Source: Paraniabella defluvii
Lineage (GTDB): Bacteria; Bacteroidota; Bacteroidia; Chitinophagales; Chitinophagaceae
Length of the DNA: 64,000 nucleotides
Reading direction: 5' to 3'
NCBI GenBank assembly: GCA_019316985.1
Contig: CP079215.1
Coordinates: forward strand, 2,294,001 to 2,358,000
This document shows positions 1 to 64,000 of this stretch, piece after piece; position 1 is the stretch's first letter; each line of letters opens with the position of its first letter. The notes beneath the pieces were generated by a model, which saw nothing but the letters and a program-made list of their open reading frames with translations, did no database searches and had not been told where the DNA came from. Made by a program: the position numbers and the translations under genes.

Positions 1-1743
1 TTTGCAGAAATAAAACTCCCTTATAATTTAACCTGGCGTTCAACCGTATACGGCGATCTGATCTTTTTACAAGAAGAAGTTATACCCGCTTGCCATTTAG
101 CTATGTGAATCTGAGCGATGGCTCTGTAACACGCGATACAACCGCCAAAAGCTCTATACGCCAGGTACAGGGAGAAAGTAAGCGTTTCCAGCAGGATCAC
201 ACGTTAACTTATGACGTTAAGCTGGGCGGAGGACATTCGCTGACGGCTGTTGGGGGTATTACTACGCTGTATAATAGCGGATCCGTGGTAGATGTATCGG
301 CCAGGGATAATGCTTTATTGATACCCGATGATCCTAATTACTGGTATCTGCCCATCATTACAGATCCGCTTTAACGGCTAATGCCGCTGATGGAAGAAAT
401 TTTGAGAATGCTATGTTTGGTAGTTTCCTTCGGGGCTTACTCCTATAATGGCAAATATCTTTTAAATGCTACCCTAAGGAGAGACGGCTCTTCTAAATTT
501 GATAATCAAAATAAATGGGCCACTTCAGGAAGCGTTGGCCTGGGTTGGGTAATAAGCCAGGAAGCGTTTTTCGAAGAAGCATTATCTGTTATCAATTTTC
601 TGAAACTAAGAGGCGCCTGGGGACGATTAGCCAACTCAATGGTATACCAGATAATCTCTTCCGCCCCGGTTTGAGAGCAGGGCAGGGTGCTGTTTTTGGC
701 GATATTGTTTATCCCTCTATTATTGCCGCCTACAGGCCCGATCCTAATATCAACTACGAGTTTGTGGGTGGCTTTGACGCAGGGTTAGATGTTCGGCTTT
801 TAGACAACAGGTTAAACGCTGAATTTTCGGTATACAACCGCACTACTACCAATATATTATCTAATATCACGTTGCCCAATCTTGACATTCCCTTTACAAC
901 CAATCTTGGCAAAATAACCAACAAGGGAATAGAGCTAAGCATGGGGTGGCAGGATAAGATAGGTAGTGATTTTAGCTATAATGTATCAGCTAATTTCGGC
1001 CATAACCGCAATACGGTAAATTCTATAGGAAGCGGTTTTGACTTCCAGTTAGTAGGCAACGGCGGTATCAACCTGACAAGAGCCGGGCAGTCGATCGGAT
1101 ATTTTTATGGATACCGGCAGGTAGGAATATATCAAACTACTGCCGATCTTGTAAAAATGGCATCGTTTACCACTTCAAAGCCAGGAGATATAGCATACGC
1201 CGATATTAACGGCGATGGAGTACTTACTGCTGCAGACCGGGAATACCTGGGGTCTCCTTTTCCGGCATACAACTTCGGAGGCTCTGTTACGCTGAATTAT
1301 AAAGGCGTTGATTTTTGTTGGAAGGGCAGGGACAAACCGGGCATAAAATATACGCACAAAGAAGAGCGGCCAATTTTACCGCGCTTAACTTTGAAGCCAA
1401 TCGTATCAATGCATGGACAGGACCCGGAACTACGAACGTAGAGCCTATCCTGGATAACTCTCGTTCCAATAATTTCCTTTTTAGCACTTATTACCTAGAA
1501 CCGGGCGATTATTTCAGGTTAAGAACCTTGCAGCTTGGCTATACTTTTAATCCAACTTTCCTGTCGGGCATTGGAATATCAAATGCGAGATTTTATGTAA
1601 GCGGGCAAAACTTAAAAACCTGGAGTAAGGTTACAGGATATTCACCAGAGCCGATTATCGATAATATATTGGGTGGCGGTGCTGACAATGGAAGGTATCC
1701 GGTTCCCGCGGTGTATTCTGTAGGTCTTAATTTGACATTTTAA
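1..1743 (+). CDS. SusC/RagA-family TonB-linked outer-membrane transporter (C-terminal part)
   Basis: This is the C-terminal two thirds of a SusC-type outer-membrane beta-barrel, which imports oligosaccharides with a SusD lid and TonB energy. The start lies left of the window. Visible landmarks are the barrel signature LLNATLRRDGSSKF near 450-500, the late segment with GDIAYADINGDGVLTAADREYLG (calcium/turn region near 1190-1250) and the ending GRYPVPAVYSVGLNLTF with terminal Phe, typical of barrel insertion by BAM. The reading frame breaks near 372, 440, 640 and 1315, but the protein reads through continuously if single bases are restored. It is followed 76 bp later by its SusD partner. The family call is firm; the ligand (probably beta-1,2-glucan) is inferred from the downstream enzymes. 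Confidence 0.9.
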
Positions 1744-1819
1744 GAAAAAGAGCTGGCTTTAAAACAATCAATTATTCAAAATATCGGCCTGTACAGGCCT
1801 TGAAATAAAAAGTTTAGAT

Positions 1820-3347
1820 ATGAAATCTTCGAACAAAGCAGGTCAGGCAGGTCAGATAGTAGTAGCGCTGCTGTTGGTATTACTATCTGGCAGCTGTAAA
1901 AATTTCTGGACACCCGGGCTCAGGGGTCCTACAACCTGGATGACTATCCGTATCCTACCGGCTCCGGCCCGTATGATCAGTTTCTGTTTGGCGCCTATAA
2001 TGAGTTAAGGGCATTTAACCTGCACAGCCAGTCTTTTATAACGGCATTCAGCATCAGGAGCGACGACGCAGACAAAGGCAGTACGCCTACTGATGGGGGC
2101 GCTAATGCCAGCGATATGGACAATTTCCTGTAAAACCGGAAAATGGTTTTGCAAACACGTTGTGGATCGGCAATTACGGGTTGATAGATAAATGTAACCA
2201 GGCTTTAAAAAATATAAGAGACCGGGTTGATATTGTTGCGCCGGAAGAGGTGAAAAACCAATCCATTGCAGAAGCCAGGTTCTTAAGAGCCTACGGTTAC
2301 TTTAATCTGGTTCGTTTATTTGGCCGCGTACCCCTAATTGATTCAACCGGAGGACCGGCAAATGTGCCGCAGAGTACAGCCGCTCAGATCTATGCATTTA
2401 TTGAGAGTGATCTGGATTTTGCCCGCACTTATCTTCAACCCAGCTGGGACCCCACAAAGTTCCCGGGTAGAGTTACCAGTGGTTCAGCTAACGGACTGCT
2501 GGCTAAGGTGTATCTGACCCAGAAAAAATGGGGCCAGGCCATGTCTGCGGCCAATGCGGTAATGACCTCTGGCCAGTATAACTTATCTACTCCGTATACT
2601 ACTATTTTTGGAGAAAGTGGAGAGAACTCCAAGGAGTCGGTTTTTGAAGTGCAGGCTACGGCAACAGCTGCTATACCAACAGCAAATGGTGTACAGTATG
2701 CGCAGATCCAGGGTGTACGGGGCGCTGGTGTTTGGGATCTGGGATGGGGATGGAACTCGCCCAGCACTTATCTTGAAGCGGCTTATGAGGCTAATGATCC
2801 CCGTAAAGCCAGAACTATCATGTATACCAGTGCCGGCTCTACAACAGTTTATGGAGATGCGCTCCCTTCAGGATTGCCTAATCCCCGCTATAATCATAAA
2901 GTATATTCTAGTCCGGCAATGAGGGCTTCCATCGGCAACAGGTTTGGCTATTGGATGAATATCCGTTTGCTGAGGTATGCAGATGTGGTTTTAATGTATG
3001 CCGAAGCTGCTAACGAAGTAGGCGGCGCAGATAATATTACATCGGCGAGAAACGCAGTAAATGCCGTTAGGGCAAGAGCCAGGCAAGGTGCTCCCAATGG
3101 AACATTGCCTGATATCACTACTAATGATCAGGCTGAATTAAGAAACGCCATCAGGCAGGAACGCAGAATAGAACTGGCTATGGAACATGACCGCTTTTTT
3201 GACCTGGTGAGATGGGGCATTGCGCAAACGGTATTAAATGCGTCAGGCAAGCCCAACTTCGTTGATTCAAGAGATGTATTGTTGCCGATACCACAAACTC
3301 AAATTGATATAAGCGGAAAACTACTCACACAAAATCCTGGGTACTGA
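1820..3347 (+). CDS. SusD/RagB-family glycan-binding lipoprotein
   Basis: Surface lipoprotein that caps the preceding SusC barrel and binds the glycan. The N-terminus has a signal peptide ending in a lipobox, LLSGSCKN, so it is lipidated on Cys. The body has the SusD hallmarks: KCNQAL...IAEARFLRAYGYFNLVRLFG (helical TPR-like core near 2190-2330), RNAVNAVRARA, and the C-terminal block IRQERRIELAMEHDRFFDLVRWG followed by LLPIPQTQIDISGKLLTQNPGY. It is about 500 residues, normal for the family. Two lost bases near 1918 and 2130 split the frame; the intervening segment (GSYNLDDYPYPTGSGPYDQF...) reads in the other frame. It is part of the susCD pair of the first PUL. Confidence 0.92.
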
Positions 3348-3372
3348 TCTTATTACACTTAAATAGTAAACA

Positions 3373-4256
3373 ATGAAATATCCAATATTAAATATGCTAA
3401 AAGGATTAGGCTGGTCTTTCGTGATGGTGGTAGCCTGCGTTTCCTGCAAAAAGATGGTAATCCCAATAATCTTCCGCCGGTTTCTCCGGGCGATTATGAA
3501 GGAAAAATTGACGGGTTTACCAGTTCTGATGAAGTTTATCCCCAACGCCTGATCGCCTACTGGAGTTTTGACGATACAAAAATGAACTCAAAACAAATAC
3601 TGCACCTACAGCAACAAGTAATGATGCTATTATTGAAGGGGTGTAAAAGGCAAAGCACTTAGCCTCACGGGAGGGTATTTATATTTTGCAAAGCAGTTTG
3701 ATGCTTTTAAAACCGATGCTCTGGAGTCTTGGAGCATCAGCGTTTGGATTAAGATAAAAATAACGGCAGCAAGCGCACAATGATCTTCCAGCTGGCAAAA
3801 AGGATTCTACTATATCCGGTAATATTAATTTCCTTTTAAACACAAACGGCTTTCCTGCAACCAATGATTCGGTACTGAGAATAAATCCAACATTTAGAAC
3901 TGTGGGGGTGGCTTTCAGGATAATTTAAACAATGTTATAGATAAAACAAATCTTAATAACTGGAATCATATAGTGCTCACCTACGACGCAACATCAGGAA
4001 CATTCAACAACTGGTTAAACGGCGTTAAAGTAGGAAACTTCCTAACCGGGGTGTAGGAAATAATTTATTTAAGTCTCACGAGCCTAATGAGCTTATAATA
4101 GGTTCTAACTATAATGGAATACCCGGGAAAGTGCCTGGCAGCGATGCCGCTGTTGCTCCAATGACTGGTACGATCGACGAGCTTAAAATATTTAATATTC
4201 CGTTGGGAGAAGACATAGTAAAAGCAATGTATAAGCTGGGTGTGGCCGGTAAGTAG
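3373..4256 (+). CDS. LamG-fold (concanavalin A-like) lipoprotein
   Basis: No single long frame covers this gene, but joining frames gives one convincing protein of about 295 residues. The signal peptide is MKYPILNMLKGLGWSFVMVVACVSCKK with a lipobox Cys. The mature part contains a LamG-like jelly roll: LIAYWSFDD, GKALSLTGGYLYFA, ESWSISVWIKI, NNWNHIVLTYD, then NELIIGSNYN and GTIDELKIFNIPL before the end at MYKLGVAGK. Proteins of this type follow susD in many Bacteroidota loci, probably as surface glycan-binding proteins. It starts 25 bp after susD and ends before a hairpin terminator. At least six frameshifts are needed (for example near 3452, 3585, 3640, 3765 and 4050), the worst-affected gene here. 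The role is inferred from fold and position. Confidence 0.75.
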
Positions 4257-4281
4257 TGTTTTTTGTTCGTAAAATTTCAGG

Positions 4282-4316
4282 GATAGCTGCAGTGTTATGC
4301 AGCTATCGCTTTTTAA
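4282..4316 (+). terminator. Intrinsic terminator after the susCD-LamG unit
   Basis: A perfect 10-bp stem, GATAGCTGCA / TGCAGCTATC, with the 6-nt loop GTGTTA, is followed by GCTTTTT. It sits 25 bp after the LamG stop and separates the binding/transport genes from the glycoside hydrolases, so the latter probably have their own promoter or depend on read-through. Confidence 0.7.
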
Positions 4317-4446
4317 TCAGTAATATTTTTAATAAAGATTAGCATCTTTTTTACCATATTTGTATTTGATTGCTGCTCGGCTTTTAAAGTAGCAGTCTTG
4401 ATTGGCACATAGCTTTTGCATTGCTTTATTCAATTAAAAAGTGTTC

Positions 4447-5806
4447 ATGAAAACGAAAAGGTTCCTTCTCCAGGGATTTTTTTCCTGGTATTATTGCCGG
4501 CAACAATGACTGCTCAAAAGTAGCTTCAAGGCCCGCTGCCATTCCTTACACTGTTAAGGTAGATAAAAATATTTCCGACTCCGCCCTGGTGAACCTGGTG
4601 CAAAAACAAACCTTACGATACTTTTGGGACTTTGCGCACCCGGTAAGCGGGCTGGCACGCGAACGCAGTAATATTTCTTTTAACTATGGCCCCGAAGTGA
4701 CTACCACCGGGGAACGGGTTTTGGCATTATGGCTCTCATAGTGGGGGTAAACAGGGGATGGATTGAGAGAGACACCGCTGCACGCTTTTTATTAAAAATG
4801 GTAAAGTTTCTTTCCAAAGCAGATGCCTACCATGGAGTATTCCCTCACTGGCTGGATGGCGCTACGGGCAAAACCATTCCTTTTAGCAGGAAAGATGATG
4901 GCGCCGACCTGGTTGAATCTTCTTTTTTATTCCAGGGGCTGTTGACTGCAAGACAATATTTCAATGGAAATGATAATGTGGAGCGCGAGCTGAGAAACCG
5001 TATCAACTGGTTATGGAATGATATCGAGTGGAACTGGTTTACCAATGGCGGGCAAAACGTATTATACTGGCATTGGAGTCCTAATAACGGCTGGGCGATG
5101 GACTTCCCCGTGCGCGGGTTTAATGAATGTTTGATCATGTATGTATTGGCGGCCTCTACTCCCAACGAAAAATACCAGGTTCCGGCTTCTGTTTATCACA
5201 GGGGATGGGCGCAAAGCGATTTCTTTATCAATAAGCGTAAGTTTTATAATTATACATTGCCTTTAGGTTTTGATTATGGAGGACCTTTATTCTTTTCCCA
5301 CTATTCATTCCTGGGGCTTTCGCCCAAAGGATTAAAAGACCGGTATGCCGATTATTGGGAGCAGAACCAAAACCATACATTGATCAATTACAGCTATTGT
5401 GTAGATAATCCTAAAGCATTTAAAGGATATGGAGAAAATTGCTGGGGCTTACAGCCAGCGATACTTATAACGGTTATGATGCGCATTCTCCCACCAACGA
5501 TCATGGCACCATAACACCTACAGCGGCACTTTCGGCGTTTCCCTATTCACCGGCTCAATCTATGAAAGCGTTAAGACATTTTTATGTGGACCTTGGCGAT
5601 AAGATATGGAGCCCTTATGGCTTTACCGATGCCTTTAATGAAACAAAAACTGGTATGCCCAATCGCACCTGGCAATAGATCAGGGCCCGATTGTTGTAAT
5701 GATAGAAAATTACAGAACAGGCCTTTTGTGGAATCTTTTTATGAGCTGTCCGGAAGTAAAGAACGGATTAAAAAAGCTGGGTTTTACAAGTGAATATTAT
5801 CAGTAA
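4447..5806 (+). CDS. GH144-type endo-beta-1,2-glucanase (glucoamylase-like domain), copy 1
   Basis: Secreted alpha/alpha-barrel hydrolase of the 'glucoamylase family' (PF10091 type), whose characterised Bacteroidota members are GH144 endo-beta-1,2-glucanases. The start MKTKRFLLQGFF leads into a hydrophobic signal region ending MTAQ after two small frame corrections (near 4485 and 4525). Conserved blocks are LRYFWDFAHPVSGLARERS, DGADLVESSFLFQGLL (Asp and Glu three apart) and VRGFNECLIMYVLAAS (putative acid Glu), then GWGLTASDTYNGYD and GFTDAFN. The natural C-terminus is GLKKLGFTSEYYQ, stopping at 5804-5806 and overlapping the next start by 17 bp. Further shifts lie near 4712, 5450 and 5655. 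The copy downstream is a close paralogue. Confidence 0.82.
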
Positions 5807-7061
5807 CAATAAAATAGAAAAAAACAGAAGCAGGCGGCTAAGCGACGATGCATTGCTGGAGCTGGTACAACATCGAACGTTTCGATACTTCTGGGATTTT
5901 GCCGAGCCTCATTCCGGTATGGCGCGCGAACGCAATAGGGAAACATTTCAAAATGTGGTCACCACGGGAGGCTCGGGTTTTGGTGTGATGGCTATTATTG
6001 TAGCAGTGGAAAGAAAATGGATTTCACGATCCGATGCTGTAAAACGGATCAGGAAGATATTGTCGTTCCTGGTTAAGGCCGATAAGTACCAGGGCGCTTT
6101 TGCACACTGGATCGACGGACATAATGGGAAAACAGTTCCTTTTAGCAAGAAGGACAATGGAGCCGATATAGTAGAGACTTCTTTTCTGTTCCAGGGACTG
6201 TTAACAGCGCGCCGGTATTTTGACAAAAGAAATGAAGATGAAAATTGGATACGTGAAACTATTACACTACTGTGGGAGCAGGTAAACTGGGAGTGGTTTA
6301 CAAAAGGGCAGGATGTACTATACTGGCACTGGAGCCCGGAGCATCAATGGGAAATGAACCTGAAGATCGAAGGGTATAATGAGGCATTGATTACTTACGT
6401 ATTGGCGGCAGCTTCTCCTCAACATGCTATATCCTCAAAAGTATATGATAAGGGCTGGGCCAGGAACGGGGATATGAAAAATGGTAAAGTCTTTTATAGG
6501 GTGAAGTTGCCGTTGGGGCCCGACTGGGGTGGACCGCTGTTCTTTGCGCATTTTGGTTTTGCCGGATTAGATCCGCGGGGATTGAAAGATAGGTTTGCTG
6601 ATTATGGTAAACAGAACCTGGCGCATGTAAAAATCAATTACCGGTATTGTGCCGACAATCCTTTACAGTTTAAAGGATACAATAAACAAAGCTGGGGTCT
6701 TTCGGCATGCGATTATAAAAAACGCTACTACGAGCAATCACCATTAAAGAACAACGGAACTATCTGTTGTTCCGCGGCGTTAGCCAGTATGCCCTATACT
6801 CCTGGAGCTTCGATGGCAGCGCTACGTTACTTTTATGAAGTGCTGGGCAATAAAATCTTCAGGGAATACGGCTTCACCGACAGCTTTAATCAGACACATA
6901 ACTGGTATGCCGACTCTTACCTGGCCATCAACCAGGGCATTACCATTTTGATGATCGAAAACTATCGCACCGGCTTGCTCTGGAAACTTTTTATGAGCGA
7001 TCCTGATGTAAAAAACGGGTTGTTTAAGCTGGGCTTTAAAAGCCCCTGGTTAACAAAATAA
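5790..7061 (+). CDS. GH144-type endo-beta-1,2-glucanase, copy 2
   Basis: Intact 423-residue paralogue of the gene it overlaps. It starts with GTG and lacks an obvious signal peptide (MNIISNNKIEKNRSRRLSDD), unlike copy 1, so it may be cytoplasmic/periplasmic or its true N-terminus may have been lost to a sequence error. Candidate catalytic residues are Asp126 and Glu129 (GADIVETS) and Glu198 (EGYNEAL). As I recall it, the characterised Chitinophaga pinensis enzyme has Asp139, Glu142 and Glu211; the spacings (3 and 69) are identical here. Other family blocks are VLYWHWSPEHQWEMN, GGPLFFAHFGFAGLDPRGLKDR and YGFTDSFNQTHNWYADSYLAINQG. The predicted reaction is endo-cleavage of linear beta-1,2-glucan to sophoro-oligosaccharides. 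Confidence 0.88.
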   Translation: MNIISNNKIEKNRSRRLSDDALLELVQHRTFRYFWDFAEPHSGMARERNRETFQNVVTTGGSGFGVMAIIVAVERKWISRSDAVKRIRKILSFLVKADKYQGAFAHWIDGHNGKTVPFSKKDNGADIVETSFLFQGLLTARRYFDKRNEDENWIRETITLLWEQVNWEWFTKGQDVLYWHWSPEHQWEMNLKIEGYNEALITYVLAAASPQHAISSKVYDKGWARNGDMKNGKVFYRVKLPLGPDWGGPLFFAHFGFAGLDPRGLKDRFADYGKQNLAHVKINYRYCADNPLQFKGYNKQSWGLSACDYKKRYYEQSPLKNNGTICCSAALASMPYTPGASMAALRYFYEVLGNKIFREYGFTDSFNQTHNWYADSYLAINQGITILMIENYRTGLLWKLFMSDPDVKNGLFKLGFKSPWLTK

Positions 7062-7066
7062 TTTTT

Positions 7067-8909
7067 ATGATACCAGCAATGAGAATAAATATCAGCAATT
7101 TCGCAACGTCTGTCTGCCGGCAAGGCGGGTTTCGTTTATGGGCGGTGCTACTAGCGTCACTCCTGTTAGTACAGCAAACAATTCACGCCCAGTATGCGGA
7201 CCAAGATAAACCAAAAACATACTGTAATCCCATCAATATCGATTATGGCTATACGCCTATTCCTAACTTTAGCACCTGGGGCAGGCATCGTGCAACGGCT
7301 GATCCCGTGATCGTCAATTATAAAGGTGATTACTACCTGTTCAGTACCAACCAATGGGGTATTGGTGGAGCAACGATATGCTCAACTGGAAGTTTATATC
7401 AAAAAAATTTTTACGTCCCTGGAATGCTGGCGTGTATGATGAATTGTGCGCCCCTGCCGTTGGTATTATCGGGGATACCATGCTGGTTTTTGGTTCTACT
7501 TACTCCCGCAATTTTACTATCTGGATGAGCACCAATCCCAAAGCCAATGAATGGAAACCTTTGGTTGATTCTTTTGATATCGGTGGGTGGGACCCCTCTT
7601 TCTTTACAGACGATGATGGCCGGTTGTATATGTACAACGGCAGCAGCAATAAGTTCCCGATGTATGGTGTGGAGTTGGATAGAAAAACAATGCAGCCGCA
7701 GGGTACCCGAAAGGAGATATACCTGCTGGAGCCCTGGCGTTTTGGCTGGCAACGCTTTGGCGAGCATATGGACAATACATTCCTGGATCCTTTTATAGAA
7801 GGAAGCCATATGAAAGCATAAAGGCAAATACTACCTGCAGTACGGGGCGCCGGGTACCGAGTTTAGTGGATATGCCGACGGCTTATTGGTAGGATCGGGG
7901 CCGCTGGGGCCGTTTGAAGCACAGTCGGACCCGTTAAGTATAAAGCTGGGCGGATATGTACGCGGGGCCGGGCACGGTGCTACTTTTACAGATAATTTTA
8001 ACCGCTACTGGCACGTATCTACCACCGTGCTTTCTGTAAAAAATACATTTGAGCGCCGCCTGGGCATCTGGCCTACCGGTTTTGATGAAGATGGTGCCAT
8101 GTGGTGTAATACCACTTTCGGCGACTATCCGCATTATATTCCATCCGGTACCATAGGGGTGGTTATGGCGAAAATGGATTGTCTCCCTACTTTACCGGCT
8201 GGATGCTGCTCAATTACAATAAACCTGTACAGGTGTCTTCCACATTAGGGGCTATGTTCCCAATAATGCGGTGGATGAATTGATGAAAACCTACTGGAGT
8301 GCCAAAACCGGTGATAAAGGAGAATGGTTCCAGACAGATCTGGGAAATATTTCTACGGTGAATGCTGTTCAGATCAATTACGCAGACCAGGATGTGGCCG
8401 ACGATCGCCTGGGCAAGGTTGCCGGTCAATACCACCAGTATAAACTGTATTATTCGCCCGACGGGAAAAAATGGAGCCTGTTGGTTGACAAGAGCACTAA
8501 CAAAACAGATATCCCGCATGAGTACGTGCAGCTGGATAAGCCGGTACAGGCACGTTATATAAAACTGGAAAATATTCATATGCCAACCGGGAAATTTGCT
8601 TTAAGCGGCTTCAGGGTGTTTGGCAATGGAAATGGCGCAAAGCCTGCTACCGTAAAAGATTTCGTGGTGCTCAGAACAGAAAAGGATAAACGCAGTGCTT
8701 TTATCAAATGGAACCCTGTAGATAATGCATTTGCCTATAATATCTTTTATGGTACACATCCCGACAAATTATATACCAGCATTATGGTGCATAGTAACAA
8801 TGAATACTGGATGAAGGCAATGGATTCGCAGAAACCTTATTATTACTGTATCCAGTCTGTTAATGAAAACGGGGTAAGCGAAAGAAGTAAAGTGATAAAA
8901 GTGGACTAA
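7067..8909 (+). CDS. Secreted GH43-like five-bladed-propeller hydrolase with C-terminal discoidin domain
   Basis: About 610 residues after joining frames. A signal peptide (WAVLLASLLLVQQTIHAQ) is followed by a GH43-like five-bladed propeller. Candidate catalytic positions are Asp in HRATADPVIVNYKGDYYLFS (base), Asp in GGWDPSFFTDDDGRLYMY, and Glu in FIEGSHMKAKGKYYLQYG (acid). After about 400 residues comes an F5/8 type C-like domain (WSAKTGDKGEWFQTDLGNISTVNAVQINYADQD ... YIKLENIHMPTGKFALSGFRVFG) and a fibronectin-like tail. Frameshifts lie near 7365, 7820 and 8230-8270. It begins 5 bp after the GH144 copy 2 stop, so it is co-transcribed. The exact linkage cannot be assigned; a side-chain-removing role in the same PUL is inferred. 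MRINIS at 7079 is an alternative start. Confidence 0.75.
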
Positions 8910-9031
8910 TGCATTGTTGCTATGAGAACTGCCCGAGTTTCAGCAGGCAGGCGACAACATATTAGTTAGGGGCGAAAAAACCCTGAATAGAAAGAATAGA
9001 TCATCTTATATATAAAATTAAAATTTGCTAT

Positions 9032-11311
9032 ATGGTAAAGAACGCTTTGTTATCCGTTGTGTTTCTTTTAGTGCTGGTGAGCGCAGGACGTGCTCAAGGC
9101 AGTGATGCCGCTATGAATAACTTCGTAACGGGGTTAATGAACAAAATGACGCTGGATGAAAAAAATCGGTCAGTTGAATTTACCCAGCGCAGGTGAATTC
9201 ACTACGGGCACCGCTACCAATTCTGATATCGGTGTGAACGTCAAAAAGGTTTAGTGGGAGGACTTTTTAATATTAAAGGTGTAGAGAAGATAAAAGCCAT
9301 TCAAAAAGTGGCGGTGGAAGAAAGCCGTATGAAGATTCCTATGCTGTTTGGGATGGACGTGATTCACGGTTATGAAACAACTTTCCCTATTCCGCTAGGA
9401 CTGTCTTGCACCTGGGATATGAAAGCCATAGAGCAGTCTGCGCGTATAGCGGCTACTGAAGCCAGCGCTGATGGTATCGGCTGGACTTTCAGCCCGATGG
9501 TTGACATTTCGCGGGACCCACGCTGGGGACGGGTTTCAGAAGGTAATGGCGAAGACCCCTATTTGGGATCGCAAATTGCCAGGGCAATGGTAAAAGGATA
9601 CCAGGGAGATTTAAGGTCTAATAATAACATACTGGCCTGCGTAAAACATTATGCCCTGTATGGCGCGGGTGAAGCGGGCAGGGATTATAATACGGTAGAT
9701 ATGAGCCGTATCAGGATGTATAATGAATATTTCCCGCCTTATAAAGCTGCGGTGGATGCCGGCGTGGGCAGCGTGATGGCATCATTTAATGAAATTGACG
9801 GTATTCCGGCCACAGGCAACAGATGGTTGCTTACAGATGTGTTGCGCAGGCAATGGGGCTTTAAAGGGTTTGTAGTAACCGATTATACAGGAATTAACGA
9901 AATGGTGGATCATGGATTGGGCGATTTGCAAACCGTATCAGCTCTTGCACTGAAAGCCGGTGTTGATATGGATATGGTGGGCGAGGGATTCTTAAAAACG
10001 CTGAAAAAATCTCTGGCAGAGAAGAAAATTACAACCGCCGAAATAGACATGGCTTGCAGGCGCATGCTGGAAGCAAAATACAAGCTCGGCCTGTTTAAAG
10101 ACCCGTACAAATACTGCGATGAAGCACGTGCCAAAAACGAAATATTTACAGAGGCTAACCGTAAAATAGCCAGGCAGATCGCTGCACAAAGCTTTGTATT
10201 GCTAAAGAACCAGGGCCATACACTGCCATTAAAAAAATCAGGAAAAATTGCTTTAATAGGTCCGTTGGCAGATGCCGCAAACAATATGGCGGGTACCTGG
10301 AGTGTTGCCCAAAGCAAGATAGGTCTATATCAGTTTTAGCAGGCCTAAAACAGGCATTAGGTAATAATGCTGAAGTATTATATGCGAAAGGCAGCAATTT
10401 AACAGCAGATCCTTTATTGGAAGAAAGAGCGACGATGTTTGGTAAAGGTTTAAATCGCGACAAGCGCAGTGAGGAAGAATTAGCCAGGAAGCTTTGGAGA
10501 TAGCTGCAAAATCGGATGTGATCATTGCAGCTATGGGCGAATCTGCGGAATTTAGTGGTGAAGCCAGCAGCCGGTCCGACATTGATATTCCCGAAACCCA
10601 GCAGCAGCTACTGAAACAATTACTGGCCACAGGAAAGCCGGTAGTGCTGGTGTTGTTTGCCGGACGCCCGCTTACATTAGGTTGGGAAGATAAAAATGTA
10701 CCAGCTATCCTGAATGTTTGGTTTGGCGGAAGCGAAGCAGGTGCAGCTATAGCGGATGTATTGTTTGGAGATGTGAATCCTTCCGGTAAATTAACCATGA
10801 GTTTCCCGCAGCATGTAGGCCAGACCCCCTTTATTATGCGCATAAAAATACCGGCAGGCCATTAGCTGAAGGCCAATGGTTTCAAAAATTCAGGAGCAAC
10901 TATATTGATGTTAGTAACGATCCTTTGTATCCATTTGGTTATGGTTTGAGCTATAGTTCATTTAATTACGGCGATGTAAAGCTAAGCAGCACCTCCCTGA
11001 AAGGTAATCAAACCTTAAAAGCCAGTGTTACGGTAACCAATTCGGGCCGGTACGATGGCCAGGAAGTTGTTCAGTTATATATAAGAGATGTAGTGGGCAG
11101 CGTTACCAGGCCTGTGAAGGAGCTGAAAGGGTTTCAAAAGATAATGGTGAAAGCCGGCGAATCTAAAACTGTTACTTTTAATATTACGCCTGAAGACCTG
11201 AAATTCTATAACAGCAATCTGAAGTACGACTGGGAACCTGGTGAATTTGAAGTAATGATTGGCGGCAATTCGAGGGATGTTAAAGTGCAAAAGCTTAACT
11301 GGACAAGGTAA
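9032..11311 (+). CDS. bglX: Periplasmic GH3 beta-glucosidase (BglX-like)
   Basis: GH3 exo-beta-glucosidase, about 755 residues, with signal peptide MVKNALLSVVFLLVLVSAGRAQG. The N-terminal barrel shows KMTLDEKIGQLNLP, DVIHGYETTFPIPLGLS, FSPMVDISRDPRWGRVSEGNGEDPYL and CVKHYALYGAGEAGRDYN; the nucleophile is the Asp of GFVVTDYTG. The second domain holds GESAEFSGEASSRSDIDIPE with the likely acid/base Glu, and a C-terminal fibronectin III-like domain ends at VQKLNWTR. Beside GH144 it would hydrolyse sophoro-oligosaccharides to glucose. Frameshifts lie near 9160, 9245, 10325, 10485 and 10860. The start is the ATG 122 bp after the GH43-like gene, and a strong terminator follows directly. Family call is firm; beta-1,2 preference is inference. 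Confidence 0.9.
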
Positions 11312-11320
11312 GACTTTATA

Positions 11321-11360
11321 AAAAGGAGCCCGTAGCGTAAACTACGGGCTCCTTTTTTTT
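11321..11360 (+). terminator. Strong intrinsic terminator closing the first PUL
   Basis: AAAAGGAGCCCGTAG pairs with CTACGGGCTCCTTTT across a 6-nt loop, giving a 15-bp stem followed by a T run. It lies 10 bp after the GH3 stop. The facing phnA-like gene also ends here, so the A-rich left arm may terminate both strands. Confidence 0.9.
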
Positions 11361-11376
11361 ATACAAACGAACCTGG

Positions 11377-11934
11377 TTAGCTTTTCTTTATATACTTTGT
11401 AAGAATAACAATAGTTTGTTCGTTGATCTTTCCTTCAATCTGGTCAGTATTATCCGGTACCAGTCTTATCCGCCTTACCACAGTTCCTTTGGCCGCCGTA
11501 AAGCTGGTTCCCTTAACATTGAGGCCCTGGGTAAGCGTAACAGTGTCGCCGCTTTCCAGGGTATTGCCAAAGGCATCCCTATGCACTTCGGCCACTTCAA
11601 ACGCGTTAAGCGCCCATTGAATAACGGGTTCTTCCAATTCAATAGATTGTATAACATCATTTGCCCATTCGTTGTCTTTGCAGGTATACAGCAGCCGGTA
11701 ACTTAAAGCCTGTACGGCCGGTTCAGCGCTCCAGATACTTCCTTCCAGGCATCTCCAGTACTCGCTTTTATCTTCCTTTTCGATGGCAGTTGAACATGTG
11801 TCACAAATCGCTACCTGGTTATCGACAGAACTGTCGTTTTTAGGACTTACTGTATATTCCTGTGTTGCCGGTAAGGTTGAACAAAGTTCGCAGGTTCCTC
11901 CGTTTCGGTCTGATAGTTTTGTATTGATTGCCAT
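11377..11934 (-). CDS. PhnA/YjdM-type zinc-ribbon protein
   Basis: Intact 185-residue protein. The N-terminus has two Cys pairs (CELC at about residues 16-19 and CDTC at about 44-47) forming a zinc ribbon. The C-terminal domain has the PhnA signature: DAFGNTLESGDTVTLTQGLNVKGTS followed by KGTVVRRIRLVPDNTDQIEGKINEQTIVILTKYIKKS. Despite the name, this family (E. coli YjdM) is not shown to be needed for phosphonate use, so the function is unknown. It is monocistronic, convergent with the GH3 gene, and carries a TACCTTTG promoter box 19 bp upstream of its ATG. Confidence 0.88.
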   Translation of the reverse strand: MAINTKLSDRNGGTCELCSTLPATQEYTVSPKNDSSVDNQVAICDTCSTAIEKEDKSEYWRCLEGSIWSAEPAVQALSYRLLYTCKDNEWANDVIQSIELEEPVIQWALNAFEVAEVHRDAFGNTLESGDTVTLTQGLNVKGTSFTAAKGTVVRRIRLVPDNTDQIEGKINEQTIVILTKYIKKS

Positions 11935-11953
11935 ATCTTATTTTAAAATTTCG

Positions 11954-11961
11954 CAAAGGTA
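11954..11961 (-). promoter_or_regulatory. -7 box of the phnA-like gene
   Basis: On the minus strand this reads TACCTTTG, matching the Bacteroidota -7 consensus TAnnTTTG, 19 bp before the ATG. I see no clear -33 TTTG. Confidence 0.45.
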
Positions 11962-12020
11962 ACATTAATGTGCTTGCCCGCTTTTATTAAATACACGAAC
12001 TTTATCAGGGAAGAAAAAGA

Positions 12021-12028
12021 TACATTTG
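12021..12028 (+). promoter_or_regulatory. -7 box of the SRPBCC gene
   Basis: TACATTTG matches TAnnTTTG and ends 22 bp before the ATG at 12051. With the box at 11954-11961 it forms a divergent promoter region. Confidence 0.4.
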
Positions 12029-12050
12029 AATACCTGTTAAAAATAAGACT

Positions 12051-12499
12051 ATGACAAACGATGTTGTAATTGAAACACAAATGATGATACGAAAGCCTGC
12101 AGCGATTGTGTTTAATGCTTTTATTGATCCTGTGATTACCACAAAATTCTGGTTTACCAAATCAAGCGGACCACTCGAAGAAGGTAAGACGGTTACCTGG
12201 GAATGGGAGATGTACAAAGTGTCCAGCGAAGTAACCACGAAAAAATCATTCCCGGAAAGCTTATTTCAACCGAATGGGGTAACCCTGTTACTACCGTTGA
12301 TTATGAGTTTACTGCGTTAACGGAAAGCACCACCTATGTGGTGATTAAGAACTATGGCTTTAATCTTTCCGGTAAAGAGTTGATTGCTGCGGTAATGGAC
12401 AATACAGGAGGCTTTACAACGGTGCTCGACGGGTTAAAAGCTTACCTGGAATACGGTATCGAATTAAACCTGGTGGGAGATAAGTTCATCAAAAACTAA
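12051..12499 (+). CDS. SRPBCC (AHSA1/START-like) domain protein
   Basis: About 150 residues of the Bet v1/AHSA1-like fold, small hydrophobic-ligand-binding or co-chaperone-like proteins. Typical features are the N-terminal beta strand VIETQMMIRKPAAIVFNAFIDP, the motif TTKFWFTKSSGPLEEGKTVTWEWEMY and the long C-terminal helix GGFTTVLDGLKAYLEYGIELNLVGDKF. One frameshift lies near 12240, where a base is lost in the CCACGAAAAAATC run. It stands alone, divergent from the phnA-like gene. The biochemical role is unknown; a ligand or enzymatic function cannot be read from the sequence. Confidence 0.8.
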
Positions 12500-12575
12500 T
12501 AAAAATAATGCATGGTTTTTAAGACTGCGCAATAAAAGAGCTACTGGCATAGTGTGTGCTGTAGAATGGAATTGC

Positions 12576-12583
12576 TATATTTG
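12576..12583 (+). promoter_or_regulatory. -7 box of the ECF sigma gene
   Basis: TATATTTG matches TAnnTTTG, 17 bp before the sigma factor ATG at 12601. The predicted transcript leader is about 13 nt. Confidence 0.45.
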
Positions 12584-12600
12584 TTTTGACGCTTGCTTGC

Positions 12601-13206
12601 ATGATGCACGAAGATATATCGCCCGATAACGTTTTTACTGAGAAATGGAAGCACCTGATTGCCGTTGGTAATGAAGATGCCTTCAGGCAGATGTTTAATG
12701 CCTATGCCCCCGCTTAACCGCATTTGCTTACTCTATCACAAAGAACCGCGAAGCCGCTGTAGAAATAATGGATGAAGTGTTCGTTAAAATATGGAAGCAC
12801 AAAGAGCAGCTGGTGCAGGTTACTAATATTACTACCTACCTGTATACGGCAACAAAAATACCGCCTTGAACTTCCTGTCCCATAAAAGCAGGGAAACGCA
12901 GCTCTATGCCTTCGATTTTATTAATGTTGAGCTTAGAGAAGAAGAAAGGCCCGATCAGCAGCTGATTTCTTCAGAGATCTTTTCCAAAATAAAAAGGCCG
13001 TGGATGAACTACCTCCCAAGTGTAAAATAATTTTCAAACTGGTTCGCGAAGACGGCTTAAAATACAAGGAAGCTGCCGAAGTGTTAGGCGTTTCAGAAAA
13101 GACCATTGACGCGCAAATGGTAATTGCTGTAAAACGTATCGGGGAAGCTGTTGGCAGGTATTTTGACTACTTTCCGGCAAGATTTCAAAAAAATAAAAAT
13201 TTTTAG
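12601..13206 (+). CDS. RNA polymerase ECF-type sigma-70 factor
   Basis: ECF sigma factor of about 200 residues of the Bacteroidota FecI-like group. Region 2 reads FRQMFNAYAPRLTAFAYSITKNREAAVEIMDEVFVKIWKHKEQL and region 4 reads VDELPPKCKIIFKLVREDGLKYKEAAEVLGVSEKTIDAQMVIAVKRI, a helix-turn-helix for -35 recognition. Frameshifts lie near 12713, 12858 and 12990. It is followed 42 bp later by fecR and then a susCD pair, the standard order for cell-surface signalling, where FecR holds the sigma factor until the STN domain of the SusC transducer signals ligand. It likely activates the susCD genes downstream. Confidence 0.88.
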
Positions 13207-13248
13207 GGTCTTTTTTTTCTTTCGGCTGTCTTATATAAGAGAAGCCAT

Positions 13249-14322
13249 ATGCAGGAAAAACTGGCCATATTATTATCCCGCAAATTATCAGGAGAAGCTA
13301 CGCCTGATGAGTTGAGCGCGTTGGAAAAATGGATCAGGGATAATCCTCAGGATCATTATGTTATCGAGGCAGTGCAGCTATACTGGCACAATACGGCTGC
13401 GCAGGACTTTTCAATATTTCAGATAACGCTCACTTTGAGCGGATGCTGAATAAGGCGGAAACACCGGTAGTTGCCATGCAGGCCCCGCAAAAACTTTCAA
13501 AATATAAGCCCGTTTGGCTGAAATGGGCTGCTGCTGCCGTTTTTGTTGGGTGTATGATATCCGGCGCCGTAATATTTAATCAACACGCACATCAGGGAGA
13601 AACAACCGCAAAAGATGATATCGTAACTACCAGGGGAACCAAGTCGAAGATTATTTTACCTGATGGAACGAAAGTTTGGTTGAATGCAGATACGCGGCTT
13701 CATTTTGATAAAGAGTTCAACGGTGTTTTGCGCGAAGTGTATCTCGATGGTGAGGCTTTTTCGATGTTACAAAAGATAAGAACCGCCCTTTTATCGTGCA
13801 TACTTCCGACATTGATAACGGGTACTGGGCACTGCTTTTAACGTAAAATCTTATAAAGAAGAAGCTACCATTGAAGCCACGCTCATCCACGGTTCCATAC
13901 AGGTAACCAGGCAAAAGGAATGCATTCCTAAAATAATTTTAAGTCCGCATGAGAAGCTGGTATTTAATAAGTTGGTCGGGAAAACACCTGAGTCGCCCGA
14001 TCACCTGCTGCCGGTCAAAGAAAAAGATCCTCAATACCTGGTCTCAAAAATTTTACAAAATACAAACAACGACTCATCCATTGTAGAAACAGCCTGGGTT
14101 CACAACAGGTTATTATTTGACGGAGATACCTTTAAACAACTGGCGGTAAAAATGGAACGCTGGTTTGATGTTCAAATAAAATTTGAGAATGCTGAGGTAG
14201 CCAATTACCGGCTGCGGGGAGCGTTTGAAGATGAAACGATTGGGGAAGCCTTAAAAGCCCTGCAACAGATTGCCCATTTTAAATTTACCATAAGAGATAA
14301 AACTGTAACGATCGCAAAATAA
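13249..14322 (+). CDS. fecR: FecR-family anti-sigma factor
   Basis: Inner-membrane anti-sigma protein of about 360 residues. The cytoplasmic N-terminus (KLSGEATPDELSALEKWIRDNPQD) would hold the sigma factor, a single membrane helix follows (WLKWAAAAVFVGCMISGAVIF), and the periplasmic part has the FecR domain (TTRGTKSKIILPDGTKVWLNADTRLHFDKEF ... REVYLDGEAFFDV ... VLGTAFNVKSY) and the C-terminal DUF4974/STN-like domain (FDGDTFKQLAVKMERWFDVQIKFEN ... IGEALKALQQIAHFKFTIRDKTVTIAK). Frameshifts lie near 13410, 13765 and 13825. It lies between the sigma factor and the STN-bearing SusC. Confidence 0.9.
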
Positions 14323-14417
14323 AAAACCGGAGAATGCTGCAACATTCGCCGGCGGTAAGAAAACGGAATGCCATATGAAAGGAGCAATTCCTATTGTTTA
14401 ACTCTAAAATCAAAAGT

Positions 14418-17400
14418 ATGAAAAAAACGTACTGAAGGGGCTTCTATTCCCTTCAGGGGCGCTGCTCAAAACCTTGCTTGTTATGAAGCTTGCTATTGCT
14501 ATTGTGTTGTTTACTGCTTTTCAGGTACAGGCCGGCAATGCCTCGGGCCAGGGCATATCTCTTAACCTAAAAACACCGATGTAAGAACCGTGCTTACAGC
14601 CATCGAAAAAAGCACGCGTTACCGGTTTATTTACAATTATGATTTAAGCGGGTTAAAAACCCAACTGGATTTCAAAGCTAAAGAAGCTTCTTTAAATGAG
14701 GTGCTGGAAAAGCTGCTCGAGGGTAATAATCTCACCTTTAAAAAGCTTAACAGGAATCTTATAGCCATTGTGTCCACCATTAAAGAAGAACAGCAGCAGA
14801 CACAGGTTACAGGTAAAGTAACAGACACCAAGGGCGATCCTATTCCGGGGCGTCAATTACAGAAAAAGGCACAACCAATGGTGTGGTTTCCGACGATAAA
14901 GGCCAGTACAAAATTACCGTGGGCGATGGCGCCGTACTGGTAGTAAGCGCAGTGGGCTTCCAGCAGCAGGAGGTCATTGTTGGCACCCAGACAGAAATTA
15001 ATATTGCGCTTGAAACCTCTGTGTCGAGCTTAAATGAGGTAATTGTTATAGGATATGGAACGCAAAGGAAAAAAGACCTTACGGGTTCGGTTGCAGTGGT
15101 AGACATGAAGGAATTGAAGGCGCAGCCCGCTGCCAGCCCGCTGGAGGCGTTACAAGGCAAGGCGGCCGGTGTACAAATAGTAAACGACGGATCGCCAGGG
15201 GCTACGCCACAAATTCGCATTCGTGGTTTTAGCACCATTAATAATAATGATCCTCTATTTATTATTGATGGAATGCCTTACCAGGGTAAACTAAGCTGGT
15301 TAAGCTCCAACGATATAGAAAGTATGCAAGTGCTAAAAGATGCATCTGCTGCCTCTATATACGGATCAAGAGCCAATAACGGGGTAGTGATCATCACCAC
15401 CAAAAAAGGCAGGTCGGGAAAGCCACAGGTTAACCTGGATATTTATTACGGCAGCCAGAACCCCAATCGCAGCCGTTTTCCTACTTATCTGAATCCGCAA
15501 CAGTTTGCCGAGTACCTGTTTACAGGGTATAGAAACGCAGGGTTAGATCCTACCAAAACAGATTATTATGGTACCAATGCCAATCAGCCAACATTGCCCG
15601 AATACTTGTTGGCCGGCAGCACCAACGGTCAAAAGATCACTCCAGCAATGGTAGACCGTCGCTTTATAGGTACACCACCAGTCAAAGCACTTTTTACCAG
15701 ATTACTAAAGCCAATCAGCAAGGCACCGACTGGTTTAGAACCATTACCCAAAACGCACCCATGCAAAATTATCAGCTCACTGTGAGCGGAGGTTCAGAGA
15801 AGTCCAACTATGCGGTAAGTGGCGGCTATCTCAACCAGGAGGGAATTGTTAAGTACACAGGCTTTAAGCGTTATACCATAAGGGCAAATACCAACTTTAC
15901 TTTGTTGAACGATCGCCTGCAATTAGGGAGAATATTCAATACTCAAGAACCCAGGGTGTTGGGTTTGCAACCAACGTAAATACCCCGGGTAGTTATATGG
16001 GTGAAGGATCTCCTATAGGATGGGCCTATCGCATTCAAACTATCATCCCTGTATATGATATTATGGGCAATTTTGCCGGTAGCAGAGGCAACCTGCTCGG
16101 AAATGCAGAAAACCCTCTGGCAGTACTGGTACGTGGAAAAGATAATTTAAATACCAGTAACCAGTTCTTCGGAAGCGCTTTTGCCGATCTTAAAATACTG
16201 GAGGGACTGAATTTAAGAACTACCTATGGCGTACGTTACGAAACCTGGAATGGGGTTTCAGTAACTTACCCCAATCCCGAGCGTGCAGAAGGTAGTTATG
16301 ATAACCACTCCTTCAGCGAAAATATGGGTTGGGGCACAGACTGGACCTGGTCTAATACACTGACCTATAAAAAGCAATTCAACGAGAATCATGAGATCAC
16401 TGTTTTAGCAGGTACCGAAGCGATCAAAGCAAACGGCCGTATTTTAAGAGGCTCTGCTAATGGCTTTTATTTAATGGGTGATATGAATTATTACTACATG
16501 AATACGGCCAATTCCTCGCCTGTGGCTGCAAATGATATTATACAGCCCAGTTCTCTTTTCTCTATATTGGGTAGGGTAGATTATAGCCTTATGGATAAAT
16601 ACCTGATCTCTGCTACATTACGCCGCGACGGTTCCTCAAGGTTCGGCTCTAATAACCAGTATGGAAATTTTCCGGCAGCCAGTGTAGCATGGCGGCTTTC
16701 TAATGAAGAATTTTTTAAAACAGTTACCTGGGTAAATGATCTGAAGCTTCGTGCCGGTTACGGTGTTACCGGTAACCAGTCCATCCGCGATTTCGAATTT
16801 CTAAAAAGATTACACAGCTTCTCTGAACAATTCTTTCTATCCGATCAACGGAAGCTTGTCAAGCGGTGTGTGGATTGCGAATTATGACAATAAGGACGTA
16901 AAATGGGAACAGGCCCAGTCTTTGAACCTTGGGATTGACTTTACTTTGTTCAATAATAAATTAGGAGGTTCATTCGATGTTTACAATAAAAAAACCAAAG
17001 ACCTTTTATATGTTTTGAATCTGCCGGCACAGGCCATCGGTGGCGGTCAATCGCCTTTGTGAACCTGGGGAACATGAGTAATAAAGGTTTCGAAATAGCA
17101 TTGAATTATCATTATTCAAGCCTTGCGCCAACCAATCCGTTTTCGTTAGACGTTGGCGTTAATTTGTCTAGGAATATCAACGAGTTAACAAAGCTGGCAG
17201 ATGGTGTAAAAAGAACCTTCCTGTTAAGCAACCGCTCTGTACAGCCCTCTGTACTACAGGCAGGTCTTCCCTTCGGCGCTTTTTATGGATACAAAGTGGA
17301 AGGCATCTTCAAGTCTGCGGAAGAAATCGCCGGCGCCGCTACCCAACCAGGGGCACATTTGGGAGGTTTCAGGTATGCCGATGTATCAGGTCCCGATGGC

Positions 17401-17964
17401 AGGCCTGACGGAATTATTAATGATGAGGACCGCACGTTTATTGGGAATCCGCATCCCGACTTTATTTATGGACTTAACCTGAATGCCCGCTATTATAATT
17501 TTGATGTTTCGTTATTCTTTAACGGATCGCAGGGTAATGAATTGTTTGATATGACCCGCCTGTACACCGATCTTAGCCTGTTTGACGGAGCCGTGAGTGA
17601 CAGGATGCTCAATGCATGGAGCCCCACCAATACCAGCAGCAATATACCTGCTCCTTACCGGGACCGGCCGGCTATCGAAATGCTTTCGAACAGCTATTTT
17701 GTACAGGATGGTAGTTATTTGAAGCTGAAATTACTGCAAATAGGCTACAATTTCAAGTTCAAAGGCGCTTTACAGGATAAGGTGAAAAACTGCAGGCTTT
17801 ATGTAAGCGGCACTAATTTATTTACTGTTACCAAATACACAGGTTTGGATCCTGAAGTTACTTCTTCTCCCGGAAGCTCCGGCGCCTGGGCTGCACCTGG
17901 AGTGGATATGGGTATGTACCCCATGTCTCGTCAGTTCCTGGTAGGGTTAAATGTTACATTCTAA
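14418..17964 (+). CDS. SusC/RagA-family TonB-dependent transducer-transporter with STN domain
   Basis: About 1,180 residues. After the signal region (LLVMKLAIAIVLFTAFQVQAG) comes an STN domain (ISLNLKNTDVRTVLTAIEKSTRYRF ... ASLNEVLEKLLEGNNLTFKKL), the periplasmic signalling module that contacts FecR. Then a CarboxypepD_reg domain (TGKVTDTKGDPIPGASI), the SusC linker NEVIVIGYGTQRKKDLTGSV, the TonB plug (PLEALQGKAAGVQIVNDG ... IRIRGFSTINNNDPLFIIDG ... DIESMQVLKDASAASIYGSRANNGVVIITTKKG), and a barrel ending in FLVGLNVTF. Frameshifts include sites near 14575, 14845, 15660, 15930, 16815 and 17055. The STN domain separates it from the SusC at 26852-29987, which lacks one, and fits the upstream sigma/FecR pair. 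Confidence 0.93.
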
Positions 17965-17988
17965 ACCTCGATCTAAAAATATATAACG

Positions 17989-19693
17989 ATGAAAAATTTA
18001 TATAAATCTTTTTTATACTCTGTTTGCTGTTAATTGTTTATTCCTGTGGAAAAGGCTTTTTGGAACAGAAGCCACAGGCGATCCTTTCAGAAGAGCAACT
18101 AAAAGGAACCAAAGGCGTGGAGTCGGCGCTGATAGGGGCTTACGGAATCATGAACGGAAACATCAGCGGCACCTGGGGAAACTATTCAAGTTCTCCAAGT
18201 CAGTGGCTATTTGGAGAAGTGGGCTCCGACAATGCTCATAAAGGAAGTAATTCGCTCGATCAGTCTCCGATGAACGACATTGAACTGCATCGTGTAGATC
18301 CCTCCAATGACAACTTCCCACTATGTGGCGCGTTTATTACGAAGGTATCGGACGCTGTAATTTAACGCTAAGCCTGCTCAAAGCGGTGCAGGAAGGCAGT
18401 GGTGAAAAATTGAGCGATCAGAGAGCTAAAGAAATCACCGGCGAAGCCAGGCTGCTGCGCGGGCATTATTATTTTTTCCTGGCAAGAGTGTTCAGGGATA
18501 TACCCTATGTGGATGAAACCATGAGCACGCAAGATGCTGCCAAAGTTAAAAATGATAAAGATGTTTTTCCTATGATCGAAGCCGACTTTAAAGCAGCTAT
18601 TGACAACCTTCCCGCTGAAAAGCCATTGGGCGATGTAGGACGGGGAGACAAGCGGGCAGCACAGGCTTATTTGGGAAAACTGTATCTCTATCAAAAAAGT
18701 ATGCAGAAGCGTTACCCTTGTTCCAGGAAGTGATCAACAATAAGCCTGCCTTAAGTACGCTGGCCTTTGACGCCAACTTCAACATCAAAACAAAGAACGG
18801 ACCCGAAGGCATCCTGGTTTCCCAAAGTATCATTAACCCCGACGGCAGCGGTGACAACGGGAATGTGGGGATATGCTGGGCGGACTGTACGGCGGACCTA
18901 TTAACTGCTGCGGCTTTTTCAGCCTACGGTAGACCTGGTAAACTCTTTTAAAGTAGATGCGAACGGCCTGCCGTTTTTGGATGGCAGCTACCGCAATAAT
19001 CCTTATGTGTCAGACCAGGGCTTAACCGGGGCCGAAAGGGATAATTATAAGGTAAATACCGCTATAGCATTCGATCCCCGCCTGGACTATACCGTAGGCC
19101 GGAGGGATGTTAATTATCGCGACTGGGGTGTATTGCAAAGCTCCTGGATTCGCGACCAGGCTTTTAGCGGTCCTTTTGTTGGGGTTAAACAAATGATCAA
19201 TGTTGCCGATATGGATGGAAATGTGTCACCAGGTACCAGCAATATCACGGCGCAAAATGTAAACATCATTCGCTTGTCCGATGTTTACCTGATGGCTGCC
19301 GAATGCGCAGTAGAAACCAATGCACTTCCGTTGGCGATGAATATGGTAAATGCCGTAAGGTTGCGTGCTGCCAATTTGCCGGCGGTGAAAGCCAGCTCGG
19401 GTGCGGCGGCTGCACAATATATGGTAAAGCCCTACACTTCTTTTCCTAACCAGGCCTATGCCCGTAATGCGGTTCGGTTTGAACGAAGGCTGGAACTCGC
19501 ACTGGAAGGTCACCGGTTTTTCGACCTGGTACGTTGGGGCACTGCTAAATCGGTATTGGAGCCCTTTATGGAATTCGAGAAAAAATATGTAGCAGCGTCA
19601 AGAACGATTACTTATACCGATAAAAACAATTATCTGCCCTTGCCACAGGAGCAGATCGACCGGGCACAGGGTGCACTAACCCAAAACCAGTAA
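17989..19693 (+). CDS. SusD/RagB-family lipoprotein
   Basis: Partner of the preceding SusC, about 565 residues. The N-terminus is MKNLYKSFLYSVCLLLIVYSCGKGFLEQKPQ with lipobox Cys and the SusD start motif. Core motifs are KEITGEARLLRGHYYFFLARVFRDIPYVDE and, near the end, NAVRFERRLELALEGHRFFDLVRWGTAKSVL followed by NNYLPLPQEQIDRAQGALTQNQ. Frameshifts lie near 18017, 18318, 18700 and 18890-18940. It is followed by a symmetric terminator shared with pheS. No glycoside hydrolase follows, so the ligand of this pair is not predictable from the window. Confidence 0.92.
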
Positions 19694-19705
19694 CCCATTC
19701 TACCT

Positions 19706-19755
19706 TAAATAAGAAATTCCCGTCTGTTCTATCCAGACGGGAATTTCTTATTTAA
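19706..19755. terminator. Bidirectional terminator between susD and pheS
   Basis: TAAATAAGAAATTCCCGTCTG pairs with CAGACGGGAATTTCTTATTTA across the loop TTCTATC, about 20 perfect base pairs with A/T-rich ends on both sides, between two convergent genes. Confidence 0.85.
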
Positions 19756-19799
19756 TAACCTGTTTAAAAAGCCTTGTAAGTGTAAAATGCAGCAGGGCG

Positions 19800-20840
19800 T
19801 TAAGTAGCACTCGTAAACTGTTTCAAAAACCGCACATCGTTCTCGCTAAACAGGCGGATATCATTAATACCATATTTCAGCATCGCGGGGCGTTCTACAC
19901 CCATACCAAAGGCAAAACCGGTATATTTCTCAGGATTGATACCACAGTTTTGTAATACATTGGGATGTATCATACCGCAACCTAAAATCTCCACCCATCC
20001 TGTTTTCTTACAAATATTACAGCCGCTACCACCGCAGATAAAGCAGCTTACATCCATTTCGGCGCTGGGCTCTGTAAAAGGAAAATAAGAAGGACGGAAC
20101 CGTACCCGAACGTCCTGTCCGTACATTTCCTTTACAAAGAAGTATAATGTTTGCTTCAGATCGGCAAAGGATACATTTTCATCTATATACAAGCCTTCTA
20201 CCTGGTGGAAAAAGCAATGGCTCCTGGCGCTGATGGTTTCATTACGGTACACACGGCCGGGACAAATAACACGGATGGGCAGTTTACCTTTTTCCATTTC
20301 CCTTATTTGCGTATTACTGGTATGCGTACGCAACAGCCAGTCTACAGCGCTGTTTTTACCCGCGTCTACATAAAAAGTATCCTGCATATCGCGCGCAGGA
20401 TGGTGCTCCGGCATGTTCAGGGCAGTAAAGTTGTGCCAGTCGTCTTCAATTTCCGGTCCTTCGGCCACCGCAAATCCTAATCGCTGGAAAATGGAAATGA
20501 TGCGGTTACGCATTAAAGAAATGGGATGACGGCTACCCAGGGGTGTTTCGTCGCCGGGCAGGCTTAAATCGAGGGAATCTGTTTGACTTTCGGTGCCTGA
20601 GCTGGTTTCCTTCAGCGCCTCAAATTTCGCCTCGGCAAACTGTTTAAACTCATTCAGTATCTGCCCTGCTTCGCGTTTTTGTTCATTGGGTACATTTTTC
20701 ATTTCACCCATAATGCCTTTTACAAGGCCCTTGGTACCCAGCCATTTAATACGAAATTCTTCAATCTGCTTGTCATCTGCTGCACTAAAAGCTTCAATTT
20801 CACTTTTGTACGCGGCTATTTTTTGTAACAAATCCTGCAT
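19800..20840 (-). CDS. pheS: Phenylalanine--tRNA ligase alpha subunit
   Basis: Intact class II aminoacyl-tRNA synthetase subunit, 346 residues from the ATG (MQDLLQKIAAYKSEI). The N-terminal coiled-coil for tRNA binding is followed by the catalytic core: LPGDETPLGSRHPISLMRNRIISIFQRLGF, DDWHNFTALNMPEHHPARDMQDTFYV, RTHTSNTQIREME (motif 2 area), RVYRNETISARSHCFFHQVEGLYID and the motif 3 region GFAFGMGVERPAMLKYGINDIRLF. A four-Cys cluster (CFICGGSGCNICKKTGW) is the usual insertion in this lineage. A TTG 9 bp upstream could extend it, but the -7 box overlaps that extension, favouring the ATG. No pheT is adjacent, as is common in Bacteroidota. Confidence 0.96.
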   Translation of the reverse strand: MQDLLQKIAAYKSEIEAFSAADDKQIEEFRIKWLGTKGLVKGIMGEMKNVPNEQKREAGQILNEFKQFAEAKFEALKETSSGTESQTDSLDLSLPGDETPLGSRHPISLMRNRIISIFQRLGFAVAEGPEIEDDWHNFTALNMPEHHPARDMQDTFYVDAGKNSAVDWLLRTHTSNTQIREMEKGKLPIRVICPGRVYRNETISARSHCFFHQVEGLYIDENVSFADLKQTLYFFVKEMYGQDVRVRFRPSYFPFTEPSAEMDVSCFICGGSGCNICKKTGWVEILGCGMIHPNVLQNCGINPEKYTGFAFGMGVERPAMLKYGINDIRLFSENDVRFLKQFTSAT

Positions 20841-20846
20841 AAGCCG

Positions 20847-20854
20847 CAAAGATA
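20847..20854 (-). promoter_or_regulatory. -7 box of pheS; near-leaderless start
   Basis: TATCTTTG on the minus strand, separated from the pheS ATG by only 6 bp. If transcription starts about 5 nt after the box, the leader is 1-2 nt. Confidence 0.5.
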
Positions 20855-20971
20855 GCCAATGTAAAATGGAAAATGATAGTTAACGGGGCGTTTGAAAGGT
20901 TTTGGTAAAAAAGGTTATACCCTATAAAGTTACGAATATTTAAATTGTCTGTGTTTTATAAAAGGTACCCG

Positions 20972-20979
20972 TAATTTTG
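20972..20979 (+). promoter_or_regulatory. -7 box of metF
   Basis: TAATTTTG matches TAnnTTTG, 20 bp before the metF ATG at 21000. It lies in the divergent pheS-metF promoter region. Confidence 0.45.
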
Positions 20980-20999
20980 CACCCTACAAAAACGCAGGA

Positions 21000-21957
21000 A
21001 TGAAGGTAATTGATCACATCAACAGGGCAAAGGCTAAAAACGAAACGCTGATCTCCTTTGAAATACTTCCTCCATTGAAAGGAAAGGGAATTGAAGGATT
21101 GTATGAACATTTAGATCCCCTGATGGAGTTTAAACCTGCGTATATTAATGTTACCTATCACCGCAGCGAGCACGAATTCAGGAAAAACCCCGACGGGAGC
21201 TTTAAAAAAGTAACCATTCGTAAGCGACCCGGCACCGAGAGCATTTGCGCTGCCATTATGAATAAATATAATGTAGACACAGTGCCTCACCTGATCTGTG
21301 GCGGATTCAGCGTAATGGAAACGGAAGATGCCCTGATCAACCTGAACTACCTGGGTATTGATAATGTACTGGTTTTACGCGGGGATGCTGCTAAAAATGA
21401 AACAGCCTTTATTCCACAACCAGACGGGCATTTATACGCCGTTGATCTACTAAAGCAGGTTGTGAACCTGAATAATGGTATTTATCTGGAAGAAGAACTG
21501 CTGAATAGCCGCAAAACAGATTTCTGTATTGGCGTAGCCGGATACCCCGAAAAGCATTTTGAAGCGCCGAATATGCAGACCGATCTGGCATACCTGAAAG
21601 CAAAAGTGGATGCCGGCGCCGATTATATTGTCACACAGATGTTTTTGACAATGCAAAATATTACGCATTTGTAGAAGCCTGCCGAACCAACGGTATTAAT
21701 GTGCCTATTATACCCGGACTAAAACCTGTTTACAGTAAAAAACAATTAACCATACTCCCAAAATATTCTCGATCGACCTGCCGCAGGAACTGTCTGACGA
21801 AATTTCTAAATGCAGGAGCAGTGCAGAAGTGGAAAAAGTAGGAGAGGACTGGTTGCTGGCGCAGAGCCAGGATCTGAAGAAAAACGGCGCCCCGGGGTTA
21901 CACTATTACACTTTAGGTAAACCCGGCATTGTAGCCAATGTGATTAAAAGGCTTTGA
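21000..21957 (+). CDS. metF: Methylenetetrahydrofolate reductase
   Basis: Flavin-dependent TIM-barrel enzyme reducing 5,10-methylene-THF to 5-methyl-THF for methionine synthesis, about 318 residues. Diagnostic blocks are ISFEILPPLKGKGIEGLYEHLDPL (catalytic Glu of the FE-PP motif), PAYINVTYHR, HLICGGFSVMETEDALINLNYLGIDNVLVLRGDAAKNE and DFCIGVAGYPEKHFEAPN, then ADYIVTQMFFDNAKYYAFVEACR and VPIIPGLKPV. A single T is missing in the run at about 21645 (reads MFLTMQ instead of MFFDN) and another base near 21755. The gene is otherwise complete to its stop. A single housekeeping copy interrupted this way argues for sequence error. Confidence 0.94.
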
Positions 21958-22013
21958 TAAATGGGCCTGGTGCAATGAATTTGAAATCATTTTTTAAAAC
22001 ATAAACAACCCAG

Positions 22014-22097
22014 TGTACGATGTTTGTTGTACGATGTACGTGCAGCAAATCAGAATAGTATATAGTATATCGTACATCTAACATCTTAAATCGTACA
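22014..22097. repeat. Imperfect 27-bp inverted repeat built from TGTACGAT units
   Basis: Four copies of an octamer: TGTACGAT at 22014-22021 and 22028-22035, and its complement ATCGTACA at 22069-22076 and 22090-22097. The arms 22014-22040 and 22071-22097 match at about 21 of 27 positions, separated by about 30 bp, between metF and rlmD. Confidence 0.6.
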
Positions 22098-22101
22098 TAT
22101 A

Positions 22102-23537
22102 TTGGCTCGGAAAAAGAAAAATATAACACTCGAAAACGTATTAATTGAAGATTACGCAGCGGAAGGTAAATCGCTGGCGCGGGTAGACGGTAAAGTGATT
22201 TTTGTAGAACAGGTGGTGCCAGGCGATGTGGTGGACGTCCGCCTCACCAAAAATAAAAAGACTGGGGAGAGGGCTGGCCTTCCCATTTTCATGCTTACTC
22301 GAACAAAAGAGTGCAGCCGTTCTGCTCGCATTTTGGCACCTGTGGCGGCTGCCAGTGGCAGATGTTGCCTTACGATCTGCAGCTGCAGTATAAGCAAAAG
22401 CAGGTGCAGGATAATTTAAAACGTATCGGGAAGGTACAATTACCGGAAATGTGGCCTATTGTTGGGGCTAAAAATATTACCCGGTACCGTAATAAGATAG
22501 AATATACTTTCGGAACCGACGAATTTTTAACCAGGGAAGAGTTTAACAGGCGCAAAGAAGCGGCCGAAAATAACCCTTCGGGGTGGGCAGGTGAAAATGA
22601 AATCGGCGCTGCCGGTTTTCATGCCAAAGGATCGTGGAGTAAAGTGGTAGATATACAAACCTGTCATCTCCAGGCTGAACCTACTAATGATCTCAGGTTG
22701 GCTATTAAAAAATACGCTGTTCAAAACGGCCTTAGTTTTTACAACCTGCGTGGGCAGCATGGCTTTTTACGTACCATGCAGGTGCGCCTGTGTGAAACGG
22801 GCGAGTGGATGGCCAATATTATGGTGGGGGAAGATAACCCGGAAAAGATCGAAAACTGATGCAGTTTGTTTTACAGCAATTCCCGGGCATTACCTCATTG
22901 CTCTATACCATAAATACCAAAAGAAACGATAGCCTGCACGACCTGGAGCCCGTAGTGTACCACGGTAAGGGTTATGTGATTGAAAAGCTGGAAAACTTCC
23001 AATTTAAGATTGGGCCTAAGTCTTTTTCCAGACCAATACACGCCAGGGCGAGGAGCTATACAGAATTACCCGTGATTTTGCGGAGCTAACAGGAAAGGAA
23101 ACTTTGTATGACCTGTATTGTGGCACCGGTAGCATTGGCATTTTTGCAGTGCCAATGCCGGCAAGATCATTGGCGTGGAGGTGATTGATGCCGCTATCGA
23201 AGACGCTAAAGAAAATGCGGCCCTGAACCAGCTGAGCAAAACCCATTTTTATGCCGGAGATGTGATCAATGTTTGCGATGATGATTTTTTTGCCCGTCAT
23301 GGCCGCCCGGATGTAATTATTACCGACCCGCCCCGGGCAGGCATGCACGATAAACTGGTGCAGAAGATCAATGAAATGGCGGCCCCCACCGTGGTTTATG
23401 TAAGCTGTAATCCGGCCACCCAGGCCCGTGACCTGGCTTTACTGGACGAAAAATATATGGTGACTAAAATTCAACCGGTGGATATGTTCCCGCATACACT
23501 ACATATCGAAAACGTAGTGCAATTAAAATTAAGATAA
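22102..23537 (+). CDS. rlmD: 23S rRNA (uracil-C5)-methyltransferase RlmD/RumA family
   Basis: About 475 residues after joining frames. The N-terminal TRAM domain reads VLIEDYAAEGKSLARVDGKVIFVEQVVPGDVVDVRLTKNKK. The Fe-S cluster segment is RVQPFCSHFGTCGGCQWQMLPYDLQLQYKQKQV (the Cys residues of the RumA pattern). The methyltransferase domain has FFQTNTRQGEELY (SAM site), LYDLYCGTGSIGIF, DVIITDPPRAGM and the catalytic Cys in VVYVSCNPATQARDL. Frameshifts lie near 22280, 22853, 23030 and 23145. The start is TTG, with no ATG nearby in frame. Family identity is firm; whether it acts at U1939 or is a paralogous RlmCD-type enzyme cannot be decided here. Confidence 0.9.
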
Positions 23538-23582
23538 TACGTTAGCGAGCGGATCTTCCCGCTATACAGGGTTTAATGAAAT

Positions 23583-23631
23583 AGCCCGGAACAGATGTCT
23601 GGCGTTTAACATCTGTTCCGGGCTTTGTTGT
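23583..23631 (+). terminator. Intrinsic terminator after rlmD
   Basis: AGCCCGGAACAGATGT and ACATCTGTTCCGGGCT form a perfect 16-bp stem with a 10-nt loop, followed by TTGTTGT. It sits between rlmD and the convergent DUF4185 gene. Confidence 0.75.
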
Positions 23632-23647
23632 AATTAAGCAGCTGTTT

Positions 23648-25087
23648 TTATTGCTGAAAATCGCCCATATCGGCCAGTTCTGCTTTCATTAAAAAAACAT
23701 TGTAAGGCATCCACATCGACATCAGGAAATAAAGATGATCGCCTGTGGCAGACAGCGGATGGATATAGGAGCCATACAATTGAGGATACGCGTTGCCGGC
23801 GGCCAGCTCGTAAGGCTTGCTCCAGGGCCGGTGATATTTTCGGCAGTGCGCATGGTAATATTATAGCGATCTTCACTGAAATAGGTAATGATCCATTTTT
23901 TATGCGTGGCGTTATAAATAAAAGAAAGCTCGCCTACTTTTTCGTTGATGATAACGCTGGCAGCCGATTCATTTCCGGTTACCCATTGGCCGGTTGTATT
24001 ATTCCAGTATTCGTATAAGTTCTGGTTTTCAATATCTGCTTCCTTGAACCGTGCTAAATAGGCGGGGTTATTTCTTCCTGCATGGGTACCTATCATGTAT
24101 ACATAGCCGTCCTTTTTAAAATAACCTGCCATGCCAAAATTGCTGTTGGCCGAAAATAATACCGTTTCGCACTTTTTCCAGGTCTGACCCTTATCAACCG
24201 ACTTGTATAATCCCGAATGATTGGTGATCCAACCCGTCCAGTTCCTGATATTGAAATAATGCACATAATCTGCTCCGTTTGCACGGATGACGGCAGACGG
24301 TATCGAAGTTAGATTACCGTTGCCAGACTGGTCTTTTCCCCGGTACTATTTCACGTGCATTGCCTGCATTATCAGTTGCCATACTGCTAAATGTAAGCCC
24401 GTCGTCTAACTGGGTATCGGCAGAAAATGCCAGCACATTTGAGCGCCAGCTGCCGCCATTAGGGCCGGGATTGGCTGCGTTTGGAACAAAGTCCTGGCCA
24501 AACGTATCGCCAAAGAATATTCCGTAATTATTGGGTTCCATTTCCCATATAATTCCCAGGTCGGTACCGCCTACATTCCATTTTCCTGCGGTATTGTTTG
24601 GTGAAGGGAATGTTTCGCTTCCTATCGGCTTACCCGTAACACGGGCAATACGCTGCGTGCTTCGTACAAAAAAGCCCCAGCGGTTATCTACATTTAGTGT
24701 GAGCGTGTTCGATGCATTCCGTCTTTGTAGTATGCTTTCAACAACAGTTTGAAAGATTCAGGATCTGTTGTCTGAATAGGATAGCTGAAAGTATAAGTTG
24801 CGGCAAGTTCCTGCCGGTTTATTTTACTGCTATAGCTACTGCCCCGCTTTTTGTAACCGAGATATGATCTATAGCATCCAGGTTTTTAAAACTTAAAGCC
24901 GTAGCAACCGTTTTGGTTTGCTTATCGGGAATAAGGATGGTTTGAGCCGCTGTAAGCTCGTCTGTGGGCACAAACACGTCCTTTTCTGCGTCTTTTTGCA
25001 GGCAATAAGCAGGCAAAGAAAGCACACCGTTACTGTATGAAGTATATATATGCTTTCCTTAGCCCGCATGGTGTATTGTTTCAGCAT
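23648..25087 (-). CDS. DUF4185 (GH183-like) lipoprotein, candidate endo-D-arabinanase
   Basis: About 475 residues. The N-terminus (SIYILHTVTVCFLCLLIACKKTQ) is a lipoprotein signal, followed by a roughly 100-residue module (LTAAQTILIPDKQTKTVATALSFKN...) and then a DUF4185 beta-propeller: MEPNNYGIFFGDTFGQDFVP, NWTGWITNHSGLYKSVDKGQTWKK, YVYMIGTHAGRNNPAYLARFKE, EYWNNTTGQWV, VGELSFIYNATHKKWIITYFSEDRYNITMRTAENITGPWSKPYEL. Part of DUF4185 became GH183, endo-D-arabinofuranases. Its ATG overlaps the susD stop (TAATG), implying translational coupling. Frameshifts lie near 24970, 24835, 24720, 24325 and 23820. The family is well supported; D-arabinan activity is inferred with the GH172 neighbour. Confidence 0.8.
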
Positions 25088-26841
25088 TAATATCCTGGAT
25101 TTTGTGTATAGTTACCTTTTGCCCAATTGATCTGTGGTTGTGGTATCGGGAAAAATTCATCGCGGCCTGATGTGAATTTCGCAACGTTCATCCACGCAAA
25201 CCGGGTTTTTTCAACAGCGAAATAGTCGTTCATTGTTTTCTCTAAAATACCCCAGCGTTGTAAGTCAAAGAAGCGGCGTCCTTCTCCTGCCATTTCAGGC
25301 GATTTTCCCATTGCATGGCTTTCCACGCAAAATCTTTGGTCCAGCTGCAGTTAACACCAGGTTTATAGGTTTCAATACGGTAATTCAACACAGGCTGACC
25401 ATTACTTTTTACCAGTCGCCCGGTGCTGTTTGCGGCTCTCTGGCGAATTTTATTGATGGGTTCCAATGCTTCCTGGTGCCGGTCGAGCTGAATAAGGATT
25501 TCTGCTTTCCACAACAATACTTCATCATACCGGATCATTCTTTTATTCATCGAATTAAACTGCCATCCATCATATAATAAACATCCGCAGTTGGGGCGGG
25601 GCAGCTCTTTAATTGATTTAAAATAGCCATATTCGGCTGCATTGCGAATGCCCTTGTTTTCGAAGATCAGGTTGGGGTCGTATTTCCAGGGAAGACCTGG
25701 CGCAGCAATAGTGTGGCTAAACCTGGGGTCAAAAGTATTGTTGGTAAAATAGGTGCCGGGATTGTCTGCATAGCTCCCGTTGTTATAGGTGTCGAAGAGC
25801 GGTAAGCCGTCAGCGCCGGTTTTAAATGCGTTACCCATGGCATAGCTGATGTGATGAAAGCCGCAACAGGTAAAGCCGCCCCAGTTAAACGGATGGTTCA
25901 ACCCCTCGCCCCTGTTAATTTTTCCACCGGTAGAGCTGCCGTCATTTATGGAGTACTGAATTTCCCAGATCGACTCCTTGGTTTTATTATCAAACTCAAC
26001 TTCGAAGTTGTCGGAAAAATCGGCCTGCAACGCCACTTTGCCTCCTTCCTGGCCGGTTATCTTGTTGATGTAGGTTAACGCCTCCGCCAACCGGTCTTTG
26101 TTGATGTTTACTACTTTGTGCATATCATCCTGCTCATAGGCCATAAACATCAGCGTTCTTGCAACCATTGCTGTAGCAGCGTTTTTATCTACCCTTCCCT
26201 TATCCTGCTGGGCAGCGGGCAACCGGCTTTCTGCATCCTTGAAATCGTTCAGTATCTTTTCCCATAAATACTGGTCGTTCGGGTAGTTTTTATCCCGGTT
26301 AGGCACCGCTTCAAATGCAGCGCTGGCGCCCACTACGTTCTCATCGATATAGGGAATGTATTAAAAAATTGCTTAAGCCTGAAATGCACGAATGCCCTGA
26401 TGAACTTTACTTCACCAATACGAACATCTTTAGACGGAACGCTTCGCTGCTTATCAGTTGTAATTTTTGTATGGCAGTATTGCAACGCTGAATAATCTGG
26501 TACGAAACATACCAGGGGTAATCGAGCGGCCAGCCATTAGGATTGAGGCCTACAAATGTCTCCATATTGTGCCAGCCATCGCCATCCCAGGTGCCGCCAC
26601 CGCCTTTGTACGAATCGTCTGAACGCATAGAGCCCGACCACCAGGGAGAGAACGGCGAGTCAAAAGATGGTATGTCAGTCATTCTTGCATAGGCTGCGGT
26701 AACAAAGCCTTCCATATCTTCAGGTTTTGTTAGCAGGCCTTCATCCAAAACCTGTTTAGGTGCAACATCAAGGTATCGGTCACATCCTGTAAACGATAGC
26801 ATTAAAAAGGCGGATAATAAAAAGTGTATATACTTAGTCAT
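25087..26841 (-). CDS. SusD/RagB-family lipoprotein of the GH172/DUF4185 PUL
   Basis: About 585 residues. MTKYIHFLLSAFLMLSFTGCDRYLDVAPKQVLDEG is a lipoprotein signal running into the SusD N-terminal motif. The ligand-binding region is aromatic-rich (WWSGSMRSDDSYKGGGGTWDGDGWHNMETF; HPFNWGGFTCCGFHH). The C-terminal block MAGEGRRFFDLQRWGILEKTMNDYF and DEFFPIPQPQINWAKGNYTQNPGY are canonical. Frameshifts lie near 26420, 26345 and 25310. The ATG at 26841 is 10 bp after the SusC stop, so I chose it over the longer frame beginning at 26865, which overlaps susC. It is coupled to the DUF4185 gene at its stop. Confidence 0.92.
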
Positions 26842-26851
26842 TGTAAATAAT

Positions 26852-29800
26852 TTAGAATGTAACATTAAGTCCCAGTGTATAAAAGGCAGGAGTCAGGTAT
26901 CCATAACCCGGCATCTCCGGATCGAAGCTGGTAAACTGGTTTTTTTGATGGTGAGAATATTTCTTGCCGATGTATAAATTCTCAGGTGTTGTATCCTTGC
27001 CCTTCCCGATATCTTTTTAGGCAGGGTATAGCCCAACTCGATATTTCTTAATTTTAAGTAGGAGCCATCTTCTACAAAATAACTTGACATGCGTACTTCT
27101 GCATTCTGATTGGAATTGGATATGGCAGGGATGTCTGAATTCTGGTTATCAAAATACCAGCCCCTAAAATCCGTGTGGGATGGTTTTTATGGGCCGGCAC
27201 GTTTATATTCCACAAATCAGATTCATATTTCCAGGCGTTCAGTACTTTATTACCAAAAACGCCCTGGAAGAATACATTCATATCAAAATTGCGATAGCCC
27301 AGATCAAACGTTACACCACCAAAAAATTTGGGGTCTAATACACCTATGTAGGTTCTGTCGTTTAGTTCTTCTATCTTACCATTACCGTCTACATCTTTAT
27401 ACCGGATACGGCCGATGGCTTTACCTGTTTGCTCCGCATGCCTGTCTACTTCTTCCTGGGTTTTGAAAATGCCGTCAGCCACCAACCCGTATAAAATATT
27501 AGGGCTTTTGCCAATTACATTGTCTTCTTTTCCATTGCCCGGGTACTTGTTAATTACATTTTCCGGAATACTGGTGATCCTTGTTTTATAAGTACCTATA
27601 TTGGCTGATATCCCGTACTGAAGACCGTACTTTGTATTGTCTTTATAGCCTAATTCAAATTCAATACCCTTATTGTTCATTGCTGCGCCATTGATCCAGG
27701 GCTCACCACCTTCTCCCATTGCAGCTATGTAGGGTGTTTGTACCAGGATATCCGTGGTTTTTTTAAAGTAATAATCAAATGAGCCATTTAAGCGGTAGTT
27801 GAAAAGACTAAAGTCTATACCCAGATCTGTCTGCTTGGTAGTTTCCCACCGCAGGTCAGGATTTCCCAGCCAGGTTCTTCTGTAGCCGGAAAGCAGCGTT
27901 CCGGTTTCATTGCCCAGTATAGGATAGGAGGTTCCAAAATAATCTGTAGTGAATGGTGTAGAGGTGTAACCTCGTGGCAGGCCTTGTACGCTGCCGTTGG
28001 CGCCCCAGCTGGCACGTATCTTTAAATCTGAAATAAAATCAACGTTTTCCATGAATTTTTCCTGGCTAACTCTCCATCCGGCCGAAAAAGCGGGGAATAC
28101 TGCATACCGGTGGTTCACGCCAAACAGCGATGAACCATCCCTCCTGAGGGTGGCTGACAGAAGATATTTTTGATTGTATGTATAATTGGCTTTGGCAAAA
28201 AGCGAATAATACACATATTCGTCTGCCGAACTGCCTAACGAGTATTTGTCGCCGGTGGTAATTCCCAAATGGGCAAAATCGCGGTCTTCCAGGTAAACAC
28301 CTTCCCTGCGCGCACTGAAGCCTTCCTGTACAAACCGGGTAAATTCTATACCTCCTACTGCATTAAAGCTATGTTTGCCCTTATTCAGGTTATACGATAA
28401 AGTATTGGTCCACACATAGCTTAGGGAATGGGATTGATTGTTACCTACATAATTCTCGCCGTTACTGCTTCTGCCGCCGGTTTCCGACCATTCTTTATCA
28501 AGCGCGCGGTTGTAGGCATTGCCATAGTCGATCCCGAATTGCGAACGGGCAGAGATACCTTTCCATATGTTCAGGTCGGCAAAAACATTCCCGATGATCT
28601 TTACAAAGTGGTTGATATTATCCTTGTTATCTGTAAGCACACGTACGGGGTTGGTAAAATCGTCGAAGCCAGCTGCACCGGCCCAACCGCCATTGATATC
28701 GCGAACGGGAACTGCGGGTGGGTTAATCAGCGCCCAACGCAATTCATTGGCATCCCTGTACTGTAAATAAGAGATGGCCAGGTTTTCACCTATTTTCAAA
28801 CGGTCATTAATAAGGCTGTATTCTGTATTGGATCTGATAGAATATTTTTTGAAGAACGTATGTATCTGTGTTCCCTCGTTATTAAAGTATCCTAAAGAAA
28901 ACAGGCTTTTCGACCTGTCGGTACCCTTTGACACCGTTACCTGGTGCTCGGTCATTGTTGCGGGTTGAAGAATTTCATCAAGCCAGTTGGTATTAGAGCC
29001 CCTTACTGTTTTGTCTGCATTCAGCCATTCCGCAGGCTTTACAGCATCCAGCACTGCCCGTCCGTTGTCATCTCTATGCCAGGTAAAATCATAGGTTGCC
29101 GGCAGGTTTAACGGGGTGCCGTAAACCTGTTCGTCGTAAGCGTATGCCCTGAACATGGCCGTTCCGTATTGTTCGGCATTCATTAACGTAGGTTTATTAA
29201 TTACTTTACTGAGTGCCAGGCTGCCCGAATACTCCACTTTCGTCTGACCGCTCTTTGCCTTTTTGGTTTGAACCAGTATTACACCGCCCGATGCCCTGGC
29301 ACCATAAATACTGGCCGATGCGGCGTCTTTCAGCACCTGCATGGACTCTATATCGGCGGCATTAATATCGCGCAGATTTAAGTTCTCGGTAGGCATACCA
29401 TCTAACACGATCAATGGGCGTACACTTCCCGAAAGAGAAGAAAGCCCCGTATCTGTACCGTTACATTTTCTGCGGGGTTTCCTCCGTTGGTGGTGATGTG
29501 TACACCTGCCAGTTTACCCTGTAAAGACTTCATGGCATTGGCTGACGGGTTTTTGGCGATATCATTGCTTGTTGCCATTGAAATGGCGCCTGTGAGGTCT
29601 TTTTCTTCTGTACCATGTATCCTACATAAACTTCTTCGAGCAGGGCCACATCATTTTCCATAGTTATATCAATCACCGGCGCCCCGCTACTGCTCTCTCC
29701 TCTGGCTTTTTTTCCCGCATAGGTAAACACCAGCACGTCTTCATTTGAGGAAACTGCTATTTCGTATTGCCCGGCGCTATTGGTAACCGTACCCCCGTCG

Positions 29801-29987
29801 GCTCCTTTTATACGTACGCTTACTCCGTTTAAAGGGGTTCCTGTTTCTTTTTCAGTAACAGTTCCTTTTACTTTTCGGTCCTGAAAGAGGTTTCCTGTGT
29901 TCCCTGATACCTGCAAACAAATAACCTGGCAAAAAGGAAACAGGCTAAGACCATTTTGCATTTAATACTCATTGTTTTCTTCTTCAT
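26852..29987 (-). CDS. SusC/RagA-family TonB-linked outer-membrane transporter of the GH172/DUF4185 PUL
   Basis: About 1,040 residues. After a short signal region (IKCKMVLACFLF) comes a CarboxypepD_reg domain (VKGTVTEKETGTPLNGVSVRIKGADGGTVTNSAGQYEI), the linker LLEEVYVGYMVQKKKDLTGAI, a TonB plug (MIVLDGMPTENLNLRDINAADIESMQVLKDAASASIYGARASGGVILVQTKK) and the barrel with LLSATLRRDGSSLFGVNHRYAVFPAFSAGW, ending TPAFYTLGLNVTF. There is no STN domain, so it is not expected to work with an ECF sigma/FecR system. Frameshifts lie near 29900, 29595, 29460, 27100 and 26940. It is preceded by a 145-bp gap with no visible promoter. Confidence 0.93.
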
Positions 29988-30132
29988 AATATTTAAGAAT
30001 TGGTTTCCGGCTCTTTAATTAAACTTTCTGTTTTACCTGTGTTTTTATTCATTTGTGGTAGTAACTATCCCGTTCGGAGCTTGTTTGGGAGGTCACAAAC
30101 GGCAACCGGCCGGCTAATTGTTTCCTGGCTTT

Positions 30133-31192
30133 TCATTGTCTTTTATTTTTTATCTTTTTAATAAATTGATCGGCAGATAGCGGGCTGATGCCGAAAACAA
30201 ATATGTTCCCCTGTTTGAATGGTGCTTTCAGTTCAAAATTTTCATAAGCAATGCCCCCGGGATGGGAGAGCGGCTTGCCCAATAGGTATACCTGCCGTTT
30301 ACCAGGCCTTCCAGCCCAGGGTTGTGGCTCGTGCTATACCAGTATTGGGTTGCTTTACCTCCATAGTATTTCCAATGCTCATTGGTGCCGTTTGCATACA
30401 CGGCTTTTGCAGGATCTTTTTCGTCGGGAGCGGCAATAAAATAGGACTTACCATCGGGGCGGTTATAAAATCTTCCACCGGAAAATGAGCATGTGCTGTA
30501 AATGCATCCCCGTTGTAATCGGGCCATAGCGTGCCCGAAAAAGTTGTTCCTGATTTAAGAAAGAGGTTGCGCAACCGAGCATAATTGCCCATGGTGGCGG
30601 TTACTATAAAATAATCCAGGGCTTTGGAGCCTTGCGTTGTATAGGTTGTGATTTCAACTTCGTAGGGTTGATTTTCATAAAACCTGAGCCTTGTATAAAC
30701 GATGGCCCCGTTGTCAAACCTTTCGGAAAATATATATACCGTTAATGTTTCCACGCCTGCTATCTTTTCAATAATACCGGCGGCCGGTGTATCTTCCTGA
30801 GCTGGGGTAGTACTTTAATGAGTCGTTCGCACTCCAGAATCTTTTGCCCCTTTTGTTATCGAGTTTACTCATTTCGAGTTCTGAAAGTCCGCGGTTGTTA
30901 TCTCCTTTTACTACAGGCTCAAAGGCAATAAAATTCATTACCTCAGCATTTTTGTGACCCAGGTAAGGGGTATAGATGCGTAGTAGTCCCCTGGGGCCGG
31001 GCAGGGAGACAGGCCTACCTGTAATCCTTTGGCGTGTCCCCAAACCGGTTGTGCCGGCTCATTTTGTGTGGGTTGCACCCATATCTTGCCTGTTTTTGGC
31101 GGCGCCAGCTTTTGCCATTCCTGTGCATTGGTTGTTGCATAAACGGACAGGAGCAATAGGCAGGGTATAAAAATCGTAGTGAATTTTTTCAT
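30133..31192 (-). CDS. Secreted protein of unknown function in the GH172/DUF4185 PUL
   Basis: About 350 residues after joining four frames (breaks near 31030, 30780, 30490 and 30250). The start MKKFTTIFIPCLLLLSVYATTNAQEW is a clear type I signal peptide. I do not recognise the family. Visible conserved-looking stretches are QNEPAQPVWGHAKGLQVGLSPLPGPRGLLRIYTPYLGH, VMNFIAFEPVVKGDNNRGLSELEMSKLDNKRGKRFWS, LTVYIFSERFDNGAIVYTRLRFYENQPYEVEITTY and DYFIVTATMGNYARLRNLFLKSG. The alternating strand pattern and many aromatic residues suggest an all-beta fold, possibly a new hydrolase or binding protein. It lies 13 bp after the GH172 gene and before susC, so it is surely part of the PUL transcript. Confidence 0.7.
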
Positions 31193-31205
31193 ATAGCTAC
31201 TGGGT

Positions 31206-32350
31206 TTATTTTCCTATTGTAGGCCCCGCGGTATTCACTAGTTCTGGTATCCGTTCTTTTACAGGCGGCAAAGCCGGGAATGGGGCATGGGGCTCCATTT
31301 GATACCAATAAGCAACTGTATAATAGTTGTCTGCCCTGTGGTTGGCGTGCCCTTGCTCAATCGTCATTTTAATAGACTTGTTAAATACCACCGGCGACTC
31401 TGAATGGTATCGGTACACGGTCCATTGCGCACCTCTGTCGTCGCCGCCATTTTGAGGATTGCCGTATTCGCTGTAGGCAAAAGTTGGTTTGGCGTGGCCG
31501 AAGGGACTGATGCCGCATCCGCCATAGCACCAGGCGCCCAGGTAATAATCTTCAGCACCGGTACCGTGTATCTTAGGTTTGGGCGCGCCGTCGATAAAAA
31601 TCATTTCATCTCCTTCGCCCCACCAGTCTCCCTGGTTTTGAATTATGCTGTGGGTAACTCCCACGAAATGACCCTTTCCTTCAGCTTCCAGTATCACATA
31701 ATTGTCTGCGCCGGTTGTGTTTTCCTTATTGTTAATTTTCGGATCTCCATTGTATTTCCAGTCGGTGGTCCAGCCTTTTGTGGGAGTTGCTTGCCGGTAC
31801 TGTGCGTGGAAGTAGGCTACATTATCGGGCAGTGTTTTATGCTTTTCCCAGTCAATATTGTAATAGAAAGCATCGATGGCCTGTTCTCCTTCATTGGTAA
31901 CGGTTATTTTTGCCGACTTTCTGAAAGGCATTTCAAACGAGCTGTTCAATGCTCTCTGGGAGCCTACCGAAAGGAATTTTGATTCGTACAGGAAGTATTT
32001 TCCCAGGCCTAATCCAAAAAAGTCGCCGATGGGCGCTTCCACGCTGGGCGTTTTTTCGTCGTCCCAATATATACGGAGTACTATTTTTTCAGGTGCTGTG
32101 GTTCATTGCTTGCTATGGTTATCCATATATGCTTAATAATTCCGGGGCCTGCTACCTCGCCAATGGTACGTGTATCACCGGGCTTTATTTTGTTTTTCCA
32201 GTTCCCGTCATCGTTAGCGCCGCTGATGTCGTAGCTCGATATCCTTTCCGATGAATAATCGCGGATCTGCCATATTTGTTGCGCATAAAGCTTGGGTAAT
32301 GAACTAAGGAAAAGCGTTAAAACCGCCAGCGTTGAGATAATTCTATGCAT
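31206..32350 (-). CDS. GH172 (DUF2961) furanosidase, candidate exo-alpha-D-arabinofuranosidase
   Basis: About 380 residues with signal peptide IISTLAVLTLFLSSLPKLYAQQ. The double jelly-roll DUF2961/GH172 signature is plain: DISGANDDGNW, IKHIWITIAS, VEAPIGDFFGLGLG, QNQGDWWGEGDEMIFIDG and GTGAEDYYLGAW. The Glu of GEGDE and the Glu of GAEDYY are 21 residues apart; as I recall, the catalytic pair of the founding enzyme (Glu270/Glu291) has the same spacing. Known GH172 activities are alpha-D-fructofuranosidase/difructose dianhydride I synthase and exo-alpha-D-arabinofuranosidase. One T is lost near 32085. It is the first gene of the PUL and sits 305 nt downstream of the predicted start of transcription. 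Confidence 0.87.
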
Positions 32351-32607
32351 TCGTTAACTTTTATAAATGGAAGTAATTGGTTTTATTGTTCAGGCAGGGT
32401 TACTGCTTATTTATGGCCCTACGTTTCAGATAAAAGCCCTGCTCCAAATCTTTTTACCTCTTTTTTGCGAGATCCTGTAATACCACTCACATCTGATTGG
32501 GTAAATAACAGGCAAGAAATATTTTAAAGCATTGCCGCAATAGCGGTTATTACCAACCGCTCCATGCATTTTCCCGCTACGTTATAGAGCCTCATTTCAG
32601 AAGCATG

Positions 32608-32623
32608 GCTTAATCGTTTAAGC
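32608..32623. promoter_or_regulatory. LacI-type operator palindrome, downstream copy
   Basis: GCTTAATCGTTTAAGC is a 16-bp palindrome broken only at the two bases flanking the central CG, the form expected for LacI/GalR-family binding sites. It lies about 30-45 bp downstream of the predicted transcription start (about 32655). Confidence 0.5.
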
Positions 32624-32659
32624 ATTTCGTTAAAAAATATATTTCAGGCAAACACAATA

Positions 32660-32692
32660 CAAAAATACTGCTTAATCGTTTAAAGTGCCAAA
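32660..32692 (-). promoter_or_regulatory. Full -33/-7 promoter of the GH172/DUF4185 PUL
   Basis: On the minus strand: TTTG at 32692-32689, a 21-bp spacer, then TATTTTTG at 32667-32660, matching TTTG-N(19-23)-TAnnTTTG. The spacer is almost filled by an operator-like palindrome, so repressor binding would block polymerase. Confidence 0.6.
32670..32685. promoter_or_regulatory. LacI-type operator, copy inside the promoter spacer
   Basis: GCTTAATCGTTTAAAG is identical to the site at 32608 in its first 14 bases. The two centres are 62 bp apart, about six helical turns, compatible with looping. Confidence 0.5.
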
Positions 32693-32834
32693 TTTTAAGC
32701 TTAAAAATAAAAAATTTGTTCGTCGCTGTGCCGGCGGAAGCGTTTTGGGAAAATCTTAATAAGCCTACATCTGATATGAAAAATGTGATCAATACCGGCT
32801 TTCTGCAAGCCTGTAAATACAAAGTTGAAATTGT

Positions 32835-33667
32835 TTAGTAGGGGTAAAGCGCTTCGAGGCCGAACTGGTTTTGATCCATAAGCAGCCAAAGAAGTAACCT
32901 TTCCTCTTTTGCTCTTCTTTGGTACTGCTACGGGTTATGACATGCCAACCACCCGGATAATCATTGTAATATTTTTTCATGAGCTGCTCAGCGAGCGGTT
33001 TCATAACTGCAAAAGAATTGGTTAAAAAGACTCAGCATCTTCGGGAAGCTGCTTTAGCTTAGCTATTAAGTAATGTGCCATAGCCAACGTTGGCTCGTCT
33101 GCATTTCTTTTAAAATCGCTTACACCAGGTAAAATATAAGATAAACGATGGCGAACCAATTCATTTTTAAGTTGATTGGGTGCGTAATCCCGGTTATGCC
33201 TGAAATGCTGAGTCAGGATTTCCTTTCTTGTTTCACTCAGGAAGAACCTGTAGGAGGCCTTCAGGTACTTTATTTTTTCTTCATAAAACATACCTACGGC
33301 TTTATAGATAAACGGATCCGCGAAAAAGGCTTCCAGAAATGTACTTGGTATAGTTCGAGTAATTCCTGATTATGATCTATTTGCCGAATATAATAGCTGT
33401 CCGCTTCAGCTATGCTCTCTGGCCGACTCCTTGCATTTTCTTGTCTTCGTTTTTATACTCAACAAGTTGCTCCCCTGTCAGAAAATGTTTAAATATCCAA
33501 AACTGGTAATCGTCGTCTTCCCATATCGAAAAGAAGTGCTTTTCAGAATATATCAGATTTTCTTTTTCATATTTGTAAATATGTTCTGCCTGTTCAAAAC
33601 TTAGGTTCAGGTAGCCGTACCTGCCTATAATCAGGTCTATTTCCCATTGATATTCCTGGTTATTCAT
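32835..33667 (-). CDS. Hypothetical protein
   Basis: Joining frames gives about 280 residues that I do not recognise. The N-terminus is MNNQEYQWEIDLIIGRYGYLNLSFEQAEHIYKYEKENLIYSEKHFFSIWEDDDYQFW; the middle reads MFYEEKIKYLKASYRFFLSETRKEILTQHF; the C-terminus reads KKYYNDYPGGWHVITRSSTKEEQKRKGYFFGCL and best ends LMDQNQFGLEALYPY. It has no signal peptide or membrane helix and is rich in charged and aromatic residues, so a soluble helical protein is likely. Frameshifts lie near 33415, 33305, 33025 and 32885. It is upstream of the PUL promoter on the same strand, and nothing links it to glycan use. The end coordinate depends on the last frame correction. Confidence 0.55.
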
Positions 33668-33737
33668 AAGCAGGAAGATAAATAAAGATTAAAGACATTC
33701 GTAAAATATCTGTAAAACAATATAGCTCTTCGTTGGC

Positions 33738-33745
33738 TATCTTTG
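33738..33745 (+). promoter_or_regulatory. -7 box of the rhomboid gene; leaderless
   Basis: TATCTTTG ends 4 bp before the ATG at 33750. With start of transcription about 5 nt after the box, the mRNA would begin at the A of the start codon. Confidence 0.5.
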
Positions 33746-33749
33746 CCGC

Positions 33750-34405
33750 ATGAGTTTTAATTACAGGCCTGCAGAAAAGTTTCCCCCGCGGTTAAGAACC
33801 TGATCATGATTAATGTGCTCGTTTGGGTGGCCCAATTAATTTTTGATAATAGGTTGGGTATCGCCATTTCCGAGGAAGGTTTGGTTGGTGGATTTACGGC
33901 TAAGATTGCGCTTTGGCCGGTAGGCAGCCCTAATTTTCGTCCCTGGCAGCTGGTAACGCACATGTTTGCGCACGCGGCTTCGGGCCCGTACATGTTCTGG
34001 CATATTCTGTTTAATATGTTTGCATTATGGATGTTTGGCCGCATTTTGGAAAGTGTATGGGGCTCCAAACGTTTCCTGATCTTTTATATGATATGCGGGC
34101 TGGGCGCGGGCGTGGCACAGCTGTGTACCAATTCGGGTATGGCAGTGGGCGCTTCAGGGGCCGTATTTGGTATACTGGTGGCGTTTGCTATGACCTTCCC
34201 TAACACAGAATTGTATTTAATGTTTCTCCCCATACCGATAAAAGCCAAATGGGCAGTGCTGGGACTGGTGGCTATTGACCTGTTTGGCGGTGTTTACCAG
34301 GTGCAGGGAGATAGTGTTGCTCATTTTGCACACCTGGGTGGTGCATTAACGGGTTTTATTTTGCTAAAAATATGGAACAAAAGAAACCGGAGAACGTTAT
34401 ATTAG
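33750..34405 (+). CDS. Rhomboid-family intramembrane serine protease (active)
   Basis: About 218 residues, six to seven membrane segments. The catalytic Ser is in VGASGAVFGI (GxSG motif) on TM4 and the catalytic His in HFAHLGGALTGF on TM6; the oxyanion-hole region HILFNMFALWMFG on TM2 carries the conserved His and Asn. These are the complete rhomboid active-site elements. A single base is missing near 33787 (reads PRLRT instead of PAVKNL). It is followed 44 bp downstream by a rhomboid-like gene that lacks the catalytic Ser, an arrangement suggesting two subunits or substrate-handling partners. Substrates are unknown. Confidence 0.9.
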
Positions 34406-34449
34406 CAGTTGCCGGCATGTAAGCGGCAAATTGTAAAAGAAGATTATCT

Positions 34450-35387
34450 ATGGCGATTTCAGATAGGAATTATGATTCAAGACTTTCTTTCGGAACCAAA
34501 ATAAATCCCTTAGTGGTTCTGATAGGTATTGCCATGATCATTTTTGTGGTGCTCACGTTTTTCAGGGGCTGACTTACTTAAGGCTGCCCGAAGGGGGCGA
34601 TGTTACCGGTGTTTTTAATGAAAAGGTACTTTGCTGGTTTGCCCTTTCGGGTGATACCGCTAAAGCCTTGGGAAAGCCATGGACGGTTTTAACCTACTCT
34701 TTTGTACATACCAATATCTGGCAGTTATTTGCAAGTATGATATGGTTGTGGAGTTTCGGGTATATCCTGGTGGATCTTACCGGGTTTAAAAAAATTGTTC
34801 CGGTTTTTTTATACGGAACGATAGCCGGCGCTGCCGCTTTTCTTTTGGTAAAGAGCTTTATGCCTGTTGGCCAGGTTGATACGCAATATTTTATAGGAGG
34901 TGGTCCGGCTGTTTTGGCCATCTGTGCGGCGGCTACCACTATCAGTCCCAATTATAAGATCTTTCCTATGCTGGGTGGCGGCATCTCGCTATGGATATTG
35001 GCTGTGATTTATCTGGCTATAGATATGGCAACACTTCCTGTTAATGGACCTGAGATCTACATTGCTCATTTGGCAGGCGCATTAACCGGATTTCTCTTCA
35101 TTTTATTACTGAGAAAAGGTGTTGACGGCAGCGAATGGATGAACAACTTTTATGATTGGTTATTTAATCTTTTCAACCCCGAAAAGCCCCAGCATCGTAG
35201 GAACCAGATCAAATCAACCCTTTTTTACAACGCGAAGCAGGCTCCCTTTTCCAAAACACCAAAACTTACGCAACAAAAACTGGATGAAATTTTAGATAAG
35301 ATCAATCAACAGGGATATGATAAATTATCTGAAGACGAAAAGCAATTTTTAAGAAGGGCCAGTAATGAAGATCTAAAAGGAAAGTAA
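34450..35387 (+). CDS. Rhomboid-like membrane protein lacking the catalytic serine (pseudo-rhomboid)
   Basis: About 310 residues with a rhomboid-like membrane domain and a C-terminal cytoplasmic extension. Where the active neighbour has GASGAVFG, this protein has IGGGPAVLAICAAA, so the serine is replaced, although the TM6 His remains (YIAHLAGALTGFLF). The extension ends in a helical domain, LTQQKLDEILDKINQQGYDKLSEDEKQFLRRAS, typical of C-terminal DUF6576-type tails. One frameshift lies near 34565. Loss of the nucleophile predicts no protease activity; a regulatory or substrate-binding role beside the active rhomboid is inferred. Confidence 0.82.
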
Positions 35388-35449
35388 ATTTATCGCTTTC
35401 CCTGTGAATTCTTCTTTTACTTGTCTATCTTCCGGTTGCAAACGACATC

Positions 35450-36559
35450 ATGGGAATTTTTGCAAGAATAAGCAATCGGGTACTGTTTGTAATAAATAGT
35501 ATACTTGTACTGGCCTTTTACTGGCTTGCCTTAACCCTTATATCAACCCCGAAGAAGCGCCGCTGCTCTCCTGATCTGTCTTGCCTTTCCCTTTTTATTG
35601 TTATTGGTTGTTGCTTTTCTTTTGTGGTGGCTTTTTGTAAGGAGAAAATGGGCACTTTTGTCGGCAATAGCACTTGTATTGGGGGTGGCGAAATCAGCAG
35701 TTTTTTTGCAATGAACTTTTTCAGCTCTTTCCATGAAAAAAAGGAAAAAGAGCACATCCGTATAGCTACCTGGAACGTAGCCCGGTTTATTGAAATGGTG
35801 AAGAACAATAATATGGGCAGCCAAACCCGCTACAAGATGCTGAAGCAGATAGGGCAGGTAAACGCCGATATTTTATGCTTCCAGGAATTTTCATCGTCGG
35901 TAAGGCCGGATTGGTATAATAATATCGTAGCAGTGGGCAAAGGGCTAAACTATCCTTATCACTACTTTTCGCATGAAAAAGACGGAGATAGCCTGTTTAA
36001 CGGCAGCGTGATATTTAGCCGGTATCCCATTGTTGACACCGGCATGGTACGGTTCCCGCGCCCTACGCTACCGGAAACATTGGTATTTACAGATATCAAA
36101 ATGGGTAAAAAGATGATAAGGGTATATACCACGCATTTACAGTCGAACCAGTTTAGAAAGGAAGATCTTTCTAAAATACAGGAGCTTAAAGGCATCAAGG
36201 GGAATGTTTGGGGTAACGCCCGCTATATATTATCTAAACTGAGTGTGGCTATAACGCACCGTAGTATACAGGCGGATATGGTGCGCAGCATCATCGGCAA
36301 CAGCCCTCACCCGGTTATTTTCTGCGGCGACCTGAACGATGTGCCTAATTCCTACACCTATAAAACGATAAGGGGAAATATGCAGGATGCTTTCCTGAAA
36401 AAGGGTTTCGGGGTGGGACGCACTTATACCTCTCTGTCTCCAACCCTTCGGATAGATTACATTCTTGCCGACAAAAGTTTTGATGTAGAGCAATGCAAGC
36501 GTATTACAACCAAATCTTCCGATCACTATATGGTAGTGGCCGATCTCCAGTTAAAATAG
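35450..36559 (+). CDS. Endonuclease/exonuclease/phosphatase (EEP) family membrane-anchored hydrolase
   Basis: C-terminal EEP domain from about residue 100: IRIATWNVARFIE (metal-binding Asn), DILCFQEFSSS (catalytic Glu), YTTHLQSNQF, HPVIFCGDLNDVPNSYTY and LRIDYILADKSF ... SSDHYMVVADLQLK (catalytic His). Although one frame spans the whole region, residues about 33-95 of that frame are implausible. A different frame between about 35560 and 35710 reads FPFLLLLVVAFLLWWLFVRRKWALLSAIALVLG, a membrane segment typical of this subfamily. I infer compensating indels near 35550 and 35710 and a true N-terminus with three membrane helices. The substrate is not known. Confidence 0.88.
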   Translation: MGIFARISNRVLFVINSILVLAFYWLALTLISTPKKRRCSPDLSCLSLFIVIGCCFSFVVAFCKEKMGTFVGNSTCIGGGEISSFFAMNFFSSFHEKKEKEHIRIATWNVARFIEMVKNNNMGSQTRYKMLKQIGQVNADILCFQEFSSSVRPDWYNNIVAVGKGLNYPYHYFSHEKDGDSLFNGSVIFSRYPIVDTGMVRFPRPTLPETLVFTDIKMGKKMIRVYTTHLQSNQFRKEDLSKIQELKGIKGNVWGNARYILSKLSVAITHRSIQADMVRSIIGNSPHPVIFCGDLNDVPNSYTYKTIRGNMQDAFLKKGFGVGRTYTSLSPTLRIDYILADKSFDVEQCKRITTKSSDHYMVVADLQLK

Positions 36560-36897
36560 TTTTCTAAAATTAATGACCGCTCGTAGGCATAGCCGGTTTA
36601 TCGAAAAACCGTCATACAACTGTTTAAGTGCAAAAGTTATAAAAATGAGTAATTATTTGACAATGCAACTTTTGTTAGAATATCAGAAATGTGAGCTATT
36701 ATCTTCTACTAATACTGCCTGGTAAGCCCCAGGCTACCTGTAAACAGGCGGGTGCATCAGGATGAAGCAACGAACCTAAAGGCAGGCAGCAAAATCAATA
36801 ATTACCCGAAGCTTCCCATATTTCTTCTAAACGCGCCGGCACTTTAATCCCGGTTTTTTATTGCCTTAGATATCCGTTATTTTTGCAATCTTTAGAA
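36560..36897 (+). other. Intergenic region before cysS with a possible structured RNA
   Basis: 338 bp with no gene. Between 36715 and 36789 the sequence can fold into a branched structure: CTGCCT (36715-36720) can pair with AGGCAG (36780-36785 or 36784-36789), enclosing GCCTGG/CCAGGC and CCTGT-AA-ACAGG hairpins. It matches no riboswitch I can name. Confidence 0.35.
36878..36885 (+). promoter_or_regulatory. -7 box of cysS
   Basis: TATTTTTG matches TAnnTTTG and ends 12 bp before the ATG at 36898. If this is the main promoter, the upstream structured element would not be in the cysS mRNA. Confidence 0.45.
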
Positions 36898-38411
36898 ATG
36901 CAAGCAGAAATGAGTGAGTTAAAAGTATATAATTCGTTATCAAGGCAAAAGGAGGTTTTTGAGCCGGTTACCCCGGGATATGTGGGTATGTATGTATGCG
37001 GGCCTACGGTTAGCGGCGAAAGCCATTTAGGACACGCGAGACCTTATGTTACGTTTGATGTTTTATATCGTTACTTAACTCACCTGGGCTACAAAGTCCG
37101 CTATGTGCGTAATATAACCGATGCCGGGCATTTTGAAGAGGAGGGCCGTGAAGCGGAGGACAAGATTTCCAGTAAGGCAGTGCTGGAGAAGCTGGAGCCT
37201 ATGGAATTAGTGCAGAAATATACTAACCTGTTTCATTGGGCCATGTTGCAATTCAACAATATTCCGCCATCTATCGAGCCCACGGCAACAGGGCATATTG
37301 TGGAGCAGATTGAAATGATCAAAAAGCTCATAGCGGAAGGCTATGCTTACGAAAGAAATGGTTCGGTATATTTTGACGTGAAAAAATACGCTGCTCATTA
37401 CGATTATGGAAAACTGAGCGGGCGTAAAATAGACGATTTACTGGAGCATACGCGTGAGCTGGAAGGACAGGATGAAAAGAACAACCCGGCAGATTTTGCT
37501 TTATGGAAGGCGGCGCGCCCCAGCATATTATGCGTTGGCAAAGCCCGTGGGGCGAAGGGTTTCCCGGCTGGCATATAGAGTGCTCGGCCATGGCTACTAA
37601 ATATTTAGGCAAGCAGTTCGATATACATGGAGGCGGTATGGACCTGCAATTCCCGCATCACGAAAGTGAAATTGCACAAAGTACTATCTGCAACAGTACG
37701 GCGCCGGTTAAGTATTGGATGCATAATAATATGATTACCATCAACGGACGTAAGATGGGAAAAAGCTACAATAATGTAATAAAACTTACTGAATTGTTTA
37801 GCGGCGATCATCCATTGTTAAGCCAGCCCTTTCACCCGATGGTGGTAAGGTTCTTTATTTTGCAGAGCCAGTATCGCAGTACGCTCGATTTCAGTAACGA
37901 AGCATTACAGGCATCGGAAAAAGGATTGAGGAGGTTATGGGAAGCTTACGAAAACCTGGTCAAACTTCAGTCGCGGAACAGTGAATTGGTTGCAGAAGCA
38001 GGCGACAAAGAGTTAGACCAGAAAGTGGGCAAGCTGGTAGACGAGTTTGACGAGTTTATGAATGATGACATCAACACGGCTAAAGTGTTGGCTAATATGT
38101 TTGAACTGGCGCCGGTTATTAATGGAATAAAAGACAAAACAGTAAATATTACTGCTTTATCAGAAGCAACCTTTAATAAACTGCAAAAACAGTTTAAAAC
38201 ATACCTGGAAGATATTTTCGGACTAAGAAGCGTGTCGGCGGCAGATAATGAGAAACTAAAAGATGTAATGCAGGTGCTTATTGATATACGCAGGGAAGCG
38301 CGCAGCCGGAAGGACTTTGTAACATCAGACGCCATACGCAATCAGCTGGCACGCATTGGTATTACGCTTAAAGACGAAAAAGACGGAACAGTTAACTGGA
38401 ATGTTGACTAG
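36898..38411 (+). CDS. cysS: Cysteine--tRNA ligase
   Basis: Class I synthetase of about 505 residues. Zinc/active-site residues lie in [29 protein letters not shown], where HLGH is the HIGH motif; [14 protein letters not shown] and [21 protein letters not shown] hold further zinc ligands; KMGKS is the KMSKS equivalent. The C-terminal helical anticodon domain ends GTVNWNVD. One base is missing in the GGCGGCGCGCCCC run near 37513, between ALWKA and APQHIMRW. The start could be this ATG (MQAEMSEL) or the one at 36910 ([10 protein letters not shown]), which begins where family alignments usually do. An essential single-copy gene with a frameshift supports sequence error. Confidence 0.95.
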
Positions 38412-38437
38412 TTAGTTCATCAGTTTTGCTTTAAAAT

Positions 38438-40465
38438 CTAATAGCGCCCATTTTTTTCAAAAAAGCTCCTGAAGATTATATCATAGGCGATATTGATGCT
38501 GCCGATAGCATCCTGAACTTCGTTATCCATATAAGCGCCATCAAAAAAATAGGCGCGCCCGGTAGTTGCAAACCGGGTGAGCAATTCTTTTTCATTTTCT
38601 TTCAATAAAGAAGTAAATAACTCATCTGTAACGATTTTTTCAACCAATGCCTGGAACCTTGTTTCGGTACCTGATTCCCTAAGTTGTTGAAGGCGCGCCT
38701 CAATAACATGATGCTCCAGTGTTTCGCCGAAAAAACTAAGCCGGGAGCGGTAATCGTTGATGATCGCAATATTTTCTTCTATGTTTTTGTTTAAGATTTT
38801 ATAAGCCAGGTAGCACTCTTTATACTGATCAAGCAGGTTGTTTTGACTGGCTTTGTTCAGGAAGTAGCGAAAAATGGCACTGTTGTTTTGAGAGATCTTC
38901 TCTTTATTACGTTCAATTTGCTCGTCAATTTGTTTTATAATTCCGGGAATACCCTGTTTTTTATACCTGTTGCCATCATAGTCAAAAGTTTTAATGCGAT
39001 GCTCCTTATTATTCCACAGGTAATTAAGTGTTTCCTTATCGTTGGCAAGGGCTGCCATTTCAGCTGCGAGGCTTAATTTGTCGGGGCTGAATAACTGGGT
39101 AGCTATTATCTCAGTATTCTCGCCTGTAAACTCATCGAATTCAAAATTTTCAGGATTCATATTATCATAGTAGCCATTGAATATTTTAGGAAAGGTTGAT
39201 CTTTTGAAAGTAGCTAAGTAGTCTTGTTGAAACTCTTCCAGGGATTGTATGTGAGGCACTTTTTCATAATTTACCGACTGGAATAATTGTTCCGAAAAAT
39301 AAACCTGGTAGTCTGCAATATGGTTCAGCAGATTTTTTGAAATCACGCTGTCATCGGTTACGGGTGTAGAATAGTGTTGCAGGTTTTGCAGCCTGTCTTC
39401 CAACCTGGGATGTGACGCCCACTGGTCTTCAATATTCAGCTTAGATAAATTTAGCTTTGTAATATCAGTTAAAGAAATTGAGGGTACTTCATTCTTTATA
39501 GGAATATCTTCCTCCGTTGCGATAAAATTTAACAGCCAGGCTGATTTATCATAAATATTGTCAGTTTTGATACAGGCGTCGATCTTCTCCTGGTAATAGC
39601 TTAATATACGATCTCGTACACCATCAACATAAGGTAAACGTAGTAATGCGCTCGACAGGAAATATCCGTTCGTGCTTAACGCCGCAATATTGTCTGCGTG
39701 AAACTCCATTTCCCGCGACAGGGCTGCGTGATTAATATTTAGCACCTGGTAGAGTTGTCTCAAAATCCATTGAATCGCTTTAATGATATTGCCTGAAAGC
39801 ATTACAAAGAGCGCAATAATTCCATGAATGTTAGCAATGGACTGCATAGCGTTTCCATAGGAATTGTTTTCATAAAGCAAATTATGAATGAACCTGTTTG
39901 TAGTGTAAACATAACTACCAATCTTCATCGATTTTTGTGAAAAATGGCCGAACTCATGCGCAATAACTGCTTTGAGTTCATTCTCCGTTAGCGAATTCAC
40001 CAGTCCAATCCCGATGGCAAGGTTTTTCTTGGCAGGAAAAAAGAGACTTAAAAATGTAGAATCATAAAATACAAAGGCGTTAACATCGCCGGCCAGGTAA
40101 ACCTTTTAGGCTTGTCTGTACCAATTTGTTCAGCAAGCTTATAAATGGTTTCAAATAAACGGGGTTCATCTTCCTGGTAGATTTCTTTGAGGTTTGACCT
40201 GTCTACTTTCAGATTAGAGAAAAAGAATTTGAAGAGGAAGAAAAAACAATTAAACCCGTTGCCATAAGGCCAAGCGCGCCTATAATTCCCCAAAGGCCCC
40301 GACATTCATAATAATGGCTAATCCTATTTTCAAGCAAAAAAATGCCAGGATCGCGGAGCCGATCACCAGTAAAATATAAACAACAATAAACAGTATAATA
40401 GCGAAAACGGATTTTTGACCACTTCTTTTGAACTTGTTCGATACGTTAGCAGTTAGGTGAGACAT
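38438..40465 (-). CDS. M48-family membrane metallopeptidase
   Basis: About 675 residues. The N-terminus MSHLTANVSNKFKRSGQKSVFAIILFIVVYILLVIGSAILAFF is a membrane anchor and a second hydrophobic hairpin follows. The zinc site is AVIAHEFGHFSQKS (HExxH) with the third ligand Glu likely in REMEFHADNIAA. Upstream, VYLAGDVNAFVFYDSTFLSLFFPAKKNLAIGIGLVNSLTENELK matches the usual M48 entry strand. The long C-terminal half (helical, charged) is larger than in HtpX and specific to Bacteroidota. Frameshifts lie near 40285, 40100 and 40005. The start is the ATG at 40465, since upstream in-frame codons run into the adjacent divergent gene's promoter. Confidence 0.88.
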
Positions 40466-40576
40466 AGTTTTGAATTTGGTATAAATATAAGACGTTTTTA
40501 AATCTTCACCGATGCATCCACCCTTGGTGAGATGCAGGGTGCCGACCAGGTGAGGCCGCAGAATGAGAAAAACTGT

Positions 40577-40584
40577 TACATTTG
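40577..40584 (+). promoter_or_regulatory. -7 box of the ABC-2 permease gene; near-leaderless
   Basis: TACATTTG matches TAnnTTTG and ends 7 bp before the GTG start at 40592. The predicted leader is about 3 nt. Confidence 0.4.
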
Positions 40585-40591
40585 CCACCCT

Positions 40592-41875
40592 GTGTACAAA
40601 CTCTGGGCGACTATAAAAAAGACTGGCGTATTCTTACGCGTGACAAGGTGGGGCTTACGCTTATGTTCGTAATGCCTATTGTTTTGGCCATAGTAATAAC
40701 TACCGTGCAAAACAGCACGTTTGAGCTGGTAAATGATAAAAAGTACCCCTCCTGCTTTTAAATAAGGATGAAGGCATTGCCGGAAAAGAACTGGAAGCTA
40801 CGCTGCAAAAAGGAGGCATGTTTACCATTAAAAAATTATCTGCAGGGGAGGATGAAGCAGTGCTTAAGCAAAGGTTGCAGAACAAGGACGCTTTGTTGGG
40901 ACTGGTGATACCACAGCGGTACACCGCCGATGTTTTAGCCAAGTCGGAGCATGTTGCAGGGCAGGCTTTACAGTCTGTTGCTGTTAATACAGGTGATAGT
41001 ACTGCTTCAAAACTGCAGGCTTCGGCTTCCGTGGTATTGTTTTATCACCCGGTATTACAGGCATCTTTCAGGCAGGGGATAGACGGAGCGCTTAGCAGTG
41101 TTTTACAAATTGTACAAAGTAAATATATTGTGCGCCAGTTATATAGTGCCATCAATGATTCTGCCGCTATACCTGCCGACCTCGAACAGCAGATATTAAC
41201 CAATCAAACCCCATACAACAGCTGTCTGTATCAAAAGATGGCGGGCATGTTATTGTAAATGCCACGCAGCATAACATCCCGGCGTGGACGGTATTTGCTA
41301 TGTTTTTTATTGTTATATCATTGGGCGCAAGTATTGTGAGAGAGAAAACAGCGGCAGCTTTTTACGCCTGAAAACCATGCCTACCTCCATTACTTTGGCA
41401 ATGGTATCCAAACAGATCGCTTATGTTGCTATCACCATAATACAGGCCCTGGTTATTTTTTCTATAGGCAAATGGCTGTTCCCGGTGATGGGGCTTCCCG
41501 GGCTCGATTTTCCACATGATAAAGCAAGCCTTTTGCTGGTTATTGTTTTATGTGGCTGGTGTGCCGCCAGCTTTGCTATCATGATTGGTGTATTTGCCAA
41601 AACCCAGGAGCAAAGCAACGGTATCGGCGCTGTAACTATTGTTTTGTTTGCTGCAATAGGAGGTTTGCTGGTGCCCGCTTTTGCCATGCCGCAGTCTATG
41701 CAGGGCCTGATGCGGATATCACCGCTGCACTGGTGCCTTGAAGCTTTTTACGGTTTGTTTTTAGAAGGTGGCAGATTAAAGGATATTGTTACCATATTGA
41801 TCCCTACAATAGTAATGATTTTTCCTGTTTCAGCTAATTGCACATTGGGGAATGAAAAAGCAAGGGCTGGTATAG
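40592..41875 (+). CDS. ABC-2 type transporter permease
   Basis: About 428 residues starting with GTG (MYKLWATIKKDWRILTRDKVGLTLMFVMPIVLAIVITTVQNSTF), the classical N-terminal helix of the ABC-2 family. A large extracytoplasmic domain (about residues 45-225) precedes the membrane core: PAWTVFAMFFIVISLGASIVREKTSGSFLRLKTMPTS, AYVAITIIQALVIFSIGKWLFP, LLLVIVLCGWCAASFAIMIGVFAKTQEQSNGIGAVTIVLFAAIGGLLVP and MRISPLHWCLEAFYGLFLEGG. The true end is FQLIAHWGMKKQGLV after a frameshift near 41822. Others lie near 40750 and 41215. No ATP-binding subunit lies inside the window next to it. Substrate unknown. Confidence 0.85.
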
Positions 41876-42011
41876 AGCAGGCAGATAACAGTTGGCAGAT
41901 GACAGGTGCTGGAGTGGTCAAAAAGGGAATCTCAATTACCCCGATCACATCCTATTTACGACTCACTGTTTTATTGATTGTCTATCATCTGCCATCTGTG
42001 TACTGTCATCT

Positions 42012-42694
42012 TTATATCGTCCATTGATCGTGCACCACGCCTACCAGATAGTATTTTCCACCTACTTCTTTAAATACCAGTCTTACTGATTTCCAATCGA
42101 TACCTCCGTTCTTTTTGGAGCCGGAGAAATGGCTTTCCGTAAAATCACTGCCTTCGTATTTTGCCTTAAGATTATTTACCGAATTGCCTGTTTCAATAAA
42201 GTTATTGATATCATACTTTTCGGGATGTACGAAGTTGGCATCGTAAACAAACCTTTTAAAGTATTCTGCCGCAGTAAGCATTATAGGATCGCCGCTACCG
42301 TCAAAACTTCCCCAGTTGATCTTTTTGTTCTTATTGGCTGTAACCAGTTTATTAAACTCTTCTCGTGAAAATTTCTTATCCTCTGATGATACGGTGGCAT
42401 AGGGTGAAAACCTTACGCCTTCTTCGGGATGAATTAACGAATCCAGTTTGGTATACTGCCGGTCCTTAAAAATAGTAAGCACTTCTTTAGTAAGACTGGT
42501 GAGTATTGAGTCTTTGGTAATTCTTATCTGTGCTGAATCAGGTTGTGGAGTGTTTACCAGTGTATCGGCACGCTCTCCTTATTATAGGAGGTAGAGTCTT
42601 CTGCCGGTTGGTCGCCGCCTTTTTTATTACAGCCGTTTTTACAGCCTGTCACGAATAAGCTGCCTAGCACCAGGAGAACAAAAAATTTCTTCAT
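42012..42694 (-). CDS. Lipoprotein of unknown function
   Basis: About 227 residues. The N-terminus MKKFFVLLVLGSLFVTGCKNGCNKKGGDQ is a lipoprotein signal with lipobox Cys, followed by a charged linker (DQPAEDSTS) and a soluble domain: LTSLTKEVLTIFKDRQYTKLDSLIHPEEGVRFSPYATVSSEDKKFSREEF and GIDWKSVRLVFKEVGGKYYLVGVVHDQWTI. The C-terminal half looks like a cystatin/NTF2-like alpha+beta fold, but I cannot name a family. One base is missing near 42583. It is convergent with the ABC permease and 71 bp downstream of the DUF3127 gene on the same strand. Confidence 0.72.
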
Positions 42695-42765
42695 TGCAAT
42701 AAGGTTTTTCTTGAGGATAAAGGTAAAGTGCAATACGCCACCATAGTTATAACAAAGGCTTAAAA

Positions 42766-43118
42766 CTAAAAAGGTAGATCGTCTTTCGAATCGTCGTAGT
42801 TAATATCAGGAGGCATTTCATCGGCATAGCTGCTGTTGCCGCCCCTGTTGTATTACCTGCCGCTTCTACCTTCCAGGCTTTCACATCTGTATACCATCTG
42901 CCGTTGTATTCCCTGCTTTCCACATCAAAAGAGATATTGAGGGTATTGCCAATCTGGAGGGCTTTTTCATTGATCTTATCGCCCCAGATAGAAATGCACA
43001 CTTTTTTAGGGTACTGTCCACCTGTTTCAACAATAATGTCCTGTTTTTTCCATTCACCATTCTTACCCTGGCCTTTTTGCAGGGGTAAGATCTGTACTAG
43101 TTTCGCTGTTAAATCCAT
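42766..43118 (-). CDS. DUF3127 (OB-fold, SSB-like) protein
   Basis: About 117 residues. MDLTAKLVQILPLQKGQGKNGEWKKQDIIVETGGQYPKKVCISIWGDK is the DUF3127 signature, an OB-fold resembling single-stranded DNA-binding proteins and confined mainly to Bacteroidota. After a base lost near 42843 the C-terminus reads GGNSSYADEMPPDINYDDSKDDLPF, an acidic tail ending DDLPF, closely like the protein-interaction tail of bacterial SSB (DDxIPF). The published biochemical role is unknown to me; a nucleic-acid-associated role is inferred. Confidence 0.85.
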
Positions 43119-43134
43119 AAAATATTTATTGGCA

Positions 43135-43142
43135 CAAAGATA
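43135..43142 (-). promoter_or_regulatory. -7 box of the DUF3127 gene
   Basis: TATCTTTG on the minus strand, 16 bp before the ATG at 43118. Confidence 0.45.
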
Positions 43143-43170
43143 AAGGCATTAGCAATAGCTGGTGGTTTTG

Positions 43171-43204
43171 ATTGTGTATTTCATTGCCCGGCGCATTATT
43201 TTTG
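43171..43204 (+). promoter_or_regulatory. Promoter of the S9 peptidase gene
   Basis: ATTG at 43171-43174, a 22-bp spacer and TATTTTTG at 43197-43204 approximate the Bacteroidota -33/-7 pair, 16 bp before the ATG at 43221. Confidence 0.45.
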
Positions 43205-43220
43205 TAGAAATTGATTATTT

Positions 43221-45639
43221 ATGCGCATTACATTTATCACAGCTTTAGCCTGCTTATTATTTACTATGCCTGTTATGGCCCAGGAAGACCTGGTATACCA
43301 AAAGCCATCGGCGTCTATTCTAGCTCTTACCGACTACGAGCCAGCTCCTTCGGTATCGATGGATACTAAAAAAACTATATGCTGTTGTCGTACAGAAGCG
43401 TATACAAAACACTGGATGATCTGAACCAGGATGAAATGAGACTGGCAGGTCTGCGTATCAACCCGGTTACCAATATATCATCGACGGTAACTTACAGCAA
43501 TAATCTGAAGATCAGGAAAATTAAGGATGTAAAGGCTGAGCCTACGCAGGTTTCGGGTTTACCTGCCCAACCAAGAATTACTTATATTTCCTGGAGTCCC
43601 GACGATTCAAAGATCGCATTTACCAATACCACGGCTACCGGGGTGGAGCTCTGGGTAATAGATGTAGCTACTGCAGCTGCAACCAGGCTTACTGATGCTA
43701 ATCTAAATGCGAATATGGGTATGCCTTATAGCTGGTATAAAGACAATAAAACATTGCTGGTAAGGATGATCCCGGTCAGCAGGCCTGCACTGATCGATTC
43801 AAAAAAGGATTTGCCTAAGGGACTATTGTTTCAGTAGCAGAAGGAAAAGTGTCGCAGAACAGAACCTACCAGGATCTTTTAAAGAATAAAACCGATGAGC
43901 AAAACTTTGAAACGCTGGTTAGCGCCGAATTATATAATGTGAGTATTACAGGTGATAAAAAACTATATAAAGGTGCTGATATATACGATAGTCAATCCAT
44001 CTCCCCGGATGGGAACTATATTATGTTGACTACCATTAAAAAGCCATTTTCTTATATCGTGCCTTTGAGCCGGTTTCCGCAAGCCTCCGTTGTTTATGAC
44101 CTGCAGGGAAGGGAAGTTAAAACGGTTAATGAAAAGCCGTTGGTTGAGATCATGCCTAAAGGATTTGGTGCCGTAGTTACCGGCAAAAGAAGCATGGCTT
44201 GGCGGGCCGATCAACCGGCGTCTTTATATTATGTGGAAGCATTAGATAAAGGCGATCCGGCTAACAAAGTAGAGTACAGGGATGAGCTTTTTACCTGGGA
44301 AGCGCCTTTACTGCGGCCCCGTATCTGTTGCTAAAACAAAGCAGCGTTATGGAGGTGTGGTTTGGGGTAATGCTTCAACTGCGGTATTGATGGATAGCTG
44401 GTACGATACCCGTAATCAGAAAACGTACCTGATCAATCCTTCAGCGCCTGGCACTCAGCCACAATTGGTTTTTGACCGAAACTACCAGGACATTTATAGC
44501 GATCCCGGTAGTTTTGAAACAAAAGAAAACGAATACGGCAGAAATGTGCTGGCAATAGAAGGAGATAACCTGTTTTTAATTGGAAAAGGATTCACCAAAG
44601 AAGGACAGTTTCCCTTTATCGACGAATTTAACCTGAAGACTTTGAAAACAAAACGGCTATACCAGAGCGCCGCTAAAGATAAAATGGAAACCATCTATTC
44701 CATAGAAGACTTTAAAACGGGGTGGCTTTGGTACAGGTGCAGTCTTCTAACGAGTATCCCAATTATTATTTCCGCAATTACAAAAAGAAGATAGCGCCTG
44801 TACAGATCACCTTTAATAAAAACCCGTTTGAAGCCATTGCCAATGTTCATAAGGAAGTTATTCATTACAAGCGAGCTGATGGTGTAGATCTTTCGGGAAC
44901 CTTATACCTGCCGGGAGGATACGATAAAGCAAAGAAAGAAAAGCTGCCATTGTTAATATGGGCCTATCCCCAGGAGTTCAAGGATAAAAACAGCGCTGGC
45001 CAGAGCGATAAAAATCCTAATGAATTTACCTTCCCTTATTACGGATCGTTTGTATATTGGGTAACCAAAGGCTATGCCGTTTTAGACGACGCGTCGTTTC
45101 CCATAATTGGTGAAGGAACCAAAGAACCCAATGATAATTTTATTGAGCAATTGGTAGCAAATGGCCGCGCGGCTATCGATGCGGTAGATAAGCTGGGGTA
45201 TATTGATCGTAGTAAGGTGGCGGTAGGCGGTCATTCTTACGGCGCTTTTATGACTGCCAATTTGCTGACCCACTCCAACGACTATGCCTGTGGTATTGCG
45301 CGTAGCGGTGCTTACAACAGAACCCTTACCCCGTTTGGTTTCCAGAGCGAGCAGCGTAATTACTGGGATGTACCGGAGATCTACAATACCATGTCTCCAT
45401 TTATGAATGCACAAAAGATCAAAAAGCCCATTTTGCTGATTCATGGAGAAGCCGACAATAATCCCGGCACCTTTACATTGCAAACAGAACGTTATTTCCA
45501 GGCCATTAAAGGGCTCGGAGGCCAGGCCAGGATGGTGATATTACCCAAAGAAAGCCATGGCTATGCCGCTAAGGAAAATATATTGCACACCCTTTGGGAG
45601 CAGGAACAATTTTTAGATAAGTACCTGAAAGGAAAATAA
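43221..45639 (+). CDS. Secreted S9-family (prolyl oligopeptidase-like) serine peptidase
   Basis: About 805 residues with signal peptide MRITFITALACLLFTMPVMAQE. An N-terminal beta-propeller (ITYISWSPDDSKIAFTNTTATGVELWVIDVATAAATRLTDA) precedes the alpha/beta hydrolase domain. The nucleophile Ser is in VAVGGHSYGAFM (GxSxG), the Asp in LLIHGEADNNPG and the His in LPKESHGYAAKENI, the complete triad. Other conserved blocks are YPQEFKDKNSAGQ and GYAVLDDASFPIIGEG. Frameshifts lie near 43375, 43828, 44312 and 44728. It is monocistronic, ending at a strong bidirectional terminator. It likely degrades peptides in the periplasm or outside the cell. Confidence 0.93.
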
Positions 45640-45656
45640 ATCAATTAATAGGTAGG

Positions 45657-45694
45657 AAAGGTGCCAGCCCATATTTTCGGTTGGCACCTTTTTA
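45657..45694. terminator. Bidirectional terminator between the S9 peptidase and the beta-helix operon
   Basis: AAAGGTGCCAGCC and GGTTGGCACCTTT form a 13-bp stem (one G-U pair) around CATATTTTC, followed by TT. The opposite-strand gene's stop codon overlaps its right end. Confidence 0.8.
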
Positions 45695-47161
45695 TTGATT
45701 CACTACGGTAATAGTTTTGCTGTACTCTTTTTTACCATCCCTGTCAATTTGGGCAATACGCAGGAAAATTTTAGCGTTGACCGATTCAGGCAGGCTGCTA
45801 CTTTTAGAACAACCCCAAAGCGTGGCTGTTGCTGCAATGATCATTATGAGGCATAACTTTCGGGTTTTTGGATTTGCCAAAATGCACAGAAATAAAAGAT
45901 AAAGTAAAACGGGCAAAAACATTACCTCGGGCGCTTCCATGGTGTATTCGTAGTGCAACGGCAGATCTGAATTGCCACCTGGCGCTAATGATGGCAGGGT
46001 AGCTAATTTCTTAAAATGTTTTCCATCGGCAGATATTTCAATGTCAAAATATTGATTATTTGTTTCGGTTAGGGTGCCCCATTTTACCAGTAAGCGTTGG
46101 TTTTGTACGGTTGCTTCTATTGGCCCGAAATGGACGGGCAATGCGCTTTCATTTTCAAAAGCTCCCATATCTATATGAGTTCCCACTATGCGGTTCGTGG
46201 TTGCCAGGTCCAGCTCGCCCGACTGTACCGCATAGCCGGTTGTATTGGTTTGAGGATCTCCGGCATTGATACAGGGGCTGGCTGCCTGTAATCTGTACTC
46301 GGCTGTAAAAAGCGGGTCTGAATTGATATTGCCGGTACCGCTAAACCCTCCCTGGATATTAGAGAAGCTGATATGTAACGAATTGTTGAACTGGCTGGTA
46401 ATAGCGTTGGTATTATTCCAAAAATACTGTTTTGTATCAAAAAACTATTGGTGTTATTGAAAATCGTGTTGCCATTGGCATTAGTGTAAGGATGATATAT
46501 ATAGGCATTGTCGGCAATGGTGCAATTGGTTAGCGCAACCACGTTGGCTTGCGCCCATATGGCAAATCCTGCAAAAGCTGCATTATTGTAAAAAATACTG
46601 TTTTGTATAGAAGCGCTGCCCGTGGTAATCAATATACCTCCGCCATTGCCGCTGGTTCTGTTATCAAAAAAACGGCAGTTACTAATATTGAGTACTCCAT
46701 CGTTGCAAGACAAGCCGCCTGCACCTGTTCCCCGCCCGGCGGTAATACTCATCCTGTCCAAAACCTTTGTTCCTGCCCCGGTCCATCTCAATACCGAGCT
46801 GCCATTACCCCTTAAAATAGTTGGGGCAGTATTGAGCTGCGTTCCTGCAAACTGGTTTCGTTACCTGCAAATCCCCATAAATTTTTAAAGGTTTTATTAT
46901 ATTAAACCATTGATTGTTGCCGGGCTGGTAGGTGCCTGCTGCGATCCATATGGTGTCGTTGATAGCAGCAGCATCTATTACGGCCTGCAGGTTGTTGCTT
47001 GCATTGGCCCAGCTACTCCCATCGGCTAAGCCGGAGGCTGATGACTTTATATACCGGGTGTTTTGTGCCCCGGCGGAGAAAACAGAACCGGTCAGAAAAA
47101 ATAAAAGAGCGGCTTTGATGAGCGTGCTTATTGATTTACATGAGGAAGACATCTTTTTCAT
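45692..47161 (-). CDS. Parallel beta-helix (choice-of-anchor Q) surface protein with interrupted C-terminal domain, copy 2
   Basis: About 485 residues with signal peptide SISTLIKAALLFFLTGSVFSAGAQ. The beta-helix follows (GLADGSSWANASNNLQAVIDAAAINDTIWIAAGTYQPG; then repeats such as GGLSCNDGVLNISNCRFFDNRTSGNGGGI). The end of the helix, VGTHIDMGAFENESALPVHFG, leads into the sandwich domain common in Bacteroidota secreted proteins (NNQYFDIEISADGKHF). About 50 residues then intervene: two hydrophobic stretches around a basic turn (PKTRK) ending LWGCSK, before the domain resumes at FLRIAQIDRDGKKEYSKTITVVNQ. That segment (45773-45928) lies in an unbroken frame. Frameshifts lie elsewhere, near 46195, 46440 and 46840. 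It starts 10 bp after copy 1. Confidence 0.8.
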
Positions 47162-47171
47162 ATGGTTATGT

Positions 47172-49070
47172 TTATTGTTCTGATACCCTGAGAATTTTAC
47201 TATGTGCTTTTTATCATCTTTATCAACCTGGGCTATTCGTAAAAACAGAGTGTTATTGCTGCCTGATGGCCGATCCTGCTTGCTGCAGCTCCAAAATACT
47301 ATTCCGGCAATGATCAGTAAGGTTACCGGCCTTATTTTATGCCTTTGCATACCGGCAGGAAACAGAAGAAGCAATGCGAATGCCGCCGCCCCAAACAGAC
47401 ACCAGCTGGGATAGGCCTGTACTATACTGATAGGTCAATGCTGTATTGGAGCTTCCACCTACTGCTTTTGACGCTACAGTAGCGATGGTTGTAAACTGTT
47501 TTCCATCGGCCGATATTTCAACGTCGAAATGATCGTTGTTCGTTTCCGATTCGGTAGACCAGTTAACCAATAGCTGGCCGTTCCTGGCAGTGGCTGATAT
47601 AACTCCAAACCTTACAGGCAGCGCAGTAGAATTACTTTCATAAGCTCCTATATCTATAGTTGACTGAGCAATACGGTGATTACCTCCCAGGTCGCCGTTG
47701 CCATAGCTGCTATTGTTATAAAAAGTGCTATTACCTGAATTGATGGCAGGGCTTCCGGGTTGCAGGCTAAAGTCACCTGAGGCGGGATTGGCAAATGCGG
47801 GGTTGGTGGTTATGATATTGGAACCTGTTATGGTACCCTGGCGGGTAGCATTCAGGATAGAGTTTTCGATATGTATGGTTGGACTACCATTACTTACTGC
47901 TATTATGTTGGCTGTGCCGTTATCCGTCCATAATATGGAGTTGTAAATATTGTTGGCCACAGGATTGTTCACATCCAGCGCGCTGCTTACCGGGTTGTAT
48001 ACGGTAGCATTAAGGAAGGTAAGGGTGGACTGGATGTTGTAAAAGGGAATATAGTTGTTACTGGCGTAGGCCAGGCTGTTCACAATAGTTGTATTGCCTC
48101 CGTTTCTAACTGATACGGCGGTACCCTTATAAGTGCCTGCAAAACTGGTAGCCGGTCCTATCGTATTATTGACAAATGTCGTATTATTCACTTTTAGTGT
48201 GCCCTGGCCAAAGTGTTAATTCCGGCGCCCACTCCGCCATTGGCGCCGCCCTGCGAGTAATTATCTACCGAGTTGTCTAAGAAGGAGCACTTCTCAACAG
48301 CAACTGAAAATACACCCGGAACGCCGTACCCGGCTGCATCGAGTTGCATTACATCAATTGCTGCTCCCGAATATCCTGCATAGTTGTTTTGAAAAGTACA
48401 TTGTTCTATAGTAAGAGCGTTGCCGCCTGCAGAGATGCCGTAGTAGGTTAGCGCTCCGCTGGAAAAAGCGCGGTTATCAGCAAAAATACAGTTGCGGATC
48501 AACGGTGTAATATTGATAGAACTGAAATTGCAGGAAATGAATATAGAAGAGCCGGTATATCGGGGTATAATGAATTAAACACACTGCCGGCGTTTGCATT
48601 CCCTTCCGAAAATGTGAAACCGTCAATGACCAGGGAGTTGTTAATAGGTTGCGGGTTGGACGGATTCAGCTCTATCACCATAATGTGATAGCTATTGTCG
48701 CTATTGGAAGCCATTGCGCCAATATTACCACTTAGAATGGTTGGATGGGCAACGGTGTTTCGTTGCGTTAAATTAGTCTCGGTACCCGCAAACCCGCCAT
48801 ATACCTGTAGGTTATTTCTCCGGATATTAAAAAAATGGTCGCGGTTATTGGTGGTGGACGGGTAGTAAGTACCTTCTGCTACCCATATTTGGGTAATGGC
48901 GGTATTAGCATGAGCTGCGGTTAGCGCCGTTGTGAGGCTTTGATAAGCGTTTTGCCAAGAACTGCCATCATTGCTTCCGGTAGCGGCATGATTTACATAA
49001 ATGGTTTGAGAGAACAGGAGCGGGAAAAAAAGCTTAATACAAGTAAAACGGATAAAAACTTTTTCATCAT
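47172..49070 (-). CDS. Parallel beta-helix surface protein with interrupted C-terminal domain, copy 1
   Basis: About 630 residues, a longer paralogue of the next gene. MMKKFLSVLLVLSFFFPLLFSQTIYVNHAATGSNDGSSWQNAYQSL gives the signal peptide and first beta-helix coil. Repeats follow (IYGGFAGTETNLTQRNT; NALTIEQCTFQNNYAGYSGAAIDV). After IDIGAYESNSTALPVRFGVISATARNGQLLVNWSTESETNNDHFDVEISADGKQF the domain is interrupted by two hydrophobic helices around QRHKIR ending FWSCSK, then resumes FLRIAQVDKDDKKHIVKILRVSEQ. The last stop is displaced: without a correction near 47190 the frame runs into copy 2. Other shifts lie near 49005, 48600, 48210 and 47412. A role in surface adhesion or glycan cleavage is possible but not shown. 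Confidence 0.78.
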
Positions 49071-49393
49071 TGGATCAATTTTGAATGGGCTAAACAGACG
49101 ATTAAGAGGGTGGAAAATCCGACGGTCTTCTGATGCTTATTTATTTGCGGGAGCTAAAGGTGCAGCTTTGCAACCGGGTCTCCAAAATGACAAAAGGATG
49201 AAATGCGGACAGGGGCCGGACAAAATCCGGACAATCGTTAGTGTTTGTAAATCAAATACTTGACACTGTTTGTGAACTATTAAAAAAATGGCAGGAAAAT
49301 CTATTTCGCAGGGTTTTATTAATTAGCCGGGACGGGGATATGCTTTTTTCCGGGGCCATAAACCGGCTTACAGCTATTATTTAAAGCAGGAGG
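49071..49393 (-). other. Intergenic region upstream of the beta-helix operon
   Basis: 323 bp without a gene. I see no full TTTG/TAnnTTTG promoter; GGACAGGGGCCGGACAAAATCCGGACAAT (49208 onwards) contains three GGACA/CCGGACA direct repeats that might be regulatory. The beta-helix genes read away from this region. Confidence 0.3.
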
Positions 49394-49501
49394 CTAATTT
49401 GAAGGGATCCTGTACTCGAAATAGTACCATACGGCTACCAGCAATAGCAAGCCGATCAAAATAATAATCAGCATGTTTATAATGTGCCTGCGTTGATTCA
49501 T
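49394..49501 (-). CDS. Small single-pass membrane protein, 35 residues
   Basis: MNQRRHIINMLIIILIGLLL continues LVAVWYYFEYRIPSN and stops. It has a basic N-terminus, one 18-residue hydrophobic helix and an aromatic interface (WYYFEY), the profile of a genuine small inner-membrane protein. A near-consensus promoter precedes it. I do not recognise a family. It lies between the HTH regulator and the beta-helix operon on the same strand, so a link to either is possible. Confidence 0.5.
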   Translation of the reverse strand: MNQRRHIINMLIIILIGLLLLVAVWYYFEYRIPSN

Positions 49502-49506
49502 ACTTG

Positions 49507-49538
49507 CAAATATGACTTTTAGAGAAGCCTGCGCCAAA
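49507..49538 (-). promoter_or_regulatory. Promoter of the 35-residue membrane protein
   Basis: On the minus strand: TTTG (49538-49535), 20-bp spacer, CATATTTG (49514-49507; one mismatch to TAnnTTTG), 5 bp before the ATG at 49501. Confidence 0.4.
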
Positions 49539-49600
49539 ATTCGTAGCGGACAATTTCAGGACAATCACAAGTAGTGATGAAGAGCGTTAGCTCCTGGTAG

Positions 49601-51340
49601 CTAAGGTTTTACGTGGTCTTCCAGGCTTTCATCTGCCGCTAGCTTTAAAATAGTTCTCAGGCGTCTTTTGCTGCGGGCAACACTTTCTTTACCAATACCC
49701 AGCGCATTGGCAATTTGATAATTATTAAGCTGTAAAAAATAAGCGCCGCAAGTCGCTCCATTGCCGGAGTGAGCCCTTCACATCGCTCCTGAGTTGTTGA
49801 AAGAACACGGGGTAGGCTTTTGAAAATTCCTGCCGGAAATTTTCCCAACCACCTTCCGTGAGGAGTGGTTCTGCCAGTAGCTTTTCTGTTACTTCATAGG
49901 TTACGTCCTTCGATTGCTCGAGTTGTATCCGAAGCGAATCAATAAGATCATTTTCTCTATAAGATGGCGGGTAAAAACAGTAATTCTGTCCCGCGCATCT
50001 GCTACCTGCTGCTCGGCCCTTGCATGCTTTTCCCTTGCTTCCCTGAGCCTGGTTTGATCACGGGTTCTTTTTTATTGTATAAAAGCAGCACAATGATGGT
50101 AAGCAGCAAAATAGCCACCAGTATAGCATTGCGAAGACTTTTTCCCGGTTAACCGAAGCCTGCGCAAGAATGAGGGAATGTTGCAAATTATCAAACGCAA
50201 TTTGTGCTTTAACAACACTCAGCTCGCTTTTTTTCAATTCTTCCTCCTCCCGTTGCTTGTACTGGTTTTCCAATTCATAATAATAAAAAGCACTATCGAT
50301 ATTTTTTTGAATGCGGTAGATATTGGCGAGCAGGGATGCTGAGCTGATTAATTCGGTGTTTAGTTTATGCTCTTTAGCCACGGCCAGCGCTTCGGCGGCA
50401 AAAAGAGGTTGCCATGTTGTATTTTTTTGTTTTAATAGAAGGTTGATAGCGCATTTTGTGCAATGGCAATATTAAGCCAATCTCCACATTCCCGGCTGAC
50501 TTGCAGATAGGTATTTAATAAAGGGGCCGCCGTATCGAAATTGCTCTCGCTGGTATAAGTGCGGCCTATATTGCCCTTTGCTATTCCAGTCCATAATTTT
50601 ACAAACCAGGGGTCTGTATCGTTAGATACAGACGCTATAATATGATTATAGTACCAGCGGGCACTGTCCGGTTTATTTAAATTTCGATAGGAAGCACCAA
50701 TTATATCAAGCTGGAAAATATATACTCTCGGGTCGCGGTGAACGCTGTCCAGGTTCCAGGCATTAAGTCCCTCCTTTCCATATGCGATACATTGGGTATA
50801 ATTGCTTTGCCCGAATAAAACGGCGCTGATACCAAAAAAACGGTTATGTACATAGGGAAAATAAGAAAATCCTATGCTGCGTTGTATCTCAACAGCTTTC
50901 AGGTTGTAAAGCAAATGGGTTTCGCCTGATGGCGGTACATCGGCCCTGATACTATAGAGTTCGGCATTTAATTGGGGATCGTTGAGGGGATAAGCGATTT
51001 TTATAATGCTGTCAATAACATTATAATACCGGGGCGCGAGCCCATGTTCCCTTGCCGCCATTATTTCAAACATCATTAAACGAACTCCCAGCCTCCGGTC
51101 CGGGTGCCTGTCCAGGTAATGATGCAGCTGGTTGATATCATCCCAGTAGCGTTTTTTAGCAGCGGGATCGTATTTGGTAAGGCGAAGAGAGTCGAAAAAT
51201 ACCTGAGAGGCATAGCTTTGGTCTTTCCCGGTCTTTTTCCAGGCTTCGATATACGGCCTGATAGCTTTAGGCTGTGCCCCAACAACCAAGTAACAAAAAA
51301 GCAATACAGAGCATACAGTCAATTTTAATCGCATAGGCAT
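49601..51340 (-). CDS. Membrane-bound TPR protein with C-terminal HTH (LuxR/sigma-4-like) regulator
   Basis: About 575 residues. The signal region is LTVCSVLLFCYLVVGAQ; TPR-like repeats follow (LNDPQLNAELYSIRADV; DIIGASYRNLNKPDSARWYYNHII; SASLLANIYRIQKNIDSAFYYYELENQYKQREEEELKK), then a coiled coil, a membrane helix (VFAMLYWWLFCCLPSLCCFYTI in the present frame) and a cytoplasmic end with LNNYQIANALGIGKESVARSKRRLRTILKLA, a helix-turn-helix. This periplasmic-TPR, membrane, cytoplasmic-HTH plan is a known Bacteroidota one-component sensor. Frameshifts lie near 50430, 50075, 49950 and 49760. The start could be the ATG at 51340 or 51334. It may regulate the adjacent beta-helix genes. Confidence 0.78.
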
Positions 51341-51548
51341 GTACTGTAAAAATAATAGTTTACCGGTAGATGCACCCGTTGTTGCCCCGTTATTTATGGT
51401 AAAGAAGTGCCTGTAAATAATACCGGCCTGGTAGCAGGCCCGGTATTACAGGGCATTAAAAATTTATTTAGATCAGATGCCTTCAAAACCTGCGGAAGCT
51501 ACAACCCCACTCTGAAAATAATTCCATTACTTTGCGGCCTGATATAGT

Positions 51549-52240
51549 ATGTCTACACAGCTTTTTATAACACCCGAAGGTTTGCAGCAGGAAAATGAGA
51601 AACCTCCATACATTCCTCATCCTGTGCTGAAAGTGGTCGCCAATTTTCTGTCTTACCTGTTTCACCCGGTGTTTGTGCCTTTATATGTAGTATCCTTCCT
51701 GTTATTTATAGAGCCGTTCTTATTCGTAGGAGCGTCGCCTCAGGAAAAAGCGCTGACTTTTGGACGGGCTTTTATTAATTATACCTTTTTCCCGTTGATA
51801 AGTGTGCTTTGCTAAAAGGCCTTAATCTCATCAGTTCTATTAAACTGAAAGAGAGAAAGGACAGGATCGTACCGTTTATAGTTTGTAATATCTGGTATTT
51901 CTGGATCTGGTATGTATGGAGAGGGTTGCCCGGAGCGCCACATTATATTGTGGTATTCGCCCTCAGTGTTTTCCTGGCTTCTTCAATGGGACTTTTATCT
52001 AATATCTATTTAAAAATCAGCATGCATGGCATTGGCCTGGGTACTGCAACCGCCTTTCTTTGCCTGCTGAGTATAGATCCGTCATCTACCAATATTACTA
52101 TTTACCTGGCACTGGCTATACTTATTACCGGCTTGGTGGGTACCGCCCGTTTGCTATTGTCGGCACATACACCGCGTGAGTATTATATGGGCGTAGGTGT
52201 TGGCGTACTGGCTGTTATCATTGCTAATTGGGTAGCCTGA
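51549..52240 (+). CDS. Multi-pass membrane protein, distantly PAP2-like
   Basis: About 230 residues with six predicted membrane helices (FLSYLFHPVFVPLYVVSFLLFIEP; FGRAFINYTFFPLISVLCLKGL; RIVPFIVCNIWYFWIWYV; HYIVVFALSVFLASSMGLLSN; IGLGTATAFLCLLSI; IYLALAILITGLVGTARLLLSAHTPREYYMGVGVGVLAVIIANWVA). The last block resembles the PAP2 phosphatase motif (S-x-H-T-x-x-E followed by G-x-x-x-G), but the KxxxxxxRP and SGH motifs are not evident, so activity is doubtful. One base is missing near 51812. It is alone on its strand before the M16 pair. Confidence 0.65.
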
Positions 52241-52418
52241 TTTTTTCCATACGTTTTTGGAAGAGGCCATCGCAGGTGTTATATTTATGATGGCAGAACG
52301 GGAGTTTCTAATTTCCACATATTATATGAACGGTAATTTATGGGATGGGCTTTTTCAGTAGTTTCGTCAAACTAACAGGCAACCTAGTCTTTATAATATT
52401 AATTCTTAACAAAATCAG

Positions 52419-53742
52419 ATGAAGAAAATCAACATTGGCCTTTTGCTGCTGGCAGGCGCATTGCCCGCCATGGCGCAAAAGGTGAAGTTTACAGAATTCG
52501 ATTTAAGCAACGGCATGCGCGTGGTGTTGCATGAAGATCATACCGCGCCGGTGGTAGTTACTTCCGTCATGTACCATGTGGGTAGTAAAGATGAAGTGCC
52601 CGGACATACAGGAATGGCGCATTTTTTGAGCACTTGTTGTTCGAGGGATCGAAAAACATCAAGAAAGGCCAGTTTATGAAAATTGTTTCCCAAAACGGGG
52701 GCAAAACAACGCCAATACCAGCCAGGACCGCACCTATTACTTTGAAGCGTTCCCCAGCAACCAGCTCGAAACCGGCTTATGGTTGGAAAGCGAAAGATTA
52801 ATGCATCCCGTGATTAACGAGGACGGCGTTAAAACGCAGAACGAGGTAGTAAAGAAGAAAAAGATTACGCATCGATAACCAGCCTTATGGCAACCTGATC
52901 GCTTCCGTATTCAATAAGCTGTTTACCAAGCACCCGTATCACTGGCCTATTATCGGTAGCATGGAAGACCTGGATAATACCAAGTTGCCCGACTTTTTAG
53001 CATTCAACAGAAAGTATTATGCACCTAACAATGCAGTACTGGTAGTAGCAGGAGATATCGACCCGGTTAAAACAAAAAAGCTGGTAGAAGCTTATTTTGG
53101 GCCTATTCCCAAAGGTCCTGCTATTGAAAGAGTGAATATCAAAGAAGATCCTATTACCAAACAGATCGTTGACACGGCATACGATGCCAACATCCAGATC
53201 CCTGCGATAGTAGCTGCTTACCGTACGGTAGGTAGGTATGAAAGAGCGTGATGCCATTGTGCTGGATATGGCTTCACAAATTTTAAGCGGGGTGCAAGCA
53301 GCCGTATGTATAAGAAAATGGTAGACCAAAAGAAAAATGCAGTAGCGGTACAGGCATTCAATTATACACTGGAAGATTATGGCGCCTATCTCACTTTTGC
53401 AATACCAAATGGTAATCAAAGTCTTGACAATTTGCTGGCCGATATGGACGAAGAGGTAGCTAAGTTGCAAACGTCTCTTATTTCAGAGGCCGAGTTCACC
53501 AAATTACAAAACCAGGCAGAAAACGACTTCGTAAGCGGCAATAATACCATGATGGGGATTGCGGAAAGCCTGGCAAGCGGGTACACTTTCCACGGCAATA
53601 CCAATTACCTGAATACAGAGCTGGACCTGATTAAATCCATAACCCGCCAGGACATCCAGGATGTGGCTAAAAAATACCTGAACAAAGATCAGCGCGTGGT
53701 ACTTTATTATTTGCCTTCAAAAAAGAAGAAGCGGCTAAATAA
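52419..53742 (+). CDS. M16-family zinc metallopeptidase (active subunit)
   Basis: About 443 residues with signal peptide MKKINIGLLLLAGALPAMAQK. The inverted zinc motif HxxEH is present as GMAHFFEHLLFEGSKN after correcting a base near 52626, followed by the distal Glu region LETGLWLESERLMHPVI ... NEVVKEEKRLRIDNQPYG. The second half has the M16 C-terminal domain (LPDFLAFNRKYYAPNNAVLVVAGDI; LSGGASSRMYKKMVDQKKNAV). Frameshifts lie near 52626, 52703, 52855, 53235, 53290 and 53720. It is followed 58 bp later by a homologue without the zinc site; such pairs form periplasmic heterodimeric peptidases. Confidence 0.9.
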
Positions 53743-53800
53743 CAGGTCCCGTTATCTAAATGTATTTTAAAAAACTTGCGCAAGCAATAAATAATCAATT

Positions 53801-55874
53801 ATGAAGAGTTTTTATAGCATCTGCTGCTTTATTCTTTTGTACGGCGGTATTTGCACAAGCAATAGACAGAAGCAAAAAGCCGAAGGAAGGGCCTGCTCCT
53901 GTCATTAAAATTGCTGATCCTGCCAAATTTGTTTTACCTAATGGCATGACTGTGCTGGTGGTTGAAAATCATAAGTTGCCTAAAATAACAGCAAGTCTTT
54001 CTACCAACCGGGGCGATATTGTAGAAGGAGATAAAGCGGGTGTAATTAGTTTGATGGGGATATGCTGAATGAAGGCACTAAAAATCTTTCGAAGGAAGCG
54101 TTTGACGAAAAAGTGGAAATAATGGGAGCTTCTGTGTCTTTAAACTCAGGCGGTGGATATGTATCAGCCTTAAACCGGTATTTTGAGCCCAGCCTGATGC
54201 TGATGGCTGATGCGCTACGAAACCCGGCTTTCGAAAAAGAAAATTTCGATAAACTGAAATCGCAGGCGGTAACCAACCTGAAATCCCAGGAAAAAAATGC
54301 CAAATCTATTTCTGCAAGAGTAGTGAACGCTATCTCTTACGGCAAGAATACAGCAAGAGGTGAGTTTCAAACCATCCAGACAACAGAAGCCGTTACGCTT
54401 GATGATGTTAAAGCTGCCTACCAGAAATACCTGAGCCCGGCCAGCAGCATTTTAACCTTTGTGGGTGATATCACACCGGCGCAGGCGAAGGAATATGCCA
54501 CCAAAGCATTCGGCAGCTGGACCGGAAAGAAAATTGAGATCGCTAAAAATACACCGGTTGCCAACCCTGCAAAAACAGAGATAGACCTGATTGATGTGCC
54601 TTCCGCAGTACAGAGTGAAATTTCTGTAGCCAAGCTGATCAACAATCCTTACAGCAATACCGATCACCATGCCCTAGTGCTGGCCAATCATATTTTGGGT
54701 GGCGGAGCCGAAAGCAAGCTGTTTATGAACCTTCGTGAAAAACATGGCTTTACTTATGGCAGTTATAGCAATCTTCCTTCAGATCGTTACCAGACTATGT
54801 TCAAAGCCGGCGCTTCGGTACGTAATGATAAAGTAGACAGTGCTGTTGCGGAGATCATCAGGAGATCAACAATATGAGAGAGGAAAGATTACGGCAGAAG
54901 AGCTGGCTACTGCCAAAGCGGTATACAATGGGGTGTTTGCAATGCGTATGGAAAATCCGCAAACCACTGCCAACTACGCCACTACCATTTTGATCAACGG
55001 GTTGCCTAATGATTTTTACAGAACCTACCTGCAAAAGATCAACGCCGTAACTGTAGCAGACATTAAGCGTGTTGCACAGAAATACCTGAACAGCGCCGAT
55101 ACGCGTATCGTGGTTGTAGGAAAGCTTCAGTGGTTAAAGACGGCTTAAGCAAGCTGGGCTACCCGGTTAAATTGTACGACATCTATGCATCTCCTGTAAC
55201 AGAAGCTGCTACGGCTCCATCGGCTAATGTTGATAAGAACATTACGGCGCAGGCTGTTATAGATAAATATATTGCGGCAATTGGCGGTAAAGAAGCGTTG
55301 GGGAAAATAACTTCTATGAGCGCTGATATTGCAATGAATGTTAGCGGTCAGTCACTGGGCGGAGTTATGAAAAATGCGGCGCCTAATAAATCAATGATGC
55401 AGTTGTCAATGGGCGGCATGACGGTGATGAAACGGGTTTTTAATGGAAAAACCGGTTACCAGGAGCAGATGGGACAAAAGAAAGAATTAGGTGCTGATGA
55501 AATAGCTGCTGCCGGTGATACCAAAGGGCTATTCCCACAGCTTTATTATAACACGGATGGTTTTAAGCTGAGCGCTCTGGCTATTGAAAAAGTAAATGGG
55601 GAAGATGCCTATAAAATTGTGGTAACCAAACCCAGCGGTAAAACAGAAACCGAATACTATGCTGCAAAAACCGGTTTGCTTCTGAAACAGGAAGGTAAGA
55701 TCAAGGCCGGCGGGCAGGAATTAGAGCAGACCATGGAGTTTGGTAATTATACGCCGGTAGGAGGTATTCAATTGCCAGGTTCTATGACTCAATCGATCAT
55801 GGGGGGCAGGTTTTGAAATAACAATGAAAAACTTTAAGCTAAATGAGGGCGTATCCGATAAGGATTTTGAGTAA
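53801..55874 (+). CDS. M16-family peptidase homologue without zinc motif, with C-terminal extension
   Basis: About 690 residues with a signal peptide ending AVFAQA. The N-terminal M16 domain begins KFVLPNGMTVLVVENHKLPKITASL, but where HxxEH is expected it has ISLMGDMLNEGTKNLSKEAF, so it is catalytically dead. The M16 C-terminal domain reads HHALVLANHILGGGAESKLFMNLREKHGFTYGSYSNL, with the R/Y pair that completes the partner's active site. A further roughly 220 residues (VIDKYIAAIGGKEALGKITSMSADIAMNVSG...) form an outer-membrane-lipoprotein-like domain. The true end is AGFEITMKNFKLNEGVSDKDFE, stop at 55872-55874. Frameshifts lie near 53825, 54060, 54868, 55128 and 55803. Confidence 0.88.
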
Positions 55875-55911
55875 GACTAATAAGGGTAATATACCCGTAA
55901 CTTTTAAATAC

Positions 55912-55944
55912 AAAGGCGCATCGTAAATGGTGCGCCTTTTTTTT
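55912..55944 (+). terminator. Intrinsic terminator after the M16 pair
   Basis: AAAGGCGCA and TGCGCCTTT form a 9-bp stem around TCGTAAATGG, followed by a run of T residues, 37 bp after the stop. Confidence 0.8.
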
Positions 55945-56466
55945 GTAGAAGGGGAAAAGCATAATTTGTAATATTGTTACAATGCATTTATCTTATGACG
56001 CGTAATAACAAACCGGCATCAATTTTATTGAAATGCATCCGACTGGTTTGTGAGATACAAACCTTAGCATAGCCCTGGCCAGTGTCTTCACTGGCTGGAA
56101 GGGGCGAGATATTTTGAAGCACTAAAAGACAAGTATAGAGTTGTGCTTAATTTATACGACAATACATAAAAAGCTAAAAAATCTTTTTGCCCCCGTGCCA
56201 ATACTGGCAGCACCCATCATGGGATGAGATATGTTGGCTCAAAACTTTTTAGCTCTGCAAAGTACGAAAATTATCCGCCGCTTAACTCTGGATCATTTAT
56301 CAGCACATGGGCTTAAATCCGCAAAAAGCGTCGGCTCACCGAATATAATCTTCCCCATTTTTGCCACATAAGAGTATCCTCTCGGTTAAATTTCCCCGTT
56401 GCACTTTCATTTACGAATTCAGAAAAAATAAATCCAAATAAATTAGCATTATTGTGCTAAATATAT

Positions 56467-56474
56467 TAGTTTTG
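56467..56474 (+). promoter_or_regulatory. -7 box of recA
   Basis: TAGTTTTG matches TAnnTTTG, 49 bp before the recA ATG. I see no LexA-like palindrome between it and the gene. Confidence 0.4.
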
Positions 56475-56523
56475 TGTTGATAACTATTTTAGACAGGAGA
56501 TAGCTAAATTGTAATTTTGGATT

Positions 56524-57552
56524 ATGGCAAAGACAGATAAATTACCCGAGATAGACGTTAATAACGAGAAGTTTAAAGCACTAAAGCTTACCATGGAAAA
56601 AATCGATAAAGATTATGGTAAGGGTAGTGTAATGCTAATGAATGAAAAAGCGGTTGAATCGCATGCAGTAGTTTCCACGGGCTCCATTGGCCTTGACACC
56701 GCGTTAGGCATTGGAGGCTTACCTAAAGGCCGTGTTATTGAAATATATGGCCCCGAGTCTTCCGGTAAAACAACCATCGCTACACACGTTATAGCCGAGG
56801 CGCAGAAAAAGGCGGTATGTGCGCCATCATAGATGCAGAGCATGCTTTTGATAGCGTATATGCCAGGAAATTAGGCGTTAATGTAGATAATCTTTTAATA
56901 AGCCAGCCTGATTATGGGGAGCAGGCATTAGAGATCGCAGACAGGTTAATTCTTTCCGGTGCACTGGATGTAGTAGTGATTGACTCCGTAGCAGCCCTGG
57001 TACCTAAGAGCGAGCTGGAAGGTGAAATGGGAGACAGCAAAATGGGGTTACATGCCCGTTTGATGAGCCAGGCTTTACGTAAGCTTACGGCTACCATTTC
57101 TAAAACCAATACCATTTGTATTTTCATTAACCAGCTCCGTGAAAAGATCGGGGTAATGTTTGGTAACCCTGAAACAACTACGGGTGGTAATGCATTGAAG
57201 TTCTATGCTTCAGTAAGGCTGGATATTCGTCGCCAGACACAAATTAAAGACGGCGATGAAACCATTGGTAACCGTGTAAAGGTAAAAGTGGTAAAAAACA
57301 AAGTAGCTCTCCGTTCCGTGCTGCTGAATTTGATATCATTTTTGGAGAAGGTGTTTCCAAAACAGGTGAGATCATCGATATGGGTGTAGAATTGAACATC
57401 ATTCAAAAAAGCGGGTCATGGTACAGCTATAACAGCGATAAACTGGGGCAGGGCCGTGATGCGGTGAAAAGCTTATTAAATGATAATCCTGAACTGGCTG
57501 GTGAAATAGAAGCGAAGATCAGGAGAAAATAGAAGAGCTGAAAAATTCTTAA
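56524..57552 (+). CDS. recA: Recombinase RecA
   Basis: About 343 residues. Landmarks are [52 protein letters not shown] (Walker A), [44 protein letters not shown] (Walker B), the L2 loop [36 protein letters not shown] and the C-terminal [37 protein letters not shown]. Bases are missing near 56812 ([16 protein letters not shown] split), 57312 and 57523. The gene is otherwise complete and the best proof that the frameshifts are artefacts, since a recA-null mosaic of this kind would be unlikely. It ends at a terminator. Confidence 0.97.
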
Positions 57553-57582
57553 CAGGTATATTTTATTTGACGGGTTAGTAGA

Positions 57583-57611
57583 GCCGCCTCTTTCGGGGCG
57601 GTTATTTTTTT
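57583..57611 (+). terminator. Intrinsic terminator after recA
   Basis: CCGCCTC-tttc-GGGGCGG (7 bp with one T-G pair, 57584-57601) followed by TTATTTTTTT, 31 bp after the recA stop. Confidence 0.75.
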
Positions 57612-57721
57612 GCCTATCCAAAGGCATCTACTTTTATCGGGCTTAATGGCCGGACAGGCCACCGTACTCATGCGGATTTTTACCTCAAAATGTTTATCTT
57701 CATCGGATATAGTTTTTATGC

Positions 57722-58728
57722 ATGGGGCGTTTTGTAACTATTAAGGATATAGCCAAAAATTAAATATTTCTGTCTCTACCGTCTCGCGTGCGTTAAGGGA
57801 TACTTACTGTAAACCAGGAAACCCGCGAAAAAGTACTGGCATTGGCGAGTGAACTAAATTACCGGCCCAATTTTAATGCAATGGGCCTGGTGAACCGCAA
57901 CTCGCATAATATTGCAGTGATCCTGCCTTTTATCACCAACTACTATTTTTCTACCGTTATCACAGGCATACAGGAAGTGGCTTACAAGAATGATTATAAC
58001 ATTATCCTGCATATTACTAATGACTCGCCTGAACGCGAACTGTCTATTATAAAGAACCTGGCGGTATCCAACCTGGATGGGTTACTGATCTCGGTATCCA
58101 CGAATTCTGACGCTGGTACGCATTTTCAACAGGTGATCGATACGGGCGTTCCTATTGTTTTTTTGACCGGGTGTCTGATGGTATTCCCACCTCGAAAGTG
58201 ATGCAGGATGATTATAACGGTGCATTTGAAGCGGTGGAACATTTAATTGAACGCGGATACAGGAAGATAGCCCACATTGCGGGTCCGGAAGGTTTAAGCT
58301 TTACCCAAAAACGTAAAAAGGGATACCTGGATGCGTTGGAGAAACATGGCTTAACTGTAAAAGATCGATGGATCGTTCACTCCGGCTTTTCCCGGGAAGA
58401 CGGGCAGGAGGATGCTGAAAAGCTCTTTGGCTGCAAAGACCGGCCAGATGCCATTTTTGCCGTGAATGACCGGAAAGCAATAGGTGCTATGATTACACTA
58501 AAGGAAAAGGGGATACAAATAGGGAAAGAAGTAGGCGTAATAGGCTTTACGAACGACCCGGTTTCAACAGTTGTTACCCCCACACTATCTACCATTGCCG
58601 AGCCGGCATTTGAAATAGGTAAGAAAAGCTGTGAGCTGCTGTTAAAGCATATTAATAAACGCAACTTTATTGCGGAAGATGTGATACTGCCCGGAACCCT
58701 TATCGCAAGAGGGTCTACGCTTCGCTAG
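57722..58728 (+). CDS. LacI-family transcriptional regulator (candidate GlcNAc regulator)
   Basis: About 336 residues. The N-terminal HTH is VTIKDIAKKLNISVSTVSRALRDTYTVNQETREKVLALASELNYRPN, including the hinge helix, followed by a periplasmic-binding-protein-like effector domain (NIAVILPFITNYYFSTVITGIQEVAYKNDYNIILHITN; LEKHGLTVKDRWIVHSGFSREDGQEDAEKLFG; DAIFAVNDRKAIGAMITLKEKGIQIGKEVGVIGF). Bases are missing near 57762, 57803 and 58168. It is convergent with and overlaps nagA by 4 bp, so a role in GlcNAc catabolism is likely. Candidate operators lie in the divergent nag promoter region. The effector is unknown; GlcN6P or GlcNAc6P would be natural. Confidence 0.9.
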
Positions 58729-59916
58729 CTGTTATCACTACTGTAAATCACCTTCCCTTTTACAATGGTTTTTCGCACCTGTATATCCTGGTCAAACAGC
58801 ACCAGGTCCGCATCTTTACCAACTGCTATCGATCCTTTTTGACCATCAATACCCATAATACGGGCAGGAGTCATGCTAATCATTTTGATGGCATCAGTTA
58901 AAGGAACTTCAGCAAGATGGATCATGTTCCTGACTAACCGGTCAGCAGTGGCCACACTTCCCGCAAACGAAGTCCTGTCCGGCAACCAGGCTACTCCTTT
59001 ATCTACCACTACTTTTAACCCCGTTTCCAATCCCCCAAAATACTATCGCCTTCAGGCATGCCTGCAGCACGCATGGCATCGGTGATCAATGCAATATGGT
59101 CTGCTCCTTTTATTTTATAGATCAGCTTTAATAAAGGCGCTGGTAAATGAATGCCATCTGCAATAACCTCTACATCCATTTCATCGATCAGGTAGCCGCT
59201 TTCAATTACACCGGCATAACGGTAGCCGTTGCGGCGCATTACACCCGACATGCCTGAGTAAAAATGGGTAGCCAATGTATAGCCGTTTTCAAAAGCATCG
59301 ACTACTTCTTCATAAACCGCATCGGTATGGGCTATGGCTGGTAAAATGCCCTTACTGCGTAGGAACCGCCCCATTTCTATGGCTCCTTCCAGCTCGGGGC
59401 GGAGCTCCACCGTTTTACACAGGACGAAGCTTCAATTATTTCTTTATATTCAACAGGATCGGGGTTGCGGATATACCTGGGGTCCTGCGCGCCGCGCTGG
59501 TTCATGGCAAAATAGGGCCCTTCCAAATGCATGCCCATTAACCGGGCGCCGTTGGTATTCTTTTTATTGGCACGTTCAAATGTCTCCAGCGTTTCGAGCA
59601 GGTCTTTTCTTTCGCTGGTTAACGTGGTTGGATACAATGCTGTACTGCCATAACGCGCATGGGTTTCAGCAATAGTCAGAAAGGCTTCTTCTGTTCCATC
59701 CATAAAATCGGCTCCGCCGCCTCCATGTATGTGTAAATCGATAAAGCCCGGCGACAGGTATAAACCGGCTGCATCTATTTCTATTGCGCTTTCTACCTCC
59801 ACATTTTTATTGCCAACACTTTCAATCAATCCATTCTTTATAAGAACTGTACCTTCTTTGATAATTCGTTGAGGGGTGATGATTTTTGCGTTGACTATTT
59901 TAAGAAATTCATCCAT
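58725..59916 (-). CDS. nagA: N-acetylglucosamine-6-phosphate deacetylase
   Basis: About 396 residues of the amidohydrolase superfamily. The metal site is in LSPGFIDLHIHGGGGADFMDG; MGMHLEGPYFAMNQRGAQDPRYI is the substrate/metal Glu motif of NagA; IAHTDAVYEEVVDAFENG, ATHFYSGMSG, EVIADGIHLP and the catalytic Asp in IALITDAMRAAGM follow. The end is KTIVKGKVIYSSDNS. Bases are missing near 59415 and 59030. It is 2 bp downstream of the transporter stop, so the two form an operon. It removes acetate from GlcNAc-6-P to yield GlcN-6-P for NagB. Confidence 0.95.
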
Positions 59917-59918
59917 GT

Positions 59919-61246
59919 TTAAGATTTAAAAGACCATCTTTTTACCTTATGACCATAAAAAGCATAATAGATAAGGTAAAGGTAGCAAGGTATTAATATC
60001 CAGTAAGCTTCTTTCACGCCCTGCAGGTCTGCCAGGTAGCCGTACACCAGCGGTAATAGTCCATTTCCACAAAGACCCATGATCATGATAGAGGCTCCCA
60101 GCTTTGTAAACCTTCCCAGCCCGTTCATTGCCAGTGGCCATATACCGGCCCATATCAGCGAATTGGCAAATCCCAGCAACACCAAAAACCAAATGGACAG
60201 GTCGGTTTTATGTCCCAGGAATAATACTTCCATTTTTACCAGTACAATCAATACAGAAAATATACAGCCCAGCATCGTAAATAGCTGAAAGGCCCTCTTC
60301 TGACTGATAAGCCTGGGTATGGCAATAACACCAAGCATATAACCGCAGATGGTTGCAAATAAAGTATAGGAGGGAAAAACCTTAGCTTCCAGCAATGGTG
60401 TATGCATGGATGTTGCATAACCAATGATCGTATCAATGGAAATAACCTGTGTGCCCACATGCAGGAAGATAGCGATAGCGCCTAAAATCAGGAAAGGAAA
60501 ATCAAAAATGCTTTTTTATCGGCGTTGGCTTTAGATAGTTCGGCATCTTCATCTTCTGTATTGATCTCAGGTAAAGGTGATTTGAGAATCAACAGTCCCA
60601 GTAGTAATAATACAATGCCAACAACCAGGTAAGGGATCATTACTCTTTGTATCAGCTCATCTAAAACCACGGATCTTTCTGCCGGGTTCATCAGCGGGAT
60701 CTGTTTAAAAAGTTCGGTATCCGTTTTACGTAATATCACGGCAGCAAAAATCAGCGGCGCCAAAATACCCGCTCCTTTATTGCAAACGCCCAGGATACTA
60801 ATGCGTTGTGCCGCACGCTCTATAGGGCCGAGAATGGTAATGTAGGGATTGGCCGCGGTTTGCAAAACCGACAATCCGGTTCCTAAGGCAAACAAACCCG
60901 TTAAAAACATACCGTAAGTGCGGGTTGCTGCTGCGGGGATAAAAATAAAAGCTCCTAAAGCCATTACCGCAAAGCCAATAGCCATCCCTTTTTTAAAGCC
61001 CGTTCTCTTCAGCATATAAGAAGCCGGGACTGATATGACCAGGTAAGAAATGTAGAAGGCGAAGGTGACAAAATAAGATTCAAAAGTGGTAAGCTCGCAG
61101 GCAATTTTAAAGTAGGGGATTAAAATGGCATTGACCCAGGATATAAAACCGATCACAAAAAATACAACAGCAATAATGCTGATAGATACAACGATCCTTT
61201 TACTGTCGGGGCCCTGGGTGGTTATATTAGTAGTTTGCTCTTTCAT
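59919..61246 (-). CDS. nagP: Sugar MFS transporter, FucP/NagP-like
   Basis: About 442 residues, 12 membrane helices. The N-terminal signature is VVFFVIGFISWVNAILIPYFKIACELTTFESYFVTFAFYISYLVISVPASYMLKRTGFKKGM, with LSVLQTAANPYITILGP, characteristic of the FucP/glucose-galactose porter group that includes NagP of Bacteroidota and Shewanella. One frame break lies near 60470. It is divergent from nagB and the first gene of the operon with nagA, supporting GlcNAc as substrate. The absence of a GlcNAc kinase in the window means phosphorylation must be encoded elsewhere. Substrate identity is inference from context. Confidence 0.82.
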
Positions 61247-61344
61247 GATAATCGTTAGGCATAAGCCCCGAAGGACATTACAATGTTTTAGCTAAAATAT
61301 CGATAAATGCTACTTTACTTATGTTAACGACAGGATAAATGATT

Positions 61345-61356
61345 GGCAACGTTACC
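61345..61356. promoter_or_regulatory. Candidate LacI-family operator, nag region copy 1
   Basis: GGCAACGTTACC: a GTAACGTTAC-like palindrome with central CG, in the nagP-nagB divergent region. Confidence 0.45.
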
Positions 61357-61368
61357 GGTATCATTGCC

Positions 61369-61380
61369 GATAACGTTACC
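61369..61380. promoter_or_regulatory. Candidate LacI-family operator, nag region copy 2
   Basis: GATAACGTTACC shares AACGTTACC with copy 1; the two centres are 24 bp apart, between the divergent nagP and nagB genes. Confidence 0.45.
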
Positions 61381-61425
61381 GTTGTTTTATTAGTCCTCCC
61401 GAGCTCGTTCGTATGGCTTAATTGA

Positions 61426-61433
61426 TACTTTTG
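61426..61433 (+). promoter_or_regulatory. -7 box of nagB
   Basis: TACTTTTG matches TAnnTTTG, 44 bp before the nagB ATG and 45 bp after the second operator. Confidence 0.45.
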
Positions 61434-61477
61434 GTTACAACGATGCTTTCATCGCCCAAACTTTAAAACAGATATCA

Positions 61478-62224
61478 ATGGAAATGATGGTACTAAAAGA
61501 TAAGTACGACTTAGGAATTGCCGCCGGGAAAAAGGCCGGGGAGCTGATCCGCAATACGATCAGTGAAGCGGGACAGGCAAATATCATATTGGCCACCGGC
61601 ACCAGCCAATTCCAGACCCTGGAACAATTAATAAAAGAAGAAGGTATAGACTGGAGCAAAGTAGTGATGTTTCATTTAGATGAATATATCGGGCTGCCGG
61701 TTACGCATCCTGCCAGTTTCAGGAAATACCTGAAAGAACGCTTTTTAGAAAAAGTGCCACCATTAAAAGCCTATTACCTGATTAACGGCGAAGCAGATGC
61801 AGAAGCGGAGCGCCTGCGCTTAAATACGGTGATTCAGCAGCACCCGATTGATGTAGCATTGGTAGGCGTTGGAGAAAACGGCCACCTGGCTTTTAATGAT
61901 CCTCCCGCCGATTTTGAAACAGAAGATCCTTACCTGGTTGTAAACCTGGATGAAAAATGCCGCATGCAGCAAATGGGCGAAGGCTGGTTTGCGTCGCTGG
62001 AAGAGGTGCCTGCACAAGCCATCAGCATGTCGGTAAAACAGATCATGAAATCTACCCACATTATTTGTTCTGTTCCCGATGGCAGAAAAGCACAGGCAGT
62101 AAAAGATAGCATTGAACAGCCTGTTAGCCCTTTGTATCCTGCCAGTATCCTGCAATTGCATACCTCCTGCAGCTACTACCTGGACCAGTCTTCTGCAGCG
62201 TTGCTGAGAATGACGGCCCAATAA
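61478..62224 (+). CDS. nagB: Glucosamine-6-phosphate deaminase
   Basis: Intact 248-residue protein. The substrate loop is NIILATGTSQFQTLEQLI, the Asp-Glu pair lies in VVMFHLDEYIGLPVTHPASFRKYL, and GVGENGHLAFNDPPADF is the signature with the catalytic His (ring opening) and Glu. SMSVKQIMKSTHIICSVPDGRKAQAV follows. It converts GlcN-6-P to fructose-6-P and ammonia. It lacks the long C-terminal extension of E. coli NagB and resembles the short, non-allosteric Bacteroidota/Firmicutes type. MMVLKDKYD at 61484 is an alternative start. Confidence 0.93.
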   Translation: MEMMVLKDKYDLGIAAGKKAGELIRNTISEAGQANIILATGTSQFQTLEQLIKEEGIDWSKVVMFHLDEYIGLPVTHPASFRKYLKERFLEKVPPLKAYYLINGEADAEAERLRLNTVIQQHPIDVALVGVGENGHLAFNDPPADFETEDPYLVVNLDEKCRMQQMGEGWFASLEEVPAQAISMSVKQIMKSTHIICSVPDGRKAQAVKDSIEQPVSPLYPASILQLHTSCSYYLDQSSAALLRMTAQ

Positions 62225-62294
62225 AAATAGCAGATGTCAAACGCATCTTGTTTTGCCTGAAATACAACAAGAGGAAATTTTAAATTAGATCCAT

Positions 62295-63486
62295 ATGAAA
62301 TTATTAAACAGGGGACTTTTATCGGCAGGTTGGCTGTTAGCTTGTTTTATTGCTGTTGCGCAAAAGACCGGCAACCGCTCCGGCTAAATATACCTTCAGA
62401 TGGTGTGCCCTTTGCGCAAATATTCGACAGCAGGGTAAAAGATGCCTCAGTATATCAAAAACAGGGGAACAAGTTTTACTTTATCTGGGGCGCCGCAAAG
62501 CCTGATCTGATTGAGGGCGTGACCATGAGCAAGTACTTTCCTTCGTATCGTAATCCCGAGCGGCAATTTGATATTGAATGGTATAAAAAGAACCACCCCG
62601 ATTGGATCATGTATAAGGAAGATAAGGTAACACCTGCTTATGGCTATATCTATGATTATGGCGGACTGGTACCACTGGATGTCTCCAATCCTGAAGTGCG
62701 CGAATTTTACTTAAAGGAATTTATGCTGCCCGCTATTAAGCAAGGTTATAAAGTAATGGCCATGGATAACGTTGATCTGGGTAACTGGCCGGGTGCTGTA
62801 GGTAAATATGAAAAGGGCAAATGGGTGCAGTTATATACCGGCAAAAAAATGATACAACCTTCCAGGAAAATATGATCGGGTGGATGCGCTATTTGACCGA
62901 GAATCTGAATCCATTAGGGGTTCAGGTAGCGGCCAATATCAAGGCTAACAGCGCTCCGAACGATGTGGTGCTGCGCATGATGCATTCCGTAAATATCTGG
63001 CTGGATGAAAATGGCTTTACCCATACCGGTAAAAATATTACGGGCAGCAACTGGCAAAGACAGTTTGACTATTTAAAAGAGATCGCTCCCATCAAAGGAT
63101 ATATTTCTATTAACCAGGTAGAGGGTGCTGTAGAAAAAGCTGACCCAGCGCAGATCGAGTGGGTAATCGCTAACTTTTTACTCACACGGGGACCGCAGAG
63201 CCTGCTGGCCATTACGCCATTTATAGATAAGAAAGCGATCTACCAGGAATTTCATTACCGTCCTGAGATGAATGTAAACATAGGATCGCCTGTAGATAAT
63301 GCCGTTCAGCAACAAAAAGCCTGGATCAGGAAATTTACAAAAGGGATGGTAGTTGTTAATCCTTCAGCTGCGGAAACGATTACTATAACCTTACCCAGGG
63401 GCAAATGGAAAACAATAAGCGGGCAGATCCAACAAAGTGCATTACAGGTGCCACCCGCTTGCGGTTTTGTATTAACCAGGCTTTAA
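62295..63486 (+). CDS. Secreted putative glycoside hydrolase, GHL15-like TIM barrel
   Basis: About 397 residues with a signal region MKLLNRGLLSAGWLLACFIAVAQK after frame correction near 62365. The barrel reads YFIWGAAKPDLIEGVTMSKYFPSYRNPERQFDIEWYKKNHPDWIMYKEDKVTPAYGY, GLVPLDVSNPEVREFYLKEFMLPAIKQGYKVMAMDNVDLGNW (candidate acidic residue in MAMDN) and VNIWLDENGFTHTG (second candidate acid), ending in a beta-rich domain. This layout fits the hypothetical hydrolase group GHL15, related to polygalactosaminidase-like TIM barrels. Another frameshift lies near 62847. It follows nagB by 70 bp and may release amino sugars; activity is unproven. Confidence 0.65.
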
Positions 63487-63520
63487 AGAAACTTCTCTAA
63501 ATTTTTAAACTGATGGACAG

Positions 63521-64000
63521 ATGAATAATAAATTCCTTCTGCGATGTTTGGTGTTGGTGATGGCAGGCTTCTTATTTGCTACGGGTCTTCAGGCTCAATC
63601 CGGTACTGTTAAGGCCGAACCCAAGTGGGTGGATGGTTTCCCGGTAGTGATGATCGGTAACTGGGATATCAAGCCTACTTTTAGGCGGAGAGTCGGAGCC
63701 AACCCCGTATGGATCGATGAAATTTTTAAAAAGGAATCAACTGAAGAGCAGGTAAAAAAATACAAAGACATGGGAGCGACCATGGTCATGGCATTTTTTA
63801 TAAAGGCTTGGCTTAAATGCAGAGAAAGAAGAAATTGATGCCACCCGCAGGCTGGTTGCCAATTGTAAAAAATATGGATTAAAAACAGGGGCTTATATTG
63901 GCTCGACATTGCCTTTCGAGACCTTTTTGCCGAAGTGCCCGAAGCTAAAGAATGGGTGGCTCCGGATTACCAGGGGCAACCTGTTACTTACGGAAGCCAA
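63521..64000 (+). CDS. Secreted hydrolase-like protein (5' part, runs off the window)
   Basis: The start MNNKFLLRCLVLVMAGFLFATGLQAQS is a signal peptide. The mature protein reads VDGFPVVMIGNWDIKPTFRRRVGANPVWIDEIFKKESTEEQVKKYKDMGATMVMAFFYKGFGLNAEKEEIDATRRLVANCKKYGLKTGAYIGSTLPFETFFAEVPEAKEWVAPDYQGQPVTYGSQ. The alternation KYKDMGATMVM ... CKKYGLKTGAYIG is typical of a TIM-barrel glycoside-hydrolase-like domain. Frameshifts lie near 63803 and 63925. It starts 34 bp after the GHL15-like gene, in the same operon. The catalytic region is outside the window, so the family cannot be named. Confidence 0.6.

Follow-up and report, generated by a model that had tools for sequence, protein, structure and literature searches.

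A probable D-arabinan utilisation operon in Paraniabella defluvii and a second locus that likely shares its regulation

Background

The envelopes of mycobacteria and corynebacteria have D-arabinan at their core. The genes of endo-acting D-arabinan enzymes were reported in 2023 (PMC10115798, PMC10509167). Published GH183 enzymes cut arabinogalactan (AG) and lipoarabinomannan (LAM) (PMC10115798), and for EndoMA1 catalytic roles are described for D33, D51 and E243 (PMC10509167). In GH172 the fructose gate is Gly299 in alphaFFase1 and Asn253 in ExoMA1 (PMC10509167), and an apparent clash of Cys304 with bound fructose is described for BACUNI_00161 (PMC8605356). A GH116 is named for Dysgonomonas gadei in PMC10509167.

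We analysed a stretch of 64,000 nucleotides, hereafter the window (positions 2294001-2358000 of the single-contig, 6.13-Mb genome of Paraniabella defluvii). It holds a GH172-HYP350-SusC-SusD-GH183 cluster that is probably a D-arabinan utilisation operon, likely forming one LacI-controlled regulon with a locus about 220 kb away (locus 2). The evidence is of sequence type: gene content and order, catalytic residues, the grouping of GH183, the family similarity of locus-2 proteins to characterised enzymes, and motif positions. A sequence-only reading had already sketched a surface endo-enzyme, import and periplasmic exo-trimming. Judged by the GH183 residues and grouping, the pathway genes of locus 2 and the common palindrome, this model is right in outline, but locus 2, HYP350 and the palindrome were absent from it. 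Its Dysgonomonas gordonii should read Dysgonomonas gadei, the published species (PMC10115798). Among the open-access papers searched for Niabella and arabinan, GH183 or GH172 in Chitinophagaceae, and GH172 in Bacteroidota, none was listed that describes a Niabella system of this kind.

Results and discussion

Layout of the window locus

The cluster spans positions 32353 down to 23648 and comprises five genes, all on the minus strand. GH172 (DUF2961; 31206..32353) is predicted to be exported and lies in two frames; it is recognised by Pfam (264 bits, cut-off 27), PDB sequence matches, tblastn with the intact copy of a Niabella MAG (L054) and its place in the tree. The predicted exported HYP350 (about 30133..31192), traced by tblastn, homologs and a model with fold search, is spread over several frames, as are SusC and SusD. 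The SusC-type outer-membrane transporter (26852..29987) was located by tblastn with the N. yanshanensis protein (longest piece 93% identity). For the SusD-type lipoprotein (25087..26841) the tblastn pieces show 56 to 97% identity (91% for the longest), and Pfam finds SusD on the N. yanshanensis ortholog. GH183 (DUF4185; 23648..25087), a predicted surface lipoprotein with an N-terminal domain, occupies at least three frames and is identified by Pfam (three pieces of 87, 166 and 55 bits, cut-off 39.5), by its residues and by comparison of an ortholog model with EndoMA1. Signal peptides and lipobox of the window genes were read by eye.

The gaps are about 13 bp between GH172 and HYP350 and about 10 bp between SusC and SusD, and the stop codon of SusD overlaps with the start of GH183. 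The four genes of the earlier reading, on one strand with short or overlapping junctions, are thus borne out, whereas the fifth, HYP350, had been missed. A SusC/SusD pair with co-directional carbohydrate enzymes is the arrangement of a Bacteroidota polysaccharide utilisation locus.

All five genes are frame-broken in the present assembly, as a decayed remnant without function would be. We consider decay highly improbable, since the breaks run through the whole assembly and are not confined to the cluster. In the cluster, 0.40 of the length lies in stop-free frames of at least 300 aa; the share is 0.28 for the remaining window and 0.10 for locus 2, compared with 0.84 and 0.73 for two N. yanshanensis loci, and the listed completeness of the genome is 72%. 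Moreover, an intact database protein of 381 aa (P0125) is 99% identical to the window GH172 piece over 298 columns, and the catalytic residues are retained.

GH183

The window DUF4185 pieces retain D33, D51 and E243 (EndoMA1 numbering), and the orthologs too carry the catalytic Asp pair and the third carboxylate. Pfam gives the ortholog 326 bits for DUF4185, and its model predicts a five-bladed propeller of EndoMA1 type. Because the window gene is broken it is not a row of the GH183 tree; intact Niabella relatives stand in for it and fall inside the Bacteroidota GH183 rows. The earlier assignment to GH183 therefore stands: the acids are kept and the orthologs do not fall outside the family. 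Just 3 of 195 Chitinophagaceae genomes have a strong DUF4185 match (E < 1e-20), so chance is excluded; at E <= 0.001 any match is found in 37 of the 195, those beyond the strong three being weaker and mostly partial. Within its own genome strong GH183 matches occur solely in the window. The window protein closely resembles known D-arabinan cutters, and endo activity is predicted.

GH172

The catalytic Glu pair (GEG...ED) is seen, as claimed earlier, 21 residues apart, the same as E233/E254 of DgGH172c. The claim that this GH172 is of a known arabinofuranosidase type did not hold. A 56-row tree places it in an 18-row clade (100/100) without a characterised member, apart from DgGH172c/BACUNI_00161, ExoMA1 and alphaFFase1. 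This tree omitted L060_20668 (a fragment), L050 and L052 (odd rows) and all 1.5-domain GH172b rows; a smaller tree omitted L060_20668, L050 and L052 for the same reasons. In the smaller tree the window GH172 weakly joined alphaFFase1 (89/80, with a long-branch warning), which in the wider tree is a separate long branch; the protein thus lies outside the fructofuranosidase branch that the earlier reading had named as a possible place for it. Orthology with DgGH172c, assumed from the place near SusC, is ruled out by both trees. The best PDB match of the single-frame window piece is alphaFFase1 (200 bits; DgGH172c 174), and the intact L054 protein matches BACUNI_00161 (238), DgGH172c (221) and alphaFFase1 (213 bits).

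Its separate clade would suit a different reading, in which window GH172 and HYP350 form a module that acts on a different sugar, either an alpha-D-fructofuranoside or an unknown furanoside, and was inserted into a GH183-SusCD operon. The gate argues otherwise. Read as the residue right after the conserved Trp, the position of Gly299 of alphaFFase1 is a bulky (non-Gly) Cys in the window, in the D-arabinofuranosidase DgGH172c and in 120 of 120 listed homologs (the best 120 of 8000). Gly299 is thus missing, and in the wider tree the window protein does not group with alphaFFase1. Cys304 of BACUNI_00161 is presumably the Cys aligned with it. Weighing these points together with those from relatives and palindromes given below, we regard the inserted module as unlikely. 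Alpha-D-arabinofuranosidase activity is likely for the window GH172, on the basis of context and gate residue, not orthology.

Relatives of the site

In N. yanshanensis HYP350-SusC-SusD-GH183 is intact at one site and GH172 is absent; N. hibiscisoli (L063) likewise has these four genes, without GH172 in the stretch read. The Niabella MAG (L054, the same contig as C96 of G716 by length and match) carries LacI-GH172-HYP350-SusC-SusD-GH183. A common upstream gene (rhomboid-like by eye) is found in the window, N. yanshanensis and the MAG, which makes this one and the same site, with GH172 gained or lost inside. The missing GH172 in N. yanshanensis and N. hibiscisoli counts against the operon reading, and its absence at the N. 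yanshanensis site also favours the inserted module. A LacI gene upstream of GH172, as in L054, has no match above 30% identity within the window.

Among 395 genomes sampled from the phylum, the window GH172 has matches at E <= 1e-60 in 5, with 43 to 48% identity outside its own genome; consequently its wider context could be read in two other Chitinophagaceae alone (G150 and G071). There, in 31.5 and 33.0 kb respectively, no GH183 or HYP350 lies near the close GH172 homolog, and the nearest SusC-like frames are about 5 and 15 kb away. That the clade occurs without GH183 in these genomes counts against a D-arabinan operon and for a module with another substrate.

The wider picture is given by 32 GH183 loci, which within the stretch contain GH172 in 10 cases, FucI in 8 and GH116 in 9. 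Proteiniphilum acetatigenes, Petrimonas and Seramator have FucI, three GH172, SusCD, GH183, HYP350, GH116 and P692 all in one cluster; in the stretches read, LacI and DUF6786 are each present in two of these three clusters and FucP in none.

The second locus

Locus 2 (C1:2083491-2097495) reads GH172b-LacI-GH172-DUF6786-FucI-FucP-P692-GH116, without SusCD and without GH183. The counterpart of this locus in N. yanshanensis additionally carries a SusCD of its own and a short GH183. There, GH116 has an exo-beta-D-arabinofuranosidase as its best PDB match (371 bits; next 40), and FucI best matches a D-arabinose isomerase (965 bits), with L-fucose isomerases at 936. These scores are so close that sequence cannot separate the two isomerase types, which counts against the D-arabinan reading. 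The locus-2 GH172 of the window genome groups with ExoMA1 (100/98). GH183, GH172, GH116, isomerase and SusCD do not stand together here as in a PUL42-type locus: GH116, isomerase and a further GH172 are in locus 2. The window alone is about half of the D-arabinan system, and by sequence similarity locus 2 encodes much of the remaining pathway.

In the proposed system, the GH183 surface lipoprotein would make retaining endo-cuts in alpha-D-arabinofuranan, the two conserved Asp residues serving as nucleophile and acid/base. The oligosaccharides would be bound by SusD and brought into the periplasm by SusC, where GH172 proteins of both loci may remove terminal alpha-D-arabinofuranose and the locus-2 GH116 the beta-D-arabinofuranose caps. 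D-Arabinose would then be taken up by the FucP-type carrier and converted by the FucI-type isomerase to D-ribulose.

A palindrome common to both loci

Two copies of the 12-mer palindrome TTAAWCGWTTAA, each a predicted LacI-type operator, lie directly upstream of the window GH172 (32610..32621 and 32672..32683), a placement that speaks against an inserted module for another sugar. In the own genome the 12-mer has 5 occurrences, of which 3 fall in the two loci and two elsewhere; N. yanshanensis has 8, of which 4 fall in its two loci, and the 1 occurrence of G022 lies outside. Reading the pattern backwards gives 8, 5 and 2 places respectively, so TTAAWCGWTTAA is unusual by position and not by number. 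Of the longer 14-mer GCTTAAWCGWTTAA the own genome has 3 distinct sites, all within the two loci, N. yanshanensis has 5 (4 in the loci, while the fifth precedes a GH97 gene elsewhere), G716 has 5, all in the loci, G150 has one, and G022 and G124 have zero. Its controls gave 0, save one in G716. Binomial tails for this placement are 5e-8 (own genome) and 3e-9 (N. yanshanensis), but these are overstated because the motif was first found in these very loci.

The 32 GH183 loci together span 613,593 bases and contain 19 copies of the 12-mer, spread over 11 of them; the reversed pattern has 0 copies there, and 20 Markov controls average 0.35. The other 21 loci, Seramator and Dysgonomonas included, lack the 12-mer. 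Two Proteiniphilum and one Petrimonas have two copies between LacI and FucI. With a LacI gene present in locus 2, we predict that the palindrome is a LacI-type operator common to both loci. The locus-2 LacI may repress both via GCTTAAWCGWTTAA until a D-arabinose-derived signal appears. The GCTTAAWCGWTTAA site at the N. yanshanensis GH97 gene and the two own-genome TTAAWCGWTTAA sites elsewhere count against such a regulon.

HYP350

HYP350 has 350 residues and no assigned family: Pfam and NCBIfam return nothing at E <= 0.1, and its profile has no match among PDB sequences at E <= 1. For the intact N. yanshanensis ortholog, model and fold search tentatively predict a galactose-mutarotase-like supersandwich fold, though no family in the fold-search lists fixes its function. 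In the periplasm HYP350 could work on the released sugars, perhaps by converting their anomers or as an additional hydrolase. Its homologs and those of GH172 apparently share at least nine contigs among the matches listed, as a joint module for another sugar would predict, but HYP350 is also present in Dysgonomonadaceae GH183 loci without the window-type GH172 clade, which argues against that module. Tentatively, and with more doubt than confidence, we suggest that HYP350, which occurs in the D-arabinan loci of both Niabella and Dysgonomonadaceae and elsewhere seems linked to the uncharacterised GH172 clade, is a new mutarotase-fold carbohydrate-active family acting on D-arabinofuranosides, which with the new GH172 clade would fill a missing D-arabinan step in Bacteroidota within a split LacI regulon.

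Source of the D-arabinan and significance

We infer an actinobacterial source. The alpha-D-arabinofuranose glycans could also be of other origin (Gram-negative LPS O-antigens, pilin glycans, other environmental D-arabinofuranosides), such further sources being named in PMC10115798 and PMC8605356, and the genes noted in the two loci include none for arabinogalactan's galactan portion. This is rather improbable, as the full set of endo GH183, alpha-exo GH172 and beta-exo GH116 suits the arabinan of AG and LAM, which is branched and beta-capped; the published GH183 enzymes cut these very polymers.

The window locus extends the system to Chitinophagaceae. The palindrome provides a DNA motif for finding further D-arabinan genes; if it is confirmed, the membership of unnamed genes in D-arabinan digestion becomes directly testable. 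The Cys-gated GH172 clade and HYP350 are possible tools for dismantling mycobacterial and corynebacterial walls.

Comparison with known systems

The proposed system resembles PUL42 of Dysgonomonas gadei (PMC10115798) in having GH172, GH183 and a fucose isomerase with SusCD-type neighbours, and the window-type GH183 groups with its counterpart from a Dysgonomonas that has a GH172 98% identical to DgGH172c. In contrast to PUL42, the Niabella set is divided between two loci, the window GH172 belongs to another clade than DgGH172c, and HYP350 lies between GH172 and SusC.

Likenesses to Microbacterium arabinogalactanolyticum (PMC10509167) are seen at the level of single enzymes: the GH183 residues and predicted fold agree with EndoMA1/2, ExoMA1 groups with the own-genome locus-2 GH172, and ExoMA2 is the best PDB match of the N. 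yanshanensis GH116. However, that Gram-positive set comes with an ABC transporter instead of SusCD, and EndoMA1/2 have a C-terminal putative CBM whereas the GH183 described here has an N-terminal domain. With alphaFFase1 of Bifidobacterium dentium (PMC8605356) the window GH172 shares DUF2961, the catalytic Glu pair and the Trp and Tyr of subsite -1, but alphaFFase1 has Gly299 where the window has Cys and forms a separate long branch in the tree.

Other carbohydrate-related genes in the window

Besides the predicted D-arabinan locus, the window holds another carbohydrate locus at 515-10339. Here pieces of SusC and SusD are accompanied by a GH3, an F5/8 type C protein and two proteins with a Glycoamylase domain (PF10091). 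Given the link of the Glycoamylase domain to GH144, the substrate of this locus is possibly a beta-glucan, such as beta-1,2-glucan. An additional SusC/SusD-like pair is located at 14817-19693 and shows a relatedness of approximately 30-44% to the D-arabinan SusC; no enzyme was recognised adjoining this pair. The interval 60488-63486 is a possible amino-sugar locus: it encodes an MFS carrier and a protein resembling glucosamine-6-phosphate isomerase, together with a piece of a GHL15 domain protein.

P692, the palindrome and locus types in Niabella

P692 (approximately 690 aa) is found repeatedly in D-arabinan loci of Niabella and Dysgonomonadaceae, for instance at L038:4267-6345 (a stretch from another genome) and, in P. 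defluvii itself, at C1:2092904-2094901. Its Pfam similarity is weak only, with GH88 below the cut-off and GH127 weaker still. The palindrome, a predicted LacI-type operator, lies immediately upstream of P692.

Outside the D-arabinan loci, the P. defluvii genome contains two sites of the 12-mer palindrome, at C1:1290570 (with MFS-like frames and a LacI-like fragment nearby) and C1:5195083. In N. yanshanensis, too, a GH97 gene away from the D-arabinan loci is preceded by a palindrome site, at C1:2030336 (L110:5339 in the stretch from that genome). This site could mark an additional regulon member or could have arisen by chance.

In Niabella drilacis and N. aurantiaca (stretches L077 and L078) the cluster is of another kind, combining two GH183 genes with P692 and GH116; D-arabinan loci thus come in at least two types within the genus.
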